A stretch of 57,295 nucleotides of DNA from a virus. Below, in pieces: positions 1-57,295 of this stretch. The stretch lies in the IMG/VR virus record IMGVR_UViG_3300010158_000080, positions 1 through 57,295 of that record. The stretch is one strand, 5' to 3'. A model generated the notes under the pieces. That model saw only the letters and a program-made list of their open reading frames with translations, was not told the DNA's origin and did no database searches. The translations under genes were made by a program, and so were the position numbers. Within the stretch, counting starts at the first letter, position 1. Each line of letters begins with the position of its first letter.

Positions 1-971
1 CGACGAGCGCGCAGCGCCAGAACGTCGGTCTTGGGGTTGAGGTAAAGGGTCACGTATTCTTCAGCGGTTGTGTTGGGGTCGTATTTGACCACACTTGCAA
101 ACGCAGCCTTGGCATCAGAGCGTTCGCGCTCATCGGTGATGCGCAAAAAAGGATCGCCGCCGCGCCGATGTTGGATTGTCGGGCTGCTTGGTGCCAGCGG
201 CGCAACGCGCAGCCGGGGTCGGGGGCGTGGGCGGGGTTCATCCTCAAATTCTTCTTCGCCGCCGGCCAAATTGCTTTGGGTTGGGAAGTATTGCGGGAAT
301 GCCTCAACCACTTCGGCTTTGGCTTGCTCGTACTGGTCTGTCAGTGCTTTGCCAGATACAGAGCCTTCGCGCTGGATAATAGCCAAGTGAGCGTCAATCA
401 TGGCTTGTTTCAAAATCGGCTTTTGATGAAACCATGGGTTCGCCGCCATAAAATCATCAGTTTCTTGATCGACCAATGGCGCGGATAAAGCAGGCTGCTT
501 GGCTGGTACGGTGACGTTAAATTCGGTTGAGGATGTGGCGCGCTCGGCTTCCGCTGCGTCGATCTGCTCCTGAACTTGCTCAAACGCTTCCGTATCGCCA
601 ATTGCCACAGCTTCAGCCCGCTTGGCTTTCAATTCATCCATAGCGCGCTTGTAGCCGCCGGAATCAGCACGGCGCGCAAGGTCCATTGCCGCCTTTACCG
701 CTGCGGCCTGCTCTGAGACAGTATTGCGTAAATCGGCCATGTCACGCTCTTGCCGCGCCAGCTTCTCGCTCATTCGGCGAGATTGGTCGCGCAAGATTGG
801 CAATTCAGCTTCACCGCGATCAATGAACGTCTGAGCATCCGACCAACGCCGGGGATCTCCGCCGTATTCTTCTTGCGGCTTCCAGCCCATAGCGCGGGCG
901 CGGTCCTCGACCGAAACGGGGGAAAGGGCGTCATCTTCACCCTCATCGAAATCTTGTTCAAAGTCGGTCAT
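1..971 (-). CDS. Scaffold-like head assembly protein (partial, 3' end cut)
   Basis: The reading frame starts with ATG at 971 (MTDFEQDFDEG) and is still open at base 1, so the C terminus lies outside the window. The protein is very acidic at its start, then alternates long charged helices rich in E, K, Q and A (about residues 55-160, probable coiled coil) with a proline/arginine stretch near residue 245. Composition and position directly after the portal block match capsid scaffold proteins of P22-like phages, which shape the procapsid and leave before DNA entry. No sequence motif is diagnostic, so the call rests on composition and synteny. Confidence 0.72.
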   Translation of the reverse strand, partial: MTDFEQDFDEGEDDALSPVSVEDRARAMGWKPQEEYGGDPRRWSDAQTFIDRGEAELPILRDQSRRMSEKLARQERDMADLRNTVSEQAAAVKAAMDLARRADSGGYKRAMDELKAKRAEAVAIGDTEAFEQVQEQIDAAEAERATSSTEFNVTVPAKQPALSAPLVDQETDDFMAANPWFHQKPILKQAMIDAHLAIIQREGSVSGKALTDQYEQAKAEVVEAFPQYFPTQSNLAGGEEEFEDEPRPRPRPRLRVAPLAPSSPTIQHRRGGDPFLRITDERERSDAKAAFASVVKYDPNTTAEEYVTLYLNPKTDVLALRAR

Positions 972-973
972 GT

Positions 974-1453
974 TCAAAGCTCCGCAACCACGAGGTCATC
1001 TGCAATCCGGCAGGCGACGCATTTTTCATCCACAACTCGATAGAGCGCGCCATCCTTGCCACGGCATTTGATGCCGGAGTATTTGTCAATGTAGATGCGT
1101 TCACCGACTTTGGGCTTATCGGCCATGTGCTGAAAGGCATCCAGACCAATGGCAAAGACACAGCCTGTCACTGCAGCTTCGTCCATGCGCTCGGTATGTG
1201 CATCAAGGTGAATAATTCCACCGGCTGTTTCGCGGGCGCAAGTATCCATTTTAACAAGGATGTTCGGGCCGAACGGTTCAAGGCCAGATGAATTGCCAAC
1301 CGCCGGGTCATATTCCGCCGTGTCGTATTCGGTCTGGTCCATCCCTTTCCAGCCCATGCCGCGATCTGGCAGCGGGTCAAGCTTGGGCGGTTCTTTCTTG
1401 TAATCGGGCAATTCTGCCTCACTGACAATTTCCTGATTTCTCGGTATCAACAT
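974..1453 (-). CDS. GroES-like co-chaperonin
   Basis: This 159-residue protein has a disordered, acidic N-terminal third and a C-terminal Cpn10-like fold from about residue 58. It begins PFGPNILVKMD, continues with a glycine-containing mobile-loop-like segment (about 72-86, GGIIHLD) and ends with the typical strand pair VGERIYIDKYSG and YRVVDEKCV. Cpn10 proteins cap the host GroEL ring; phage versions such as T4 gp31 help fold large capsid proteins. Start chosen at ATG 1453 because AGGAG lies seven bases upstream. It sits between portal and scaffold, which fits a role in capsid assembly. The extra N-terminal region is unusual. Confidence 0.78.
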   Translation of the reverse strand: MLIPRNQEIVSEAELPDYKKEPPKLDPLPDRGMGWKGMDQTEYDTAEYDPAVGNSSGLEPFGPNILVKMDTCARETAGGIIHLDAHTERMDEAAVTGCVFAIGLDAFQHMADKPKVGERIYIDKYSGIKCRGKDGALYRVVDEKCVACRIADDLVVAEL

Positions 1454-1457
1454 AGGT

Positions 1458-1793
1458 TCACTCCTGTTTTTCTTTCGGCATCTCTTGGCCGTAGAAACTT
1501 TGAATTGTCTGTATCTCGATGCCATGCAGGTGGCGCAGCGTGATAATCTGGCCGCGCAGGCAGTCGGGATTTTTGTCTTGATGAACATCGCCCTGATTGA
1601 ACTGGCCTGCCTCCAGAAGATCAGCAGCCGCTTCGCGCAAAAAGGCAACGCTGTCCTCCATGTATTGCAGGAAACCAGCGGTAATCGGGTTATGCCGCCA
1701 TTGGTTGAACTCTTGACTGGTAATCCCCGTCATGGTGTCGCGCTTGCTCTGAGCGACAGCGGCGGGGAGATATGCGGGATCGGTAATAGCCAT
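1458..1793 (-). CDS. Unrecognised protein after portal
   Basis: A 111-residue protein whose ATG overlaps the portal stop by one base (TAATG), so it is probably translated by coupling. It is mostly helical by composition, with a region FLREAAADLLEAGQFNQGDVHQ in the middle. Such small genes downstream of portal are common in podoviruses but I recognise no family. A head-completion or assembly role is only inferred from position. Confidence 0.75.
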   Translation of the reverse strand: MAITDPAYLPAAVAQSKRDTMTGITSQEFNQWRHNPITAGFLQYMEDSVAFLREAAADLLEAGQFNQGDVHQDKNPDCLRGQIITLRHLHGIEIQTIQSFYGQEMPKEKQE

Positions 1794-4231
1794 TATTCAG
1801 GCGCTCCAATGGGAAATGCAGCGGGGGCTTCTGGTCCGAGCGGCGAAGGTTCCGGCATTTGCGCCGGGGAAGGAGCGCTTGGCGCGACAGGAAAATTACC
1901 AGTTGGGCCGGGGGATGGCAGCCCTTGTGATGTGGGGCTGGATTGCTGGGCCAATCGCTCCTGTTGCGCGAGTTGCCGACCGTGTTGCGCATCTTGTGCG
2001 GCGCGGTCAGCGGTTGCGGCTGTGTGGCGCATTCCGGTGTCATGGTATCGGTGATCGACCGCCGCAGCCTTGACCGTCGAATTGACCGCCTCAATTTGCA
2101 GTCGCAGGAATTGAAGTTGCGCGTCGATAAACGCTTGTTGCTGGCCGTCCGCATTCTTGCGCGAAAGCGCCATGTTGAGAAATGCTTGCGTCTGGTCTTT
2201 CAATTCTCTGGCGCGGGTTGCGCCTAGTTCGGCTTGCGCCGTCTCAAGGGCCAATTGCTGCATGGTCTTGGCCATCTGTGCGGCATTCGGGTCAGGCTTA
2301 AGGAATAAGTCATCAATCCGGTCAATGTTTGCGGACTCGATAAATCGCCGCAGCACCGCCAGCCGGTCGATCCCCGGCTCATCTTTGACCGTCATTAGCA
2401 CTTGAGCGCGGCCAAGCTTCTGCATGTCGGTTGTCATGGTGGGATCAGCCACCGGCTCAACACCGCCGCCATGCACATAATCGGACGGCTTGATAATGCA
2501 GCCCTGATCGCCAATCTTGAACTCAACGTCCTCTTTGACGTATTTCTTGTTCAGCGCGTAAAGCTTATCCAGCTCGGCCTTTTCGGCTCGGAACACCCGC
2601 TTCACAATGGCGGTGTAAAACTTCATGCCCTGCTCAATCAGCGCCAGAACCGTAGTCGGCGGAGCGTTGGCAATACTGGCGTCGCCAGTCAGGATGTTTG
2701 CAAGCCCCGCCAATTTCTCCCCAGCCTGCATCAGCGCGCCAAGGATTTGGAACAGGACCACATTTGGGCCAGCAAAAGGCAGCGGGAACACCGCGTCCCT
2801 AATCGACGCACCCTTGGTCGTTACCCGGTGGAACTTGCCAGTCCCAAGCAGCGTTTGGCCAGATGGCATTCCCAATTGGTCAGATATAAATCCGCCGCCG
2901 GTGTTAGCCAGCGTCCCAGCGTCGAATAGCTGGTTCAGGGTCGTATTAATCCCCTCGTTCAAGGGACGCAGCAATTGACCGAACCCCATTGGGTACGAGC
3001 CGCCGTCAATGGATGGCAGAAACGGATAGAGCGTGTAAATGTCGTCAGCATCAATCTTGTAGATCATGTCGCCTTTGGGCGAAGCCTTGATACTTTCCTC
3101 GCAATAGCGCGCAACAATCCGCACCACTTTGCCAGAACGCAGGTGAACCGTGACGATATAAGGCTCTGGGTAACCGTCGCCGTCGAGGTCAAGCCGACGG
3201 TGCTGCTCAATATACAGGTGCGGCGCGTCGTTATCCGAATTGTCGCCACTATAAATCGGTTGCCCATTGAACGTTTCGCCAGCGCCACCGCCCGATGGGC
3301 CGTAATTGAGCGGCAAGAACATGCCGCCAATGTCTTCATCTCCTTCATCGCAAGTCCGCTCAAGGTCGATAATCTGGTTTGGGTAGAGCAAAATCTTTTC
3401 AGTATGGCGCGGCGCGGCTTCAAAGCTGGGCGCGTGATAGTTCCACACCAGATTGAGCAGGCTGACAAACAGCGACTTGCTTCTGCTCTCCACATGGTCG
3501 CGAAATGTTTTGCGCACCGCACCGCCAATCACCGGCATTTGGTGCAGCATCTGGTCCGTCTGTGGCTCCCATTCCGGCATTTCATCCAAAAGTTGCCACG
3601 ACATATGTTCCCCGATGCGGTCGGCGCGCTGGCGCTTTTCACCGGGCTTTACCAGCCACAAAGGCTGCGGTTGACCGTCTGGTCCTTGGACTATCTTTGG
3701 CTGGCCATCCGGCTTCCCATCGACCGTTACTGGCGTTCCATCATCATCACCCCAGACAACGCCCTTAACCACGTTGCGGCCCTGAACAATCGCGGGATAG
3801 GTGCGCGCAGCAAAGTCGGTCGCAGCCTGCGTAATCAGCGGGTAGATGAAATTGGAAGCCCCCGGCCAAGGGAATTGTTTTGGCTCGGTGTCTTGCGTGG
3901 CAAATTTCATGGCCTTTTCGGCCTTTGTCACCCAGTCATTGCGGCTTGTCTCGTCAATCCGGTACTCATCAACCACCAACATACCGATGCGGTCAAGCTC
4001 ATCATCCGGCATATACCGAGCAAGGTTGATGTCGTCGATCTGGTCAATCAGGTTTTGAAACAGGCTTCCGGCGGCGGGCTTATCCGCTACCTTGCGCTCT
4101 TCAACTTCCTCATCATGCTCATCCCCGTCAAGAGGATTGCCGATTTCATCAAACTCATTGCCGTCGAGGACACTCCCTTGAGCCTTTGATGTGGCACTCA
4201 ACGGGCTGATGGTGGACTCGATCAACGACAT
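1793..4231 (-). CDS. Portal protein
   Basis: An 812-residue portal protein that would form the dodecameric ring at the capsid vertex through which DNA is packaged and released. The N-terminal part contains the block KQFPWPGASNFIYPLIT and TDFAARTYPAIVQG, a signature I know from portals of P22/T7-related podoviruses. The C-terminal 120 residues are a long helical, glutamine-rich stretch (barrel-like), ending in a proline-rich tail. ATG at 4231 is chosen because GGAG lies seven bases upstream; an in-frame TTG at 4258 has no such support. Large terminase lies just upstream and scaffold follows. Confidence 0.93.
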   Translation of the reverse strand: MSLIESTISPLSATSKAQGSVLDGNEFDEIGNPLDGDEHDEEVEERKVADKPAAGSLFQNLIDQIDDINLARYMPDDELDRIGMLVVDEYRIDETSRNDWVTKAEKAMKFATQDTEPKQFPWPGASNFIYPLITQAATDFAARTYPAIVQGRNVVKGVVWGDDDGTPVTVDGKPDGQPKIVQGPDGQPQPLWLVKPGEKRQRADRIGEHMSWQLLDEMPEWEPQTDQMLHQMPVIGGAVRKTFRDHVESRSKSLFVSLLNLVWNYHAPSFEAAPRHTEKILLYPNQIIDLERTCDEGDEDIGGMFLPLNYGPSGGGAGETFNGQPIYSGDNSDNDAPHLYIEQHRRLDLDGDGYPEPYIVTVHLRSGKVVRIVARYCEESIKASPKGDMIYKIDADDIYTLYPFLPSIDGGSYPMGFGQLLRPLNEGINTTLNQLFDAGTLANTGGGFISDQLGMPSGQTLLGTGKFHRVTTKGASIRDAVFPLPFAGPNVVLFQILGALMQAGEKLAGLANILTGDASIANAPPTTVLALIEQGMKFYTAIVKRVFRAEKAELDKLYALNKKYVKEDVEFKIGDQGCIIKPSDYVHGGGVEPVADPTMTTDMQKLGRAQVLMTVKDEPGIDRLAVLRRFIESANIDRIDDLFLKPDPNAAQMAKTMQQLALETAQAELGATRARELKDQTQAFLNMALSRKNADGQQQAFIDAQLQFLRLQIEAVNSTVKAAAVDHRYHDTGMRHTAATADRAAQDAQHGRQLAQQERLAQQSSPTSQGLPSPGPTGNFPVAPSAPSPAQMPEPSPLGPEAPAAFPIGAPE

Positions 4232-4261
4232 GCGGTTGCTCCAGAATGATAGGGGCAAGCA

Positions 4262-4480
4262 TCACAGCTTTACCCCCTTATACTTTCCGGCAACATGGCG
4301 GTTAAATTGATTTCCGAACGATGCAGCACCCATCAGCGTTTCCCCAATGTTGTGCGGCACCCCTCCATAGCGGAAAGTTTGCCCATTGTGAAATGTCACG
4401 TAGAGCGCTTTTTCCGCAGGTCTGTAATCAGCATGGGAGGCCATCGTTGATTTGATCTTAGGCAGGACGATCTTAGCCAT
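4262..4480 (-). CDS. KTSC domain protein
   Basis: A 72-residue protein that matches the KTSC domain pattern over nearly its full length: ALYVTFHNGQTFRYGGVP followed by GAASFGNQFNRHVAGKY. KTSC proteins are small and widespread in bacteria and phages; a nucleic-acid-related role has been suggested for the family but not settled. Its start overlaps the upstream gene by eight bases, placing it in the terminase-portal transcript. Confidence 0.8.
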   Translation of the reverse strand: MAKIVLPKIKSTMASHADYRPAEKALYVTFHNGQTFRYGGVPHNIGETLMGAASFGNQFNRHVAGKYKGVKL

Positions 4481-4697
4481 CAGTCCCCTCCGTCAGTTGG
4501 TGAATGGCGCGGGTCAAATGCCAGAGCGCTTCGCGGCTTCCATGCGATGATCGCACTTGCAATTCACCGTCTGGCGTCCATCCGACAATGACAACTTCCC
4601 CAAACTCACCTTTGGCCATGTCAAGGATTTTGTCAGGGTCGAGCGCAATGCCGTCGCTGATCTGTCCGCTGCCGCCAATTGGAATGATTTCAGCCAT
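4473..4697 (-). CDS. Unrecognised small protein
   Basis: A 74-residue protein with a core strand pattern EVVIVGWTPDGELQVRSSHG and an amphipathic end, ALWHLTRAIHQLTEG. I have seen similar short proteins in phage packaging regions, but know no function. ATG 4697 is chosen (AGGA eight bases upstream); an in-frame TTG lies two codons earlier. It starts three bases after the large terminase stop. Confidence 0.72.
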   Translation of the reverse strand: MAEIIPIGGSGQISDGIALDPDKILDMAKGEFGEVVIVGWTPDGELQVRSSHGSREALWHLTRAIHQLTEGTDG

Positions 4698-4699
4698 GC

Positions 4700-6133
4700 T
4701 CAATATCCTGTATAAGCGTTGCGGTTGCCGTCGCTGCCATAGTCGTCGTTATCACCCTCTGGCCAATCGTCATATCCGCCGGTCGATGAGGTAAGCGCAG
4801 GCGCGAAATACTGAACCATGCCATATTCCAGCGCTTCAAAGATATGCGATAGGCTGTTCTTCTCGGCCTTGTCTGCATATTTCTCGCCGCTCGTTTTCAA
4901 CCGGCGGTAGTGATACCCACCCATTAACGCCTTGCGCAGGTTCTTGCAGCGCGGGTTCAGAATGAATTGCGGCTCACCTGCCACCAATGTCCGCAGTGGT
5001 TTGCGCACAGACTCATGCCGAAGCTGCGGGTTTTGCTCCGAGCCTCGAATATCAATACCCTTGGCCTGCATGATTTCAAAGCAGGTCCGTTTGTCAGTCT
5101 GGGCGCGCTGTTCGCCAGCCGGGTCGCCCCAGTCCTCAAACTGGACATTGCCTTTGAAGGCGCGGGCGCAATGCTCAAGCACATCGTCGCTAAACTCGTC
5201 AATGCTCATGTTGTCGCTGACCATCTCGTCAAACACCAGCCACCGACCATCTGGCAAAAGCTGGCTGAATGCGCAGGCGGGCGTTAAGCCAAAGTCCCAG
5301 CTCCGAATGATCGCAACACCCGGCACCGGTTCGACTGCCTTGCAATGGATGGTGTCGCTATATTCAGGCGTAACCGGCTTGCCGTCGATGACAAAGCCAT
5401 ACTCACCATCGACATAGACCTTGATCCATTCCGCAGCCTTACCCTGCGCGAGGTTAGTGTAATAGCGTTGGCCACCGGGCAGGTTTGGCAGGTTCTCCGC
5501 ATTTGCTGCGCGGCCAGACGGCTGCTTGAATATGCGGGCGAACCCCGGTTCAAACTTGGTTTCCTCAAAAAACTTATACCATTTGCTATCATTATCCGGC
5601 GGGTTGGTGTCCATCCAAATGCCAAACCAAGTCGCGCCGCCATCGCGCATTGCTGGGTAACGTCCTACGCGCCCTTGCAGCGCCTCGATTACTGACCAAG
5701 GCACCTCGCGGGCTTCATTCACCCATGCGCCGGTCAGTTCCAACGACAAAAGCTTCTTGATGTCGTCTGGCCGGTCGAGCGCAAGGAATATCAGTTCGAT
5801 CACAGCACCGGGCAGCGCAGTTATCGTGTACGTGTGCTTATGCTCGATGTACCGCCCAAAATAATGCTCTGGCAGCCATTGCATCACCGTCTTGATCGTC
5901 GTGTCGCGCAATTCGCCATAGGTGTTACGGATCACGGCAAACCGGCTACGCTTGACGCCATCGGGGCCGGGGTTCTGTTTCATGCCCCTTGCAACCAGTT
6001 CTGCTACGCAAGCAGATGATTTCCCGGAGCCAAAGGGGCCGGAAACGCCACGCACAAAGCTATCATCGTTGGCAAAGTCCTCAAGCGTCGGAACCCCGTT
6101 ATAGCTGTATTTGATATAAACGGGGTCCGCCAT
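4700..6133 (-). CDS. terL: Terminase large subunit
   Basis: This 477-residue protein is the DNA-packaging ATPase and nuclease. Walker A is GPFGSGKSS (about residues 32-40); the Walker B-like block is GAWVNEARE with catalytic Glu140. The C-terminal RNase H-like nuclease starts at RSWDFG (Asp280) and has a second acidic site in DWGDPAG (Asp337). It should assemble on the portal and translocate DNA, then cut it. The small subunit is encoded about 3.3 kb upstream on the same strand, not adjacent as is usual. The tail (from about residue 450) is acidic and glycine rich. Confidence 0.96.
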   Translation of the reverse strand: MADPVYIKYSYNGVPTLEDFANDDSFVRGVSGPFGSGKSSACVAELVARGMKQNPGPDGVKRSRFAVIRNTYGELRDTTIKTVMQWLPEHYFGRYIEHKHTYTITALPGAVIELIFLALDRPDDIKKLLSLELTGAWVNEAREVPWSVIEALQGRVGRYPAMRDGGATWFGIWMDTNPPDNDSKWYKFFEETKFEPGFARIFKQPSGRAANAENLPNLPGGQRYYTNLAQGKAAEWIKVYVDGEYGFVIDGKPVTPEYSDTIHCKAVEPVPGVAIIRSWDFGLTPACAFSQLLPDGRWLVFDEMVSDNMSIDEFSDDVLEHCARAFKGNVQFEDWGDPAGEQRAQTDKRTCFEIMQAKGIDIRGSEQNPQLRHESVRKPLRTLVAGEPQFILNPRCKNLRKALMGGYHYRRLKTSGEKYADKAEKNSLSHIFEALEYGMVQYFAPALTSSTGGYDDWPEGDNDDYGSDGNRNAYTGY

Positions 6134-6136
6134 CGG

Positions 6137-6571
6137 TCAGGATTTGCTGTAAAGCGCAGCCTCGGCGGCGCGGCGCTTGACCAGACCGCTCATCACCTTA
6201 CCATCTGCAAAAGTCCATTTGCCAAACTCTTTCGCGGCTTCGACATAATCGGCGGCATTGTGTTTGGCCAGAAGTGTCGAGCCACGCAGCTTTCCCAACC
6301 CCTCATTAAAGGCGAACGACACCAGCGCGCTGAACTGGTTGTCGTTGGAGAAGGGCGTGAGGTGCGTCACCCCGTCCTCAAACCGAGCAAGATCAGCGGC
6401 AAGTAGCGCGTCGGCTCGATCTATTGTGATGACCTGCCCCAGTTTCACCTCTGGTCCGGTATGACCATACCCAATCGTCGGCACCTTGGCGGGACAAAGG
6501 TATGCCTGCAATTTGCAGCCCTCGTTCTCCTTGATAATTGCCAGCCCCACAGCATTGATCTGGCGTGTCAT
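6137..6571 (-). CDS. Endolysin, T4-type lysozyme (GH24)
   Basis: A 144-residue muramidase that cleaves the glycan backbone of peptidoglycan at lysis. The GH24 signature is clear: ENEGCKLQAYLCP then TIGYGHT. The catalytic triad would be Glu17, Cys26 (in place of Asp, a known variant) and Thr32, with the family spacing E-8-C-5-T. There is no signal peptide, so release should depend on a holin. It is placed directly before terL, far from the membrane proteins near 26-27 kb. Its stop overlaps nothing, and terL begins four bases later. Confidence 0.93.
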   Translation of the reverse strand: MTRQINAVGLAIIKENEGCKLQAYLCPAKVPTIGYGHTGPEVKLGQVITIDRADALLAADLARFEDGVTHLTPFSNDNQFSALVSFAFNEGLGKLRGSTLLAKHNAADYVEAAKEFGKWTFADGKVMSGLVKRRAAEAALYSKS

Positions 6572-6840
6572 TGCGTCATCTCCTCCGGTTGCTCGATGAA
6601 ACGGTGCAGTGCGCAGCCTTGGCGCGACCGTGGCAGGCGTGGCGACATCAGTTCAACCTCAAAGGCCGGCCCTTGCGCCGTCTGTTGCGCGCGGACAATA
6701 CAGGGCGTCGGCGGGACGCCATTGCACATGATCAGCGATAGGTCAGGCGTGGCCGAATGGAAATGGCAGTTGCCGCAGGTCGCGCGTGGCCTGGGGATAA
6801 TTAGGCCGGACAATGTGGGTAGGGGTTTGATAGGCTTCAT
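6568..6840 (-). CDS. Cysteine-containing small protein
   Basis: A 90-residue protein overlapping its neighbours by four bases at each end. Cysteines at 22, 25, 39, 47 and 75, with the pair CGNC and a nearby His-rich HFHSA, suggest a metal-binding site. No family is recognised. Confidence 0.68.
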   Translation of the reverse strand: MKPIKPLPTLSGLIIPRPRATCGNCHFHSATPDLSLIMCNGVPPTPCIVRAQQTAQGPAFEVELMSPRLPRSRQGCALHRFIEQPEEMTQ

Positions 6841-7343
6841 TTGCCGCCTCCCTGTGCTGCGATGATCTTATCGACCACGCGCTTCTCGGTGCGGCGAATT
6901 GCGCCAATTGCCTTGCCAGTGCTTTTGGCAATAGAGGCGAGGCTTTCACCAGCGCGGCGGCGGTCAAGTATGCGGGCCTCCCACTCGCTGCATCCAACCA
7001 GTTTGGCGTGAGCTGCTACCGTGTCGATAGCGCCGATCTGGCGCAAGCGGTCCATCTGCTTGGATTGGCCGGTGTTCGATGGGCGGTAGGTAGGCTTAGT
7101 GCTGCCGTCATAGATGCCGCGCCACGACGATTTATCCAGCCCAATCGTTTCATACTCGACCTGCTTGAGCCTGCTGTGGTCAATGCTGGCAATTGCTGCT
7201 CGATACCGGCGCTTGGCGTAATGATCTTCCGCGAAAACTCGACACACCAACCAAAGCGCCCAGATAGCAAGACTCATCAAGGAAACTGCTACCGCCCAAG
7301 GCAGGATGCTCAAAGTAATAGCCCAAATTTCATTTGCCGTCAT
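6837..7343 (-). CDS. Membrane-anchored protein with HTH-like C terminus
   Basis: This 168-residue protein has one long hydrophobic segment (about residues 8-36) followed by a basic stretch. The C-terminal 60 residues (ARILDRRRAGESLASIAKST, then AIGAIRRTEKRVV) resemble a helix-turn-helix. A holin role is conceivable because the lysozyme gene is nearby, but the large cytosolic domain argues against a simple holin. Good ribosome site GAGGAAAG before ATG 7343. Confidence 0.7.
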   Translation of the reverse strand: MTANEIWAITLSILPWAVAVSLMSLAIWALWLVCRVFAEDHYAKRRYRAAIASIDHSRLKQVEYETIGLDKSSWRGIYDGSTKPTYRPSNTGQSKQMDRLRQIGAIDTVAAHAKLVGCSEWEARILDRRRAGESLASIAKSTGKAIGAIRRTEKRVVDKIIAAQGGGK

Positions 7344-7705
7344 GTCTCTTTCCTCGTTGTCGGGTGGTCAGTCCCGTAGTGCCTCTTGACCCAGCCATGC
7401 ACCACTTCTGGCAGCACCATGGCAATCACACGGATGAGGCCCCGCTCATCCCTCGCTCTATTGAGCAATGCCTTATACCGGATCGCCGATGCGTTCAACG
7501 GTAGGTTACTTAATGCCTGTCGAGATGTGGCAGGCAGCCGGTCAAACTCCCGCATTTCGTCGTACATCGCATCCGGCACCCTGAATAGACCAACAATCTC
7601 CGCATGGCTCACCTTGCGCCGGTCGCGCTCGATCTGCTCATAGTTTGCCACATGCCTGCCACGCAGCGCCGCAATTCGGGCGATGTCGTCGGCAAGGTCG
7701 GTCAT
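7340..7705 (-). CDS. Unrecognised small protein
   Basis: A 121-residue, charged, mostly helical protein. ATG 7705 is preferred; an upstream extension in frame reads as low-quality sequence and overlaps the preceding gene. It is linked by one- to four-base overlaps to both neighbours. No motif recognised. Confidence 0.68.
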   Translation of the reverse strand: MTDLADDIARIAALRGRHVANYEQIERDRRKVSHAEIVGLFRVPDAMYDEMREFDRLPATSRQALSNLPLNASAIRYKALLNRARDERGLIRVIAMVLPEVVHGWVKRHYGTDHPTTRKET

Positions 7706-7935
7706 CAGTTCACACCCCTCTTGCCTTGCTCGTATTCCTCGCGCCGATCCGCCGAGGCGTGAACCCAATAAAACCCGTCCTCACTGGATGGACCGCACCA
7801 GCAATCTTCGCTGTTCTCATGCGCCTTAGTGTCGTTGACCGGCGAGACATGGGTTTCAATCAGTTCGTCCTCCCAATAAACATCAATGACAGCCCAGCCG
7901 GTGTGATGTTGCGCGAGGTCTATATGGTCGTTCAT
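7705..7935 (-). CDS. Unrecognised small acidic protein
   Basis: A 76-residue acidic protein with the string SEDCWCGPSSEDGFYWVHAS in its C-terminal half. ATG 7935 follows GGGAGTGAG and overlaps the upstream HNH gene by four bases. No family recognised. Confidence 0.68.
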   Translation of the reverse strand: MNDHIDLAQHHTGWAVIDVYWEDELIETHVSPVNDTKAHENSEDCWCGPSSEDGFYWVHASADRREEYEQGKRGVN

Positions 7936-8285
7936 CTCACTCCCGCCTCTTCCAGTTCGCGGATAAAGTCCTTGGCATCCATATCTGCCTTTAGCGAATT
8001 GCACACATGGCAGGCCAGAACCCAGTTTGAGAAGTGATCTGGCCCACCTTTGCAAGTCGGCACCACATGATCGACCGTCGCATACCGGTAACCGTTGGCC
8101 AAGTGATCATTGCCCTTACCCGGCAAGATGGTCGGCCCCTTGCAATAATGGCAGGTCCGCTTGCGCCTCCACTCACGCCGGATCCACACCTTGCGCTTGG
8201 TCGATTTGTCATAGGAGTAATCTGCCACCTGCTCTGGCGTGAACTCAACGAGCGCCGCCGGGTCAAGAGTAAACGTCTTGGCCAT
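7932..8285 (-). CDS. HNH endonuclease
   Basis: A 117-residue HNH nuclease. It has zinc cysteines CHYC (45, 48) and CHVC (92, 95), the catalytic block ATVDHVVP (Asp72-His73) and the closing Asn96. HNH proteins beside terminase genes often assist genome cleavage during packaging in lambdoid phages (HK97 gp74 type); it could instead be a free-standing homing-like nuclease. It is located between the small and large terminase genes. Confidence 0.88.
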   Translation of the reverse strand: MAKTFTLDPAALVEFTPEQVADYSYDKSTKRKVWIRREWRRKRTCHYCKGPTILPGKGNDHLANGYRYATVDHVVPTCKGGPDHFSNWVLACHVCNSLKADMDAKDFIRELEEAGVR

Positions 8286-8593
8286 CAATCTGCTTCCTTG
8301 GGGTCAAAGACTGAATGCTGAACCGGCGGTGCGTCAATGAAACTGATTCGCCGGCGCAACAGGATCAGCCCACCACGCATCACCAGCCGCATCCTTGCGT
8401 CAAAGCCAATGTTGTTTGGCCAGAACATCGTAAAGCCGCGAAGGTCGCTCTTGCGCTCCACTGTCAAACCAATTGAGCCTGCCGATCTGCGCAGATACCA
8501 GCGCCAGCCATCATTGCCCGGTTCTGGCTGGTGGCGGTGCCGCTCCACCTTGGCGGTCAGGGCTGGGGCAAATGGCCCGCGATCCTCGCTCAT
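8285..8593 (-). CDS. Unrecognised small protein
   Basis: A 102-residue basic protein with the pattern GWRWYLRRSAGSIGLTVERK. Its stop shares one base with the start of the HNH gene (TGATG). No known family. Confidence 0.65.
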   Translation of the reverse strand: MSEDRGPFAPALTAKVERHRHQPEPGNDGWRWYLRRSAGSIGLTVERKSDLRGFTMFWPNNIGFDARMRLVMRGGLILLRRRISFIDAPPVQHSVFDPKEAD

Positions 8594-8799
8594 GCAGGCT
8601 TCCTAAAATAGCGGTTGGGAAACTCCCCCTTGTCGATCATCTCGGCAATCATACCAATAGCGCGGGGGATGCTTGATGCACCAGTCCTCCAGCGCGTCAC
8701 TGTTCGAGGCGTGAACCCGACCAACTCGGCCAGAATGTCGCGGTCGAGCGCGTTGCGGTCCATGATCTTGACCAATTCTGACGCTCTTATGCTGACCAC
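8590..8799 (-). CDS. Small HTH DNA-binding protein
   Basis: A 69-residue protein consisting mainly of a helix-turn-helix: LAELVGFTPRTVTRWRTGASSIPRAIGMI resembles the Cro/C1 or YdaS-type fold. A GTG start at 8799 is used (AAGGCAGG six bases upstream); an internal ATG at 8763 lacks a ribosome site. It follows a 142-base gap holding an inverted repeat, so it may start a sub-operon. Confidence 0.7.
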   Translation of the reverse strand: MVSIRASELVKIMDRNALDRDILAELVGFTPRTVTRWRTGASSIPRAIGMIAEMIDKGEFPNRYFRKPA

Positions 8800-8891
8800 G
8801 CGATACCTGCCTTCTTGTCATTGTCCACCCGAACTGCGCTTTTCTGCCATTTTCAGGCCATTATCACAAGCCCAAACGGCCTCTCTCGTTG

Positions 8892-8929
8892 CCTTCGTTC
8901 CTGATAATCGGGGGATAGGACCACGAAGG
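8892..8929. promoter_or_regulatory. Inverted repeat in 142-base gap
   Basis: The gap 8800-8941 contains CCTTCGTTCCT matched by AGGACCACGAAGG, a seven-base perfect outer stem plus a three-base inner stem. It lies between the leftward gene ending at 8942 and the HTH gene starting at 8799. There is no T run, so it may be an mRNA structure or operator rather than a terminator. Confidence 0.4.
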
Positions 8930-8941
8930 ACGCCAAACCCG

Positions 8942-9424
8942 CTATTGAATATGCGCCCAGACCTTCACGCTGGGGGCAAAGTGGATCATGGGCAGTCTGC
9001 CACGACTATCCGCCACAATGGGCTGGGGATAGGCAGTGTCGAGCTTGGCGCTGTGAAATGGCTGCGCGACCTCCATGCTACCTTGAACCCGAAAGATCAC
9101 ACGGTCGAACGGCTCCAGCGACTTGGCCTCACCCTCGACCACGCCAATCAAATCACTCAAACTGTATGATTGCTCGGTAGGCTTGGCTAATGCTGGCGAG
9201 GGCTTGCTCTTGGGCGTTGATCTTGGCCGCTCTGGCTTTTCCGGCTCAACAGCCTTCACGGTGGCTGGTTCCCGCTCCAGCAAAAACAGCACTTCCGCGA
9301 ATGCCTTGGCCTTGCCTCGGTAATATCGCCCGTCTCCGCTGCGTTCCTCGGCATCAACAGCCTGCGCCTCCATGCCAACCCGCAGCTTCTCCACATTCTC
9401 GCGGAGCCAAGGTGTCGCAGTCAT
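8942..9424 (-). CDS. Unrecognised protein following small terminase
   Basis: A 160-residue protein. The N-terminal 50 residues are helical and resemble domains that accompany recombination or packaging genes (ENVEKLRVGMEAQAVDAEER); a proline/lysine-rich linker (about 60-85) separates a C-terminal beta-rich part. Its ATG overlaps the small terminase stop by four bases. No function assigned. Confidence 0.68.
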   Translation of the reverse strand: MTATPWLRENVEKLRVGMEAQAVDAEERSGDGRYYRGKAKAFAEVLFLLEREPATVKAVEPEKPERPRSTPKSKPSPALAKPTEQSYSLSDLIGVVEGEAKSLEPFDRVIFRVQGSMEVAQPFHSAKLDTAYPQPIVADSRGRLPMIHFAPSVKVWAHIQ

Positions 9425-9948
9425 TTGCCCTTTGACCTCTCTGTGCGCTCAATGATGAAAGTGACGGGCACGTTCAGGTCCGCGCCGTCCTTGAACATGC
9501 CTTGCAGCTTGCCCAGCTCGACCAAAGCCTGCCTCTTGTCCGACAGTTTCAGCTTCACCCGGCGCGTGGGCGTGGCGTCGTCGCCCTTGCCTGAAACAGT
9601 CGTCTCGACCAGCAACTCCGAAATGGCCGCAGATTCCTCACTCGTCACATCATCTAGGCTGCCGCTCTCCATGAGTTTGGAGTAATCCTTGAGCCTCGCA
9701 AAGCCGAGTAGAGCCAGTTCTCGCGTGATCCGATCATTGGTGACAGCGTATTTGTCGTGGATGGGTTTCCCCAATTCAGCTATGCGTTTTTTTACGCCAT
9801 CATTCTCCATCAGCCTATGCGCGTTTGCTTCCAATGATCTTTGGGCGCATTCATAGCCAGCGAGGCGATAGGCTTCCACCTGCGATTTACCGCTTATGAT
9901 CTCTCTACAGAAGCGCTCGTGGCGTATGTTGGCGAGGGGGCCAGCCAT
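9421..9948 (-). CDS. terS: Terminase small subunit
   Basis: A 175-residue small terminase of the Terminase_2 type. The start RHERFCREIISGKSQVEAYRLAGY is the family's typical helix-turn-helix entry, followed by the second helical block and DKRQALVELGKLQGMF near the C terminus. It should bind the packaging start site and load the large subunit. Its start shares one base with the preceding gene's stop. Confidence 0.9.
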   Translation of the reverse strand: MAGPLANIRHERFCREIISGKSQVEAYRLAGYECAQRSLEANAHRLMENDGVKKRIAELGKPIHDKYAVTNDRITRELALLGFARLKDYSKLMESGSLDDVTSEESAAISELLVETTVSGKGDDATPTRRVKLKLSDKRQALVELGKLQGMFKDGADLNVPVTFIIERTERSKGK

Positions 9949-10187
9949 TACCCTGCCTCTCCAATAATCCTTGTGTGGTCGCCCATGATCCGACCAGGCT
10001 TACCATCCTTGGCACCGGGGCCGATGCGAAGGGATGATCTTGCGCCTACCTTGTAGCAGCGGCGCTTGACCTGTTGAGGATCAACACCGAGGCGGTCTGC
10101 GATCTGACAGCATGATAGACCTGCGCGCTTCATGCCGGCGGCGGTCGCGGTCATCTCATCGGTCCATGTGAGGGTGAAGCGGGTCAT
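9948..10187 (-). CDS. Small HTH protein
   Basis: A 79-residue basic protein with a single helix-turn-helix-like stretch, CCQIADRLGVDPQQVKRRCYKVG, of the GcrA/sigma-region-4 or homeodomain-like kind. It overlaps its upstream regulator gene and the small terminase gene, suggesting a DNA-binding partner in packaging or late control. Confidence 0.7.
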   Translation of the reverse strand: MTRFTLTWTDEMTATAAGMKRAGLSCCQIADRLGVDPQQVKRRCYKVGARSSLRIGPGAKDGKPGRIMGDHTRIIGEAG

Positions 10188-11020
10188 TTCATTTCACCAT
10201 TCAGATATGGGTCATCGGGGTGATTCATGCTCCCCATTAAATCATGGGATAATGCGAGCCTGTACTCGCGAGATTGCGCGGCGCGTTCGGCTGCTAATTG
10301 GGTTGCATCCTTTTCCAGCCATAGCCTCGGCGGGAGGGGAAATGGTGGCTGATATATGGGCAAAGGATCACCAGCCGCATTCACCTTTACCCATGCTGCA
10401 TCTCGCTCTTCTTTTTCCCTAATGTGTTTGGGCTTCCAGTCTCTCTTGGGGATTGGCTTGGGTAGTTCAACGCCCATCGCATCGCGTGATGCCCTGTCGA
10501 AATTCACGGATGCAGCCTTCATCTTGCGCAAAGCCTTGTAATGTATTTGCCGAATACGCTCTCGGGAGCAACCATCGGGATCGGCATCTTCATAAATGCC
10601 ACCTTCCATCATGTGTTCGGTGATAGCCCGCTCTCTTGGCGTCAAAGTGGCCAGCAATCTCTGGACTTCAATTTTCGCCCAAGCCGACTCCTCCATGTCA
10701 TCGCCAGCCATCAAAGATATGACGGAAGCCTCATCCATATAGGTTTCCATAGAATTGGCCGGTAGCGCCATTGTCTTTTGCGCATCGGTGAACAAATCTT
10801 CTGGGTCACACCTCAACGCAGCGGCGATATTTTCCACGCCGTGGGACCATTGCCCATTGGTTCTCTCTGGTGCGCGCCGCAACGCCACAATACTATTCAG
10901 TGTGGTGGCGCTGACACCAGCTTTGGCCGCAAGCTCTACCTGCGATTTGATTCCAAGCTCTCTCATCCGGCGAAGGATGCGGCCATTGCGAATTGTCACC
11001 TTGACTGCATAATCGCTCAT
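10184..11020 (-). CDS. XRE-HTH / sigma-70 region-4 fusion regulator
   Basis: This 278-residue protein has two DNA-binding modules. Residues about 13-75 are a Cro/C1-type HTH (QVELAAKAGVSATTLNSIVA, then VENIAAALRCDPEDLF). Residues about 120-170 match sigma-70 region 4: LATLTPRERAITEHMMEGG, an insertion, then CSRERIRQIHYKALRKMK. Region 4 normally contacts the -35 element. The rest (170-278) is charged and proline rich. As second gene of the leftward late unit and coupled to terS, it is a good candidate for the late-gene activator. ATG 11020 overlaps the preceding gene by four bases. Confidence 0.82.
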   Translation of the reverse strand: MSDYAVKVTIRNGRILRRMRELGIKSQVELAAKAGVSATTLNSIVALRRAPERTNGQWSHGVENIAAALRCDPEDLFTDAQKTMALPANSMETYMDEASVISLMAGDDMEESAWAKIEVQRLLATLTPRERAITEHMMEGGIYEDADPDGCSRERIRQIHYKALRKMKAASVNFDRASRDAMGVELPKPIPKRDWKPKHIREKEERDAAWVKVNAAGDPLPIYQPPFPLPPRLWLEKDATQLAAERAAQSREYRLALSHDLMGSMNHPDDPYLNGEMK

Positions 11021-11328
11021 TGCTTGCGGCTCACTTCGATCAGAGTAAGCAACGGCTGCATTGCCAGCGAATAGGTGCCATCGCCGTTGTCGCGCTCCGT
11101 CCAAGGTGGGCTGCGCAATGCGTCGTCCCAGCTTCCCGCTTCGCTCTCGTCATCAATGGCGGGCGGGATCAGCGGCTTTACACCTGCCGCCATGTCAGCG
11201 ACACTCGTGCGTTCCAATGTGATGGGCGGTTCGATCGGTGGATCAGCCTTGGCAATGGCATAGACCACGGCCAGAAAAATGCCTGCGCTGAAAACATCCG
11301 CGATGTGTGTAAGGGTGGTAGTGTCCAT
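11017..11328 (-). CDS. Small membrane protein, first gene of late unit
   Basis: A 103-residue protein with one hydrophobic segment near residues 9-27 (IADVFSAGIFLAVVYAIA) and a soluble proline/acidic-rich tail. It is the first gene after the leftward promoter and is coupled to the regulator gene by a four-base overlap. No family recognised. Confidence 0.68.
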   Translation of the reverse strand: MDTTTLTHIADVFSAGIFLAVVYAIAKADPPIEPPITLERTSVADMAAGVKPLIPPAIDDESEAGSWDDALRSPPWTERDNGDGTYSLAMQPLLTLIEVSRKQ

Positions 11329-11367
11329 GCTCTGCTCGTTCCTATGCAGCCTTGTCTATACCATGCG

Positions 11368-11396
11368 ATGATAGCGAGTAAAATAGGGTATTGCAA
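11368..11396 (-). promoter_or_regulatory. Candidate promoter for leftward late unit
   Basis: On the minus strand TTGCAA (11396-11391) is followed after exactly 17 bases by TATCAT (11373-11368), a good match to sigma-70 -35/-10 boxes. The leftward gene starts at 11328, leaving a short leader. TTGCAA is itself palindromic, so it could also be an operator half. Confidence 0.55.
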
Positions 11397-11443
11397 GCCC
11401 ATATAGTTTCGTGTACTGCGTAAGTCGTCAGCGGAATAATCCC

Positions 11444-11464
11444 GCGATAAACCGCCAAGGAGTT
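11444..11464 (+). promoter_or_regulatory. Leader motif and ribosome site shared with 21979
   Basis: GCGATAAACCGCCAAGGAG followed by TT directly precedes the ATG at 11469. Nearly the same string, lacking two A residues, precedes the first gene of the other rightward unit at 22001. The AAGGAG is the ribosome site, but the conserved GCGATA..CCGCC upstream exceeds what translation needs. No convincing -10/-35 pair for the plus strand was found in 11330-11443. Confidence 0.5.
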
Positions 11465-11468
11465 CGTT

Positions 11469-11786
11469 ATGCCTATCACCCTTGCACAATTTGAAGCAAT
11501 CGACGGCTTGCGCAGCCGTTTGATCGCCGATCCGTTTGAGACTTGCACCGATCCTCGCGCTTGGATCAAGGCCAGCAACCGCCTTCTTGATTATTGCATT
11601 GATGCGATGGGCGCTGCTTATGTCGATGCTTTCCCAAGCGCCGAATATGCGGCTTCAGCCATTATCACCGAAAGCCTTTTGAGCGCCGATTTTGTCATCG
11701 ACGAAACCGAGTGCATGGACGGCGACGAATATTTGGTCTGGGCGACGGCATCAGATGCCGCTCGCGCCTCTGGTTGGGAGGTTTAA
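11469..11786 (+). CDS. Unrecognised early protein
   Basis: A 105-residue acidic protein, first gene of a rightward unit, with a strong AAGGAG ribosome site. It is probably helical and globular. No motif is known to me; position suggests an early host-takeover gene. Confidence 0.72.
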   Translation: MPITLAQFEAIDGLRSRLIADPFETCTDPRAWIKASNRLLDYCIDAMGAAYVDAFPSAEYAASAIITESLLSADFVIDETECMDGDEYLVWATASDAARASGWEV

Positions 11787-11789
11787 GCC

Positions 11790-11987
11790 ATGAGCGATGC
11801 AGCATTTCCGACAGGGGCTTTCCCCAGCATGACGACCAAGGCGCTGTCCCTTGCGATCATGGAAGGGCGCAGCCTTGATCTGCAATTGAAAATGGAAGCC
11901 GAATTGTGGCGCAGGACGCAAGTGGAGGCTGGTGTAGTATCCGCCATGACACCGGGTGAGCGCCTCCGGTTCAATAGGAAAGGATAA
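11790..11987 (+). CDS. Unrecognised small early protein
   Basis: A 65-residue protein with GGGAGG eight bases before its ATG, three bases after the preceding stop. Mostly helical (LSLAIMEGRSLDLQLKMEAE). No family recognised. Confidence 0.66.
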   Translation: MSDAAFPTGAFPSMTTKALSLAIMEGRSLDLQLKMEAELWRRTQVEAGVVSAMTPGERLRFNRKG

Positions 11988-11994
11988 CAGGAAG

Positions 11995-12141
11995 ATGAAC
12001 AATCGCGAATATTTGCAAATATGCAAGCGTCAGCCGCTTGAATGGCTTGAAATTGCGGCAAGCGATCCCGGCCCATATATGCGACCAATACATGTCATTC
12101 TTGCTAAAATAGCGATTCGACAGAAGCGGGCCAGTTTCTAG
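11995..12141 (+). CDS. Very small early protein
   Basis: A 48-residue protein starting at ATG 11995 after AGGAAG; spacing is short. Content: MNNREYLQICKRQPLEWLEI and a basic end. Supported by gene packing and coding-like composition only. Confidence 0.55.
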   Translation: MNNREYLQICKRQPLEWLEIAASDPGPYMRPIHVILAKIAIRQKRASF

Positions 12142-12168
12142 GGCGCATTGGCAAACGAAAGGATCAAA

Positions 12169-12606
12169 ATGATGACCACCACACCTTACAGCGACCTTAT
12201 CAAGATCGTGCGACCCTTTGTTGGGGCGAAGCTGAACCCCACGCTCGACAAGGATGGTCGTATCATGCCGCGCAATGTGGCAATCGACATCCTTTGCGAA
12301 TGGGGGCAGCGCATGGACGCTGATGTACGCGAGGTTTCAGAGTCGGGTATCACCTCGTTTTTCTACAGTGGGTGCGATGTGTTTTTCTGGCACCAGATTG
12401 AGGCAATCACCATACGCTCGGTTGATGATCTGGGCGACACCGTCGCGGCTCGGTCCTATTACTCCAGCAACTTGCGCGTCAACGCCACGGTCGCGCCGGT
12501 CGATGGGCCAGAGTTCGACCTTGCAGCCAGTCATCTTGCCAAAATGTCGCGCAAAAGCCGAGCTGCTATCGAAATCTGGTGGCAGGATTTATCGGAAAGA
12601 AATTGA
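12169..12606 (+). CDS. Unrecognised early protein
   Basis: A 145-residue protein; ATG 12169 preceded by AAAGGA is preferred over an upstream in-frame TTG. It has mixed alpha/beta composition, including FFYSGCDVFFWHQIEAITIR. No known motif. Confidence 0.68.
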   Translation: MMTTTPYSDLIKIVRPFVGAKLNPTLDKDGRIMPRNVAIDILCEWGQRMDADVREVSESGITSFFYSGCDVFFWHQIEAITIRSVDDLGDTVAARSYYSSNLRVNATVAPVDGPEFDLAASHLAKMSRKSRAAIEIWWQDLSERN

Positions 12607-12608
12607 CC

Positions 12609-12695
12609 ATGCCATTTGAAATGTTTTTCCTCATCTACCTCGCAATCGCCGGCATCATTGTGTGCTGGCCTGATAAGGATGGAAAGCTGCCATAA
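12609..12695 (+). CDS. 28-residue membrane peptide
   Basis: ATG at 12609, two bases after the previous stop, encodes 28 residues ending at TAA 12695. Residues 5-20 (MFFLIYLAIAGIIVCW) form one membrane span, followed by a charged tail DKDGK. Tight spacing and a clear transmembrane pattern support it, but so short a gene could occur by chance. Confidence 0.45.
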   Translation: MPFEMFFLIYLAIAGIIVCWPDKDGKLP

Positions 12696-12820
12696 GCAAC
12701 ATAAACCCAGACCCGTCTTATGTACATTATGTGCGTGAACGGTTTGGCATAAACGGAGGGGCGGCATATGCTGCCCCTTCTCGTTGGCCCTACCACGATC
12801 ATCAAACAATGGAGGCCATA

Positions 12821-12994
12821 ATGGCGCAGGAGGCCACCGCAGCAGCTCGGCGCGCAAGGGCTGATGTAATCCGTGAACGGCGTCGCGCTGCGATCCTAAG
12901 GACCGTCGGCCTATGCAAGATATGCAAAGGCAAGTCGCCCCAATGGAAGGTCGGATCCTGTCCAAACTGCAACAACACCGGCAAGGTGGATTAA
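12821..12994 (+). CDS. Zinc-ribbon small protein
   Basis: A 57-residue protein with a basic helix (AAARRARADVIRERRRAAIL) and a four-cysteine zinc site CKIC...CPNC. ATG 12821 has GGAGG five bases upstream. The bases between 12696 and 12820 contain no gene that I can support. Probable nucleic-acid or protein-binding adaptor. Confidence 0.65.
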   Translation: MAQEATAAARRARADVIRERRRAAILRTVGLCKICKGKSPQWKVGSCPNCNNTGKVD

Positions 12995-13004
12995 GGACTA
13001 GATC

Positions 13005-13382
13005 GTGATGAAACCCGGCAAGCCATTGCAGCGCAAGACACCGTTGCGCGCCAAGTCGCCCATAAAGCGCAGCGCGCCGATCAAAGCCAAGCGCAAACCA
13101 CCTAAACCCAAGGACGAGGCGGCGCACATGGCGCGGCTGGGCGCTATGGGGTGCCTAATCTGCGGCGAGCGGCCCGTCCAGCTTCATCATGCGACCAGCG
13201 CAGGATTTGGCAGGCTTGCGCGCACAGATCGCCGTGTTACGCCTCTCTGCCCATTTCACCATCTTGCCGATCACGGACCACACGACAGCATTCACGGCTT
13301 AGGGCCAGTCAAATTCAATGAGAAGCATGGGATCGACCTATTGGCAGAGGCCGAGCGGCTTTGGGATGAAAGCCAAGCTTAA
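13005..13382 (+). CDS. Ref-like HNH-family nuclease
   Basis: A 125-residue protein with a lysine-rich N terminus (about 1-40) and a C-terminal His/Cys nuclease fold: MGCLICGERPVQLHHAT, then RVTPLCPFHHLADH. This matches the P1 Ref-type (DUF968-like) HNH family, where the basic tail binds DNA and RecA helps target cleavage. The GTG at 13005 has AAGGA at good distance; ATG 13008 is the alternative. It closes the rightward unit. Confidence 0.75.
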   Translation: MMKPGKPLQRKTPLRAKSPIKRSAPIKAKRKPPKPKDEAAHMARLGAMGCLICGERPVQLHHATSAGFGRLARTDRRVTPLCPFHHLADHGPHDSIHGLGPVKFNEKHGIDLLAEAERLWDESQA

Positions 13383-13762
13383 TCGACGCTGGGCAGGGTG
13401 ATGTGGTTAGGTCGGGTGGCGGCTGCTTTCGCGTCAGGTAATTCCGGCTTGCCCGAACCACCACCCTATTCTGCCCGGTTGCAACGTCCCACCGGATAAG
13501 CCAGCAGGCGGGCGGAAACAAAGAACCACAACGTACTTGCGCAGCGGTTGCAGTCATATTGAGCATGTTTTACCACAACGCGCATATCAGCGCAATGGTT
13601 TTACCCCGGCAGCAAATGGCTGGAATCCGCATTCGTGCCTGTGGTTATGGCCACCGGGGTAAACTGGTGAATAGTGCCGGGGTGTATAACGCCGCCTGCG
13701 TCAACAGGCCCCCGGCTGGCGATCATCCATGCGCGGAAGTGCCGAAGCCGCATGGAGAGGGG
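13383..13762. other. 380-base gene-free region with two large inverted repeats
   Basis: No ORF here is convincing. Repeat A pairs 13391-13416 with 13451-13476: GGGCAG with CTGCCC, GTGGTT with AACCAC, CGGG with CCCG, as a bulged hairpin. Repeat B is TTTACCCCGG (13600-13609) and CCGGGGTAAA (13654-13663), a perfect ten-base stem around 44 bases. The region lies where rightward and leftward units converge. No T run follows either stem, so these are not standard terminators; a structured RNA or recognition sites are possible. Confidence 0.5.
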
Positions 13763-14017
13763 TTAGACTGGTTTCAGGGCGCGGATGGCTTTAACCGTGG
13801 CGGCAGTCGAAAGATCGCGATTGCTTGTTACCTTAACCACCTTAGCCGCCATTTCCAGCCCCTCGCGATGGCCTAGCAGGCGGTGGCAGGCGATGATCTG
13901 CATACCAGTTAACTTGTCATATTTCCCGTCCCTGACTGCTTGGGCGATGCCTTGTGGCATATTGTTGAATGCTAAATAGGCTTCCCGGTCCGCATCGGTA
14001 ATGGTTACGTTATCCAC
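13763..14017 (-). CDS. Unrecognised small protein, last of leftward early unit
   Basis: An 84-residue helical protein (DREAYLAFNNMPQGIAQAV). A GTG at 14017 is preferred because GGAAGG lies nine bases upstream; ATG 14026 is directly next to that site and is less likely. It overlaps the preceding gene. Confidence 0.6.
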   Translation of the reverse strand: MDNVTITDADREAYLAFNNMPQGIAQAVRDGKYDKLTGMQIIACHRLLGHREGLEMAAKVVKVTSNRDLSTAATVKAIRALKPV

Positions 14018-14279
14018 CAGCCACATCCTTCCATGCTTTGATTGCGTCGTCATGGCCGCAGTTGCATTCACCGGCATCATGCCAAGAGCATGTCAGCAAG
14101 TGTTCGCTATGAGCGAATAGTTGATTGCCAGCTTGTTTCAGCCGCTCGATCTCGGCTTGCATGGTGGTGATGAGGGCCACTGTGTCGTCAAACAAAGTCG
14201 CGTCAGCATCCTTGACCGCATCGTTCCAAAGGGGAGCATTATCCCATCGGGCGAGAAGTTCCTTGGCTTCGTCAGTCAT
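14010..14279 (-). CDS. Unrecognised small protein with Cys/His end
   Basis: An 89-residue protein with a helical front (ALITTMQAEIERLKQAGNQL) and a C-terminal cluster CSWHDAGECNCGHDDA that could bind zinc. ATG 14279 follows GGAGGGAAAAGCC. Overlaps both neighbours by eight bases. Confidence 0.66.
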   Translation of the reverse strand: MTDEAKELLARWDNAPLWNDAVKDADATLFDDTVALITTMQAEIERLKQAGNQLFAHSEHLLTCSWHDAGECNCGHDDAIKAWKDVAGG

Positions 14280-14529
14280 GGCTTTTCCCTCCATGCGCCG
14301 GGTCATTTTCAGTTCCTTTCGTTGCTGCGCGGTAGGCGGTGAGCGCTTTGTACTCATTTTCTGTTAACCACCAGTTTGGAATATCCACTTTTTCCAGAAC
14401 ATCCGCCATCTTGTCAGCAAGTTCGAGGGCTGCGATGGCGGCTTGAAAAGCGTCATGCTCTTCGGCCATACCACTATCGGGCGGTAAGCCATCACGCGCT
14501 GCCTTGATCCGTTCAATCAGTGTGGTCAT
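14272..14529 (-). CDS. Unrecognised small helical protein
   Basis: An 85-residue helical protein common in style to phage early genes (MTTLIERIKAARDGLPPDSG). ATG 14529 is preceded by GAAGGA. No function known. Confidence 0.68.
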   Translation of the reverse strand: MTTLIERIKAARDGLPPDSGMAEEHDAFQAAIAALELADKMADVLEKVDIPNWWLTENEYKALTAYRAATKGTENDPAHGGKSHD

Positions 14530-14531
14530 GT

Positions 14532-14681
14532 TCAATCCTTCAAATGCTGGTGCGCGAGGATGACGCGGCGAATTATAGGAATTGCGTCAAGCTGTTGCCT
14601 TGGTGTGATAGCCTTTGCAGCTTCGCGGGCTACCCACGCTTCCAGATCGGCGCGGCGGGTGAATTTTGGGTCAGAGTTCAT
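14532..14681 (-). CDS. 49-residue protein between small early genes
   Basis: ATG 14681 overlaps the stop of the upstream gene (ATGA) and the frame ends at 14532, filling the gap exactly. The product has the pattern TRRADLEAWVAREAAKAI, resembling small helical adaptor proteins. Supported by tight packing on both sides. Confidence 0.62.
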   Translation of the reverse strand: MNSDPKFTRRADLEAWVAREAAKAITPRQQLDAIPIIRRVILAHQHLKD

Positions 14682-14869
14682 AGCTGCCTAGCCTTGGCTC
14701 GCTTCGTCCAAATTTCTAATGTTTTTATGTGATTTTCCCGCTCCCTTTCCAACATCTGGCCAACATCCTGCAATGCCGCGATCAGTTCGATACGGCTCAT
14801 CTCTGAAACAGGACGACCCCGGTAATAGGTGATCGTGTCATATTCCCGTGGGGCTGGTTTCTCGCTCAT
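14678..14869 (-). CDS. Unrecognised small protein
   Basis: A 63-residue protein with a predicted coiled coil in its second half (GQMLERERENHIKTLEIWTK). Overlaps both neighbours by four bases. Confidence 0.66.
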   Translation of the reverse strand: MSEKPAPREYDTITYYRGRPVSEMSRIELIAALQDVGQMLERERENHIKTLEIWTKRAKARQL

Positions 14870-15075
14870 TCCCCCGCCTCCCCAGCCTTGGCACGGAGGC
14901 AGAACAGATAACCCGCAATAAACTCCTCGCTATCTTCACGCCCAGCGCGAATGTCGTCTGCCCGATCCTCTGCCGATTCCCTCCCAAAGCAATTATCCAG
15001 ATGCGTGATAAAAGCATCGCGGGCCTCATCAAGCCACTCCCCCTCGCACCTATTGGCTAGCTCGGTCAGGGTCAT
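14866..15075 (-). CDS. Unrecognised small protein
   Basis: A 69-residue acidic protein, part of the chain of overlapping leftward genes. No motif recognised. Confidence 0.66.
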   Translation of the reverse strand: MTLTELANRCEGEWLDEARDAFITHLDNCFGRESAEDRADDIRAGREDSEEFIAGYLFCLRAKAGEAGE

Positions 15076-15302
15076 GGTTTGGGTTCCTTAATTGGGTAAG
15101 GGGTATTGCTCCAACGACGACCATCGAAATGCCAGCATTTTGCGTAGGGCTTACGCCAGCTTACACGCCACCCCCGCCAAAAAAATCCTCCGGCATTTCC
15201 AGCGCGCCACGGCAGATAATAGCCAGTCCAGCTAGGGCAGCGCTCAATGCTGAATATCCGGGCGGGATTGGCCACGAAATAGCGTTTTAGTGTGTCGAGC
15301 AT
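15072..15302 (-). CDS. Unrecognised tryptophan-rich small protein
   Basis: A 76-residue basic protein with eight tryptophans in about 45 residues (PSWTGYYLPWRAGN, GFFWRGWRVSWRK). ATG 15302 shares one base with the upstream stop. The aromatic-rich beta pattern suggests a compact binding domain; function unknown. Confidence 0.66.
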   Translation of the reverse strand: MLDTLKRYFVANPARIFSIERCPSWTGYYLPWRAGNAGGFFWRGWRVSWRKPYAKCWHFDGRRWSNTPYPIKEPKP

Positions 15303-15532
15303 CACCTCACCTCGCTTTGTGTGAGGGCGGCAGTCGCCATACGCCCAATGTTATTAAGCGCGCTGAATGCCGCGACCCTTCCATCTGAAGGGATGGTTTC
15401 ATGGGCTTCTAAGCAAATTCTACGAATGGCATTTCGCAACCGCTCAATCTCATCAGCCTGCGCTGCGACTTGGGCGGCGAGTTCAGTATGATCTTTGATA
15501 TTCAGCGCTTCCACTGCGGTTAGGTTAGTCAT
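15302..15532 (-). CDS. Unrecognised small helical protein
   Basis: A 76-residue protein with an alanine-rich heptad-like region (ELAAQVAAQADEIERLRNAI), probably a coiled coil. GAGG precedes ATG 15532. Confidence 0.66.
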   Translation of the reverse strand: MTNLTAVEALNIKDHTELAAQVAAQADEIERLRNAIRRICLEAHETIPSDGRVAAFSALNNIGRMATAALTQSEVR

Positions 15533-16128
15533 GGGTGGGGTTCCTCCATAGAGTATTTTACCAATTGGATGAGCGTGTCCCTAAATGCCAAAGGCGTTGA
15601 ATTAGCCTCTCGCTTTGAAAGCGTGGGTTTATTCCGAGATTTACCCCGCTTGTCCTGAAATCCTATTTGATGAGAGCCAATTCGCTTTTCCCAATTCAAA
15701 TTAAAGGGTGGACTAGACCCCTTATAAAACAACCATGTTGCCTTGTTGGCGCGATGCCCATAGGCGGACTGCCACACCTCCGTCACCCAACCGCCGGAAC
15801 GTGGAAGCCAAGTTCCGAATACGGGTCTATCAAGGCCGTATTTTTCAAATGCCTTGCTTTTAGCAGGATGTTCTAGGACTCCGCCAAAAGTATTGACTGA
15901 ATGAATCGCCGCTTTAAAACAGCCATCATCATTGCCCGGTCTGTTGTGTTCTCCGCCCCATCGAGCAAAATTCACAGCGGCCAGAGCGCCCCACAACTGG
16001 CATGGCGGATGCGCAACCACAGGGTAGGGGCCATTATATTTTCTGGCATCACGCGCCTCGTCCCAAGGATCGACACCATCAAGCCCAAAATAGCAACCGT
16101 TAGTCTGCACGAAAAGAGCAGCAATCAT
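15529..16128 (-). CDS. Cytosine-methylase-like phage protein (PPCQ motif)
   Basis: A 199-residue protein with HPPCQLWG at about 40-47, resembling the catalytic PCQ motif IV of C5-cytosine methyltransferases, and VLEHPAKS at about 84-91 where those enzymes carry ENV. It is much shorter than a full C5 methylase and I see no clear SAM-binding FxGxG motif at the N terminus, so activity is uncertain. This phage family is common and functionally undefined. ATG 16128 or the adjacent GTG 16131 could be the start. Confidence 0.68.
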   Translation of the reverse strand: MIAALFVQTNGCYFGLDGVDPWDEARDARKYNGPYPVVAHPPCQLWGALAAVNFARWGGEHNRPGNDDGCFKAAIHSVNTFGGVLEHPAKSKAFEKYGLDRPVFGTWLPRSGGWVTEVWQSAYGHRANKATWLFYKGSSPPFNLNWEKRIGSHQIGFQDKRGKSRNKPTLSKREANSTPLAFRDTLIQLVKYSMEEPHP

Positions 16129-16162
16129 CACCCTTCCCCCAGATCAGATACCGTTAAGTTAG

Positions 16163-16345
16163 TCATGGGCGGGGTTCCTTTGTGTTGGCAAGGGCAATGA
16201 TGTGGTCAACCAGCAAGCGCATGGCAGCCGCAATCACCGCCCTTTGCGCCCTGTCGCAGTTGTGCGGCGCAATCGCCATGGCGAGGTCGCCAACTGCCCG
16301 CAAAAGGTCGGCAGCGCGGTTTTCTACGTCGGTGCGGTCAACCAT
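16163..16345 (-). CDS. Unrecognised small protein
   Basis: A 60-residue helical protein (ENRAADLLRAVGDLAMAIAP). ATG 16345 is reached from the preceding gene with an eight-base overlap. No family recognised. Confidence 0.62.
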   Translation of the reverse strand: MVDRTDVENRAADLLRAVGDLAMAIAPHNCDRAQRAVIAAAMRLLVDHIIALANTKEPRP

Positions 16346-17120
16346 GCTCCAAATCCTGTTGATGGATAGCGCAAAGCAAATCGCAGCTTGGCGCAATCGC
16401 ATTGGTGGTTGGCTGGTCGGCGGGAATATCGTCGATGAATGCCCTGATATTGTGGACCTTGCCGTCCGCATCGGTTTCGCGGCCAACTATGGCGAGGCGA
16501 ACGCCAAGCCCCCGCGCAATCGCAGCGGTGCGCGCAAAGCCCTCTGGGAACCATTTGCGGTGGTTCGCCCAATAGCCGGGCGAGGTCGCCTTGCAGCAAC
16601 CAGAGCGAAGGCAGTTGGCGTTGTGGAAGCCCATCGCATAGGTGCGCGGCGGCGCAATGCCCGCACCTTCAATCAATGCGAGGCAGTTGGCCTTGGTAAT
16701 CTTGCGATCAATGAGCGGTGTTACAACTTTCAAGTTTGGATATGTCTCGCGCAACTTATCTGCCCGCGCCCGGTCGCTCTTGTCGTCGGTGTAGCCAAAA
16801 ATGTGAACATCGCTGGGCAACTCGAAGTTCAGGCGAGGCACAAACTTCAATTCGCCAGTGCAGACCGCGCCATTAAGGCCAGACATATAGCCCCGCTTTT
16901 CCCAAACATCCCAAGTGTCCGCGTATTTCTCGGACTTGATGACCGTGACTTTGCTGCCAAACCATCCTTCGCAATCCGCACGAAATCGGGCGTTGTCCTC
17001 ATCCTCTGCACCTGTAGCGCAAGTGACAATCAAGCCGGCATCAATGCCGTGATCTTGAATGTCGAACATGGTTGCAACTGCGCTTGCGGCACCATCGCTG
17101 AACCAGCGCAAACGCCTCAC
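16338..17120 (-). CDS. PAPS-reductase-like PP-loop enzyme
   Basis: A 260-residue protein of the adenine-nucleotide alpha-hydrolase superfamily. The pyrophosphate-binding loop is FSDGAASAVAT (about 7-17, the S-x-G-x-x-S form). Later come CTGELKF (Cys87) and the cluster NANCLRSGCCKA (Cys170, 175, 176), typical of phage PAPS-reductase/DndC-like proteins. Such enzymes use ATP or PAPS chemistry, in several systems to move sulfur into nucleic acid or reduce sulfate. Start is GTG 17120, overlapping the preceding gene. The real substrate is unknown. Confidence 0.82.
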   Translation of the reverse strand: MRRLRWFSDGAASAVATMFDIQDHGIDAGLIVTCATGAEDEDNARFRADCEGWFGSKVTVIKSEKYADTWDVWEKRGYMSGLNGAVCTGELKFVPRLNFELPSDVHIFGYTDDKSDRARADKLRETYPNLKVVTPLIDRKITKANCLALIEGAGIAPPRTYAMGFHNANCLRSGCCKATSPGYWANHRKWFPEGFARTAAIARGLGVRLAIVGRETDADGKVHNIRAFIDDIPADQPTTNAIAPSCDLLCAIHQQDLEHG

Positions 17121-17530
17121 GCCCCTTCCCCCACATCAATCGAAGCGCCGGAAGCCTTGGCTTGGTGTTCAGATATGATGGTGGCGGGGTCGATGGCGCG
17201 GATGCCCTCATTCAATTTGAGGGCAGCCGCACGAGCGACCTCAAAAGCCTTGGCAAATGCCGCAACATCAAGCCGAGCTAGATCATCGGAAAAAATGCTG
17301 TTCACCGTGTCGCAGGCGAGGCAATCAAACCCCTTCACGATCCGGGTAAAGCCGCAGACCTCGCAGTAAGGATCGTGTTCACCCATCCCGCACTCGCAAT
17401 CCGTTTCAGGGTATGGATCGTCAATGGTAGCGCAGCGGTGCGCACGTACCACGCCGCGCCCTTCGCAGGTCGGGCAAGCGGTCACTACGCTGCGGTCATT
17501 CCATGCTGGTGTCTTGTTTGGCGGTGTCAT
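17117..17530 (-). CDS. DnaJ-type zinc-finger protein
   Basis: A 137-residue protein with an N-terminal zinc region holding CPTCEGRG and CEVCGFTR, plus CDCECG-like intermediate cysteines, as in DnaJ cysteine-rich domains. A helical C-terminal half follows (residues 80-137). It is coupled to the PAPS-reductase-like gene and may be its partner or a general adaptor. AAGGAAG precedes ATG 17530. Confidence 0.7.
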   Translation of the reverse strand: MTPPNKTPAWNDRSVVTACPTCEGRGVVRAHRCATIDDPYPETDCECGMGEHDPYCEVCGFTRIVKGFDCLACDTVNSIFSDDLARLDVAAFAKAFEVARAAALKLNEGIRAIDPATIISEHQAKASGASIDVGEGA

Positions 17531-17611
17531 GTTCTCTTCCTTACTACCCTATGTGTCGCGAATTTTGCTTCATGCGTCAACCTAGTTTCGTGTTTGTCGC
17601 AATTTATTCAA

Positions 17612-18400
17612 TCATGGCGACCTCGCAGCGGTTTTGCTAGCCATCATGTGAGCAAGAAACCCCTGATCGGGATCGGGTTGCGTTGAACGGGAGGCTGGAG
17701 TTTTCACAGTCCTAAAATTCCGACTGTTCAAAACCCATGTCTCCCAAGCATCCTGCCAGCTTACAAACCGACTCCCCTTGCTGCGATGGTGTTTGGTAAA
17801 ATGCTCAATCTGAGTTTTGATCTCACCATCAGACCAATTTGCAATCACCTCTCTGCATTTGCTGGCAGGGCCAAATTCAGCAGGTTTCCAATCGACCGGG
17901 ATTACATGCTTGCGATCTGTGTTTTTAAGATTGGGGCTTATCGGCTTTGCGGGGCTTGGCTCATCAGCATCATTCGCCACATAAATAATTGTTTCTTTGT
18001 TCCCTTGTTCTTTTGCTGTCCGGTTTCTGTCCGGTTTCTGTCCGATTTGCTGTCCGGACAAATGTCCGGTTTCGCTCGGCACTTCCTGATATTTCTCGTA
18101 GTTGCAAATAGTTATAACAGATTTACCATGTCCGGTTTCCCGTTCGATCATGTGTTCGGTTTCGAGACGGGTCAAAAACCGTTCAACAGAGCTTGGCGAC
18201 CAATTCCATTCCTTCGCCAAATGCTCCCGGCCAATGCAAATTTGCCCGCGCTTGACCTCGATAGTCCTTCCACGAGCATCATGCTGGGTATCTTTCCATG
18301 CGGCATTAGCGACCAGCCAGAACCATGCACGAAAGCGATCTCCATCCTTTAGGATAGGATGCAAAAACGCTTGGCGATACATGGCTATAAAGCCGCTCAT
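17612..18400 (-). CDS. Replication initiator, lambda-O-like
   Basis: A 262-residue protein. The N-terminal 110 residues form a winged helix-turn-helix as in phage replisome organisers (RGQICIGREHLAKEWNWSPS, then FLTRLETEHMIERE). A polar linker (110-165) follows, then a DnaT-like C-terminal helical domain (FVSWQDAWETWVLNSRNF). The linker-coding DNA contains a cluster of 11-base repeats, the same arrangement as the lambda origin inside gene O. It is placed right after the helicase, which it would recruit. Confidence 0.78.
   Translation of the reverse strand: MSGFIAMYRQAFLHPILKDGDRFRAWFWLVANAAWKDTQHDARGRTIEVKRGQICIGREHLAKEWNWSPSSVERFLTRLETEHMIERETGHGKSVITICNYEKYQEVPSETGHLSGQQIGQKPDRNRTAKEQGNKETIIYVANDADEPSPAKPISPNLKNTDRKHVIPVDWKPAEFGPASKCREVIANWSDGEIKTQIEHFTKHHRSKGSRFVSWQDAWETWVLNSRNFRTVKTPASRSTQPDPDQGFLAHMMASKTAARSP
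18016..18140. repeat. Iteron cluster, candidate replication origin
   Basis: Plus-strand copies: CTGTCCGGTTT at 18016 and 18027, CTGTCCGATTT at 18038, CTGTCCGGACA at 18050, ATGTCCGGTTT at 18062 and 18128, with a degenerate GTGTTCGGTTT near 18152. Spacing is 11 or 12 bases, not a multiple of three, so the repeat is in the DNA and not in the protein. TGTCCGGACA (18051-18060) is a perfect palindrome. A/T-rich DNA flanks both sides (17980-18014, 18085-18127). Confidence 0.65.
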
Positions 18401-18570
18401 GCGGATATAACCCCTTTCGATTTAGCATAGCGATCAGCATGTAACGCGCTACGGATATTACCCCTTGTGCCAATGCAAAGGTGATTTTGTAAAGCGCCGC
18501 AAGTCGGGCATGATGCCTTGATAGCATCCCGCCTCCTGCTTGACTGCAGGAATAGATATTGGCCCGTCAT
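18397..18570 (-). CDS. Small zinc-finger protein between helicase and initiator
   Basis: A 57-residue protein fitting exactly between its neighbours: ATG 18570 overlaps the helicase stop (ATGA) and its TGA overlaps the initiator ATG. It contains CPTCGALQNHLC (three cysteines plus His) followed by a basic tail with LHADRYAKSKG. Similar short cysteine proteins occur in phage replication operons; a helicase-loading or DNA-binding role is possible. The other frames in this stretch are poorer. Confidence 0.72.
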   Translation of the reverse strand: MTGQYLFLQSSRRRDAIKASCPTCGALQNHLCIGTRGNIRSALHADRYAKSKGVISA

Positions 18571-19913
18571 CCCCGGACTGCCTGATAGCTGGCATGAAAC
18601 TGGCCAAACGCACTACCGGTCGTTCCATGCCTCTTTTTGGCAGCGATGAACTCAATCTGCCCCCTGATTTCCTCCATCAGATCACGCCAATTTGGATATT
18701 CCGGCGCAGTCTCTGCCGGTTCGACAAGTGCAAGATAATACTCTTTTCGCAGGAGAAATATCACCATATCGGCATCCTGCTCTAACTGCCCGCTATCACG
18801 CAAATCTGAAAGCATGGGCCGCTTGTCGGGTCGCTTTTCGACCTCGCGGGAAAGCTGCGCCAATGCCAGAACCCCAACGCCATGATCTTTCGACATGGCT
18901 TTGAGCGCCATCGACACTTCTGATATATCCTCGTATTTGTTGACGCGCCTATCAGGGCGCATAAGCTGCATATAATCGACGACGACCAACTCCAACTTAT
19001 GCCCATTTGCGGCCATACGGCGGGCGTGGCGGCGAATGAGCATATTCAGCCGGCCAGTGGTAAGCCCACCAGCGTCAACGACCTGCAAGGGCAGTCTGTG
19101 AGCCAATGCGCGGGCATGGCCAATCTTGTCAATCTGGTCGCGGGATAGGTCGCGGGAAACAATCGCCCCATAGGGAACCCCGCCATTCTCAAAGCAAATG
19201 TCCGCAGCCATGCGGCCAGCCAACTGTACGCTCGACATTTCCAGCGACACAAACAGGACGCCATGCCCCTTGCGCGCCGCGCCTATCGCATAAGACAATG
19301 CCACAGCAGTCTTGCCCATCCCCGGCCTCGCCGCCAAAATGACAAATTGCTTGGCCTCGATAGGGCCGACAAGCTTATCGAAAGAGGGAATTTGGCCGCA
19401 AGTCACACCCACGATTTTTGATTCCAGACTGACGAACAATTCATCAAAGCACTGGCCACCTGTGGGCTGGTGGATCGCGTCATTGCCATTATCAGCCAAA
19501 GCCGCATCAGCATGGGCAATAATCTCGGAGGCGGTCGCATTTGGATCGGCGCAAGCATCGGCTGCCACGGTCAAGCCTGCCTGCATCCGGCGGCGGCGGC
19601 CTAGATCGGCAATCGTCAAGGCATGTTGCTTTGGCGGAATCAATGAGACTTCGCGGGTCAGGCGCGCAAGATACCCCAACCCTCCAAGCGTTACGAGCGC
19701 CTCATCACCCTCAAAATATCCTTTGATGGTGACGGGGTTGGCCTTTTTCCCCAAGGAAGCTTCTCGAACAATCGCCGCGAATATTCGGCCATGCACCGGC
19801 TCGGCAAAATCGGCATCTGTCAAAACATCCGCAATGGCATCAACATGGCTACCAGTCAGAAGCGCGCCAAGCAATTCAGCCTCGGATCCGATATTTATGA
19901 GGGCGGCGTTCAT
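18567..19913 (-). CDS. dnaB: Replicative DNA helicase, DnaB type
   Basis: A 448-residue hexameric 5'-3' helicase. The N-terminal domain (about 8-130) is the DnaB helical domain that interacts with primase and loader. The RecA-like core has Walker A ARPGMGKTAVAL (Lys201), Walker B-like LELVVVDYMQLM, and the DnaB blocks ALAQLSREVEKRPDKRP and DLRDSGQLEQDADMVIFL. No phage primase or polymerase was found, so host enzymes probably complete the replisome. Confidence 0.95.
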   Translation of the reverse strand: MNAALINIGSEAELLGALLTGSHVDAIADVLTDADFAEPVHGRIFAAIVREASLGKKANPVTIKGYFEGDEALVTLGGLGYLARLTREVSLIPPKQHALTIADLGRRRRMQAGLTVAADACADPNATASEIIAHADAALADNGNDAIHQPTGGQCFDELFVSLESKIVGVTCGQIPSFDKLVGPIEAKQFVILAARPGMGKTAVALSYAIGAARKGHGVLFVSLEMSSVQLAGRMAADICFENGGVPYGAIVSRDLSRDQIDKIGHARALAHRLPLQVVDAGGLTTGRLNMLIRRHARRMAANGHKLELVVVDYMQLMRPDRRVNKYEDISEVSMALKAMSKDHGVGVLALAQLSREVEKRPDKRPMLSDLRDSGQLEQDADMVIFLLRKEYYLALVEPAETAPEYPNWRDLMEEIRGQIEFIAAKKRHGTTGSAFGQFHASYQAVRG

Positions 19914-20098
19914 GCGGCGGAACCAAATACAACCACAAAGCGTTCATAGGCTTCGGACTTCATAGCTTCCCAACGGGGATCATCACGAAGGCTGGGCGCA
20001 TCACGAACGGCGCGCATCAGTGCTGAATACTCAACCCAAGCCACATCGGCTGATTTTGATTCTTGAGTTTCCCCAGCGATGGGGTTAAAAGCAGACAT
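19910..20098 (-). CDS. Unrecognised small protein
   Basis: A 62-residue helical protein overlapping the helicase start by four bases. Contains RWEAMKSEAYERFVVVFG. No motif known. Confidence 0.66.
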   Translation of the reverse strand: MSAFNPIAGETQESKSADVAWVEYSALMRAVRDAPSLRDDPRWEAMKSEAYERFVVVFGSAA

Positions 20099-20129
20099 GC
20101 CAGACGCTCCTTCTAAGCGTTATGGTAAA

Positions 20130-20164
20130 GGGCGGGGTCGAGAGCTGGTAACTCTCCCCCGTCC
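20130..20164 (-). terminator. Hairpin between leftward genes, possible attenuator
   Basis: 20130-20137 pairs with 20157-20164 and 20140-20144 (GAGAG) with 20152-20156 (CTCTC), a 13-pair stem with a two-base bulge and a seven-base loop. Read leftward the stem is followed by only TTT, so termination would be partial. It lies between the DUF1064 gene and the gene ending at 19910. Confidence 0.5.
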
Positions 20165-20174
20165 GCCCCTTCTA

Positions 20175-20519
20175 TCACTTGATTATTCGTAGATCAATAT
20201 CAGGATGGCAGGCAGCCATCAGGGAGAGCTTGATCGGCACATCGCGGGACATGAACCCGTTTTTGGCCTTCACCTCTTCCACGACCTTCTGGCTGGCCTC
20301 CTGATAGGCAAAGTCAGCCGTGTACCGCATGAACTGGCCATTGCGCATTTTCAGGTGCCGGCCATTAACGATGAAAACAAACCTTGGCTCGACCATCAAG
20401 CCGCTGATCTTTCCCCCAGCCTCCATGTGGTGCAGAGCGACGCAACGATCAGCCTCGGCCTTGCTGGCGTGGTTATGCCCATGCAGGCACACCGTCTTGC
20501 GGGCAAAAAACTTAGCCAT
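20175..20519 (-). CDS. DUF1064 family nuclease-like protein
   Basis: A 114-residue protein of the DUF1064 type, distantly related to restriction-endonuclease-fold enzymes. The core RYTADFAYQ...VVEEVKAKNGF carries the Asp and Glu-x-Lys expected for a PD-(D/E)XK site. A role in recombination intermediate processing is likely but not shown. Shares one base with the preceding gene's stop. Confidence 0.75.
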   Translation of the reverse strand: MAKFFARKTVCLHGHNHASKAEADRCVALHHMEAGGKISGLMVEPRFVFIVNGRHLKMRNGQFMRYTADFAYQEASQKVVEEVKAKNGFMSRDVPIKLSLMAACHPDIDLRIIK

Positions 20520-20776
20520 TAGAAAGCCAGTGAGCCTTGCAGGTCCATACCCAATGCTGATCCATAAGTTTCCAAAAGAGCGGCTACTTCTGCGCGATCA
20601 TCCGGCGTCATCTTGCGCAAAGCCACGACCTTGCGCATGATCTTGGCATCATACCCCACCGCCTTGGCCTCGGCATAGACATCGCGAATATCATCAGCGA
20701 TGCCCTTCTTCTCCTCTTCCAAACGCTCCACACGCTCGATGAGAAGGCGCAGGCGGTCGTCAGTGTTTGTTGTCAT
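20519..20776 (-). CDS. GapR-like (DUF2312) DNA-binding protein
   Basis: An 85-residue protein matching the DUF2312/GapR family over most of its length: [20 protein letters not shown], then [16 protein letters not shown]. In alphaproteobacteria GapR clamps overtwisted DNA ahead of forks. ATG 20776 is chosen because AAGGAG lies at proper distance; upstream in-frame starts extend into non-family sequence. Its presence is the best host hint in the window. Confidence 0.87.
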
Positions 20777-20801
20777 TTTCATTCTCCTTCGTCTTACTGG
20801 A

Positions 20802-21041
20802 TTATCCAATCAACCCCTGCATCAGATGCTTGAGATCGACAATGGCTTTGGGGAATGGGTTTTCCTTAGCGCCATCGACCTCGACAAAGCCGACGCAAAC
20901 CTTGCGATCTCCCGGAAGTCGTTTTCCTTGCAGGATGAATGAATCCGTATTCAAATATAAACAATAATAGGTATGGGAATCAGGATCATTCATTGCCTGT
21001 AGCTCTAGGGCGGCATTCCGCAACCAATTTACATTTATCAT
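20802..21041 (-). CDS. Unrecognised small protein
   Basis: A 79-residue protein with AGAAGGG before ATG 21041. Beta pattern in the middle ([16 protein letters not shown]). No family recognised. Confidence 0.66.
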
Positions 21042-21069
21042 ATAGGCAACCCTTCTAATTTCATCATCG

Positions 21070-21091
21070 GGGCCGAGCGTTAACTCGGCCC
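21070..21091. promoter_or_regulatory. Perfect 8-base stem between genes
   Basis: GGGCCGAG (21070-21077) pairs with CTCGGCCC (21084-21091) around six bases. No T run on either side in the leftward direction, so it may be an mRNA structure rather than a terminator. Confidence 0.45.
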
Positions 21092-21101
21092 TCTTGGGAA
21101 A

Positions 21102-21527
21102 TCAGAGGCAGGCATCAACGACCGCATAGAAGATGCGGTGAGGCATTCTGTCTTCAACGGTGCAATCACAGTCACGCGAAGTGCGGCGCGAAACAACAAA
21201 ATCAATTGCCGATTGTTGTACATCAGTCGCGAGAAAACCCCATGTCGGAATTGAAGTGTCACCAGCGATCTGGCCATAAGCGATCATGGCTGCGTGAGCC
21301 AATTCAGCAATTTGCTCGTCAGTCAGGGCAACGATAAACTTGCCGTCCACCACATCAAAATCAGCAAGCTCGACTGGCTCTGCATCAGCCGGTGAAACTG
21401 CGCCGGGATCGTTTGGCAATTCAGGCGCAATCTCGACGGCGGGTTCGGCTGGCGATTCGGCGGCAGGTTCAACTGGGGCGCTTGCAGCCTCTTCCACAGC
21501 AACATTCGATGCTTCATCTTCAATCAT
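21102..21527 (-). CDS. Protein with RyR-like segment
   Basis: A 141-residue protein. The first 75 residues are an alanine/proline/glutamate-rich linker. Residues about 80-120 (ELAHAAMIAYGQIAGDTSIPTWG...QQSAIDFV) resemble the RyR (ryanodine receptor) domain found in many phage proteins, without a clear second copy. A cysteine pair RDCDC follows. ATG 21527 is chosen from composition; function unknown. Confidence 0.65.
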   Translation of the reverse strand: MIEDEASNVAVEEAASAPVEPAAESPAEPAVEIAPELPNDPGAVSPADAEPVELADFDVVDGKFIVALTDEQIAELAHAAMIAYGQIAGDTSIPTWGFLATDVQQSAIDFVVSRRTSRDCDCTVEDRMPHRIFYAVVDACL

Positions 21528-21529
21528 GG

Positions 21530-21829
21530 TCAGTCCTTTGGTTGGCCGATACCCTCGGCGGGGATTGGTTGTTCGACAGGCTCCACAAAAGCCTTTGGCA
21601 AAAAATCGCCGTCCTTGATCTTGACCTTGAGCCGGCGGGCAACATCCTTTAACATAGGAATGCGCGGGTGCGGGATGATACCGCGCTTCTGCCAACCCCA
21701 GATTGTTGAGGGCGCAAGCCCAGTCTCGCGCCGCACCGCGTTCAATCCCCCCAGCTTGGCAATAACGATGTTTGCCGGCGCTTCAGGGTCAAGCTTTTCA
21801 TACAGGCGGCGCTTATAGGTTGTTCGCAT
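21530..21829 (-). CDS. Cro/YdaS-type DNA-binding protein
   Basis: A 99-residue protein with a YdaS/Cro-like HTH: LGGLNAVRRETGLAPSTIWG followed by a PxxRIPMLKDVARRL segment. It is divergent from the rightward recombination unit, as lambda Cro/CI-type regulators are from their targets. The dyad sites in the adjacent gap would be its natural operators. It is the first gene of the leftward early unit. Confidence 0.78.
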   Translation of the reverse strand: MRTTYKRRLYEKLDPEAPANIVIAKLGGLNAVRRETGLAPSTIWGWQKRGIIPHPRIPMLKDVARRLKVKIKDGDFLPKAFVEPVEQPIPAEGIGQPKD

Positions 21830-21852
21830 ATCTAGCCCTTTTTGGCGGAATT

Positions 21853-21891
21853 ATCTCGCAAGAGCGTACACATTGCGGGAGATCGACGCAA
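21853..21891. promoter_or_regulatory. Operator-like dyads in divergent gap
   Basis: ATCTCGCAA (21853-21861) opposes TTGCGGGAGAT (21873-21883), and the same TTGCG opposes CGCAA (21887-21891). Three half-sites of TTGCG/CGCAA thus lie within 40 bases beside the Cro-like gene. I could not fix a -35/-10 pair with confidence in this gap (21830-22000). Confidence 0.5.
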
Positions 21892-21978
21892 TAGGCGAAG
21901 TTTTGTTTTTGCATTTTTACTTTTCCTGTTGCGCCTCATGCGAAGTTATGGAATGGTAATGATTAAGCCGAGAAAACG

Positions 21979-21997
21979 GCGATACCGCCAAGGAGTT
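21979..21997 (+). promoter_or_regulatory. Leader motif and ribosome site shared with 11444
   Basis: GCGATACCGCCAAGGAGTT precedes the ATG at 22001. It equals the leader at 11444 except for two missing A residues. See that entry. Confidence 0.5.
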
Positions 21998-22000
21998 TAT

Positions 22001-22195
22001 ATGGGCATTCCTAAATTTCACATTGAGGCAACGCCAAACCCAAAAGCAATCCTTGCCTTGTGGCTGGGTGATGAGCGGCATGGGCAATGGAAGCCGCACC
22101 CGCATATTGTTGAGGGTGCATTTTCTGAAATTGCAAACCGCAGGCAGGGCCATCCCACCCCCATCCTGCCTGTGGCCGAGGCCGGCGTTTATTGA
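22001..22195 (+). CDS. Unrecognised small early protein
   Basis: A 64-residue protein, first of the rightward recombination unit, with AAGGAG five bases before ATG. Contains KAILALWLGDERHGQWKPHP. No family recognised. Confidence 0.66.
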   Translation: MGIPKFHIEATPNPKAILALWLGDERHGQWKPHPHIVEGAFSEIANRRQGHPTPILPVAEAGVY

Positions 22196-22279
22196 GAAGC
22201 GCTGGCCTTACCGGACCTCCGCCAGTTCACTGACCCTGTCTGGCGGGGGCGAGGATAAGCCCAGTATAAAGGAATTGTT

Positions 22280-23041
22280 ATGACCGAATTGACCGTCAGA
22301 GAACCGACTGAAATGATTGTTCAGGATCAGCCGGCAAACCTGCTCGATGTGATCGCCCGCGCCGCCCGCGATCCAAGCGTTGACCTCGACAAGATGGAGC
22401 GACTGATTGCTTTGCAGGAGCGTGTTCAGGACCGCGAGGCTGTCATCGCTTTTAATTCTGCCCTTGCATCTCTACAGCCCTTGCTGCCAGTCATCAGGGA
22501 GCGCGGCGGCATTAAGGGTCGTGATGAAAAAGTACAATCTACCTATGCTTTGTGGGAAGATGTGAATGAGGCAATCCGCCCGCTTTTGGGCAAGTATGGC
22601 TTTGCCTTGCGGTTTCGCGTCGAGCGGACTTCTGATCAGATCAGCGTCACCGGCATTCTTTCGCATCAGGCGGGCCATAGCGAGGAAACCACGCTATCCC
22701 TCCCCACAGACACCAGCGGGAGCAAAAACGCGGTACAGGCGGTTGGCTCGTCCACCAGCTACGGCAAGCGGTACACCGCCTTTGCCCTTTTGAATATCAC
22801 CTCGACTGGCGAGGATGACGATGGGCGCAAGGCTGGTGAAGATCACCCCATATCGGTTGCGCAATATGACGAACTGCAAAAGCTTATCAGTGACACCCAG
22901 ACCGACGGCGGAAAGTTTCTCGACTATCTCGTCGCCAAAAAAGCCATAGGGCCAGAAGATTGCCTTTCGGATTTGCCGGCCAGCCATTTTGAGAGCGCCA
23001 AGCGTTCTTTGAAGGCTAAAGCCAAGGATGCCGCAAAGTGA
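22280..23041 (+). CDS. erf: ERF-type single-strand annealing protein
   Basis: A 253-residue recombinase of the ERF family (P22 Erf). The conserved domain covers about 45-180: YALWEDVNEAIRPLLGKYGF, then VQAVGSSTSYGKRYTAFALL and the acidic TGEDDDG. It anneals complementary single strands for phage recombination, working with the exonuclease encoded next. The C-terminal part (190-253) is a helical tail. AAAGGA precedes ATG 22280. Confidence 0.92.
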   Translation: MTELTVREPTEMIVQDQPANLLDVIARAARDPSVDLDKMERLIALQERVQDREAVIAFNSALASLQPLLPVIRERGGIKGRDEKVQSTYALWEDVNEAIRPLLGKYGFALRFRVERTSDQISVTGILSHQAGHSEETTLSLPTDTSGSKNAVQAVGSSTSYGKRYTAFALLNITSTGEDDDGRKAGEDHPISVAQYDELQKLISDTQTDGGKFLDYLVAKKAIGPEDCLSDLPASHFESAKRSLKAKAKDAAK

Positions 23042-23643
23042 TTGTGCATGATATGGAGCAGGGGACACCAGAATGGTTTGCTGTTCGGCGCGGGCTTCCT
23101 ACCGCTTCTATGTTTGGCACTATTCTGGCCAAGGGGAAGGGTGGCGGCGAAAGTTTGACTCGGCGTACCTACCTCTACAAATTGGCCGGTGAAATCATCA
23201 CCGATGAACCTATGGACAGTTTTTCCAATCACCATATGGAGCGCGGTCATTCGATGGAGGATGAGGCGCGGCTGTATTATGCGTTCTTCACCAATACCGA
23301 GGTCGATCAAGTCGGTTTTATCACCAATGGCCCCAAGGGCTGTTCCCCTGATAGCCTGATTGGCTTAAATGGGATGCTGGAAATTAAAACTAAACTCCCG
23401 CATTTGATGATCGGCGTTCTCGAATCTGGCGAATTCCCATCCGACCACCGCGCCCAATGCCAAGGGCAGCTTTGGGTAGCAGAACGCGAATGGGTGGACC
23501 TGATCTGCTATTGGCCCAAAATGCCGCCGTTCATCAAGCGGGCATACCGCGACGAAGAATATATCAAGCGTTTATCCGATGCTGTGGATCAGTTTAACGA
23601 TGAACTTGCGGCGCTGGTCGCAAAATATCGGTCAGAGGAATAG
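23038..23643 (+). CDS. YqaJ-type recombination exonuclease
   Basis: A 201-residue nuclease of the lambda-exo/YqaJ family. Motifs seen: WFAVRRGLPTAS near the start, PDSLIG (metal-binding Asp) and MLEIKTKL (Glu-x-Lys), then CQGQLWVAE. It would resect DNA ends to produce the single strand used by the ERF protein. GTG 23038 overlaps the ERF stop; ATG 23053 is an alternative start. Confidence 0.92.
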   Translation: MIVHDMEQGTPEWFAVRRGLPTASMFGTILAKGKGGGESLTRRTYLYKLAGEIITDEPMDSFSNHHMERGHSMEDEARLYYAFFTNTEVDQVGFITNGPKGCSPDSLIGLNGMLEIKTKLPHLMIGVLESGEFPSDHRAQCQGQLWVAEREWVDLICYWPKMPPFIKRAYRDEEYIKRLSDAVDQFNDELAALVAKYRSEE

Positions 23644-23645
23644 CA

Positions 23646-24095
23646 ATGGCCGATGATGTTGAGCCTTTGTTGTTCAAGGTGACGCTGGGGAACCTGCGCC
23701 CATTGAACGGAGCTGCCAGCGATGCGCTGAAAGCGTTGACCGATGGTTCAATGGTTCGCGTCGAGATTAAGCGCACCCAAGGCAACATCAAGCGCATGGG
23801 CTGGTACTGGGTAATGCTCAAGATTGTTCTCGAAAACATCAGTGACGCATTTGAGGGCGGCATGACGACCAGAATGCTTCACAAATGGCTCTTGCGAAAG
23901 AGCGGCCATGCCAAGCCGGTTGTCTCGCGTAAAACTGGCGAGGTTATCGACTACGAATATCCGAGCATATCTTTTGCCAATATGCCTGAACATCAGCGCG
24001 CCGAATATGTGGATGATGCGGCAGCGGTTCTGGCAAAGGCGCTCGGTGTCGAGCCGCAGGTACTCATGGAAGAATCAAAGCAAAGGGCAGGATGA
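23646..24095 (+). CDS. Recombination-associated protein, unrecognised
   Basis: A 149-residue protein. The middle (RTQGNIKRMGWYWVMLKIVL) and the end (SFANMPEHQRAEYVDDAAAV) recall DUF1367/NinB-like phage proteins that sit beside recombinases, but the match is not good enough for a family call. Only two bases follow the exonuclease stop. Confidence 0.65.
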   Translation: MADDVEPLLFKVTLGNLRPLNGAASDALKALTDGSMVRVEIKRTQGNIKRMGWYWVMLKIVLENISDAFEGGMTTRMLHKWLLRKSGHAKPVVSRKTGEVIDYEYPSISFANMPEHQRAEYVDDAAAVLAKALGVEPQVLMEESKQRAG

Positions 24096-24283
24096 TGGCA
24101 TGGTTTAAGAACCCCGGTCGCCTTCCCGGCATGGCAAAGGGCAAGCGCGTCCACGTTATTCTTGAGGGCGGTTACACAACCGTTGGCAAAGAAGCGTCTG
24201 GCTGGCCGGCGGATGGGCAATATGGCTGCAACTGGGCGATCAAGAACCATCCGGCGGCGATTAAGGGATATGAAGTGATATGA
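24092..24283 (+). CDS. Unrecognised small protein
   Basis: A 63-residue basic, glycine-rich protein overlapping both neighbours by four bases. No motif recognised. Confidence 0.65.
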   Translation: MMAWFKNPGRLPGMAKGKRVHVILEGGYTTVGKEASGWPADGQYGCNWAIKNHPAAIKGYEVI

Positions 24284-24915
24284 GCCAGAACCGATCCAGC
24301 GCCGTGATGCAGCAACGCACCGAGCCGCACGATAGTTTGGACGATTTCCCTACTCCGCCTTGGGCTACGAGGGCGTTGCTTGAGCGGATGGACGGCTTTG
24401 GCGCTGTCCGTGGTTTCTCTACCTGTCGAGAGCCTGCTGCCAATCGTGGTCATATGGTTAAGCCGTTGCGCGAGTATTTTGGCACCGTCGAGGCATCGGA
24501 CGTTCACGATTATGGCGCTGGTTTCCCAGTGCGGGATTATCTGTGGGGCAATGTTCCTGATACGGTTTCGTGGACCATAACCAACCCACCGTTCAAGCTG
24601 GCTGAACAATTTATTGAGCGGGCGCTGGCATCAAGTGATCATGGCGTGGCGATGATTGTCCGCGCCGCATTTCTTGAGGGGCAGGGGCGCTATGCTCGGT
24701 TATTTTCGGTCAAACCGCCGAATTTTGTCCTTCAATTCACCGAGCGCGTTGTGATGCATAAGGGGCGGCTTGCGCCGGAAGGATCAACTGCGACCGCCTA
24801 TGCGTGGCTTGTCTGGTTTGCCGGCGACAATGATGACGGCACATTTTTCGACTGGATCGCACCTTGCCGCAAGCGATTGGAGCGAGATGGTGATTATCCT
24901 ATGGAGGCCGTATGA
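24280..24915 (+). CDS. N6-adenine DNA methyltransferase
   Basis: A 211-residue enzyme. Motif I-like EPAANRGHM (about 51-59) binds SAM and TNPPFKLAEQ (Asn102-Pro-Pro-Phe) is the catalytic motif IV of adenine-N6 methylases. Such phage enzymes protect DNA from host restriction. No partner endonuclease is present, so it is an orphan methylase. A second NPPF methylase domain lies inside the giant gene. Confidence 0.88.
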   Translation: MSQNRSSAVMQQRTEPHDSLDDFPTPPWATRALLERMDGFGAVRGFSTCREPAANRGHMVKPLREYFGTVEASDVHDYGAGFPVRDYLWGNVPDTVSWTITNPPFKLAEQFIERALASSDHGVAMIVRAAFLEGQGRYARLFSVKPPNFVLQFTERVVMHKGRLAPEGSTATAYAWLVWFAGDNDDGTFFDWIAPCRKRLERDGDYPMEAV

Positions 24916-25160
24916 TTGCCATAGAAAGCCAAGTGATTTCCGTCATTACTCGGCGCGTTAGCATTGAGCGCAAGCACATGGTGGACGCCAACGCATTCCT
25001 TTCGGAGTTGGGGCTTTGCTCTGTCACCAAGGAGTTTACAATCCCAGTAGATCTGGAGGAGGAGTTTAGCCTTGACGAAATCCCGTACTCACAAATCGAA
25101 AAGTGGGAGCGCGTCGAAGATGTGATCGCCACTGTTACCGCAATGCGTTCAACCAAATAA
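24912..25160 (+). CDS. Acyl-carrier-protein-like small protein
   Basis: An 82-residue protein that aligns with ACP over its length: a first helix, then ELGLCSVTKEFTIPVDLEEEF (here 32-52) where ACP has LGADSLDTVEL...ALEEEF, and a closing helix WERVEDVIATV. The DSL phosphopantetheine site is CSV, with Ser37 kept. It overlaps the methyltransferase gene and precedes ssb. Structural ACP mimicry or real prosthetic group attachment is undecided. Confidence 0.55.
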   Translation: MIAIESQVISVITRRVSIERKHMVDANAFLSELGLCSVTKEFTIPVDLEEEFSLDEIPYSQIEKWERVEDVIATVTAMRSTK

Positions 25161-25172
25161 TAGGAGGCCACT

Positions 25173-25643
25173 TTGGCTGCATCAGTGAACAAAGTCATAC
25201 TTATCGGCGCGCTGGGCGCAGACCCGGAGGTTAAGTCTTTTGCCAATGGCGGCAGGATTTGCAACTTGCGGATTGCGACTTCTGAAAGCTGGAAGGAAAA
25301 ATCTAGCGGTGAGCGCAAAACAAAAACTGAATGGCACAGTGTCAGCATTTCCAATGATGGGCTGATTGGCGTAGCCGAGCGCTACCTCAAAAAAGGCAGC
25401 AAGGTCTATATTGAGGGCCAGCTTCAAACTCGCAAATGGCAAGATCAGCAGGGCAACGACCGTTACACAACCGAAATCGTCCTGCGCCCGTTTAATGGAA
25501 CCTTGACCATGCTTGATAGTCCGCAAGGCAGTTCAACCGGCGGCAATCGTGATAACTCATCCAACCGGGCGCAAGAGCCTTCCCCCGGCGCGCATGGCGG
25601 GTTTGGTGATGATCTGGACGATTCAGATTCAATTCCTTTTTGA
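25173..25643 (+). CDS. ssb: Single-stranded DNA-binding protein
   Basis: A 156-residue bacterial-type SSB. The OB fold covers 1-112 ([43 protein letters not shown]), followed by a disordered Gly/Asn/Ser linker and the acidic tip [11 protein letters not shown] that recruits partner proteins. Start is TTG 25173 with AGGAGG five bases upstream. Confidence 0.96.
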
Positions 25644-25667
25644 TCAGTAAAACCAAGGAGAATACCA

Positions 25668-25862
25668 ATGATACCTGAACTTATGACTGTAGAAAAATTT
25701 TTGGAATTATATTCGATTGGCCGCACCAGCTTTTACCGCGAGGCGGCGAAGCCTGATAGCCCGCTTAAGCTGCGCAAGTTTGGCACCGCAACGCGCATTG
25801 CCCGCGCCGATGCCGAGGCATGGGCCGCAAGCCTGCCTACCAGTGAAGGAAAGCACCAATGA
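25668..25862 (+). CDS. Excisionase-like HTH protein
   Basis: A 64-residue protein with an MerR/excisionase-type winged helix: MTVEKFLELYSIGRTSFYRE then ATRIARADAEAWAASL. It could regulate this operon; no integrase is present to pair with it. AAGGAG precedes ATG 25668. Confidence 0.75.
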   Translation: MIPELMTVEKFLELYSIGRTSFYREAAKPDSPLKLRKFGTATRIARADAEAWAASLPTSEGKHQ

Positions 25863-26116
25863 TACCCGAAGCTGAAACATTCAACGCCGCCTGTCGCGCA
25901 TTCGATGCTGCAAGGGCAAAGCGCTATGATTTGGAAATTGGTGTCAAAATTGAAGAGCGGCTTGGCAATAACCAGTCGGTCGAATTGGCCAAGAAGGCCA
26001 GTCAGGAATACATGACGCTGTGGTCAGACGCTTATCGGCTGCGGCAAGAAACTGCCTCTGCACTTTGCGGCGCTATTGGCGTTGCTTCCGACGATCTAAA
26101 GCAAGCTCTCTACTAG
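25859..26116 (+). CDS. Unrecognised helical protein, last of rightward unit
   Basis: An 85-residue all-helical protein overlapping the HTH gene by four bases. It starts with MIPE, as does its neighbour. No function known. Confidence 0.66.
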   Translation: MIPEAETFNAACRAFDAARAKRYDLEIGVKIEERLGNNQSVELAKKASQEYMTLWSDAYRLRQETASALCGAIGVASDDLKQALY

Positions 26117-26183
26117 ACTGGCTAAGGATAGCTTGCTATAGAGCGTATTGGCACTTGGCGGTGCTATTCTCTCCCCACCTTTG

Positions 26184-26213
26184 AGGCCCGGTTTCAACAC
26201 CGGGCCTTTTTTT
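26184..26213 (+). terminator. Rho-independent terminator of rightward unit
   Basis: AGGCCCGGT (26184-26192) pairs perfectly with ACCGGGCCT (26199-26207), six-base loop, followed by a run of seven T (26207-26213). In the reverse direction there is no T run, so it acts rightward, at the meeting point of the two transcripts. Confidence 0.93.
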
Positions 26214-26424
26214 AGAATTTGGCGGCGGCTGCCAGTTTGGCTTGCAGCGCTGCGTGTCCTGCATCATTCGCGGCCTGAATATCTGCAAGCGCCGCTTTGG
26301 CGGTGGCTTGATCTGCCGGATGCAGCGTAGCGACAGCCTCATGATAAAGCGCGATAAACTGCGGAGCTTGGGAAATGGTCGAGCCGACCACTTTCAAGAG
26401 ATTGAGAAGAAATGTGAGGTTCAT
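26212..26424 (-). CDS. Small alanine-rich protein, last of virion unit
   Basis: A 70-residue protein with a hydrophobic start (LTFLLNLLKVVGSTIS) and an alanine-rich helix. ATG 26424 has AAGGTG six bases upstream. Possibly membrane associated and part of the lysis group. Confidence 0.6.
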   Translation of the reverse strand: MNLTFLLNLLKVVGSTISQAPQFIALYHEAVATLHPADQATAKAALADIQAANDAGHAALQAKLAAAAKF

Positions 26425-26435
26425 GGTTGTCACCT

Positions 26436-26837
26436 TTATTTGATAGCTGCAAGAGCTTGGCTGATAGCCAATTTTGCCTGCGTAAGCGCCGCCGAGTACG
26501 TTGCGGCATTCCCGGCACTATATGCAGCACGAGCTGCGCTCAACGCGCCATATGCCCTGTTATCGAGGGTTGATGCGGTCGTAGCATTGCCACCTTTGAG
26601 CAGGCCCGCATCAACAGCCGTCTCAAGCGCTAATCGTTCAGCTTTGTACGCCAGTTCCAAGGCTGTCAGCGCATGTTCGTCAAGAACAGTACGATTGGCA
26701 ATTATCGCTGGAGCAGGGACGCCGACAGCATCCGCAGCGCTGGCCGCTGTGTTTGCAATATGGCTGGGGGTAAAAAGGGCGCATCCCCCCAAAGGAACGG
26801 ATGAGCAAAGCGCGATGGCGGCAATAATGCGTTTCAA
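26436..26837 (-). CDS. Small lipoprotein
   Basis: A 133-residue protein with a lipoprotein signal: basic start LKRII, hydrophobic stretch, and lipobox PLGGC. TTG 26837 is chosen because GGAG lies seven bases upstream. The mature part is alanine-rich and helical. In this position (beside a holin candidate) it may be an outer-membrane lysis partner. Confidence 0.65.
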   Translation of the reverse strand: MKRIIAAIALCSSVPLGGCALFTPSHIANTAASAADAVGVPAPAIIANRTVLDEHALTALELAYKAERLALETAVDAGLLKGGNATTASTLDNRAYGALSAARAAYSAGNAATYSAALTQAKLAISQALAAIK

Positions 26838-26847
26838 TGGACTTCTC

Positions 26848-27336
26848 CTATTTACCAGCCATGTGGATAGCAATTTTCTGGCTTGAATTAGCCATAGCTT
26901 TCACGGCATCGGGAACCTGCCCAGTCAAGGCCGCGACAATGGCATTATCGACAAGGGCGGTAACCGATGAATGCTTGGCATTCATACTCCACACGGCAGC
27001 GGCGACCGCAGCTATGGTGCTAAGGATAGTTCCTACCAATATCGAGACTTGAGACGTTACCGTGTCATTGGTGATGCCATATTTTGCCATGTAGCTGATG
27101 AGGGTTGTGGAAATGGTGCTGCCCAGAATCATAATCAGCGACCGGATTGCCGTGTCGATCACTGGGTTGCCGGTAAGAGATGTTGGAGTCGATGCTGGGG
27201 GGGGCTGACTGGTAAAATCTGTTATGGGCAAAGCGTTGTTTTGCGCACTTGCGGCAAGAGCGCTAGGCTGAATAACCTGTGCAATATCTGCTTGGGCAGC
27301 GGCAGGATCATCACCACTTGCAATAGTCTGGTCCAT
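26848..27336 (-). CDS. Holin candidate with two membrane spans
   Basis: A 162-residue protein. The first 70 residues are soluble and proline/alanine rich; two membrane spans follow (about TAIRSLIMILGSTISTTLIS and ILVGTILSTIAAVAAAVW), then a soluble C terminus. Spacing of two spans suits a class II holin, but the large soluble ends are unusual. ATG 27336 has GGAG upstream. Confidence 0.6.
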   Translation of the reverse strand: MDQTIASGDDPAAAQADIAQVIQPSALAASAQNNALPITDFTSQPPPASTPTSLTGNPVIDTAIRSLIMILGSTISTTLISYMAKYGITNDTVTSQVSILVGTILSTIAAVAAAVWSMNAKHSSVTALVDNAIVAALTGQVPDAVKAMANSSQKIAIHMAGK

Positions 27337-27349
27337 TTCGTTTACTCCT

Positions 27350-27676
27350 TCAATCAGGCCCATCCAGCGGGCTGCGCGACTGATTTACACCTTCTTCGTG
27401 CCGCATGGCATCAAGAAGTTTGCGCGCCCGCTTTAACACATCAGCTTCCGGCGCGATCCTTTTAATTTCTTGCCAAAGCAATTCAATCACAGTTAATTGT
27501 TGATGATGACGAATTCGGCCTTCATTTTCACGATCTTCGCATTTTTTAAGCGCCTGTTTTGTGCGTTTGTTGGTAAGTTCCACCCTAGCCCACAAAAATG
27601 AAATTGCTGTGCCAAGTGCGCCAGCCACACCCACACCTGCACTGACGACGCTGCTAATTTCAGAAACTTCACTCAT
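27350..27676 (-). CDS. Single-span membrane protein
   Basis: A 108-residue protein with one membrane span (about 10-30, VVSAGVGVAGALGTAISFLW) followed by a long charged helix, the arrangement of inner-membrane spanins and some holins. It probably acts in lysis with its neighbours. Confidence 0.6.
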   Translation of the reverse strand: MSEVSEISSVVSAGVGVAGALGTAISFLWARVELTNKRTKQALKKCEDRENEGRIRHHQQLTVIELLWQEIKRIAPEADVLKRARKLLDAMRHEEGVNQSRSPLDGPD

Positions 27677-27696
27677 AGAACCACGCCTCTAAAAAA

Positions 27697-30243
27697 TTAA
27701 ATGACACCGCTTTCAATCCGTATCCAAGCGCCAGCTATGGTAAACATGAAAATTGCTTGCTGGCCCGCAGCCAGAGTGGCAATAGCGCCAGCGCCACCAG
27801 ATCCCGGCTTGACCAGCACATTAAACGCCCCCGCATCAGCGCGGACCACTCTCACCAGATCACCAGGCAGGCGGTTGGCGTTGAGCAGCACCAGATCGCG
27901 CTGCGCCGTCAGATTGGTGACATATACCACCTTGTCGGGCATCCCCGTAGGGTAGCTATAAGTCGCGTCGGCAGGGTCATAATAGCCGAGCGAGATAATG
28001 CCATCATGCGGCGTTTGCGACTGGTAAACCCGGATGTTACCGATTTGAAAGGTGTCACGGACGCCAGCCGAAAAATCTAGCGGAGATGACTGCACAGCAA
28101 TCGACAGATTGCCGGTCGTGGCTCTGAAATTGACGGGGACAGTCACCGTGCGCCATGTCGAACCAAGTTTGATCGGCCTGCGGTCGCCGGCTGCATATGA
28201 ACTGTATCGGTCAAGGTCAAGTTGGACCAAAGACAGGGATCGGGATGTAGCGGCGCGGATTTCGATTTCGGCCCACAACGGAAAATTCGCGTCATAGCCC
28301 GAAACATTGCTGATATAGACGTTATCATATTTGCTAGACCCAACGAACTGCCGCGCCGTCATCATGCCTCGGGCATCCACGACGGTTGTGGACGAGCCGC
28401 CGCTTATAGCGGCCCCGATGCCCGAAGATGCCGCGAGAAGTCGGTATCCGCAATCTTTGGCACCAAGCAGCACCGTGCGGGTATTGTCTTGTGCTTCGGC
28501 GGCAAAATCCAAAGGCGTGACAAAGGTGATAATGTTGCAGAATGGCAGACCGCCCCCGCTGTCGTTGTTGAACGCGGGCGACACAGGCTCAATATACGGC
28601 ACAAAGGCATTGTTTGCGGAAAATAGGCCGGCAGTTTGCACCGCAGACCCATACTCCATGTAATAGGCCGGATAGGTGCCGGTGATAATGTTTGACGCAA
28701 AGAAATTGAATGCCACGCTGGTAACGTAAGAGCGAATAATGCCCGCAGACTCACCCGACGACCCCGCGATTGTGTTGCCCGAAATGTTGACCCCCATAAC
28801 GTAGCCATTGATGAGCGACGAAGAAGGCAATTGATCGACAGGATTTGTCGCACTGGTGTCTGGCAACGCAAAGAGAATGCGCGGCGTATTGCCCTCACCA
28901 TGGGCGGCGCGTTGCTCGTTGCCAAACTTGTTTTGCTCAATGACGCCGCCATAGCCACTGTTGTCGGACCCAGTGCGCGCAACGATCCAGATCGCAGCAA
29001 TCCGATTGGATGTGCCAGTCACATATGATCCGCTAAAGAAGCCGTTGCGCGACAGCCGGAAACTTCCGCTGACGCCGTTGACGCCGCCCAATTTCACATC
29101 AATTGCGTTTCCACCAAAAATGTTGTTTTGGCCGGTCACCTCATCGCAATATCCGCACCACGCGATGCCAAATGTTGCCCCGGTCCCACCTGCCCCCACG
29201 GTCCCAGTCGTCGGGGTGCCGTCGAAATTGCATTCCTCAACCTGTAAACCGGGGTGATCTGTAGAGTCTGAACCAATCGCAAACTTGGAATAGCCGACAA
29301 AATTGCACCGCTCAAAGATCGGTTTGGAGGCAGTCACAAGGCCGTTGGTGCTGTTCCAATAAATAAACGACCACCCGCCGATCACTTCTAGGTCGTGAAC
29401 ATAGGCGGATCGGGCGGCGTTGGCTGTAATGAAATGGCAAGCGCTTGTGATCGTCAGGCGTGTCTGGTCGCGCCCAATGCCGCAGACGTTGACCGGCGCG
29501 CTAGTGGTGCCGCCGTTGCTGTTGTCGTTCAGAAGCCCGGTGCCGGAATAAATGTAGCTACCCGCACCCAATTGCAGGTTCATAGATGGCAAGATAACGC
29601 CGCTTGGCCCATTGATCGGCGCAAGCCATGCCGCACCAAGCCGGCAATACTGCCACATATTTTCAATGCCGGTAGTGCTGTTCGTCACGCCATCAGGGAA
29701 TGCCCCAAACATATCGACAATCGGATCGACAACATTGATCGCCCATTTGTTGCCAGCGGCATCATAGAACCACCACTTGCCTTGCCCAATCGCGGGTAGC
29801 GCCGAAGGATTTGCAGACAGCGTGTATCGAGCGCTGCCAATGCCCTCAACCGAAAAGCCGGAAGTGATAACCGCAGTTGCGCCCGCAGGCATTGCGGTGC
29901 CGTTGAGACTTGTAAACAGGCCAACAAACGCAGCCGGCGCGCTCTCATATGCGCCAAAGACAGGATCAGCAGCCCAAACCTCAACCGGCGGCAACACCCC
30001 TTCTGGCGGATAGGTTTGAACAACCTTGTACGACTTGCCGGAAACAAGGAAAATATCAGGAAACGTCCCCGAATCATCCGCGACAACGGGGTTCGAGTTT
30101 GTCACGGTAAGCGCCACATCCGAATAGGTTGGCGCTCTCGTGCTGGTGCCGCTGACATAAAAATTCAGCAACGCGCCGGGAATGGGAGCGCCGCTGGGCG
30201 TGTAAGCATAGCCGTATGGGTTTCCGTAGCGCGAGCCAGTCAC
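27697..30243 (-). CDS. Tailspike/tail fibre with beta-helix
   Basis: An 848-residue receptor-binding protein. Residues about 1-110 match the common virion-attachment domain (PGALLNFYVSGTSTRAPTYS, NPVVADDSGTFPDIFL). From about 180 (FGAFPDGVTNSTTGIENM) a right-handed parallel beta-helix of the pectate-lyase type begins, running to about 600. The C-terminal 250 residues are beta sandwiches. Such spikes often bind or cut surface polysaccharide. Start GTG 30243 has GGAG six bases upstream, better than the in-frame TTG 30255. Confidence 0.85.
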   Translation of the reverse strand: MTGSRYGNPYGYAYTPSGAPIPGALLNFYVSGTSTRAPTYSDVALTVTNSNPVVADDSGTFPDIFLVSGKSYKVVQTYPPEGVLPPVEVWAADPVFGAYESAPAAFVGLFTSLNGTAMPAGATAVITSGFSVEGIGSARYTLSANPSALPAIGQGKWWFYDAAGNKWAINVVDPIVDMFGAFPDGVTNSTTGIENMWQYCRLGAAWLAPINGPSGVILPSMNLQLGAGSYIYSGTGLLNDNSNGGTTSAPVNVCGIGRDQTRLTITSACHFITANAARSAYVHDLEVIGGWSFIYWNSTNGLVTASKPIFERCNFVGYSKFAIGSDSTDHPGLQVEECNFDGTPTTGTVGAGGTGATFGIAWCGYCDEVTGQNNIFGGNAIDVKLGGVNGVSGSFRLSRNGFFSGSYVTGTSNRIAAIWIVARTGSDNSGYGGVIEQNKFGNEQRAAHGEGNTPRILFALPDTSATNPVDQLPSSSLINGYVMGVNISGNTIAGSSGESAGIIRSYVTSVAFNFFASNIITGTYPAYYMEYGSAVQTAGLFSANNAFVPYIEPVSPAFNNDSGGGLPFCNIITFVTPLDFAAEAQDNTRTVLLGAKDCGYRLLAASSGIGAAISGGSSTTVVDARGMMTARQFVGSSKYDNVYISNVSGYDANFPLWAEIEIRAATSRSLSLVQLDLDRYSSYAAGDRRPIKLGSTWRTVTVPVNFRATTGNLSIAVQSSPLDFSAGVRDTFQIGNIRVYQSQTPHDGIISLGYYDPADATYSYPTGMPDKVVYVTNLTAQRDLVLLNANRLPGDLVRVVRADAGAFNVLVKPGSGGAGAIATLAAGQQAIFMFTIAGAWIRIESGVI

Positions 30244-30324
30244 GGCGTTCTCCAATCAATTTGGGGCGCGTGACTGGCGCTTTCAAACACTCTCTACCAC
30301 AGCAAAACGGAAATGAGAACGGCC

Positions 30325-33300
30325 CTATTGCTGTGCTTTCCTTTTGGCCATCGCGGCTTGATCTGCCCGAAACTTCTCGACCTGTTCAGGTGTAGCAATC
30401 CGCATAAAATCTCGAACTTGCTTTCCATTCATGCGGAACGACGGGTTTAGTGTCGTCCGAATAATGTAGGATTGCAAAGAAGGTGCGACTTTCAACTCGT
30501 TCATTTTTTGCCGCGCTCCAGCAACATCGCCTCGCTTTATCATTTTTCCAATTTCAGCTTTAGCCTCATCAAACCTAAACCGCTGCGATTCCTTGGCATT
30601 GTAAATGTCAGCCATGCCGGGACCGCCGGGTGCGCCGGGACTAATTGTTATGCCAGCCAAAGGTAGCATCGCGGCAAGTGCTGCGCTTTTCTTGTCTCCG
30701 GTGCCGTGGAAATAGTCGTTGACCGCATCGTATTGGCTCATCGGCAACGTACCAATTATTACATCGTAACCAAGCCTGCCTATCACAGCCCCATAGCCAT
30801 AAATCCCCTTGTCATCTGGCCCGATAATCTTGTGCCCAAACCCGCGATCATTAGCTGCAACCTCGTACATCAATTTACCCAAAAAGCTTAGTTTTCGCAG
30901 CATTATATCGCGTGGCTGCGTAACCCAGCCGATTTGATCCTCGTTCACTTTACCTGTTGGCAGCCGGCCATAGATCGCTGTGCCGTTTTCATCATAGCGA
31001 ATGAGGAATCTTCCTTCTTTTCCTTTTTCATTGTCGCTTGGAGCTTGGTAAATTTGACCGGCCAGCCATGCAGCAAGATGGGCCGCAAGCACCAAACTCA
31101 CTGTCGAAAATGCCGATTCTATCAGGAGCATACTTGCCGCTTTAAGACGGGTACGCCCTTGCGCTTTGTCCAGCATCAGGGGGCCAGCATCACGCAAAAT
31201 TTGTGCTTTCACATCCGACGGCAAACCGCCGATAACATCCTTTGCTGCGGCCATATTACCCAAAGTAAACGAACGCGAGAATAGCAGAAGGTTTGCTGTG
31301 GTCCGCGCCATTTGAGACATCGCCTCCATCGGCAATGCGCCCGCATAGCGGTTGGCAAAATGTGCCGCCTCTCGGCCAGCCGTTACCGGGTCGAGGCCAG
31401 CCTTAATTCCCTTCTCGCGCAAGTGAGCGTAAAGGCCTGCCTGCAAATCTGCAATACGATCCCACAAAAGCGTATTGTGCCAAACGTCGCCAAACTTGTC
31501 GATGGCGCGGCGCGTAGCCTCGCCAGCCGTGGGCGAAAACAAATCAACACCCTTGCCGAGAATTTGCGAGGTCCACGATTGACCGGCCTTTATCCCCTGC
31601 CCTTCCGCAGAAGCAATACCGGCAATGTCCTGATTGAAATAGCGACCCCCAATAGGGTCCATGCCATCTTTAATCGCTTGGCTCATCTGCGCGGGGTCAT
31701 TACGGACCTTGTTGCCGGCAAAATAGCGATAGAGCAACAGGACACCCAGTGGATCGGCTGGAATAGCTTTGCCCCAGATCACCGCGTTGTGCATCACCGG
31801 GTTATACATGATGATGCTCATCTGCTTGGCTTTAATGTCCATGATGGCGCGAACAATTCCGCTGCTCGGCCCGGTCAGCACAGCCTTCAATGGCCCTTCA
31901 AACTCTTTGCTGATCCACAAAGGCATCATATCGCCATTCTGATCGAGCGCTGGAACAACCTTGCCCGTCTCCGCGTCCTCAACAAATTTCACACCCCATG
32001 TTTGCAGTGCTGGCTCATCGGGCATCGTAAAGAACGACTGCGGGTTGCTCGTGGAACCTTCTTCCACCAGCACATCGCCGGTGTCTTTGCTCATAGTTTT
32101 GATATTTTCAACAAGGGTACGCCCCGCAATGGCTTGGTCGAGGCGCTGCGTCGCAACACCAAGTGTCCTAATATCGCGCACAACCTCTACGCCATTCCCA
32201 AAGGCGGCGCGGGCTGCGGCCTCCGTCTCCTCTACCGTTTCATATTTGCGCTGGCGAAGCTGGCCGGTTGTGGTCGAAATTTTGCCACCGCGCCTTTCCT
32301 GTTTCGAAGTGGTTTTGGAAATCACCTTTGGCCCACTGGCAGTCATTTCAATAATCATGCGCGGGACATAGGATTCCAGACCTTCACCCGTTACCATGCC
32401 TAAATCTTGGGCAGCCTTAAAACTGGCATCAGCTCGGCGCTGGAGTTCAAGAACGGTATCACGCTCTTTATCCGTCAAACGGTTTAGCCCTTCATTCGGT
32501 CCCGGCTGATCGCCTCGGCGTAAAATTACGCCCTGCTCGTCCGCAGCTTCCCACATCCGGCGGCGGGATTCCGCATCAAAGTTTTTGACCAGCCATTCGT
32601 CAAGCTTACCCCACTGATATGCAGCTAAGCGCTTGGCATTGGCAAAATCTTTGGCCACACCTTGCGCCCGGTCGGAACCCTCCGCAATAGGGTCAAGCCC
32701 CATCCGCACTTCATGCAAAGCGGTTTGCACTGGATCAGGCAGCGCCTTGCGGGCTGCCTCGGCTAGCTTATGCCCCACATTATCCACGCCACGGCCAAGG
32801 ATGTTGGTAATGATCCCGCCGGGACCGGTGCGAGGGGCTTCCTTGTCGTCGCGCTCCACGCGGCTCTGGCGGGCAAAACTGGCGTCCAAAGCCCCAGCCT
32901 CGGTCATGTCATTCATACGCGAGGCAATCTCCCCGCTCGACATGGCGCGCATTACGTCCTTTGCGGTGCGGAAACCGTTGCCGCGCAGCGCATTGCCGAT
33001 GGCCTCAAAGATAGCCTTGATCCGCTCCCACGCCTTTAGGAGTAGGCCGGCGGGCTGGCGCTCACCTGTTGCAAATCGAGCAAACAGATCGGACACCGCT
33101 TCCTCGACCTGATCTTCGCCAGACAATTCAAAATATCGCTTCTTGATGCTGGCCATCAACCGAGCATCTCCAGTCGCCACCCGCGACAGTGCGCGCCATT
33201 CCGCATCGGTGAAAGCACCCCGCATCGCATGGACAACTTCATGGTTCAAAGCGTGCATTGCGCTCGGCCCATCCATTGCAATGGTAATGACGTTGCGATG

Positions 33301-36300
33301 GAACTCGCCAGCCGGCCCGCCAAGGCTCTTTACGATCTTGAGCGCAACTTTGCCCTCCAAACCGACCTCGCGCAGCCGGTCGAGCATATCGGCATGAGAA
33401 GCAGAAAGTTGTTCGCTACCCGGTTCTGCAATGCTTTGCTTGGCATCACCTTCGGCCTGCGTCTCATCGCTTCGCTTCTCACCAGACAATTCGGTGATGA
33501 CCTGTTGCAGCTGCTCGCGCTTGGCTGCCAATTCATCAGTTTTTGGCCAAGGCTTTGCGACTTCCGCTTGAAGCCCTTCCTGCTCTTGCGCTGCCGCCTC
33601 AACCTTTCGTTGCTCGTATGCTGCCGCCGACCGAAACCGGATTGGGTCCATTTGCTCACGAATTTTATTGATAAGCGCTCGTGCTGTGGACGGCGTAAAG
33701 GCATCTGTCAGCGTATTGTATTGCGCCACCTCGCGCCCTTGAGCATCAAGAACCGAAATAGACGCACTGACTTTGCCGAAACTTTCACCCACATCAATCT
33801 CAGCGGGCATCCCATCAATGCTAACGCCGCTGATCGTAAATTCTTTTTTGCCTTTCGACTCTACCGCCTTTGCCCCAATGGCTTTGGCCAGATCATTGGT
33901 GTCAATAAATTGCTGGTCGCCAAGCGAACCCTCAAAATCTGGCGTTCCCAGCTTGTTTCGGATTGCATTATCCACACCATCGACAGAAGTAATTTTCTCG
34001 CCATCAATGTCGATTGAAAACCGCGCTTTTGGATCATTGGCGCGAAACTTGGCTATAATAGCCTGCGCGGCATCAGTTGCGGCCCGAACATCGTTGTAGG
34101 GCTTGCCATCGACCATAGCCATGCGCTGTGTGGAATTAGCTTGCACTCGCGCTTTTTGCGCCTCCAGCACATCCGCGAACTGGGCGTACATATCGGCGCG
34201 CTGCGGACCATTAGCCATTTGACGCACATTGCTGGCAATCTTGCTGCGCAGCGCGTTGATGCGATTATTGTAAGAGCGTTGTTGCAACTGCATTTTTTTA
34301 ATGTCGCCATCCAACTCGACGCGCTGAATCATTAGCGGATTGCCGGTCGCAAGTGCCGCCATTTCAGCCATGCCGACGCTTTCGGCATCATCAAATTCCA
34401 TAGTGTCCGCACCGTCATATTTACGGATGCCATTGATTGCCTTTAACTTTTTGGCATTCAAGTCCCACATCTTTGCATCTATGCTGCGCTCTGTCACATA
34501 AGCGATCACATCGACGGCAAATTTATCGTCGCCATATTTAGCCAGCAAAGAATTGCCTTGGCGAACAATACGTCCTTCGCGTTGCTCAATGTCAGATGGT
34601 TTCCAAGTCGTGTCGCCGTGGTGGAGCGCAACCAAGCGCTCTTGCACATTCGTACCAGCCCCCATGCGTTGCGTTGACCCAATAAGAACGCGCACTTCAC
34701 CACGGTTTACTTTACCAAACAGATCAGATTTTTGTTTATCGGTATTGGCCTCTTGCACATAAGCGACTTCGCTTTCGGGGATGCCCTGCGCCTTGAGTAG
34801 CTTTTTCAGTTCATCATAAGCATTCCACCCGCCGGCCTGCGCAACCCGCATTGCTTCAATTTCGTTCGGGTTGAATTTTTCCAAACCATCAAGAGCTTTA
34901 GCTTTTGCGTCCTCGTCGCCCTTGCTGACCGCGTCCATGAGCTTGCCATAGGCCGCATCATAGGCCGCAATTATTTTGTCATCGCCTTTCGATTTAGGGA
35001 CAGATCGGTCCAGAAAAATAATCTGGGTGCCTTTATCTGAGTTCCATTTCTTATATGTGGCTGCAACGCGGTCTGCAATTGTCGCCAGTTTGCTGCGCTC
35101 GTCCCCGACATCTATGGTTGGATCAACAGCGCGAGGATCGAGCGAGACTTTGCGCGCACGGTCCATAAGCTTCAACCGAGCAATGTTTCGAGCTTTGGGG
35201 TCCTTTTCAAATGGCAGCTCTTCGAACCCACGCACGACCTCTTCCAGAATGCGTTGCGTGGTCGGAGAAGGTGGAACAACCGCAACTTCACGGTCACGGC
35301 CATTGGCGCGTTGCGAATTGGTATCAGGCAATGGATATTTTTTGCCGGGGTTATCTTCGGCATAAGCTGCTTTAATGTCGTCATTCGTAACGGCATCAGC
35401 CACCGAGTACCACAAATCCATCAATGGGCGCATATTTGCCCAGTTGCGGCCAAGTCGATTGACCTCTTTGACGCCACCCGCCTCTGTTGGCTCCCACTCG
35501 GTTCCGGCGCTGACAAACATAGAGCGCCATGCGTCAAAATTCTCCAACCCCATTTCTTTCAATTCCTGCGGCACAAGGTTGCGCATAAGCAGGTACATTT
35601 CAGAAACAGAATTGCTAATTGGGGTGCCGGTCAGGAAAGCGATGGACGTATTGTGCCGTTCGCGGATTGCCCTCATTTTCAAGTGAAGGTCCATAGCCTT
35701 CTGCGAACCAGTCTTATTGCCCATCCCGCGAATATCTTGCAGGCGTGAGGAATAGGCGAGGTTCTTAAATTCGTGCGCCTCGTCTATTGTGAGGTCGTCA
35801 ATTCCCATTTGCTCAAACGATAGCAGGCGGTCGCGGTTGCCGCCACGTAAACGCGCCAACCGTTCCTCCAGCTTTTTAACCAGCCGTTCAGCCTCGGCCA
35901 CACCGAAAGGTTTGCGAAAACCAGACTGGCCAGCTTCTGCCGCAGCTTTTTCTGCTTCTATGACAGCAGCATGTGCCGATTGCAGTTCATCTTGGATGTA
36001 CCGTTCTTCGGTTGCCCGGTCGAGGTCAATAAAATTGAATGAGCTATGCCCAATAATCGCCATGTCAAAATCACTGGCTGCAATCCGGGCAAACAATCGC
36101 CGTCGGTTAGCGCGCTCAAAATCAGCTTTGCCCGCTGCCATAATCTTTGCGCCGGGGTAAAGCTTGATCGCGTCTTTTGCCCATTGCTCGACTAGATGAT
36201 TTGGCACCACTACAAGCGGCTTATTCGACATGCCCATGCGCCGCCGCTCCATAATGCGCGCAATGGCTGTAAAGGTTTTGCCAGCTCCCACAACATGGTC

Positions 36301-39300
36301 ATACAGCACGGCTGGATCAGTAATCCCGCGCCAGATGCCGTTCATCTGGTGCCGGCGCATTTTGATTACGGCGTCAGGAACTTTGCCAAAAAGCTGCAGG
36401 TGTGAACCATCTCTCTGGCGCAGCAATCGGCTGTTGAATTTTTCATTGAATATATTGACCAACCGATCCCGGCGCTCGTCATTGTTGAATGCCCAATCCT
36501 GAAATTCGCTGGCCAGTTCCTCGCCTTTTTGCTCACTCTCGGCGGTGCCAACCTCATCGACATGCGTTTTCTTGTTTTCGTCTTTGAATGTTACCTTCAA
36601 ACCCTTCGAGTTAAGAATTTTGTCAACAATGGCATCAGCATTGTGAGCATTGGCTGACGTTTCCCACTCAGCAGCAGGCTTGCCGTCGGTGTAAACGGTA
36701 AAAGCGTTGGTCAATTCCGAATAGCTGACATGGGCGTTATGGTAGCCAAGGTGTTTTAGAAAATCAGCATAAACGTCTGGCGGAATCCAATTGCTGCCCA
36801 AAATCGGCGTAATTCGATCGGGCGTCAAATCTTCTGGAATAATGCTCTCAAGCGCTTTGGCATTGGCATCGAGGCCGGCGGCGCGGGCCATGTTGAGTTT
36901 GCGCTTGACCAAGCCAGACAGGTAAAGATCACGCGGCTCCCAGCGTTTTGTCTCTGGGTCATAAAATGCCCTCGGCGTCTCACCTTCGGACAAAGCACGC
37001 TCGGCCCCCGGAACATCGGTCCCTAGCAGTTTGGCAATACGCTCAATGTCAATTCGACCAGACTCAGATAAGGCAATTGAAATCGCATCATTGGCATTTT
37101 CAGCATGTTCCGCAAATTTTGGCGGCGTTGTCACGCGCCGGCTCATAATGTCCGACTTGACCCATTTTCCATCAACATATTTTTCAGTTGCCAAAGGCAG
37201 TCCACCATCTGGCATTACATCGGCAAGGTTTGCTATTTTTCGGTCATTAAGCGCGCCATGTTTGGCTACAAAAGCATCATACTTAGCATTGAGCAAATTT
37301 CGACCAGCGGCAATTTGCGCATCAGTAGCACCGGATGATTCCAAAACAATTTGATTTTTGATGGCATCCCGCACCGGCAAAAGGTCACGCACAATCGCTA
37401 CACGGTCTTTGCCCCAGCGATCTTTGGGCGGAATTTCGTTTTCATTTTGGTAAGTGACAAGTTCTTTTTGGTTTCGGTTAGTGACCTTTCCACCTTCCTT
37501 GACCACTTTAAGCGGTTTTCCATCCTCGCCCAAAGTGTTGGTTGCGCGCTGCCACTTGCCATCAATCGTGTAATTATAGTCGGCGGGGAATGGGGTGTTT
37601 TCGGTCAAGGGAATCTCGCGCATAAGCGCTTTGCCCATTTCACCTGCATCAAAATCGACCACCATGTTGAGCTTATTATCAAGGTCGATTGCAATTGCGC
37701 CGGGTTCAGCGCGCATGGCTGAAAGGCGCATAGCGTCAGCCATGACCTGATAATGCCGCAAAGTTTTTTTGGCGATTCCATTAACGGGTGCAATTTCCGG
37801 CAATCTGGAAACCGCTTGGTCGAGCAAGCTTTCAAACTGCGAAGGGTCAGCCAGCGTCACATTCAGATCGGCGCGAGCGTTCATAGTGCCCGTCGCGTTA
37901 ATGTCGCCCACAACCATATAAGGGCGGCTTACAAAAAACGGGTTAGCATTGATTCGCTCACCAGAACCGGCGGGATCGTCAATGGTACTGGAAGGCACCC
38001 ACTCGTTCATAGTTTGCAACGCTCGGTCAATTTCATAGGGCGCAGGCTGTCCATGACCCTTTGGGTATTCGCCGCCCTCCATAACTTTGATCGAAGCATC
38101 GGCTACGGCTTGTTCATCTTCCGTCAGCTTTTTGAAAAATAGCATGTCGGTCACAACGGACGTTCGCGCATTTTCCTTGAATGCGGTGTCAGGCAGACGA
38201 ATGCCACCGATAAATCTACCGCGCCGCGCCATTTCTTTGCGGGCGCTTGGGTCGAGCGCATCCATGAGATTATGGCTTACCACCATTGCCATAGTCCCGC
38301 CCGGTGCCAGCGCATCAAGCGACCCAAGGAAAAACTGATTGTGGATCGACTTGCCATTAAGCGCGCTGTTGTGCGGAAAATAAAGGCTTTCCCGGCCAAA
38401 GGGTGGGTTGCCAATTGCAAGAGCAAATTGATTTTTGGGCAGCGGAAGCTGTTGGAAACCCGAATGAACAACATCGGCATTTGGGTAAAGCTTTTTGGCA
38501 ATGCGGGCGGTCAGGCCATCATACTCGACTCCAAAGGTCCGGCTGCCACCGCGCAAATTTTCAGGCATCAAGCCAAGAAAATTGCCAGTTCCCATAGATG
38601 GCTCAAGGATCGCCCCTTCGCGGAAGCCAAGCTTTTGAGCAGCTTTCCACATGGCATCGACAACGGTTTTGCTGGTATAGTGCGCAGCGGTCGTAGAATT
38701 ACGCGCAGCTTTCAATTCGTCAGGCGTCAACAATTCCTCAATCTCAGAAACGCGCTTCTCCCAGCCTTTGGCAACACCTTCGCCCTCTTTGGCCCCAGCC
38801 ACACGAAAAGCGTTTTTCAAGCCACCCCAGCCGACATAGCGCGCAAGCTGGCGCTGTTCCTCTGGGCTTGCCCGACGGTTTTCGGTTTCCAGCCGCTTGA
38901 GCGTCTTGATCGCGTCGAGATTGTCTTGAAATTTAACACCCTCGGTGCCTTCGCCCAGTTTCACATCATCGCTGATCGTAAAATCCGAAGCGGGCACATT
39001 GATTGGTGTCGAGTTCTCAATCACCTTGTTGGCAGCGATGACTTCTTCGCCGGGAGTTTCCGCGACAGGCTCACCTTTTACTCGCGGTTGATTCTTTCTT
39101 CCACCTCTGGCTCCGGTGGCAGGTTTATCAGTTGCGGAAGAACGAACTCCTCCGCGTCCTCCCTCGACAATCCCTGTCGCATCATTTGCGCTACTTGGTT
39201 CGCTGCTGTCCGGCTGGCCAATTGCGCCTGTCGGTTCAGTTCCCCCGTTTGCTTGAGGCTCTGGTACATTTTCGGACACCATTGTTTCCAATGGTCCAGT

Positions 39301-42300
39301 GCTTGGCGGGTATATTGCATCCCCAGCATTGTCTGTCTCCTTAGGGACATTATGCGCTTGTTCGGCTTCTTGCGCAAAATCTTTTAACGCTGCCGCCATG
39401 ACCTCCGGGCTATCCATGTCGGCGGTTGGCAAACCACGATCAACCAACTCATGCCTTGCACCATCATACCAATGGCGAAGGAAGGGGCGCAGTTTTTCAA
39501 ACGATTCCCCAAGATCGCCAATCATCGCCCGCGCAAAATCTGCAAACTTACGAGCGCCAGCCTCAATATGGAAAGCCGCCAGCTCGGAACCCAGCAACAG
39601 CGTTTCAGGGTCGATCCCCGCGTTAAGACGGTTCATGCGCTCCTTGAGCAACCGGCGCACCTCGGCAGCGCGATCAATGCTCACGCCCTTGTTTTGCGAT
39701 CCCCATGTAGGTTTGCGCGCAGCGGCTTCCTCTGCCGTTAAAAATTGGTCGCTGCGTTTGGAAGTATCTACGCTGGCGACATAGCCTTGATCCCTTGTCG
39801 GGACTAAGCTAACCGTTTCTTCATGGCGAATGCCATTGCGGGAATAAGAGCGAACGCCATTAGCATCTTCAAAAACATCATGGCCCTCTAGGTTTTTGCC
39901 TATGGGTTTTGCTTTTGAGGTGGCCGCTGCTTCGGGTGTAGGTTTGGCGGCATCAGGCAATGGCTTGGCTAAGTTGGCTTGATCCCATCCACGATACCAC
40001 GCCTCCCCAACAGCGGAACCCATATCATGCAAATAGCTGGGCAGCCGGCGTTCTTCACCACGCGCAAAAGCCTCAGCACCATCAGCCTTAGCTCGTTCTG
40101 GTCGATCAGCATTTTTTAAGAAAAGATAATTGCTGGCTCGAACGTCATCGGGAGAAATGCCTTCATGCGCAGCCATCTGTTCATCTGTGGCTTGACGCGG
40201 ATTTATGCCTTCAAGGGCAATCCGGGCATAATCGAGCAATTCTTTTTTGACTGGGAAACCTTGGCCCAGATCATTGGCCAAATTCCATTTTGGCACTGGC
40301 CCCCGGCTGTTGTTCACAAGGCGATCAAAACCATCGTTAATGCGCGCATCAATCCATTCACGTGCGCTCATCTCATTACCAGAACTGTCACGGACTCGCA
40401 TATTTTCAGCAGTCGAAATTGCAAATTTGCGATTGCGTTCAGCAATTCCGCGTTCAATTTCTGCTTCATGGTCAGCCGCAGCTTTGGCCACTTCGTCTTT
40501 AGTAATCCCAGCCCATTCACGCAAAACTTCACGTGTCGTAGCAAGGCCGCTAGGAAGCTTGATGCCAGTTGCCTCGGTAAAAATCAGCCGCGACTTTTTG
40601 TTGTCTGGACGCAGCATATCACGCAGCGCCCAAAAATCTTTATTGCGAATGTAATCCACAAATTTATGATCGGAAGGCAAAACATCCCGGCCAAGCAATT
40701 CGGCGCGGCGGCGCGCAAGTGCATCATAATCAATGGCTGGTTGCGCAGCCTCGGCGGCACCGGCAGCCACAGGCGCAGCTTTTTCTTTTGCTGCCAAGTC
40801 CATCATACGCTCGACATCGGCGTCGTCATGCAACTGGCCGGTGGCGTTTATGTCCTTGAGCGCGGCAAGTTCGGCTTGCTCATGGGGCGCAAGAGCGGGC
40901 TGTTCGGTATGCGCAACAACATCAGCCGCCCCCGCTGGGGGAGGTGTGGCCGGCTTGTTCAGTACATCACGGATTAAATCTTCATGCTTGGCCGAATACA
41001 GAAGCGCGCCGTCTTTGCCCGGTGATACCTTGGCATTGTCAGGTAGCGCGTCCTTGATCGCGGCAATCTGCTCTGGCGTTGCGCCAGTTAGGGTTACGCC
41101 TTTTCCGCTTGCTGTGCGCTCCAGCTTCGCCGCATTCAGTTCAGGTGATGCAGCCGCAGCAGCCTCTCGCGCTCCCGCACCACGACCTTCTGGATTCGCA
41201 ACGCGTTCTCCAGCCGCATCTTGTGCGCCGGATCGAACGTCCCTTTCGTCAGATACCTTTCCAGCGCTGCTACCCTCGCTTTGCTTTCCTCCAGAGAGTA
41301 CCTCAAGGTGGCCATTGAGGGCGACGATGTCGTTGGGGGAGAGGAGTTGTTCAGCTTGGGCCTCATGTTCGTTGGTTGCAGCATGGCTTGGCGCTCCAGT
41401 ATCGGCCTCTTGTTCGATCACATCGGCCAGTAGGGTGTCATGTGGCGCATCTGGGGCATGATCTACCCCAGCCTCCGCAGCGCGCACCTGCAGCGCCTCA
41501 GAGGCCACGGGGCGGTTGTCGTCGCGGTATTTCTCGATTGCATCCGTTGGCGGCATCTCAAACGGGGTTTTGGCCGGCTTACTCGGTTTTTTTGCCTGTT
41601 TCATGTTGGCAAAATCAGGCTCACCGGCATTAGTTTCATTCAATGGATCTGGTTTGGCTGCACGTTTTCTGATTGCATCAGCCGCCATACTTGTAGCTTT
41701 TTTACCAAGGGCAATGCCACCATGCAAAAGTTCGCCGCCGGCAGCCATAATTAGCGCCTGCTTACCAACATCATGAAAAAGTGGTCGATTAGGGTCATAT
41801 TGCTGGGCGACCGCATTATCACCTAAAGTCATAGCGCCACCGATAGCGGCGTTTCCACCTATGCGAGAGGCCGCATTCACGCCAACTCTAGCCAACCCTT
41901 TTTCAGCAATTTGCATACCAGCCTTGCCAAGGCTTTTACCAATGATCCCGCCAACAATCTTTTCGCCCGGAATCAACATAGCCGCGCCGGAAACAACCGC
42001 ACCTTCCGACGCTATAATTTGAGCTTTTTCTATTTCTTTGGCACTTGGTTGCCTTTTGGGTGCTGCTTCTGCCACTTTGGTTGCGAATGCTAGAGCCGCC
42101 TCATCTGACATGCCTTGGTTTTTACCTTTGTGAAAAGTATCCCAATATGCCTGTTCGTTGGGGGCTTGCATTTGCGCCTGAATGGCAGCTTCATAATGAG
42201 CATCATAGCTATCACCCGCTGCGACTTTTGCACCTATTATTGGATTTATGAGCAAAGGCACGGAGCCAATTGCGCCGTGCATAATTTCTTGCCCAAGGGT

Positions 42301-43248
42301 AGGGTTTTTTAATGCCGTCTCTTTTGCTTTGTTTTTCAAATTCTCCGCAAGAAGGGTGTAGCCTTCTGATAGGGCTGGTGTACCAGTTAGCGAATCTATA
42401 ACCGTACCGACAACTTGAGACGCACCAGCGCCAGCTTGGTAAAGGGCCGACCCCAATTCAGTCCCATAATCGCCCAAAGTTCCCCACCAGCCCTTTGGCT
42501 TGGCCGGAGCGGCAGCGGCGGGCGCGAATTGCGCCCAAGGATCAGATGATGATTTGGGGGCATCTTTGGCGGGCGCGAATTGCGACCAGTCATCATCGAC
42601 TTTCCCACCATGCGCAGCAGCCCAAGCATTTGCGGCTGCCATGCGCTTGCCTCGGGCTAGACCTTTCGAGCGCTCAAAATGCTGGTCAATTGCGACGGCA
42701 GCGGCGGCAGGTGTTGGCGCGTTCAAAATTGCAGCGCGTTTTGCCGCCGGCAAACGGTCGATCTCATATTTTGTAAACAACGCGACCTGCATCGGTGTGG
42801 CTTGCGACACATCAATACCCATCATTTTTTGAAATTCAGCGGCGCGATCTGGGTGCCACTGGAACACACCACGCGCAGCACCGCCATCGCCTTTTGCATG
42901 TGGATCAAAACCGCTTTCCGCAAAGCCGTTACCCATCAGGCCAGCAATGACGTTACCCGAAAACCCGACATCCTGAAAAGCATTGGCATATTTGGGCGCA
43001 GCGGCGCTGTAGTCTATCTTGCCTGCAAACGACGGGGCAAAGCCTTGTGCGCCACCCGAAGGCTGTTCTCCACGCCCCCAATCGCCTGTCGCGGCTTGGT
43101 AAAACGGGTTGTCTTTAGGATCGCCTTGCCCTTTGAGCGGGGTTCCAGTGCCAACGCCAGTCGGGATCGGCGGCGGGGTCCATTCCGTTGCGTCATCAAT
43201 AGGAATATCCCCGCTATCAGCGGATACGAATTGATCCCAATCGCTCAT
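30325..43248 (-). CDS. Giant 4,307-residue ejected polyvalent protein (lysozyme, DNA methylase, SNF2 helicase, zincin)
   Basis: One uninterrupted frame of 12.9 kb. Domains in order: a tail-lysozyme domain (about 78-212, catalytic Glu111 in GFAESGF); hydrophobic and helical region 255-520; polyvalent-protein linker domains (about 850-1,270, including HIEAGARKFADFARAM); an N6-adenine methylase (motif I EPSMGTGNF at about 1,549, NPPFG at Asn1614); an SNF2-type helicase (GAGKT Lys2324, DEAH Asp2489, TGTPISN, motif VI QREGRIVRQGN at 2889); a zincin HEVVH at 3336-3340; and a C-terminal region with membrane-like segments near 4,035-4,065. This matches DarB-like antirestriction proteins carried in virions. 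W-x-QF repeats lie at 4, 220 and 239. It should be packaged and injected, opening the cell wall then protecting incoming DNA. Confidence 0.92.
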   Translation of the reverse strand: MSDWDQFVSADSGDIPIDDATEWTPPPIPTGVGTGTPLKGQGDPKDNPFYQAATGDWGRGEQPSGGAQGFAPSFAGKIDYSAAAPKYANAFQDVGFSGNVIAGLMGNGFAESGFDPHAKGDGGAARGVFQWHPDRAAEFQKMMGIDVSQATPMQVALFTKYEIDRLPAAKRAAILNAPTPAAAAVAIDQHFERSKGLARGKRMAAANAWAAAHGGKVDDDWSQFAPAKDAPKSSSDPWAQFAPAAAAPAKPKGWWGTLGDYGTELGSALYQAGAGASQVVGTVIDSLTGTPALSEGYTLLAENLKNKAKETALKNPTLGQEIMHGAIGSVPLLINPIIGAKVAAGDSYDAHYEAAIQAQMQAPNEQAYWDTFHKGKNQGMSDEAALAFATKVAEAAPKRQPSAKEIEKAQIIASEGAVVSGAAMLIPGEKIVGGIIGKSLGKAGMQIAEKGLARVGVNAASRIGGNAAIGGAMTLGDNAVAQQYDPNRPLFHDVGKQALIMAAGGELLHGGIALGKKATSMAADAIRKRAAKPDPLNETNAGEPDFANMKQAKKPSKPAKTPFEMPPTDAIEKYRDDNRPVASEALQVRAAEAGVDHAPDAPHDTLLADVIEQEADTGAPSHAATNEHEAQAEQLLSPNDIVALNGHLEVLSGGKQSEGSSAGKVSDERDVRSGAQDAAGERVANPEGRGAGAREAAAAASPELNAAKLERTASGKGVTLTGATPEQIAAIKDALPDNAKVSPGKDGALLYSAKHEDLIRDVLNKPATPPPAGAADVVAHTEQPALAPHEQAELAALKDINATGQLHDDADVERMMDLAAKEKAAPVAAGAAEAAQPAIDYDALARRRAELLGRDVLPSDHKFVDYIRNKDFWALRDMLRPDNKKSRLIFTEATGIKLPSGLATTREVLREWAGITKDEVAKAAADHEAEIERGIAERNRKFAISTAENMRVRDSSGNEMSAREWIDARINDGFDRLVNNSRGPVPKWNLANDLGQGFPVKKELLDYARIALEGINPRQATDEQMAAHEGISPDDVRASNYLFLKNADRPERAKADGAEAFARGEERRLPSYLHDMGSAVGEAWYRGWDQANLAKPLPDAAKPTPEAAATSKAKPIGKNLEGHDVFEDANGVRSYSRNGIRHEETVSLVPTRDQGYVASVDTSKRSDQFLTAEEAAARKPTWGSQNKGVSIDRAAEVRRLLKERMNRLNAGIDPETLLLGSELAAFHIEAGARKFADFARAMIGDLGESFEKLRPFLRHWYDGARHELVDRGLPTADMDSPEVMAAALKDFAQEAEQAHNVPKETDNAGDAIYPPSTGPLETMVSENVPEPQANGGTEPTGAIGQPDSSEPSSANDATGIVEGGRGGVRSSATDKPATGARGGRKNQPRVKGEPVAETPGEEVIAANKVIENSTPINVPASDFTISDDVKLGEGTEGVKFQDNLDAIKTLKRLETENRRASPEEQRQLARYVGWGGLKNAFRVAGAKEGEGVAKGWEKRVSEIEELLTPDELKAARNSTTAAHYTSKTVVDAMWKAAQKLGFREGAILEPSMGTGNFLGLMPENLRGGSRTFGVEYDGLTARIAKKLYPNADVVHSGFQQLPLPKNQFALAIGNPPFGRESLYFPHNSALNGKSIHNQFFLGSLDALAPGGTMAMVVSHNLMDALDPSARKEMARRGRFIGGIRLPDTAFKENARTSVVTDMLFFKKLTEDEQAVADASIKVMEGGEYPKGHGQPAPYEIDRALQTMNEWVPSSTIDDPAGSGERINANPFFVSRPYMVVGDINATGTMNARADLNVTLADPSQFESLLDQAVSRLPEIAPVNGIAKKTLRHYQVMADAMRLSAMRAEPGAIAIDLDNKLNMVVDFDAGEMGKALMREIPLTENTPFPADYNYTIDGKWQRATNTLGEDGKPLKVVKEGGKVTNRNQKELVTYQNENEIPPKDRWGKDRVAIVRDLLPVRDAIKNQIVLESSGATDAQIAAGRNLLNAKYDAFVAKHGALNDRKIANLADVMPDGGLPLATEKYVDGKWVKSDIMSRRVTTPPKFAEHAENANDAISIALSESGRIDIERIAKLLGTDVPGAERALSEGETPRAFYDPETKRWEPRDLYLSGLVKRKLNMARAAGLDANAKALESIIPEDLTPDRITPILGSNWIPPDVYADFLKHLGYHNAHVSYSELTNAFTVYTDGKPAAEWETSANAHNADAIVDKILNSKGLKVTFKDENKKTHVDEVGTAESEQKGEELASEFQDWAFNNDERRDRLVNIFNEKFNSRLLRQRDGSHLQLFGKVPDAVIKMRRHQMNGIWRGITDPAVLYDHVVGAGKTFTAIARIMERRRMGMSNKPLVVVPNHLVEQWAKDAIKLYPGAKIMAAGKADFERANRRRLFARIAASDFDMAIIGHSSFNFIDLDRATEERYIQDELQSAHAAVIEAEKAAAEAGQSGFRKPFGVAEAERLVKKLEERLARLRGGNRDRLLSFEQMGIDDLTIDEAHEFKNLAYSSRLQDIRGMGNKTGSQKAMDLHLKMRAIRERHNTSIAFLTGTPISNSVSEMYLLMRNLVPQELKEMGLENFDAWRSMFVSAGTEWEPTEAGGVKEVNRLGRNWANMRPLMDLWYSVADAVTNDDIKAAYAEDNPGKKYPLPDTNSQRANGRDREVAVVPPSPTTQRILEEVVRGFEELPFEKDPKARNIARLKLMDRARKVSLDPRAVDPTIDVGDERSKLATIADRVAATYKKWNSDKGTQIIFLDRSVPKSKGDDKIIAAYDAAYGKLMDAVSKGDEDAKAKALDGLEKFNPNEIEAMRVAQAGGWNAYDELKKLLKAQGIPESEVAYVQEANTDKQKSDLFGKVNRGEVRVLIGSTQRMGAGTNVQERLVALHHGDTTWKPSDIEQREGRIVRQGNSLLAKYGDDKFAVDVIAYVTERSIDAKMWDLNAKKLKAINGIRKYDGADTMEFDDAESVGMAEMAALATGNPLMIQRVELDGDIKKMQLQQRSYNNRINALRSKIASNVRQMANGPQRADMYAQFADVLEAQKARVQANSTQRMAMVDGKPYNDVRAATDAAQAIIAKFRANDPKARFSIDIDGEKITSVDGVDNAIRNKLGTPDFEGSLGDQQFIDTNDLAKAIGAKAVESKGKKEFTISGVSIDGMPAEIDVGESFGKVSASISVLDAQGREVAQYNTLTDAFTPSTARALINKIREQMDPIRFRSAAAYEQRKVEAAAQEQEGLQAEVAKPWPKTDELAAKREQLQQVITELSGEKRSDETQAEGDAKQSIAEPGSEQLSASHADMLDRLREVGLEGKVALKIVKSLGGPAGEFHRNVITIAMDGPSAMHALNHEVVHAMRGAFTDAEWRALSRVATGDARLMASIKKRYFELSGEDQVEEAVSDLFARFATGERQPAGLLLKAWERIKAIFEAIGNALRGNGFRTAKDVMRAMSSGEIASRMNDMTEAGALDASFARQSRVERDDKEAPRTGPGGIITNILGRGVDNVGHKLAEAARKALPDPVQTALHEVRMGLDPIAEGSDRAQGVAKDFANAKRLAAYQWGKLDEWLVKNFDAESRRRMWEAADEQGVILRRGDQPGPNEGLNRLTDKERDTVLELQRRADASFKAAQDLGMVTGEGLESYVPRMIIEMTASGPKVISKTTSKQERRGGKISTTTGQLRQRKYETVEETEAAARAAFGNGVEVVRDIRTLGVATQRLDQAIAGRTLVENIKTMSKDTGDVLVEEGSTSNPQSFFTMPDEPALQTWGVKFVEDAETGKVVPALDQNGDMMPLWISKEFEGPLKAVLTGPSSGIVRAIMDIKAKQMSIIMYNPVMHNAVIWGKAIPADPLGVLLLYRYFAGNKVRNDPAQMSQAIKDGMDPIGGRYFNQDIAGIASAEGQGIKAGQSWTSQILGKGVDLFSPTAGEATRRAIDKFGDVWHNTLLWDRIADLQAGLYAHLREKGIKAGLDPVTAGREAAHFANRYAGALPMEAMSQMARTTANLLLFSRSFTLGNMAAAKDVIGGLPSDVKAQILRDAGPLMLDKAQGRTRLKAASMLLIESAFSTVSLVLAAHLAAWLAGQIYQAPSDNEKGKEGRFLIRYDENGTAIYGRLPTGKVNEDQIGWVTQPRDIMLRKLSFLGKLMYEVAANDRGFGHKIIGPDDKGIYGYGAVIGRLGYDVIIGTLPMSQYDAVNDYFHGTGDKKSAALAAMLPLAGITISPGAPGGPGMADIYNAKESQRFRFDEAKAEIGKMIKRGDVAGARQKMNELKVAPSLQSYIIRTTLNPSFRMNGKQVRDFMRIATPEQVEKFRADQAAMAKRKAQQ

Positions 43249-44912
43249 TAGTGACGAGCCTTGTTTTGCAGCTTCCTGCCATCAGGCGCAATAAACCATG
43301 AACCTTGAGGGAGGGAAAGTGCTTGCTGCACTGTGCTAACAATATAAGGTTTATCGGCAGACCCGAAAGGTGATTTTGATGCGGCATATTGAGCATAAGC
43401 TTGACGTTGTGCTTGAGTGTGGTTTCCGCCTTTATTAGATGGTGAACCGCCTTGATCTGGAGCGCCCGCATTTTGAATTGTGGCCAAGTTGCTCCGATAC
43501 GCAGCCTCAATATCAAACGGCTGGCCGGGATTGTTTATGCTGGCGAGGTCTTGTTGATGGATAGCCATCCCCCGCGCCGCCACAACCTGCCGGTCAGGAG
43601 CCATTGGCTTGATGCCGACGGCAATATCATAGGCTTCCTTATCGTTGTAGCCGGCGGCTTTTGCGCCAGCTATTTTGGTTTCAAGCGTTATCGCGCCGGC
43701 ACTTTGCTTACTAACGGCTACACCGCTATCGGCGACCTCCCCAGTTTGACTATTAAGAAGGCCAAGATTTCCACTTGGGAGGTTACCAACTGGCGAATAT
43801 GAATGCGTATACGGAGCGCGAGCTTTGGCCTCGTTTGCCGCTTTTTGGCCGCTATTATCCATATATTGCGAGACGGTTTGGGCTTGTACAGTCCATCCAA
43901 TGATCTTCGACATAGTCATCTGGTCGATTGGTCGAGACAGTAAATCTTGGGCGACAAGCGGTGCCATCCACTTATGGTTGACGACGATGGCCAAAGATTC
44001 GCGCAAAGCTGCAACAGCTTCTGGGGAATTAGCGCCATACTGCGCGATCTGCGTCAGGACGTTTTGCCCAAGCGATCCCATAGTGCTTTGCTGGGTCACA
44101 AGAGCGGTTTTTTGAGCATCACTAAGCGTGTTTTCTGCGGTTGCCAGTTTTTCATAAATGGTTGGCGCATAGCGCTTAAGGTAAACGGGATTGCCCGTTT
44201 TGTTATAAGCCATCATCCCATCATTTGCGATAGCCTCAGCGGCTTCCTTGGGATAGCGAATGGCAAATTCGGTCATGGCAGGAATTGGCTTGCCGGTAAC
44301 CGGCGACACATAAACTTCCCGATCAGGGCTTGTCGTTTGGCCAAGCGCGGCAAGCGGCGAAACGGCAGCTGGGGCTTGCGCCAAGGGGCTGGGATTGTTT
44401 ACAATCGACTGAACACCATGCGATGCAGCGGCCTCGCGGTATTCCTTGGCCTTGTCGCCATGCCCAATAAACTGCGCTGCTTGCGGAACCTCTTTGGAAA
44501 GTTCCAGCATTTTCGCATCCCATACAGCCGCTTGCGCCGGGTCGCTGGGATCAACGGATCTCATTACCTCCTCGACGCGTGGATCAAGAAGCGTATTTTG
44601 ACTGGTGGCCGGAGCAGTTGGTTGGTACGCAGATTCCGCAGCGGCCAATGGCGACGATTGCCCAGTTCGCTGCGCGACAATCTTATCCATCAGCGTATTG
44701 TGCATCAGCTTTTCAGTCAATGTCATCGCATTGTCTTGGTTGGTTTGCTGCGCGCCGATGGTCCGCTGCTTGCTATACTCAACATCAAACGGCGCAGTCG
44801 CCCGCGCCACCTGCGACTGCGTTTGGGCAGTCGAGGCTTGCGCCGCCGCAAGTTGGCTCTCGGACGGCGTATTCACGTTCAAAGCCACGAACTGTCCGCC
44901 ATAACCAGCCAT
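43248..44912 (-). CDS. Ejection (internal virion) protein, helical
   Basis: A 554-residue protein, mostly glutamine/alanine-rich helices, ending with the phage-typical motif FGSADKPYIVSTVQQALSLP and WFIAPDGRKL. Its stop shares one base with the giant gene start (TAATG). Gene position between the gp7-like protein and the giant protein suggests the P22 gp20/T7 gp15 slot, an ejected channel or pilot protein. Confidence 0.72.
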   Translation of the reverse strand: MAGYGGQFVALNVNTPSESQLAAAQASTAQTQSQVARATAPFDVEYSKQRTIGAQQTNQDNAMTLTEKLMHNTLMDKIVAQRTGQSSPLAAAESAYQPTAPATSQNTLLDPRVEEVMRSVDPSDPAQAAVWDAKMLELSKEVPQAAQFIGHGDKAKEYREAAASHGVQSIVNNPSPLAQAPAAVSPLAALGQTTSPDREVYVSPVTGKPIPAMTEFAIRYPKEAAEAIANDGMMAYNKTGNPVYLKRYAPTIYEKLATAENTLSDAQKTALVTQQSTMGSLGQNVLTQIAQYGANSPEAVAALRESLAIVVNHKWMAPLVAQDLLSRPIDQMTMSKIIGWTVQAQTVSQYMDNSGQKAANEAKARAPYTHSYSPVGNLPSGNLGLLNSQTGEVADSGVAVSKQSAGAITLETKIAGAKAAGYNDKEAYDIAVGIKPMAPDRQVVAARGMAIHQQDLASINNPGQPFDIEAAYRSNLATIQNAGAPDQGGSPSNKGGNHTQAQRQAYAQYAASKSPFGSADKPYIVSTVQQALSLPQGSWFIAPDGRKLQNKARH

Positions 44913-44916
44913 TGAC

Positions 44917-45150
44917 TTAGCCTCCCATCATGCCGCCGGGAGAAGGCATTCCGCCCGGTGCCGATGGCATACCCTGATCTGGAGCCGCAGGTTTAGTGCT
45001 ACCCATGCTTGGATCACTTGGCATCCCCATCGGCGGGAACGCCATTGGAGATTGTGGAAAAGCCGTTGCAGCCGCAGTCGAGCGTTTGAGCGATTTGATA
45101 TGCCCGCCACCGCGCTTACCGCCAGATTTCATGCTTTTAATTTTTTTCAT
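44917..45150 (-). CDS. Small basic, methionine/proline-rich protein
   Basis: A 77-residue protein with a basic start (MKKIKSMKSGGKRGGG) and a Met/Pro/Gly-rich tail containing SMGS and GGMP repeats. ATG 45150 has AGGGA at good distance. Possibly packed with the ejection proteins; low-complexity sequence prevents a family call. Confidence 0.62.
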   Translation of the reverse strand: MKKIKSMKSGGKRGGGHIKSLKRSTAAATAFPQSPMAFPPMGMPSDPSMGSTKPAAPDQGMPSAPGGMPSPGGMMGG

Positions 45151-45169
45151 GTTAAATTCCCTATAATCA

Positions 45170-46096
45170 TCAGAAAATAGATGGATTTGCCGCAATCGTT
45201 GAACCTGCACTGTTATATAAACCATTAGTAGGCGTAACAATTCCACCGGAACCATAAAGCGGCGTTCCATAGCTGCTAAATTTATTGCTGAGTTGGCTCA
45301 ATCCGCTGGTCAAAGCATTTGTTGAACCCACAATGCCCGCCGCTTGCGATTGGCCGGCTTGCAATTGAGATTGCGCCGCGTTCGCCGCCGCCGTCGCTCC
45401 CGCATTGCCCACGCCCGCCGCAGCGTTTTCGCCAAGCGAGGCTGCGGATTGAAGTGCTGACACATAGGGCTGCCAGCCCTGTTGCTGGGCATAACCTTGG
45501 CCGTAGGCTTGGGCATCTTTAAGCTGCGCGCCGGACAGCGTGAGGCCACGCGATGCCGCGCTTCGGTCGAGAGCTTGAATGCCTTGGCCAAGCCCGAACT
45601 GATAACCCGGCATTTGAGTAAGCAGTTGGGTTGCCAATTGCGGGTTGGGCTGCCCGGTATTGTTGGCGTTTACCGTCGTCCCTTGCTGGGGTTGCGTACC
45701 ACCAAGCGCAGAAACTGGGACTTGGATTTGCCCAATGCCGGGAATGTCGATTGTCGTCATGGCATTGGGGTTCGATCCCGCCGCGCCAAGCTGGCTGGTC
45801 ATGCCTGTTTGCTGGCCGCCACCGCCAAAGCCAAAAATGTTGGCGAGTTGCGAAAACGCATTATTGCCACCCGTCATAAACGGCGACAAATCATTGCGCG
45901 TTCGGTCATACATTTGCAGTTGCGTTTGCGTGGCATTGTTTGCTGCCTGCGTTTGCGCTGCCGCCGCATCGCCTGCCGCGTTACTACCTATAACTGAATT
46001 GGCAATTGTAGATCCAATTCCGACAACAGCCGCTGTAGTGCCAATTGCCGCTGCGCTGCCAAGCGCCCCAATGCCGATTGCCGCACCGATACCCAT
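45170..46096 (-). CDS. DNA transfer/ejection protein, P22 gp7-like
   Basis: A 308-residue protein with an alanine/glycine-rich hydrophobic start (about 1-45) able to enter membranes, and the diagnostic segment MPGYQFGLGQGIQALDRSAA followed by SRGLTLSGAQLKDAQAYGQG. That block is typical of P22 gp7-like injected proteins. Its ATG shares one base with the stop of the sulfotransferase-like gene. Confidence 0.83.
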   Translation of the reverse strand: MGIGAAIGIGALGSAAAIGTTAAVVGIGSTIANSVIGSNAAGDAAAAQTQAANNATQTQLQMYDRTRNDLSPFMTGGNNAFSQLANIFGFGGGGQQTGMTSQLGAAGSNPNAMTTIDIPGIGQIQVPVSALGGTQPQQGTTVNANNTGQPNPQLATQLLTQMPGYQFGLGQGIQALDRSAASRGLTLSGAQLKDAQAYGQGYAQQQGWQPYVSALQSAASLGENAAAGVGNAGATAAANAAQSQLQAGQSQAAGIVGSTNALTSGLSQLSNKFSSYGTPLYGSGGIVTPTNGLYNSAGSTIAANPSIF

Positions 46097-47166
46097 TACT
46101 GGACCCCCGCCAAATCAAGTCGGTAAAGATGCCCAAAATCTTGCGCGCCCATGCGGCGGTAAATGGCATTTATCCTACCACCATTTCCGCGCAATCCATC
46201 ACGCATTTGGATTTCACTGACACCACGCTCTTTGAGAACCCGCGCAGCTTGCCTTTGCAATTTCAAACCAAGGCCCGGAAAAAGAGGCGAAGCATAAAAT
46301 GTGGTATGCTCGGACGATACAATCCCAATTGCATCAAACTTTTCGCCAATAACCGTCATCAGATACCCAAACATTCGGCCATTGCACCGGGCGGTCGTGA
46401 TCTGCATCGCGCCATGCTCGTAAAGCCGGCGCATGTAGGGGATGTTGGTTTTTTCCCATTGGGCCGGGTTTTCACCAATCATCGCCATGTGGTCGCGGAA
46501 CAAATGTTCGGCTCCCGCCACCCAATCGTCGAAGCTTTCGGTCTGGAGCGTCAAGCCTTCTGGGGCAACAGGTTCCCGCATAGCCATAGCCGCAAGTGTG
46601 TGATGCTTGGCAATTGCCGCCAAACGCTCCAGCGCGGGGGCGTAGGCAGCGGCATAGCGCATCATGGCCTTCATATTGCATTGCACATTCACCGCCGCCC
46701 AGCGCGCCCAGTGCAGGCGATCATGGGAATAAGGCAGGCAATGCTCAAAAACCGCCTTGCAAGTCGCCTCATCGATCAAATCAGCATAGCGTACTGATAG
46801 CACCCCCGGCACCCTTGCCTTGATCTGGTCAAGCTTGCGGTCAAGATATTGCATCCGGCTTGTGAGCATGGCACGGTCAAACGCCACACCGGGCAGCCGC
46901 ATGAGGCTTTCCACCACTTCCTCAACTGGCCGGCGCACAACTAGCACCTTGGCGTTCGGCGCAAACTGGTCGAGCAGCCGCCACCACGGCGCTGCGGATG
47001 TTTCTGCCGTTCCAATATCCGGCTGCGCGAACCAAGCCTTAATATCGTCAACGCTACGCATGTGGCGCAATTGCTCATGGCCGCAAATCGCATCCCCATA
47101 AGTGAGGAATTGCGATAGCCATGCGGTGCGCGACCGAGGCAAAGCAAAGATCACAAACGGCGGCAT
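46096..47166 (-). CDS. Sulfotransferase-GNAT acetyltransferase fusion
   Basis: A 356-residue fusion. The N-terminal half matches PAPS-dependent sulfotransferases: 5'-phosphosulfate loop FALPRSRTAWLSQFL (about 7-21) and 3'-phosphate site VLVVRRPVEEVVESLMRLPG (about 74-93). The C-terminal third (about 225-356) is GNAT-like, with the acetyl-CoA loop FPGLGLKLQRQAA (296) and the strand YRRMGAQDF. It begins at ATG 47166, sharing one base with the preceding stop. Virion or host-surface target is unknown; an ORF extension upstream is out of frame with real sequence and rejected. Confidence 0.77.
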   Translation of the reverse strand: MPPFVIFALPRSRTAWLSQFLTYGDAICGHEQLRHMRSVDDIKAWFAQPDIGTAETSAAPWWRLLDQFAPNAKVLVVRRPVEEVVESLMRLPGVAFDRAMLTSRMQYLDRKLDQIKARVPGVLSVRYADLIDEATCKAVFEHCLPYSHDRLHWARWAAVNVQCNMKAMMRYAAAYAPALERLAAIAKHHTLAAMAMREPVAPEGLTLQTESFDDWVAGAEHLFRDHMAMIGENPAQWEKTNIPYMRRLYEHGAMQITTARCNGRMFGYLMTVIGEKFDAIGIVSSEHTTFYASPLFPGLGLKLQRQAARVLKERGVSEIQMRDGLRGNGGRINAIYRRMGAQDFGHLYRLDLAGVQ

Positions 47167-47498
47167 CAGCTCGTGACTGTGCCAGAGGCAAAAAGGTTGA
47201 CCAAACCACCTGTAGCACCCTTGGCATAAATCTTGTCGCCGGGAGCAAGCGTCTGGCCGATCAGCGCAAAGATGTTGTACGGCACACCAGCCAAACAATT
47301 CTGTTCGACAATGATGCTGGCTGCGCCCGTACCACCGCCAGACGGCACCCATTCAATCGTAACCAATTCCGCCGCATTTCCGCGTGGATTATAGAGCGTC
47401 ATCGCATCGACGCGAGTATAGCCCGCCGCCGTAAAATAAGCGGTGAACGCATTGGCGATCTGTTGCGACTGGATAAGGGGTTGGATCGTGACAGACAT
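47166..47498 (-). CDS. Small virion protein, unrecognised
   Basis: A 110-residue beta-rich protein, ATG 47498 with AAAGGA upstream. Near the neck-gene block; no family recognised. A weak stem (GGCTT/AAGCC, 47571-47587) lies in the short gap before it. Confidence 0.68.
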   Translation of the reverse strand: MSVTIQPLIQSQQIANAFTAYFTAAGYTRVDAMTLYNPRGNAAELVTIEWVPSGGGTGAASIIVEQNCLAGVPYNIFALIGQTLAPGDKIYAKGATGGLVNLFASGTVTS

Positions 47499-47587
47499 TT
47501 TGTTTCCTTTGGCCGGCTGGACCTTGGAAAGCGTGGTGTCTGCGCCCTCACATTCTCGCTATCACAAATAGGCTTGCAGGCAAAGCC

Positions 47588-48199
47588 CTAACCAATTCGC
47601 CACTGGCTTCCGCCCGATTCCCAATAAACAGGGACATGATTCGCACCGCCGCCCGCTGCAACCGTTCCAAAGTTTCCGGCGGCAACAACGGACCCATCGG
47701 TAATAAAGGCGCGCTGCCCATCATAGGCAGGAGGGGGCAAGTCTGCAAAAATCACCGCATAGCTAGGCTGGGGGGCACTTGCAGGTGTTCTGGCCAGCAT
47801 TGCAACGGCCTCGATCTCGCTGCGCGACATTTGGCCTGATATGGGCGCACTGGTTGGGGCAGAAGCCAAAATAGGTAACGATGGCAGCGAGGTCAAAGCA
47901 GGCGCAGCAGGCGCAGCAGGCGGCGCTACCGCAGGCGGGGTAAGCAAAGCAAGCGCTGCGGCCACATCGTTAATCAGCGCCAGTGCAATAGCTTGAATGC
48001 CGCCGGGGCTGGGGGAATTGGCTTCTGTCACATCGACTATGCCGCCAGTGCCATGAATTGAAGCCCATAGCTCTTGCAAAAATTGAATAGCCGGCGGGGT
48101 TAACGTCGTTGTGCCATCTTGGTTTAGCGTAGCCCAAGGAAGCCCAAATACCGGGGGCGGTGAATTACCCGCAGATTGCGGAAACGAGGGATTGCTCAT
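47588..48199 (-). CDS. Virion protein with proline/alanine linker
   Basis: A 203-residue protein: helical N terminus with FLQELWASIHGTGGI, a PA-rich linker (about 85-110), and a C-terminal module AYDGQRAFITDGS...VPVYWESGGSQWRIG common in phage tail proteins. Coupled to the gp10-like gene by a four-base overlap. Probably neck/tail. Confidence 0.72.
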   Translation of the reverse strand: MSNPSFPQSAGNSPPPVFGLPWATLNQDGTTTLTPPAIQFLQELWASIHGTGGIVDVTEANSPSPGGIQAIALALINDVAAALALLTPPAVAPPAAPAAPALTSLPSLPILASAPTSAPISGQMSRSEIEAVAMLARTPASAPQPSYAVIFADLPPPAYDGQRAFITDGSVVAAGNFGTVAAGGGANHVPVYWESGGSQWRIG

Positions 48200-49608
48200 C
48201 CCATGCCCGCCTTTATATCGGCGTAGGCCGCAATGATAGTACGTCGCACTGGGTCAGTAACGACAAATTCCCACATCATTTGTCGCCCTTGGCCCTGCGC
48301 CATCCATCGCAAGCGCTTGAGATATTCACCCTCCATGCCCATAGATCGCCACAATTGCGTTTTTGACCATGTCATCCCGCCATCAATCGATCGACGCATC
48401 ATAATTTGCGGGTCAGAGCCTTGCCCGGTTGTGAGGCCAACACCAGCCTGCACTTGCAATTCGAGGCGCGAGCAAAAAATGCGCCGCCGGTCAGCATGTT
48501 GGTTCATCGACCAAATCAAGCCGATCATGGGATTGCCGATTTCGGTAAAAATATCCGAATCAACGATACCCATTTCACCGCTTAAACTGTCGCCTAAATA
48601 TACCCCATCATAAGCAGCAACCGCTGTCGAAAAGCGCCACGCACCAAGGTCGATATAATCAGCATCGACCGAATTTCGCTCATGCCATTTGCCTGTTGAT
48701 ATATCGTAGCACAGAGTTTTGTTCAGGCTGGGGACGGTCATAAATACAAGCTTGTGACCTTCCCATGTGAACGTCATACAAAAAACATTGGTAATGTTGT
48801 CAGCTTTCGCCAACAAAGTTTCGATAGGGTGCGTCGAAACCCGAAGCGCGGCATTGGCCTGCAATCGGTAAAACACATGGTCAGCACCCAAAAAGAAAAT
48901 TGCGCCATCTTGTTTGATGATTGAATAAGGTGAGATACACCCATAATTGATGATACCACCCGAATACCGCTGAAAAGGAAAATTTGCGGTGCCGGCGTCA
49001 TACCAAATCTCAATGTGCGAGCTGCAAAAAATAAATTCCAATTGCAGATTTTGAACAGTCGCGGTGACAAATCCCGGCTGCCCTTCGGCAGAGGCAAAGT
49101 CCAAGCCGTTATAGGTCAGGCCATCATAAAGGTCTGATAGGAACCACTGGTTTGTTCCGACGCGGTCAAAAATGAAATAGCCGTCCGTGAATGAAACCGT
49201 GTTCGCTGGGTAAAATGCCGCCGATGTGATCGACACCAGCCCCCCGGCCACGGTATAAATCCAGCCAGCCACACCGTTAACGATGCACAATTGTACGCCA
49301 TTATCGCTCATCGAAACGCGATTGGTGCCGCTGATCCCAATACCAACAAGGGTTCCCGCACCGTTCTTAGCTACGGACCACAACTCGCTGCCGGAAACGG
49401 TATAGATCACGCCATTGAAATTCCAACTTCCCCGGTGCGGCCCAAGCCCGACACTTTTCAAAGACAATGTGCCAGGGCAACCAATCAGCGGCATTTTGCC
49501 CTCTGCTTCTTCCGGCTGCCGCTCGGTCATAAAATTGAGCAGCCGCGTGTTCACCAATTGCGGTGTGCGGCTGACTGCAAATTCAGAAGCGAGGACAATT
49601 TCAGGCAT
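48196..49608 (-). CDS. Packaged-DNA stabilisation protein, P22 gp10-like
   Basis: A 470-residue beta-rich protein of the phage stabilisation family (P22 gp10 is 472). Blocks seen include RLLNFMTERQPEEAEGK, LIGCPGTLS and LPFQRYSGGI-like segments followed by SCQLELQVQAGVG-type repeats. It forms the tail hub ring under gp4. Overlaps both neighbours. Confidence 0.86.
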   Translation of the reverse strand: MPEIVLASEFAVSRTPQLVNTRLLNFMTERQPEEAEGKMPLIGCPGTLSLKSVGLGPHRGSWNFNGVIYTVSGSELWSVAKNGAGTLVGIGISGTNRVSMSDNGVQLCIVNGVAGWIYTVAGGLVSITSAAFYPANTVSFTDGYFIFDRVGTNQWFLSDLYDGLTYNGLDFASAEGQPGFVTATVQNLQLEFIFCSSHIEIWYDAGTANFPFQRYSGGIINYGCISPYSIIKQDGAIFFLGADHVFYRLQANAALRVSTHPIETLLAKADNITNVFCMTFTWEGHKLVFMTVPSLNKTLCYDISTGKWHERNSVDADYIDLGAWRFSTAVAAYDGVYLGDSLSGEMGIVDSDIFTEIGNPMIGLIWSMNQHADRRRIFCSRLELQVQAGVGLTTGQGSDPQIMMRRSIDGGMTWSKTQLWRSMGMEGEYLKRLRWMAQGQGRQMMWEFVVTDPVRRTIIAAYADIKAGMG

Positions 49609-50566
49609 TGTTCACCGCTTCCCAGCTCATGCCAAATTGGATAGGCTCGCTGTCGCGGTCATAATTGATTGCAAGGTCTGCGTACTGGTCCGCTTGCATT
49701 TTGATAAATTGCTGGCGCTCTGGCGGCACATCGTAAATGCCGATCAAGTCTTTAGCTAACGCCCACATCAGCGGCGCAATCCACTCCTGCGGAAAGTCGA
49801 TAGTGTTAGCCGGCGAAAAGAAGTCTTGCAACGGGCGATACCATGTGAAGCGAACTGCCCACGCTGTCATCACTGGCGATGGCCAGATATAGAAAATGCC
49901 GCGATCTCGCTGGGGGGTGTAGAACCATTGCGTCGGTGTCCCCGGAGAAAACTTGTTCGGGGTGTCCATGTACTCTTGCCGCGACATGATCCCCATAGGC
50001 GTCTCGTTCAGCCCTTGCAGAGTCAGGAGCCGCGCTGCGGGCACTTTCAAGGGGCGAGATATGGCAGTCGTATATACCAACGCAAAATTGCCGTTTGACG
50101 CAGCAGAAGGCAAATGTGCGGCTAGCGTGACCACATTGCCAGCCGGCGCTCCGTTTACGGTCGTCCAGAATGTTGCGCCATTGTCGAGGATGATGCCAAT
50201 GTTTTGCCCGCTCGTCACCAAAAGCGCGGTATTAACTGTAATCGACCCCGCGCCAGTCGGCGCAGATGCCGTCAGCGTCAACTTTTGCCATTCGTTCGAA
50301 TCAGAAGTGTTCGCATTGGTTCCCGGGCCACCAATCTCATAGCGCACCTGACCGGGCTGAAGAAAGAGGATAGCCTCCTCTTGTGTCCACACGTGCATTC
50401 CTGTTGCCTGCACCGCCGCAACAATCGAGTTCAACTGGAAAATGCCGGTTTGATACATCGCGCCGGTCGGTGTTTCATCTTCGGCGATTACACCAAGCTG
50501 GCGCAAAGATTGAGCCACAATGTCTGTGACCGCCGGGTTCCAATTTGACTGGTTGCTGGTCGTCAT
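49601..50566 (-). CDS. Head-tail adaptor, P22 gp4-like
   Basis: A 321-residue protein of the gp4 family. The helical N terminus (TDIVAQSLRQLGVIAEDETP) and C-terminal IDFPQEWIAPLMWALAKDLIG...YDVPPERQQFIKMQAD are typical. An inserted beta domain sits around 85-170, making it longer than P22 gp4 (166). It extends the portal and binds gp10. Confidence 0.85.
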   Translation of the reverse strand: MTTSNQSNWNPAVTDIVAQSLRQLGVIAEDETPTGAMYQTGIFQLNSIVAAVQATGMHVWTQEEAILFLQPGQVRYEIGGPGTNANTSDSNEWQKLTLTASAPTGAGSITVNTALLVTSGQNIGIILDNGATFWTTVNGAPAGNVVTLAAHLPSAASNGNFALVYTTAISRPLKVPAARLLTLQGLNETPMGIMSRQEYMDTPNKFSPGTPTQWFYTPQRDRGIFYIWPSPVMTAWAVRFTWYRPLQDFFSPANTIDFPQEWIAPLMWALAKDLIGIYDVPPERQQFIKMQADQYADLAINYDRDSEPIQFGMSWEAVNNA

Positions 50567-51018
50567 GCTGGTATCCCATAATCACAAACAAGGTTTCCGC
50601 TGGCAGCCATATAAGGCAACGGCGCGGCCAAAACGATAAATTCCCCGGAACCGTCTATCGACAAAAGTTTTGTCGGAAACTCGACCCCATTGTTCATCAT
50701 CACGCCGATCTTGTTGCCGACGGTCAGGCCGGTCAGATATTGCACATAGACGTGGGTCGCTCCCACATTTGCCGATGCGCTCATCTGCACATAAACAGGG
50801 CCGATGAAATGGTTTGGAGCCAGCGGGCGGGCGTCAGGGACCGTTTGCAAATCCTTGACGCCGCGCACCAAATCTTGAGGCTGGCGAGGCTCCCAGCGCG
50901 CCTCATCGACAATCAAATTATTCCATTGTTTTCGAGTTACCTCGGATCGTTGCGGGAAACCCGTCCGATCATCAACGCGGTAGAAACTTCCAGCCTTGAA
51001 ATGATAATGCCTGCCCAT
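50563..51018 (-). CDS. Unrecognised virion protein next to gp4
   Basis: A 151-residue protein. The first half (SEVTRKQWNNLIVDEARWEP) is conserved in several phages; the second is a beta module similar to the one inserted in the gp4-like gene (VGNKIGVMMNNGVEF...VLAAPLPYMAASGN). Four-base overlap with gp4. Confidence 0.7.
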   Translation of the reverse strand: MGRHYHFKAGSFYRVDDRTGFPQRSEVTRKQWNNLIVDEARWEPRQPQDLVRGVKDLQTVPDARPLAPNHFIGPVYVQMSASANVGATHVYVQYLTGLTVGNKIGVMMNNGVEFPTKLLSIDGSGEFIVLAAPLPYMAASGNLVCDYGIPA

Positions 51019-51054
51019 AAGCCTAGCCTTTGGAAGCCACGCATGAGCGCGGCA

Positions 51055-52419
51055 TTAACGGTAGGAAATTGTAATATCTGGCGCGGCGGTTCCGGTCGTC
51101 ACAACAGTCAGGCCAGTCGAAAAGGCCACATCATAGCGATAACTGGTTTGCCCTGCCAAAGTGTTGATAACGGCGATTACGGTGCCAGAAGCCGCTGTGT
51201 TGTCGTAAATCGTCGCAGTAGAAGCAACCGTACCCAAAGTGTTCACTGTCAAAGTATGTAGAAAACCAGCCCCGCTTTTACATGTGGTCGTGGTCGCGGT
51301 CGAAATGTGGCAGTATGGCCGGCCAGATTCTTCGACAGCGGCAACACCAATACCTGTGTTGAGCGACGCTGCGGCACTGGCCGATTTTGCAAGGTCAGTC
51401 GTGCTACCATTGTAAAGCTGGTTCAAAGACGTGACGCCAAACCAGTTACCGGAAGTAGAGTTTGCCGTTGCGGCGACACTGCCAACAACGGTGGCACAGC
51501 CCGCCGATGATGTTCCAGAGCAAACCGCAGTAGTTAAACGACTGGCTAGTAGAGCAGTGGGAATGCGCTTTAGCGCGACTTTCACTGTTGACGCACCAGC
51601 TCCGACTTGAGTTAATTTGAAATTCGTGCCCGTTGGGCATTCATAGACACCTGTTGCGTTTAATGTTGCCGTCTGAAAAATAATGGTCGCGGTATTCACT
51701 GGTCGGCATTGAACCGTATTGTAGTTGCTTCCGCTATCATAGGACGCGCTAGCCGTGATTGAGGTGGCGGTCAGCGCTGTGATATGCAGCTCGACCGCTG
51801 CAAAGCCAACCGTCGAAAATGGCGTGTTGGTCAGATCGACTGCCGATGCGGCACTTGCTGCAACCGTGACGCCATCCACCACACTATCAAGGTTGGCATT
51901 AAGCGCAGTCGCGCCGGCAATACCTTGCACTGTCAGGACATCAGTTGATGCGGTGCCAGCGATGCCAAGGGCAGGCTGTTTAGCCACAGTCGCCGCACCT
52001 GTTGGCAAAGGTAAAGATGCAGCCGAAACTGCAAAGGTGCCAGTACCAGCGTTGGCTGTGACCGTTGGCGTGGCGGCAAAAGCTGGTAGTGTTCCGGTAA
52101 TGCCAATCGTGGAATCTGTCGAGGTCGTAACCCGCTGAGTGCCAGTGCTAGATGCCCCCGTCCCGACATTGACGGTCGCACCATTGACCTGCTTTAGGTT
52201 GCTATCCTGTGTCCCTGATGGCGTCGAGGTGGATGCCCCGCAAAGCTTGCCAGTGGTATCCTGCGTAACCTGCCGATTTTGGCCAGCCGCATAGGTCGTT
52301 GGAGGCGTCCCACACGAGGACACAACAATGGCGCTACTGGCTTGAGCATAGGCAGCATTGCAGCCTACCAAGCAAAACACCGGTAAAAAAGCGGCGACAA
52401 GCCAAATGGGAAATTTCAT
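51055..52419 (-). CDS. Beta-rich virion-region protein with lipoprotein signal
   Basis: A 454-residue threonine/alanine/serine-rich, beta-type protein. It begins with a secretion signal MKFPIWLVAAFLPVFC and lipobox LVGC (about 18-21). A CGTPPTTYAAGQNRQVTQDT block follows and is known in other phages. It overlaps the preceding gene by four bases. A signal peptide in the neck-gene block is odd: it may act at the host envelope rather than in the particle. Confidence 0.73.
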   Translation of the reverse strand: MKFPIWLVAAFLPVFCLVGCNAAYAQASSAIVVSSCGTPPTTYAAGQNRQVTQDTTGKLCGASTSTPSGTQDSNLKQVNGATVNVGTGASSTGTQRVTTSTDSTIGITGTLPAFAATPTVTANAGTGTFAVSAASLPLPTGAATVAKQPALGIAGTASTDVLTVQGIAGATALNANLDSVVDGVTVAASAASAVDLTNTPFSTVGFAAVELHITALTATSITASASYDSGSNYNTVQCRPVNTATIIFQTATLNATGVYECPTGTNFKLTQVGAGASTVKVALKRIPTALLASRLTTAVCSGTSSAGCATVVGSVAATANSTSGNWFGVTSLNQLYNGSTTDLAKSASAAASLNTGIGVAAVEESGRPYCHISTATTTTCKSGAGFLHTLTVNTLGTVASTATIYDNTAASGTVIAVINTLAGQTSYRYDVAFSTGLTVVTTGTAAPDITISYR

Positions 52420-52847
52420 GTCTGCGGAACCCTTTTGCGAAGATAGAGAATAACCGAATAAGTCGCCCCGACCAGTGGGTCTTGGCTAATCATTTTTATG
52501 GAGCCTGTTGCTCCATCCAATCCTGTTGGCACCCGGATGCCGCCAAAACGATCCCACCGAAAATCCTCCGGCGCAGAGCCGAGCGCAAGAATGTCCTGAT
52601 CGGTAGTCGCCTCCCAGCGCATCACCATCTTCATGTCTTGGACATCATAATCCAATCCAATGATCGAGGTATAAATGCCGGGGTAAACGATCTGCCCCCC
52701 CGGCGCGGTAACGCCGAAAGAGCCGGAACTGGTCGCGTTGTAGATCGTGACGCTTTCGTTTGGCGTCCCGTCGGAAACCTGCGTGGCCCTGATAACGACA
52801 TTGCGATAGCCGTTTTCAAGGATTTGCAGCGTATTTGTGCTGGCCAT
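52416..52847 (-). CDS. Unrecognised virion protein
   Basis: A 143-residue beta-rich protein with RBS AAAGGA before ATG 52847. Contains YNATSSGSFGVTAPGG. Likely capsid or neck; no function known. Confidence 0.7.
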   Translation of the reverse strand: MASTNTLQILENGYRNVVIRATQVSDGTPNESVTIYNATSSGSFGVTAPGGQIVYPGIYTSIIGLDYDVQDMKMVMRWEATTDQDILALGSAPEDFRWDRFGGIRVPTGLDGATGSIKMISQDPLVGATYSVILYLRKRVPQT

Positions 52848-52867
52848 TGGTCGATCCTTTTAGCCGT

Positions 52868-53800
52868 TTAGGCTTGAGTAACACCAAAGAGGCCGGTGGT
52901 TGGGTTGGTGGCCAGCAACGACAGGCTTGGGAATACAGCCATCATCAGGCGCTTAGTCCCGTCCGAGGCCGATTGCACTGCATAAGTGCCGCGAACATCA
53001 CCCGTCACATTGGTCGCCGTAGTGGCGTCGGCGGCGACAAAACCGGTCGATGCGGTAATCAGCGTCGAGTTCCAGTTGATATGCGTATCACAAAAGTTTG
53101 GAGCGCGAATGCCAAGGCCAAAAATGTCAGCCGTCCCAACCGAATAATTGTGAGCATCGGTGAATTGCGGCACAATCGACGTGATCGCCTTGAACGCTTT
53201 TTTGCCGTTGGTCGTCGCCACACCCGCCGCCGCCGTGATTTTTTCAGTCATCGGATAGCCATAGATGTCATAGCCATAGACAATAAAATCACCCCCAGTC
53301 GTGCTAACGACACCGGTAATTGAGACTGCGCGGCCAACACAAGTTTGGCGGCTATAGAACCCTGTCGTGACGTTGCCGGCGGTGCCAAACAATTGCAACG
53401 AAGGCAATGCGTCAATCACAACGCCGGCACTCAAAGTCACGCTGGCGGGCAAAAGAAATGCAGGAGCCGCCGCTGAAAGCACGGTAATGCCCGCACCAGT
53501 CGCAGCGCGCAATGTCATTGCCGTTCCACTCACCACATTGGCAAGCGCTGCAATGTTGGCCGTGGCAATCGCACTCGGCACATAATTGGCGACAACGGGT
53601 TGAGCGCCGCCATACCAGCCAAGATAGGCCGGAAACGTAGCAGACGATCCACGCGCATTTGCTTGGAACCGATGATCTTGCAGGCCGGATGCGAGATAGT
53701 CGATATTGGGTGCCGCATTAAGCGGGATCGCGGTATTGCCATTGTTGTTTCGCGCAAGAACGCGGTGAACAGGTGCATAAAATGTGGTTGCAGCGCCCAT
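52868..53800 (-). CDS. Unrecognised virion protein, 310 residues
   Basis: A beta-rich, alanine/threonine-rich protein of the size of a decoration or tail protein. Blocks such as FIVYGYDIYGYPMTEKI suggest a shared phage family. GGAG lies seven bases before ATG 53800. The gap 53801-53912 contains only a short stem (GGACCC/GGGTC). Confidence 0.7.
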   Translation of the reverse strand: MGAATTFYAPVHRVLARNNNGNTAIPLNAAPNIDYLASGLQDHRFQANARGSSATFPAYLGWYGGAQPVVANYVPSAIATANIAALANVVSGTAMTLRAATGAGITVLSAAAPAFLLPASVTLSAGVVIDALPSLQLFGTAGNVTTGFYSRQTCVGRAVSITGVVSTTGGDFIVYGYDIYGYPMTEKITAAAGVATTNGKKAFKAITSIVPQFTDAHNYSVGTADIFGLGIRAPNFCDTHINWNSTLITASTGFVAADATTATNVTGDVRGTYAVQSASDGTKRLMMAVFPSLSLLATNPTTGLFGVTQA

Positions 53801-53912
53801 GATAATTCTCCGATGCTGGACCCGAACGTGGGTCTTTCAGTTTCATCGGGTTCAGTGCGGTGACTTCAACAGTACCCGCAATCCTTATCGCCTGAAATGG
53901 CCCCTTAGTCAA

Positions 53913-54194
53913 TCACACCGTTGGCCGGCCTTTGTGCCGTTCCGCAGAAGCGTACCGCATCAGGTCAAGACGGCCAAGGCGGCTGTATTCCATAAGGTGC
54001 CAAATGCCATTGCGCAGCTCGGATTGAGCCGCTGCAATGGCGCTGTCCTCGCGCTCTGGCCGCAAGCCAATCTCGTACCGGCTGCCCTCAATAATTGCCG
54101 TTGCCTTGATGACCACACCATCATCTTGAATGTTGACGGTAAAGCCATCAGGCATTGGCTCAAGAACAAGATCGGCAGGAACAACGCGGGTCAT
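53913..54194 (-). CDS. Unrecognised small protein
   Basis: A 93-residue protein with a beta front (FTVNIQDDGVVIKATAIIEG) and helical end. ATG 54194 overlaps the stop of the upstream basic gene (ATGA). No family recognised. Confidence 0.66.
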   Translation of the reverse strand: MTRVVPADLVLEPMPDGFTVNIQDDGVVIKATAIIEGSRYEIGLRPEREDSAIAAAQSELRNGIWHLMEYSRLGRLDLMRYASAERHKGRPTV

Positions 54195-54358
54195 TTCTTC
54201 TTTCGCTTTTTGGCGTCGAGCGCTTTCTGTCCGGCTTTGTCCATTTTTTTGTCGGCGGGGGATTTCTCCCACGCCTTCATGGACATGCCGCTCTTTTTGG
54301 CTTCCCGCTTGTCATTTGCCTTATCGGCGCGGCTGCCTTCATATTTGCCCTGCGCCAT
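54191..54358 (-). CDS. 55-residue lysine-rich protein
   Basis: ATG 54358 encodes 55 residues with about a third lysine (KREAKKSGMSMKAWEKS, ending KKRKKK); TGA overlaps the next gene start. Such tiny basic proteins next to capsid genes may help condense DNA. Supported by exact packing on both sides. Confidence 0.6.
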   Translation of the reverse strand: MAQGKYEGSRADKANDKREAKKSGMSMKAWEKSPADKKMDKAGQKALDAKKRKKK

Positions 54359-54361
54359 CGG

Positions 54362-54616
54362 TCAGCACTTTCCGCCGCGCTGGAAATGGTCAGCAACACC
54401 CTTGCCAATGCCATGATCCGGTGCGCCTTGCATTCCGTTGTGCGCCGCAGAGCGGGCGCTGTCGGGCAAAACATCATGCTTCATGCCGCGATCAGGATGC
54501 GAAGCCGTGCGGCCCGGATAAGCACCAACGCCAAAATTCCCCTTGGAACCGGCCCCAGCCATATCCTTGTGGGCATTCATGCCGGTGGTTTCGAGTTTCT
54601 TGCTGCCATAAGCCAT
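54362..54616 (-). CDS. Unrecognised small glycine/basic protein
   Basis: An 84-residue protein; ATG 54616 with GGAG eight bases upstream is preferred to the longer frame. His/Gly/Lys rich (HKDMAGAGSKGNFGVGAYPG). No family. Confidence 0.62.
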   Translation of the reverse strand: MAYGSKKLETTGMNAHKDMAGAGSKGNFGVGAYPGRTASHPDRGMKHDVLPDSARSAAHNGMQGAPDHGIGKGVADHFQRGGKC

Positions 54617-54664
54617 AAGAGTTCTCCAGATCAGGTTCAAATCAGTTGACGCCGGAAACTACCA

Positions 54665-54886
54665 TTAATCCGCCGGTAGGTCCATATCCCGCATACAGAC
54701 CAATTCAAAAGGCTCCCCATCAAGGATACCTGTCCACCGCCAGTGCGCATGTGGGGCGCAAGGTGTATCACCAATGTCCCGCTGCGCATGAGGCTTGGTA
54801 AACATCATCTGCCCCAGCGCAAACAGCCCGAACCCATAAATGAACAGCAAAACAGCAATTCTAAGGGCTTCAATAATCCGTTGCAT
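54665..54886 (-). CDS. Small single-span membrane protein
   Basis: A 73-residue protein with one membrane span at about 8-29 (LRIAVLLFIYGFGLFALGQM) and a soluble tail with two cysteines. No function known; after the capsid terminator. Confidence 0.6.
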   Translation of the reverse strand: MQRIIEALRIAVLLFIYGFGLFALGQMMFTKPHAQRDIGDTPCAPHAHWRWTGILDGEPFELVCMRDMDLPAD

Positions 54887-54917
54887 GTCAAAACAATACC
54901 CCCGCCACGCGCAAATG

Positions 54918-54950
54918 AAAAGGGCCGGGGTTGCCCCCAGCCCTTTTTTT
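54918..54950 (-). terminator. Hairpin terminator after capsid gene
   Basis: AGGGC/GCCCT and GGGG/CCCC pair with one mismatch around a four-base loop. Flanking A run on the left and T run on the right make it two-way; leftward the stem is followed by TTTTC. Ends the highly expressed capsid gene. Confidence 0.8.
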
Positions 54951-54973
54951 AGATCAGCCGTTACTGATTGGCG

Positions 54974-55894
54974 TCAAATCCCCGGTGTTCCGAAATACGA
55001 GCGCCAGTCCGTGACACCACAAGAAAATCGCATATATTGTGCGGCTTTCGCGTTACGTGTGTCGAATTCGTTGTCTGTGTCAAAGATAGGCTTATCGCGC
55101 CACATGAAACGCGCTCCGTAAGGGGCGTTGGTTTTGATGAACCACGAGGTTGCCGAGGTGAGGTAGTGGTTGGTCAGAATGCCGTCGGGGAACATGCCCG
55201 AAGCCTTGATGACGTTCACCGCGTTGTTGGCCGTGTCGTTTTGCAGCACCGAATTGATGATGCGATTTGCGTCGAACCAGTTGGCTGGCGAGATGCCGAG
55301 CGCCTTGGGGATCAGGCTGATCTTGTTGCCACGATAGTCGGTGGCTTGCATGATCTGAATGCCCAAATCTTCAATAGCGGTTTCGGACAAGTCGGCGCTG
55401 GTGGCCAGCAAGTTCGATTGGTTGCCGGTTAGCGTTGGGTGGGTGGACGAAATGAACGCCTGACCATCGCCAATCGGATAGGCCGAATTGAACGCCTGAT
55501 TGAACACGTTCGCAGCGACGATTTCCTCGGTCTGCCGGCCAGCAAAGGCAAGCATCGCCGCACGGCGCTTCGAAACGACTTCGTACAGGTTGTCGCGCAG
55601 CTCTTCGAAGGTGACGATGTAGCCACCAGCATACGCAACGTGCGTGTACCGAGTGACTGCGCCCTGCACTTCTGCGTCATAGTTCAGAGCAGCGCCCTGA
55701 TCCTTTTCACGCAGAACGCCGAAGCCGCTGATTTCAACGTCCTCTTCATAGGCCTTGTCCGAAGATTCAACCTCGAACCATTCGGGATATTCCTGCGCGT
55801 GTTCGTCGTATTGACGACCCCACCACGTTTGAATACCGGGCCAAAGGGCTTTGGGGTGTGCGCCAGTTGTAATGACGCCGCCAACAGTAGCCAT
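54974..55894 (-). CDS. Major capsid protein
   Basis: A 306-residue protein. Patterns YPEWFEVESSDKAYEEDVEI, AMLAFAGRQTEEIVAANVFNQ and the later GRNKI...PANWFDANRIINS-like block match Mu gpT-like major capsid proteins (HK97 fold). GGAG at good distance precedes ATG 55894. Gene order after scaffold fits. A terminator follows directly. Confidence 0.86.
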   Translation of the reverse strand: MATVGGVITTGAHPKALWPGIQTWWGRQYDEHAQEYPEWFEVESSDKAYEEDVEISGFGVLREKDQGAALNYDAEVQGAVTRYTHVAYAGGYIVTFEELRDNLYEVVSKRRAAMLAFAGRQTEEIVAANVFNQAFNSAYPIGDGQAFISSTHPTLTGNQSNLLATSADLSETAIEDLGIQIMQATDYRGNKISLIPKALGISPANWFDANRIINSVLQNDTANNAVNVIKASGMFPDGILTNHYLTSATSWFIKTNAPYGARFMWRDKPIFDTDNEFDTRNAKAAQYMRFSCGVTDWRSYFGTPGI

Positions 55895-55924
55895 AATGTG
55901 TACTCCTTCAAAATTGTTGGCGGA

Positions 55925-56527
55925 TCAAACGCCCGAAGTGGACCAGAGCGACGGCAAGTTGATGCGGACCACCCAATCGGCATTGGTGCCGATGGCGTTG
56001 TCAGGACCGCGCAACAGGCCGACGATGCGAACCTGATAGGTCGCATTGGCCGATGCCGAAACGGACGAGCTTTGCAATTGCCAGCCAGAAAACCCGGTTA
56101 CGGTCGAACCCGTACCAGCGACGAGGTTACCGTTGGCGAAGCCACCAGTTGCAGCCGCGATGGCACCGCCTACGCTATCTTCCTGCACAGCATAGAGCTG
56201 GTTGGGATCGTCGCAAATAAAGCCATAGTTCAGGATGGAAGCCTGCCGGTAAACCGGAAGGTCGCGGGTCAGCGTCGATTGCGAACCTTGCGGCCCATTG
56301 CAGACGCCGATAAAGCCGCCAAGGACGTTGTTGCCAGCGCCGGCGGTAGCGATGCCCACAAGGGGGACACCAAAAGCATCAGTGCCGCCAAGCGGAACCA
56401 ATGGATCGCCAAGAAAAATGTTGGTGGCCTGTGAGGCCGGAAAACAAACCATACGGCCCTGACCGGACCAAGGTGTGCCATTGTCATTGATTGGGCGAAT
56501 GCCCTGCGGGAAATTGCTGTTTGCCAT
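55925..56527 (-). CDS. Capsid-associated protein, probable decoration
   Basis: A 200-residue glycine/asparagine-rich beta protein preceding the capsid gene. Starts MANSNFPQGIRPINDNGTPW, a start seen in other phage head proteins. AAGGA upstream. Decoration or minor capsid role inferred from position only. Confidence 0.72.
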   Translation of the reverse strand: MANSNFPQGIRPINDNGTPWSGQGRMVCFPASQATNIFLGDPLVPLGGTDAFGVPLVGIATAGAGNNVLGGFIGVCNGPQGSQSTLTRDLPVYRQASILNYGFICDDPNQLYAVQEDSVGGAIAAATGGFANGNLVAGTGSTVTGFSGWQLQSSSVSASANATYQVRIVGLLRGPDNAIGTNADWVVRINLPSLWSTSGV

Positions 56528-56618
56528 AGCGGCGAATCCTTAAGAAAGGGTTGCACGGGGTTTTGGCGATAGTCGCCTGCCTGTGATCTTGCCTAAGAAC
56601 TCGCCGCCAGTGGCGGGA

Positions 56619-57295
56619 TTAGTTGCGCTCGACCTGCAGCGGACCTGCCTGCGCGTCGGTCGGATCGTAAAACTTGCCCTTATCGGCAGGTTTAGCCTGA
56701 CCCGGCTTGGACGAGAAGGGGGACGATTTCAGGGCGTCAACCTTGTCCGATGCAGCTTCGTGCCTTGCTGCCATATCCTCCAGCCAAAAGACTTCGGGAA
56801 TTTCCATCGCATAAGCGTAGAGCGCGCCCTTGTCTCGGCCAGTGCCTACGCAGCGAGCGATTGGTTTGCCGTCAGTGCCTTTGACATGCGCCCAACCGTT
56901 ATTGATTGCTTCACCGACCCGTCCTGCGGTGTCGTTAAACCAGTGCCGATGATAACCTGTTCGCGCCGGAAGTGCAAGCTTCTGTGAATAAGCTCCGATT
57001 GGTTTGCGAAAAGAGCGGATGCGCGCAATTTCAGCCGCCAAATCATCGGGATTTTGATTGGCTTCTTCTGCCATGTGTTCGATGATTTCACGGTCGACCG
57101 AGCCGCCTTGTTCAGTTGGCAAAGAACCATGCCGAACAGTCTTGGCAAATTGCGTCTGAAACCCGGCGCGCTTTTCCGGTTCTGCCGCCGGTTCATCAGC
57201 AGGCGAGTAAAAGCCGCCGGTCGCACCTTCCATTGGAGCAGTTGCGGCTGCCGACTTGGGCGCTGGCGCACCAGCGGCGCGGGATTTGTTGAGAG
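56619..57295 (-). CDS. Head-region protein (partial, 5' end cut)
   Basis: The frame is open to the window end, so the N terminus is outside. The visible part has a disordered Ala/Pro start, helices, and PARTGYHRHWFNDTAGRVGE followed by MEIPEVFWLEDMAARHEA, a pattern seen in other phages between scaffold and capsid genes. Function is not known. Confidence 0.72.
   Translation of the reverse strand, partial: LNKSRAAGAPAPKSAAATAPMEGATGGFYSPADEPAAEPEKRAGFQTQFAKTVRHGSLPTEQGGSVDREIIEHMAEEANQNPDDLAAEIARIRSFRKPIGAYSQKLALPARTGYHRHWFNDTAGRVGEAINNGWAHVKGTDGKPIARCVGTGRDKGALYAYAMEIPEVFWLEDMAARHEAASDKVDALKSSPFSSKPGQAKPADKGKFYDPTDAQAGPLQVERN

Follow-up and report, generated by a model that had tools for sequence, protein, structure and literature searches.

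A phage gene labelled PAPS reductase encodes a PptA family protein and probable IscS-fed sulfurtransferase

SspD, the sulfur-inserting enzyme of the Ssp system of single-stranded DNA phosphorothioation, is a desulfurase-fed protein of the ATP-pyrophosphatase type that works with SspB and SspC, and by profile it is the closest characterised cellular relative of the phage PptA proteins considered here. TdpC of the Tdp system, reportedly described by An et al. in 2025, is said to be a compact phosphorothioation enzyme that has few partners and proceeds through an adenylated DNA intermediate, and would be a precedent for the near-solitary phosphorothioation enzyme proposed below. In the Dnd system of double-stranded DNA phosphorothioation, DndC uses DndA or IscS, needs DndD and DndE, and holds a 4Fe-4S cluster through WCTxRLK and GCWxC motifs that resemble motifs of PptA. 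IscS serves DndC as sulfur donor (PMC11662687, PMC12193691), the DndC cysteines 146, 280 and 283 are 4Fe-4S ligands in common with APS reductase (PMC12193691), and the C280S mutation abolishes phosphorothioation (PMC11662687). Viral cysH is described in the literature as an auxiliary metabolic gene (AMG) conserved worldwide and is read as a gene of assimilatory sulfate reduction, a role that is listed there as lacking validation (PMC9301287, PMC12713726). Among the papers searched, none relevant was found on phage-encoded phosphorothioation or on PptA in connection with phosphorothioate, IscS or phage.

The window, by which we mean the whole 57,295-nucleotide stretch of viral DNA that was analysed, carries a minus-strand pptA-like gene that matches exactly the ORF named in the original prediction (Table 1). 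The GTG of this gene shares bases with the TGA of its upstream neighbour (GTGA), and its stop is overlapped by the ATG of the downstream ORF; because of these two overlaps, the gene is assigned by sequence to a translationally coupled operon, and the upstream Cys-rich ORF and the pptA-like gene are likely to be on one transcript. A longer antisense ORF (16182-17369, plus strand) lies opposite. When the pptA-like ORF was compared with its nearest relative (L002, 73% identity), differences at the three codon positions numbered 57/41/122, and 86 codons differed only synonymously versus 65 non-synonymously. From this codon-position pattern and synonymous excess, the minus strand is the coding strand, and ORF 16338-17120 is a real gene under coding selection. 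Homologues were found at 53 viral loci (contigs) and at 23 bacterial genome loci, the latter mostly in Alphaproteobacteria with some in Gammaproteobacteria. Phenylobacterium sp. J367 (L057, L058) and a Roseobacter MAG (L063, L079) each have a pair of PptA loci whose contig positions differ and which probably belong to repeated prophages.

Table 1. Coordinates of the pptA-like gene, its flanking ORFs and motifs in the window, and of the Ssp-linked relative
Feature	Coordinates	Strand	Remarks
pptA-like gene, 260 aa	16338..17120	-	GTG start; probable IscS-fed sulfurtransferase; PHROGs label 'phosphoadenosine phosphosulfate reductase'
Upstream Cys-rich ORF	17117..17530	-	GTGA overlap with pptA-like gene, apparently translationally coupled
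Downstream small ORF	16163..16345	-	Its ATG overlaps the pptA-like stop by 8 bases
PP-loop-like motif S8-D-G-A-A-S13	17082..17099	-	Family consensus SxGAAS; without the Asp of SGGxDS
Cys87 in CTxELK	16860..16862	-	Invariant (36/36); by motif equivalent to DndC Cys146 (WCTxRLK), predicted 4Fe-4S ligand
Cys170 and Cys175, NC..(..)C	16596..16613	-	By motif equivalent to DndC Cys280/Cys283, 4Fe-4S ligands
Cys246 and Cys250, CxxxC	16371..16385	-	C-terminal; matches SspD C-terminal CxxC
Thalassotalea sp. 42_200_T64 Ssp cluster with PptA	L078:5890-12428 and L145:362-6450		

Pfam gave no match for the window protein, the PHROGs match was to PHROG 424 (2e-28), and the sole PADLOC match was to SspD (31.7 bits, E 3e-8), to which the PptA of Vibrio phage vB_VhaP_VH-5 also matches (1.5e-11). 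The only solved relative is 'PptA' in PDB entry 21fy (phmmer 4.1e-38, about 36% identity; profile 2.7e-79), which was the only credible match in a profile search of the PDB, a search that found no sequence relation to TdpC. Over 201 aligned residues the 21fy PptA is 100% identical to QGH73774.1 of VH-5, a phage of the Autographiviridae, whereas the window is from a tailed phage of a probable alphaproteobacterial host; the two proteins, both of phage origin, are homologous over almost their whole length, have the same five cysteines and fall in the same clade. When the PDB was queried with the E. coli IscS sequence, that sequence was present in exactly two entries, 1p3w and 21fy, and 21fy therefore holds this cysteine desulfurase (two chains) along with PptA (two chains). 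No further phage chains were found in 21fy with the VH-5 neighbour proteins as queries, and from its sequences we read the entry as an IscS-PptA co-complex, a feature of the VH-5 protein that would extend to the window protein by homology. A phage protein on a host desulfurase is what is expected of a sulfur acceptor, as with TusA or IscU on IscS, and is unexpected for a PAPS reductase.

In the phylogenetic tree the window protein is inside the PptA clade (support 100/99), whose sister is a group of mycobacteriophage PAPS-reductase-like proteins (100/98), and CysH (100/99) and DndC form separate clades. We regard its membership of the PptA family as nearly certain. The PptA kind was already known, its structure having been solved by others, and the window protein is an added member of modest novelty in kind. 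In the sister family, a distant PAPS-reductase-like gene of Mycobacterium phage HanShotFirst is directly followed by a gene for a NifU-like Fe-S protein (gp85-gp84, L102:1753-3086), which hints at Fe-S chemistry there too.

The motif anatomy of the family was derived from an alignment of 36 members. The SDGAASA loop singled out in the original prediction is present, but it is not the SGGxDS loop of ATP-pyrophosphatases: SspD, DndC, TtcA and MnmA keep that loop, PptA lacks its Asp, and the second loop residue, D in the window protein, varies across PptA members and is mostly C elsewhere. Likewise, Cys170, Cys175 and Cys176 all exist as predicted, but only the first two are conserved (36/36 and 35/36), C176 being retained in just 6/36, and the list had passed over C87 (36/36) as well as C246 and C250 (35/36 each, with one gap). 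The five cysteines C87, C170, C175, C246 and C250 are invariant in an alignment of the window protein, the VH-5 PptA and two SspDs, where they fall in the CTxxLK, CxxC and C-terminal CxxC motifs of SspD. A CTxx[LM]K motif with a CxxC-type pair is common to PptA, nearly all SspDs and all complete DndCs, although the C170/C175 pair has a five-residue spacing in the window protein; the C-terminal pair is common to PptA and SspD and is missing from DndC, which is also longer than the window protein. By analogy, Cys246 and Cys250 could possibly be a sulfur-accepting dyad. An AlphaFold2 model of the window protein (pLDDT 91) had CysH/APS reductase as its best Foldseek matches and also matched the Fe-S thiolases LarE and TtuA and MnmA, and these model-based matches place the protein in the superfamily without deciding its function; the structure set searched apparently ends on 8 April 2026, and 21fy could not appear among the matches.

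E. coli K-12 and genome searches supplied the reference sequences for comparison with the cellular families. The PptA profile scored 62 bits against SspD, 6.8 against CysH, 0.6 against MnmA and 0.4 against DndC, and had no similarity to TtcA or TilS; the tRNA thiolases TtcA, MnmA and ThiI either failed to match or scored 1.6 bits at most. The DndC model did not match the window protein, and the SspD match of 31.7 bits compares with 362-464 bits for full-length SspDs, all of which have an SGG[KR]DS loop versus SDGAAS in the window protein, at about 20% identity. With CysH the window protein has in common the adenine-nucleotide alpha-hydrolase fold and the SxGxxS loop spacing. However, the catalytic ECGxH of CysH is found in 0/36 PptA relatives, while 9/9 CysH references carry ECG[IL]H, and CCxxRK, which is present in alphaproteobacterial CysH/APR, occurs in no PptA member; no thioredoxin-type chemistry is expected. 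The comparison with ordinary CysH that had been proposed as a check thus separates the protein by motif and by its own clade, but the tree does not resolve the deep sister of PptA: in AU tests CysH (p 0.50), SspD (0.38) and DndC (0.55) were each not rejected. We have therefore not filed the window protein as an SspD.

The predicted location in a replication operon agrees with the neighbouring genes, a DnaB helicase (18567-19913) and a DnaD-like loader (17612-18400), and the window also encodes Erf, a RecE-like exonuclease, SSB and a DNA methyltransferase. Two proposed partners fared less well. The adjoining 'zinc-finger' gene is Cys-rich, matches no family and, having no homologue in the 76 other loci, is not a conserved partner. 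The sulfotransferase-like gene 30 kb away (46096-47352, minus strand) scores 23.8 bits with Pfam Sulfotransfer_3 against a cut-off of 27, and a sulfotransferase partnership was dropped because of this sub-threshold match and because no PAPS chemistry is expected of a protein that by motif is not a PAPS enzyme. That gene lies in the virion-structural region, and the structural half of the genome also contains a 4307-aa ORF (30325-43248, minus strand) that takes up about 23% of the window. A scan of the 78 ORFs of the window detected a GapR-like DNA-binding domain (1e-32), which suggests an alphaproteobacterial host, a KTSC domain and a chaperonin 10 (9e-7).

No cysteine desulfurase was found in the window, nor any SspB, SspC or Dnd homologue by PADLOC, nor DUF4007; a search for DndE in nine phage records gave no match either, a weak result since the control was equally silent. 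Since the window has neither a desulfurase nor a recognisable SspB/SspC/Dnd partner, the PptA-like enzyme would act alone on host sulfur. Among the 76 loci there is no conserved partner gene, and the neighbours are diverse primases, helicases, SSB, recombination exonucleases and resolvases. In VH-5 the gene comes after a putative dNMP kinase and RNA polymerase, and in Rhizobium phage N65 it adjoins the DNA polymerase.

One chromosomal locus connects the family to an Ssp system. Thalassotalea sp. 42_200_T64 carries a PptA gene whose product is 51% identical to VH-5 PptA and which lies 88 bases upstream of the desulfurase gene sspA, in the same direction, the SspA being recognised by PADLOC (1.4e-129) and by PDB SspA 6m4j (6e-94). 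This pair is convergent with sspD and sspC, and further on lies sspB/DUF4007 (4.9e-74), DUF4007 being SspB (PMC12839542). Judged by gene content, the locus is a complete sspBCD-sspA phosphorothioation cluster with the PptA gene inside it. By eye, the genes beyond sspB look like a helicase that may carry a nuclease domain, an ATPase resembling Rad50/DndD and a small ORF that may be related to DndE. Ssp linkage was seen in 1/76 loci, and a search of 395 genomes from the same order brought up no second Ssp-linked PptA gene. SspD is encoded in 4/21 PptA-bearing genomes versus 8/383 other sampled alphaproteobacterial genomes (Fisher p 0.002; 0.004 for Alphaproteobacteria only; about 0.04 with a rough size correction), a post hoc comparison of small numbers between samples that differ in class and in genome size, a confounder, and the excess is a lead, not a result.

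The best explanation as a whole, which we hold to be probable by a small measure, is that the window gene encodes a PptA-type sulfurtransferase that phosphorothioates the phage's own DNA without Dnd or Ssp partners. Its parts differ in strength: it is highly probable that the protein relays sulfur from IscS and does not reduce PAPS, and for a DNA phosphorothioate as the product we judge the case evenly balanced. The following account of Fe-S cluster, sulfur route, DNA substrate and purpose is inferred throughout. A host cysteine desulfurase (IscS or an equivalent) would pass sulfur to PptA, where it may be carried by a [4Fe-4S] cluster on C87, C170 and C175 and/or by the C246/C250 pair, the carrier state being a persulfide or cluster-bound sulfide. 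The nucleotide-binding fold would activate a phosphate or base of nucleic acid, which would then be thiolated without Dnd/Ssp partner proteins; the likeliest outcome would be that the phage's own DNA receives a phosphorothioate as it is replicated, and this mark may shield that DNA from host nucleases or mimic a 'self' mark in Ssp/Dnd hosts. We favour the DNA backbone because of the likeness to SspD, the Ssp cluster, the replication and recombination neighbours and the SspD excess. Of the two roles first suggested for the enzyme, DNA sulfur chemistry has thereby gained from the IscS of 21fy, the PADLOC match, the five cysteines and the Ssp cluster, while that of sulfotransferase partner has not. 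Counted against our reading are the P-loop lacking an Asp that SspD and DndC keep, the dependence of both enzymes on partner proteins that are absent in the window, and the fact that neither the PptA name nor the IscS complex names a substrate.

We weighed four alternatives, in the order RNA thiolation, interference with IscS or SspA, PAPS reduction and free-nucleotide thiolation. PptA might be an IscS-fed modifier of host or phage tRNA in the manner of TtcA, MnmA and ThiI, tuning translation or resisting tRNA-cleaving defences. tRNA thiolation in general draws its sulfur from IscS, TtuA and MnmA are on the Foldseek list, and some mycophage relatives are annotated 'tRNA methyltransferase'; we nevertheless think this unlikely, given a profile without TtcA or TilS similarity and with MnmA at only 0.6 bits, neighbours that are DNA replication and recombination genes, and a sole chromosomal linkage to a DNA phosphorothioation cluster. 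If the protein instead docked on IscS or SspA and competed with SspD, DndC or IscU, so that phosphorothioate (PT)-dependent defence or Fe-S supply failed, the IscS complex and the SspD excess would both be accommodated, as would the activity of SspE only with host PT marks (PMC8092258). A pure decoy, however, has no need of a P-loop region and five cysteines that do not vary, without PT the host would come under attack from DndFGH or SspFGH, and the co-directional arrangement with sspA in Thalassotalea suggests cooperation, which makes interference rather improbable.

That the protein is an unusual sulfonucleotide reductase (CysH) raising the supply of sulfite or cysteine, as the PHROG 424 label and AMG annotation have it, would fit the best Foldseek matches, an SxGxxS loop nearer to CysH than to SGGxDS and a CysH sister that the tree does not reject; with ECGxH missing in 36/36, CCxxRK absent, a profile score of 6.8 bits, a window that shows no further sulfate genes and a nearest solved relative in the company of IscS, which has no part in PAPS reduction, we consider it very improbable. 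The gene order in VH-5, behind a dNMP kinase and RNA polymerase, and in N65, beside DNA polymerase, could mean that dNTPs or dNMPs are thiolated and then inserted by the phage polymerase; yet neighbours vary between phages and we know of no thio-dNTP pathway of this kind, and such a route seems to us more doubtful still.

When E. coli and alphaproteobacterial CysH were searched by tblastn against 50,697 phage records, 4 and 3 records matched, and these look bacterial (one Salmonella record of 691 kb, contigs of host DNA filed as an Acinetobacter 'phage', and one short fragment), although phage CysH too distant for the search, such as that of SAR11 phages, may escape. Host genes such as cysH and iscS in AGRM01000002.1, in the Acinetobacter 'phage' MD-2021a contigs and in S.Kent fragments are bacterial contamination. 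In the same 50,697 records the window protein matches 51, many of which carry the label PAPS reductase or hypothetical; the PptA family is represented in this collection, while canonical CysH is all but missing from it. Some viral 'cysH' sulfur-metabolism genes are thus probably misnamed. The fuller proposition, that a lone IscS-fed phage enzyme writes phosphorothioate into phage DNA without any Dnd or Ssp partner, mimicking or pre-empting host phosphorothioate defence, and that a substantial part of the viral 'cysH' AMGs are DNA (or RNA) thiolation genes, is one that we put forward tentatively, as falling somewhat short of an even chance. If it is true, part of what has been written on the viral sulfur cycle would really concern the modification of nucleic acids or counter-defence, and phages as well as bacteria would wield DNA phosphorothioation as a weapon. 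The consequence for annotated viral sulfur genes would be considerable. In the window phage itself, sulfur is probably taken from the host for the modification of nucleic acid, with the phage's DNA as the likeliest target.
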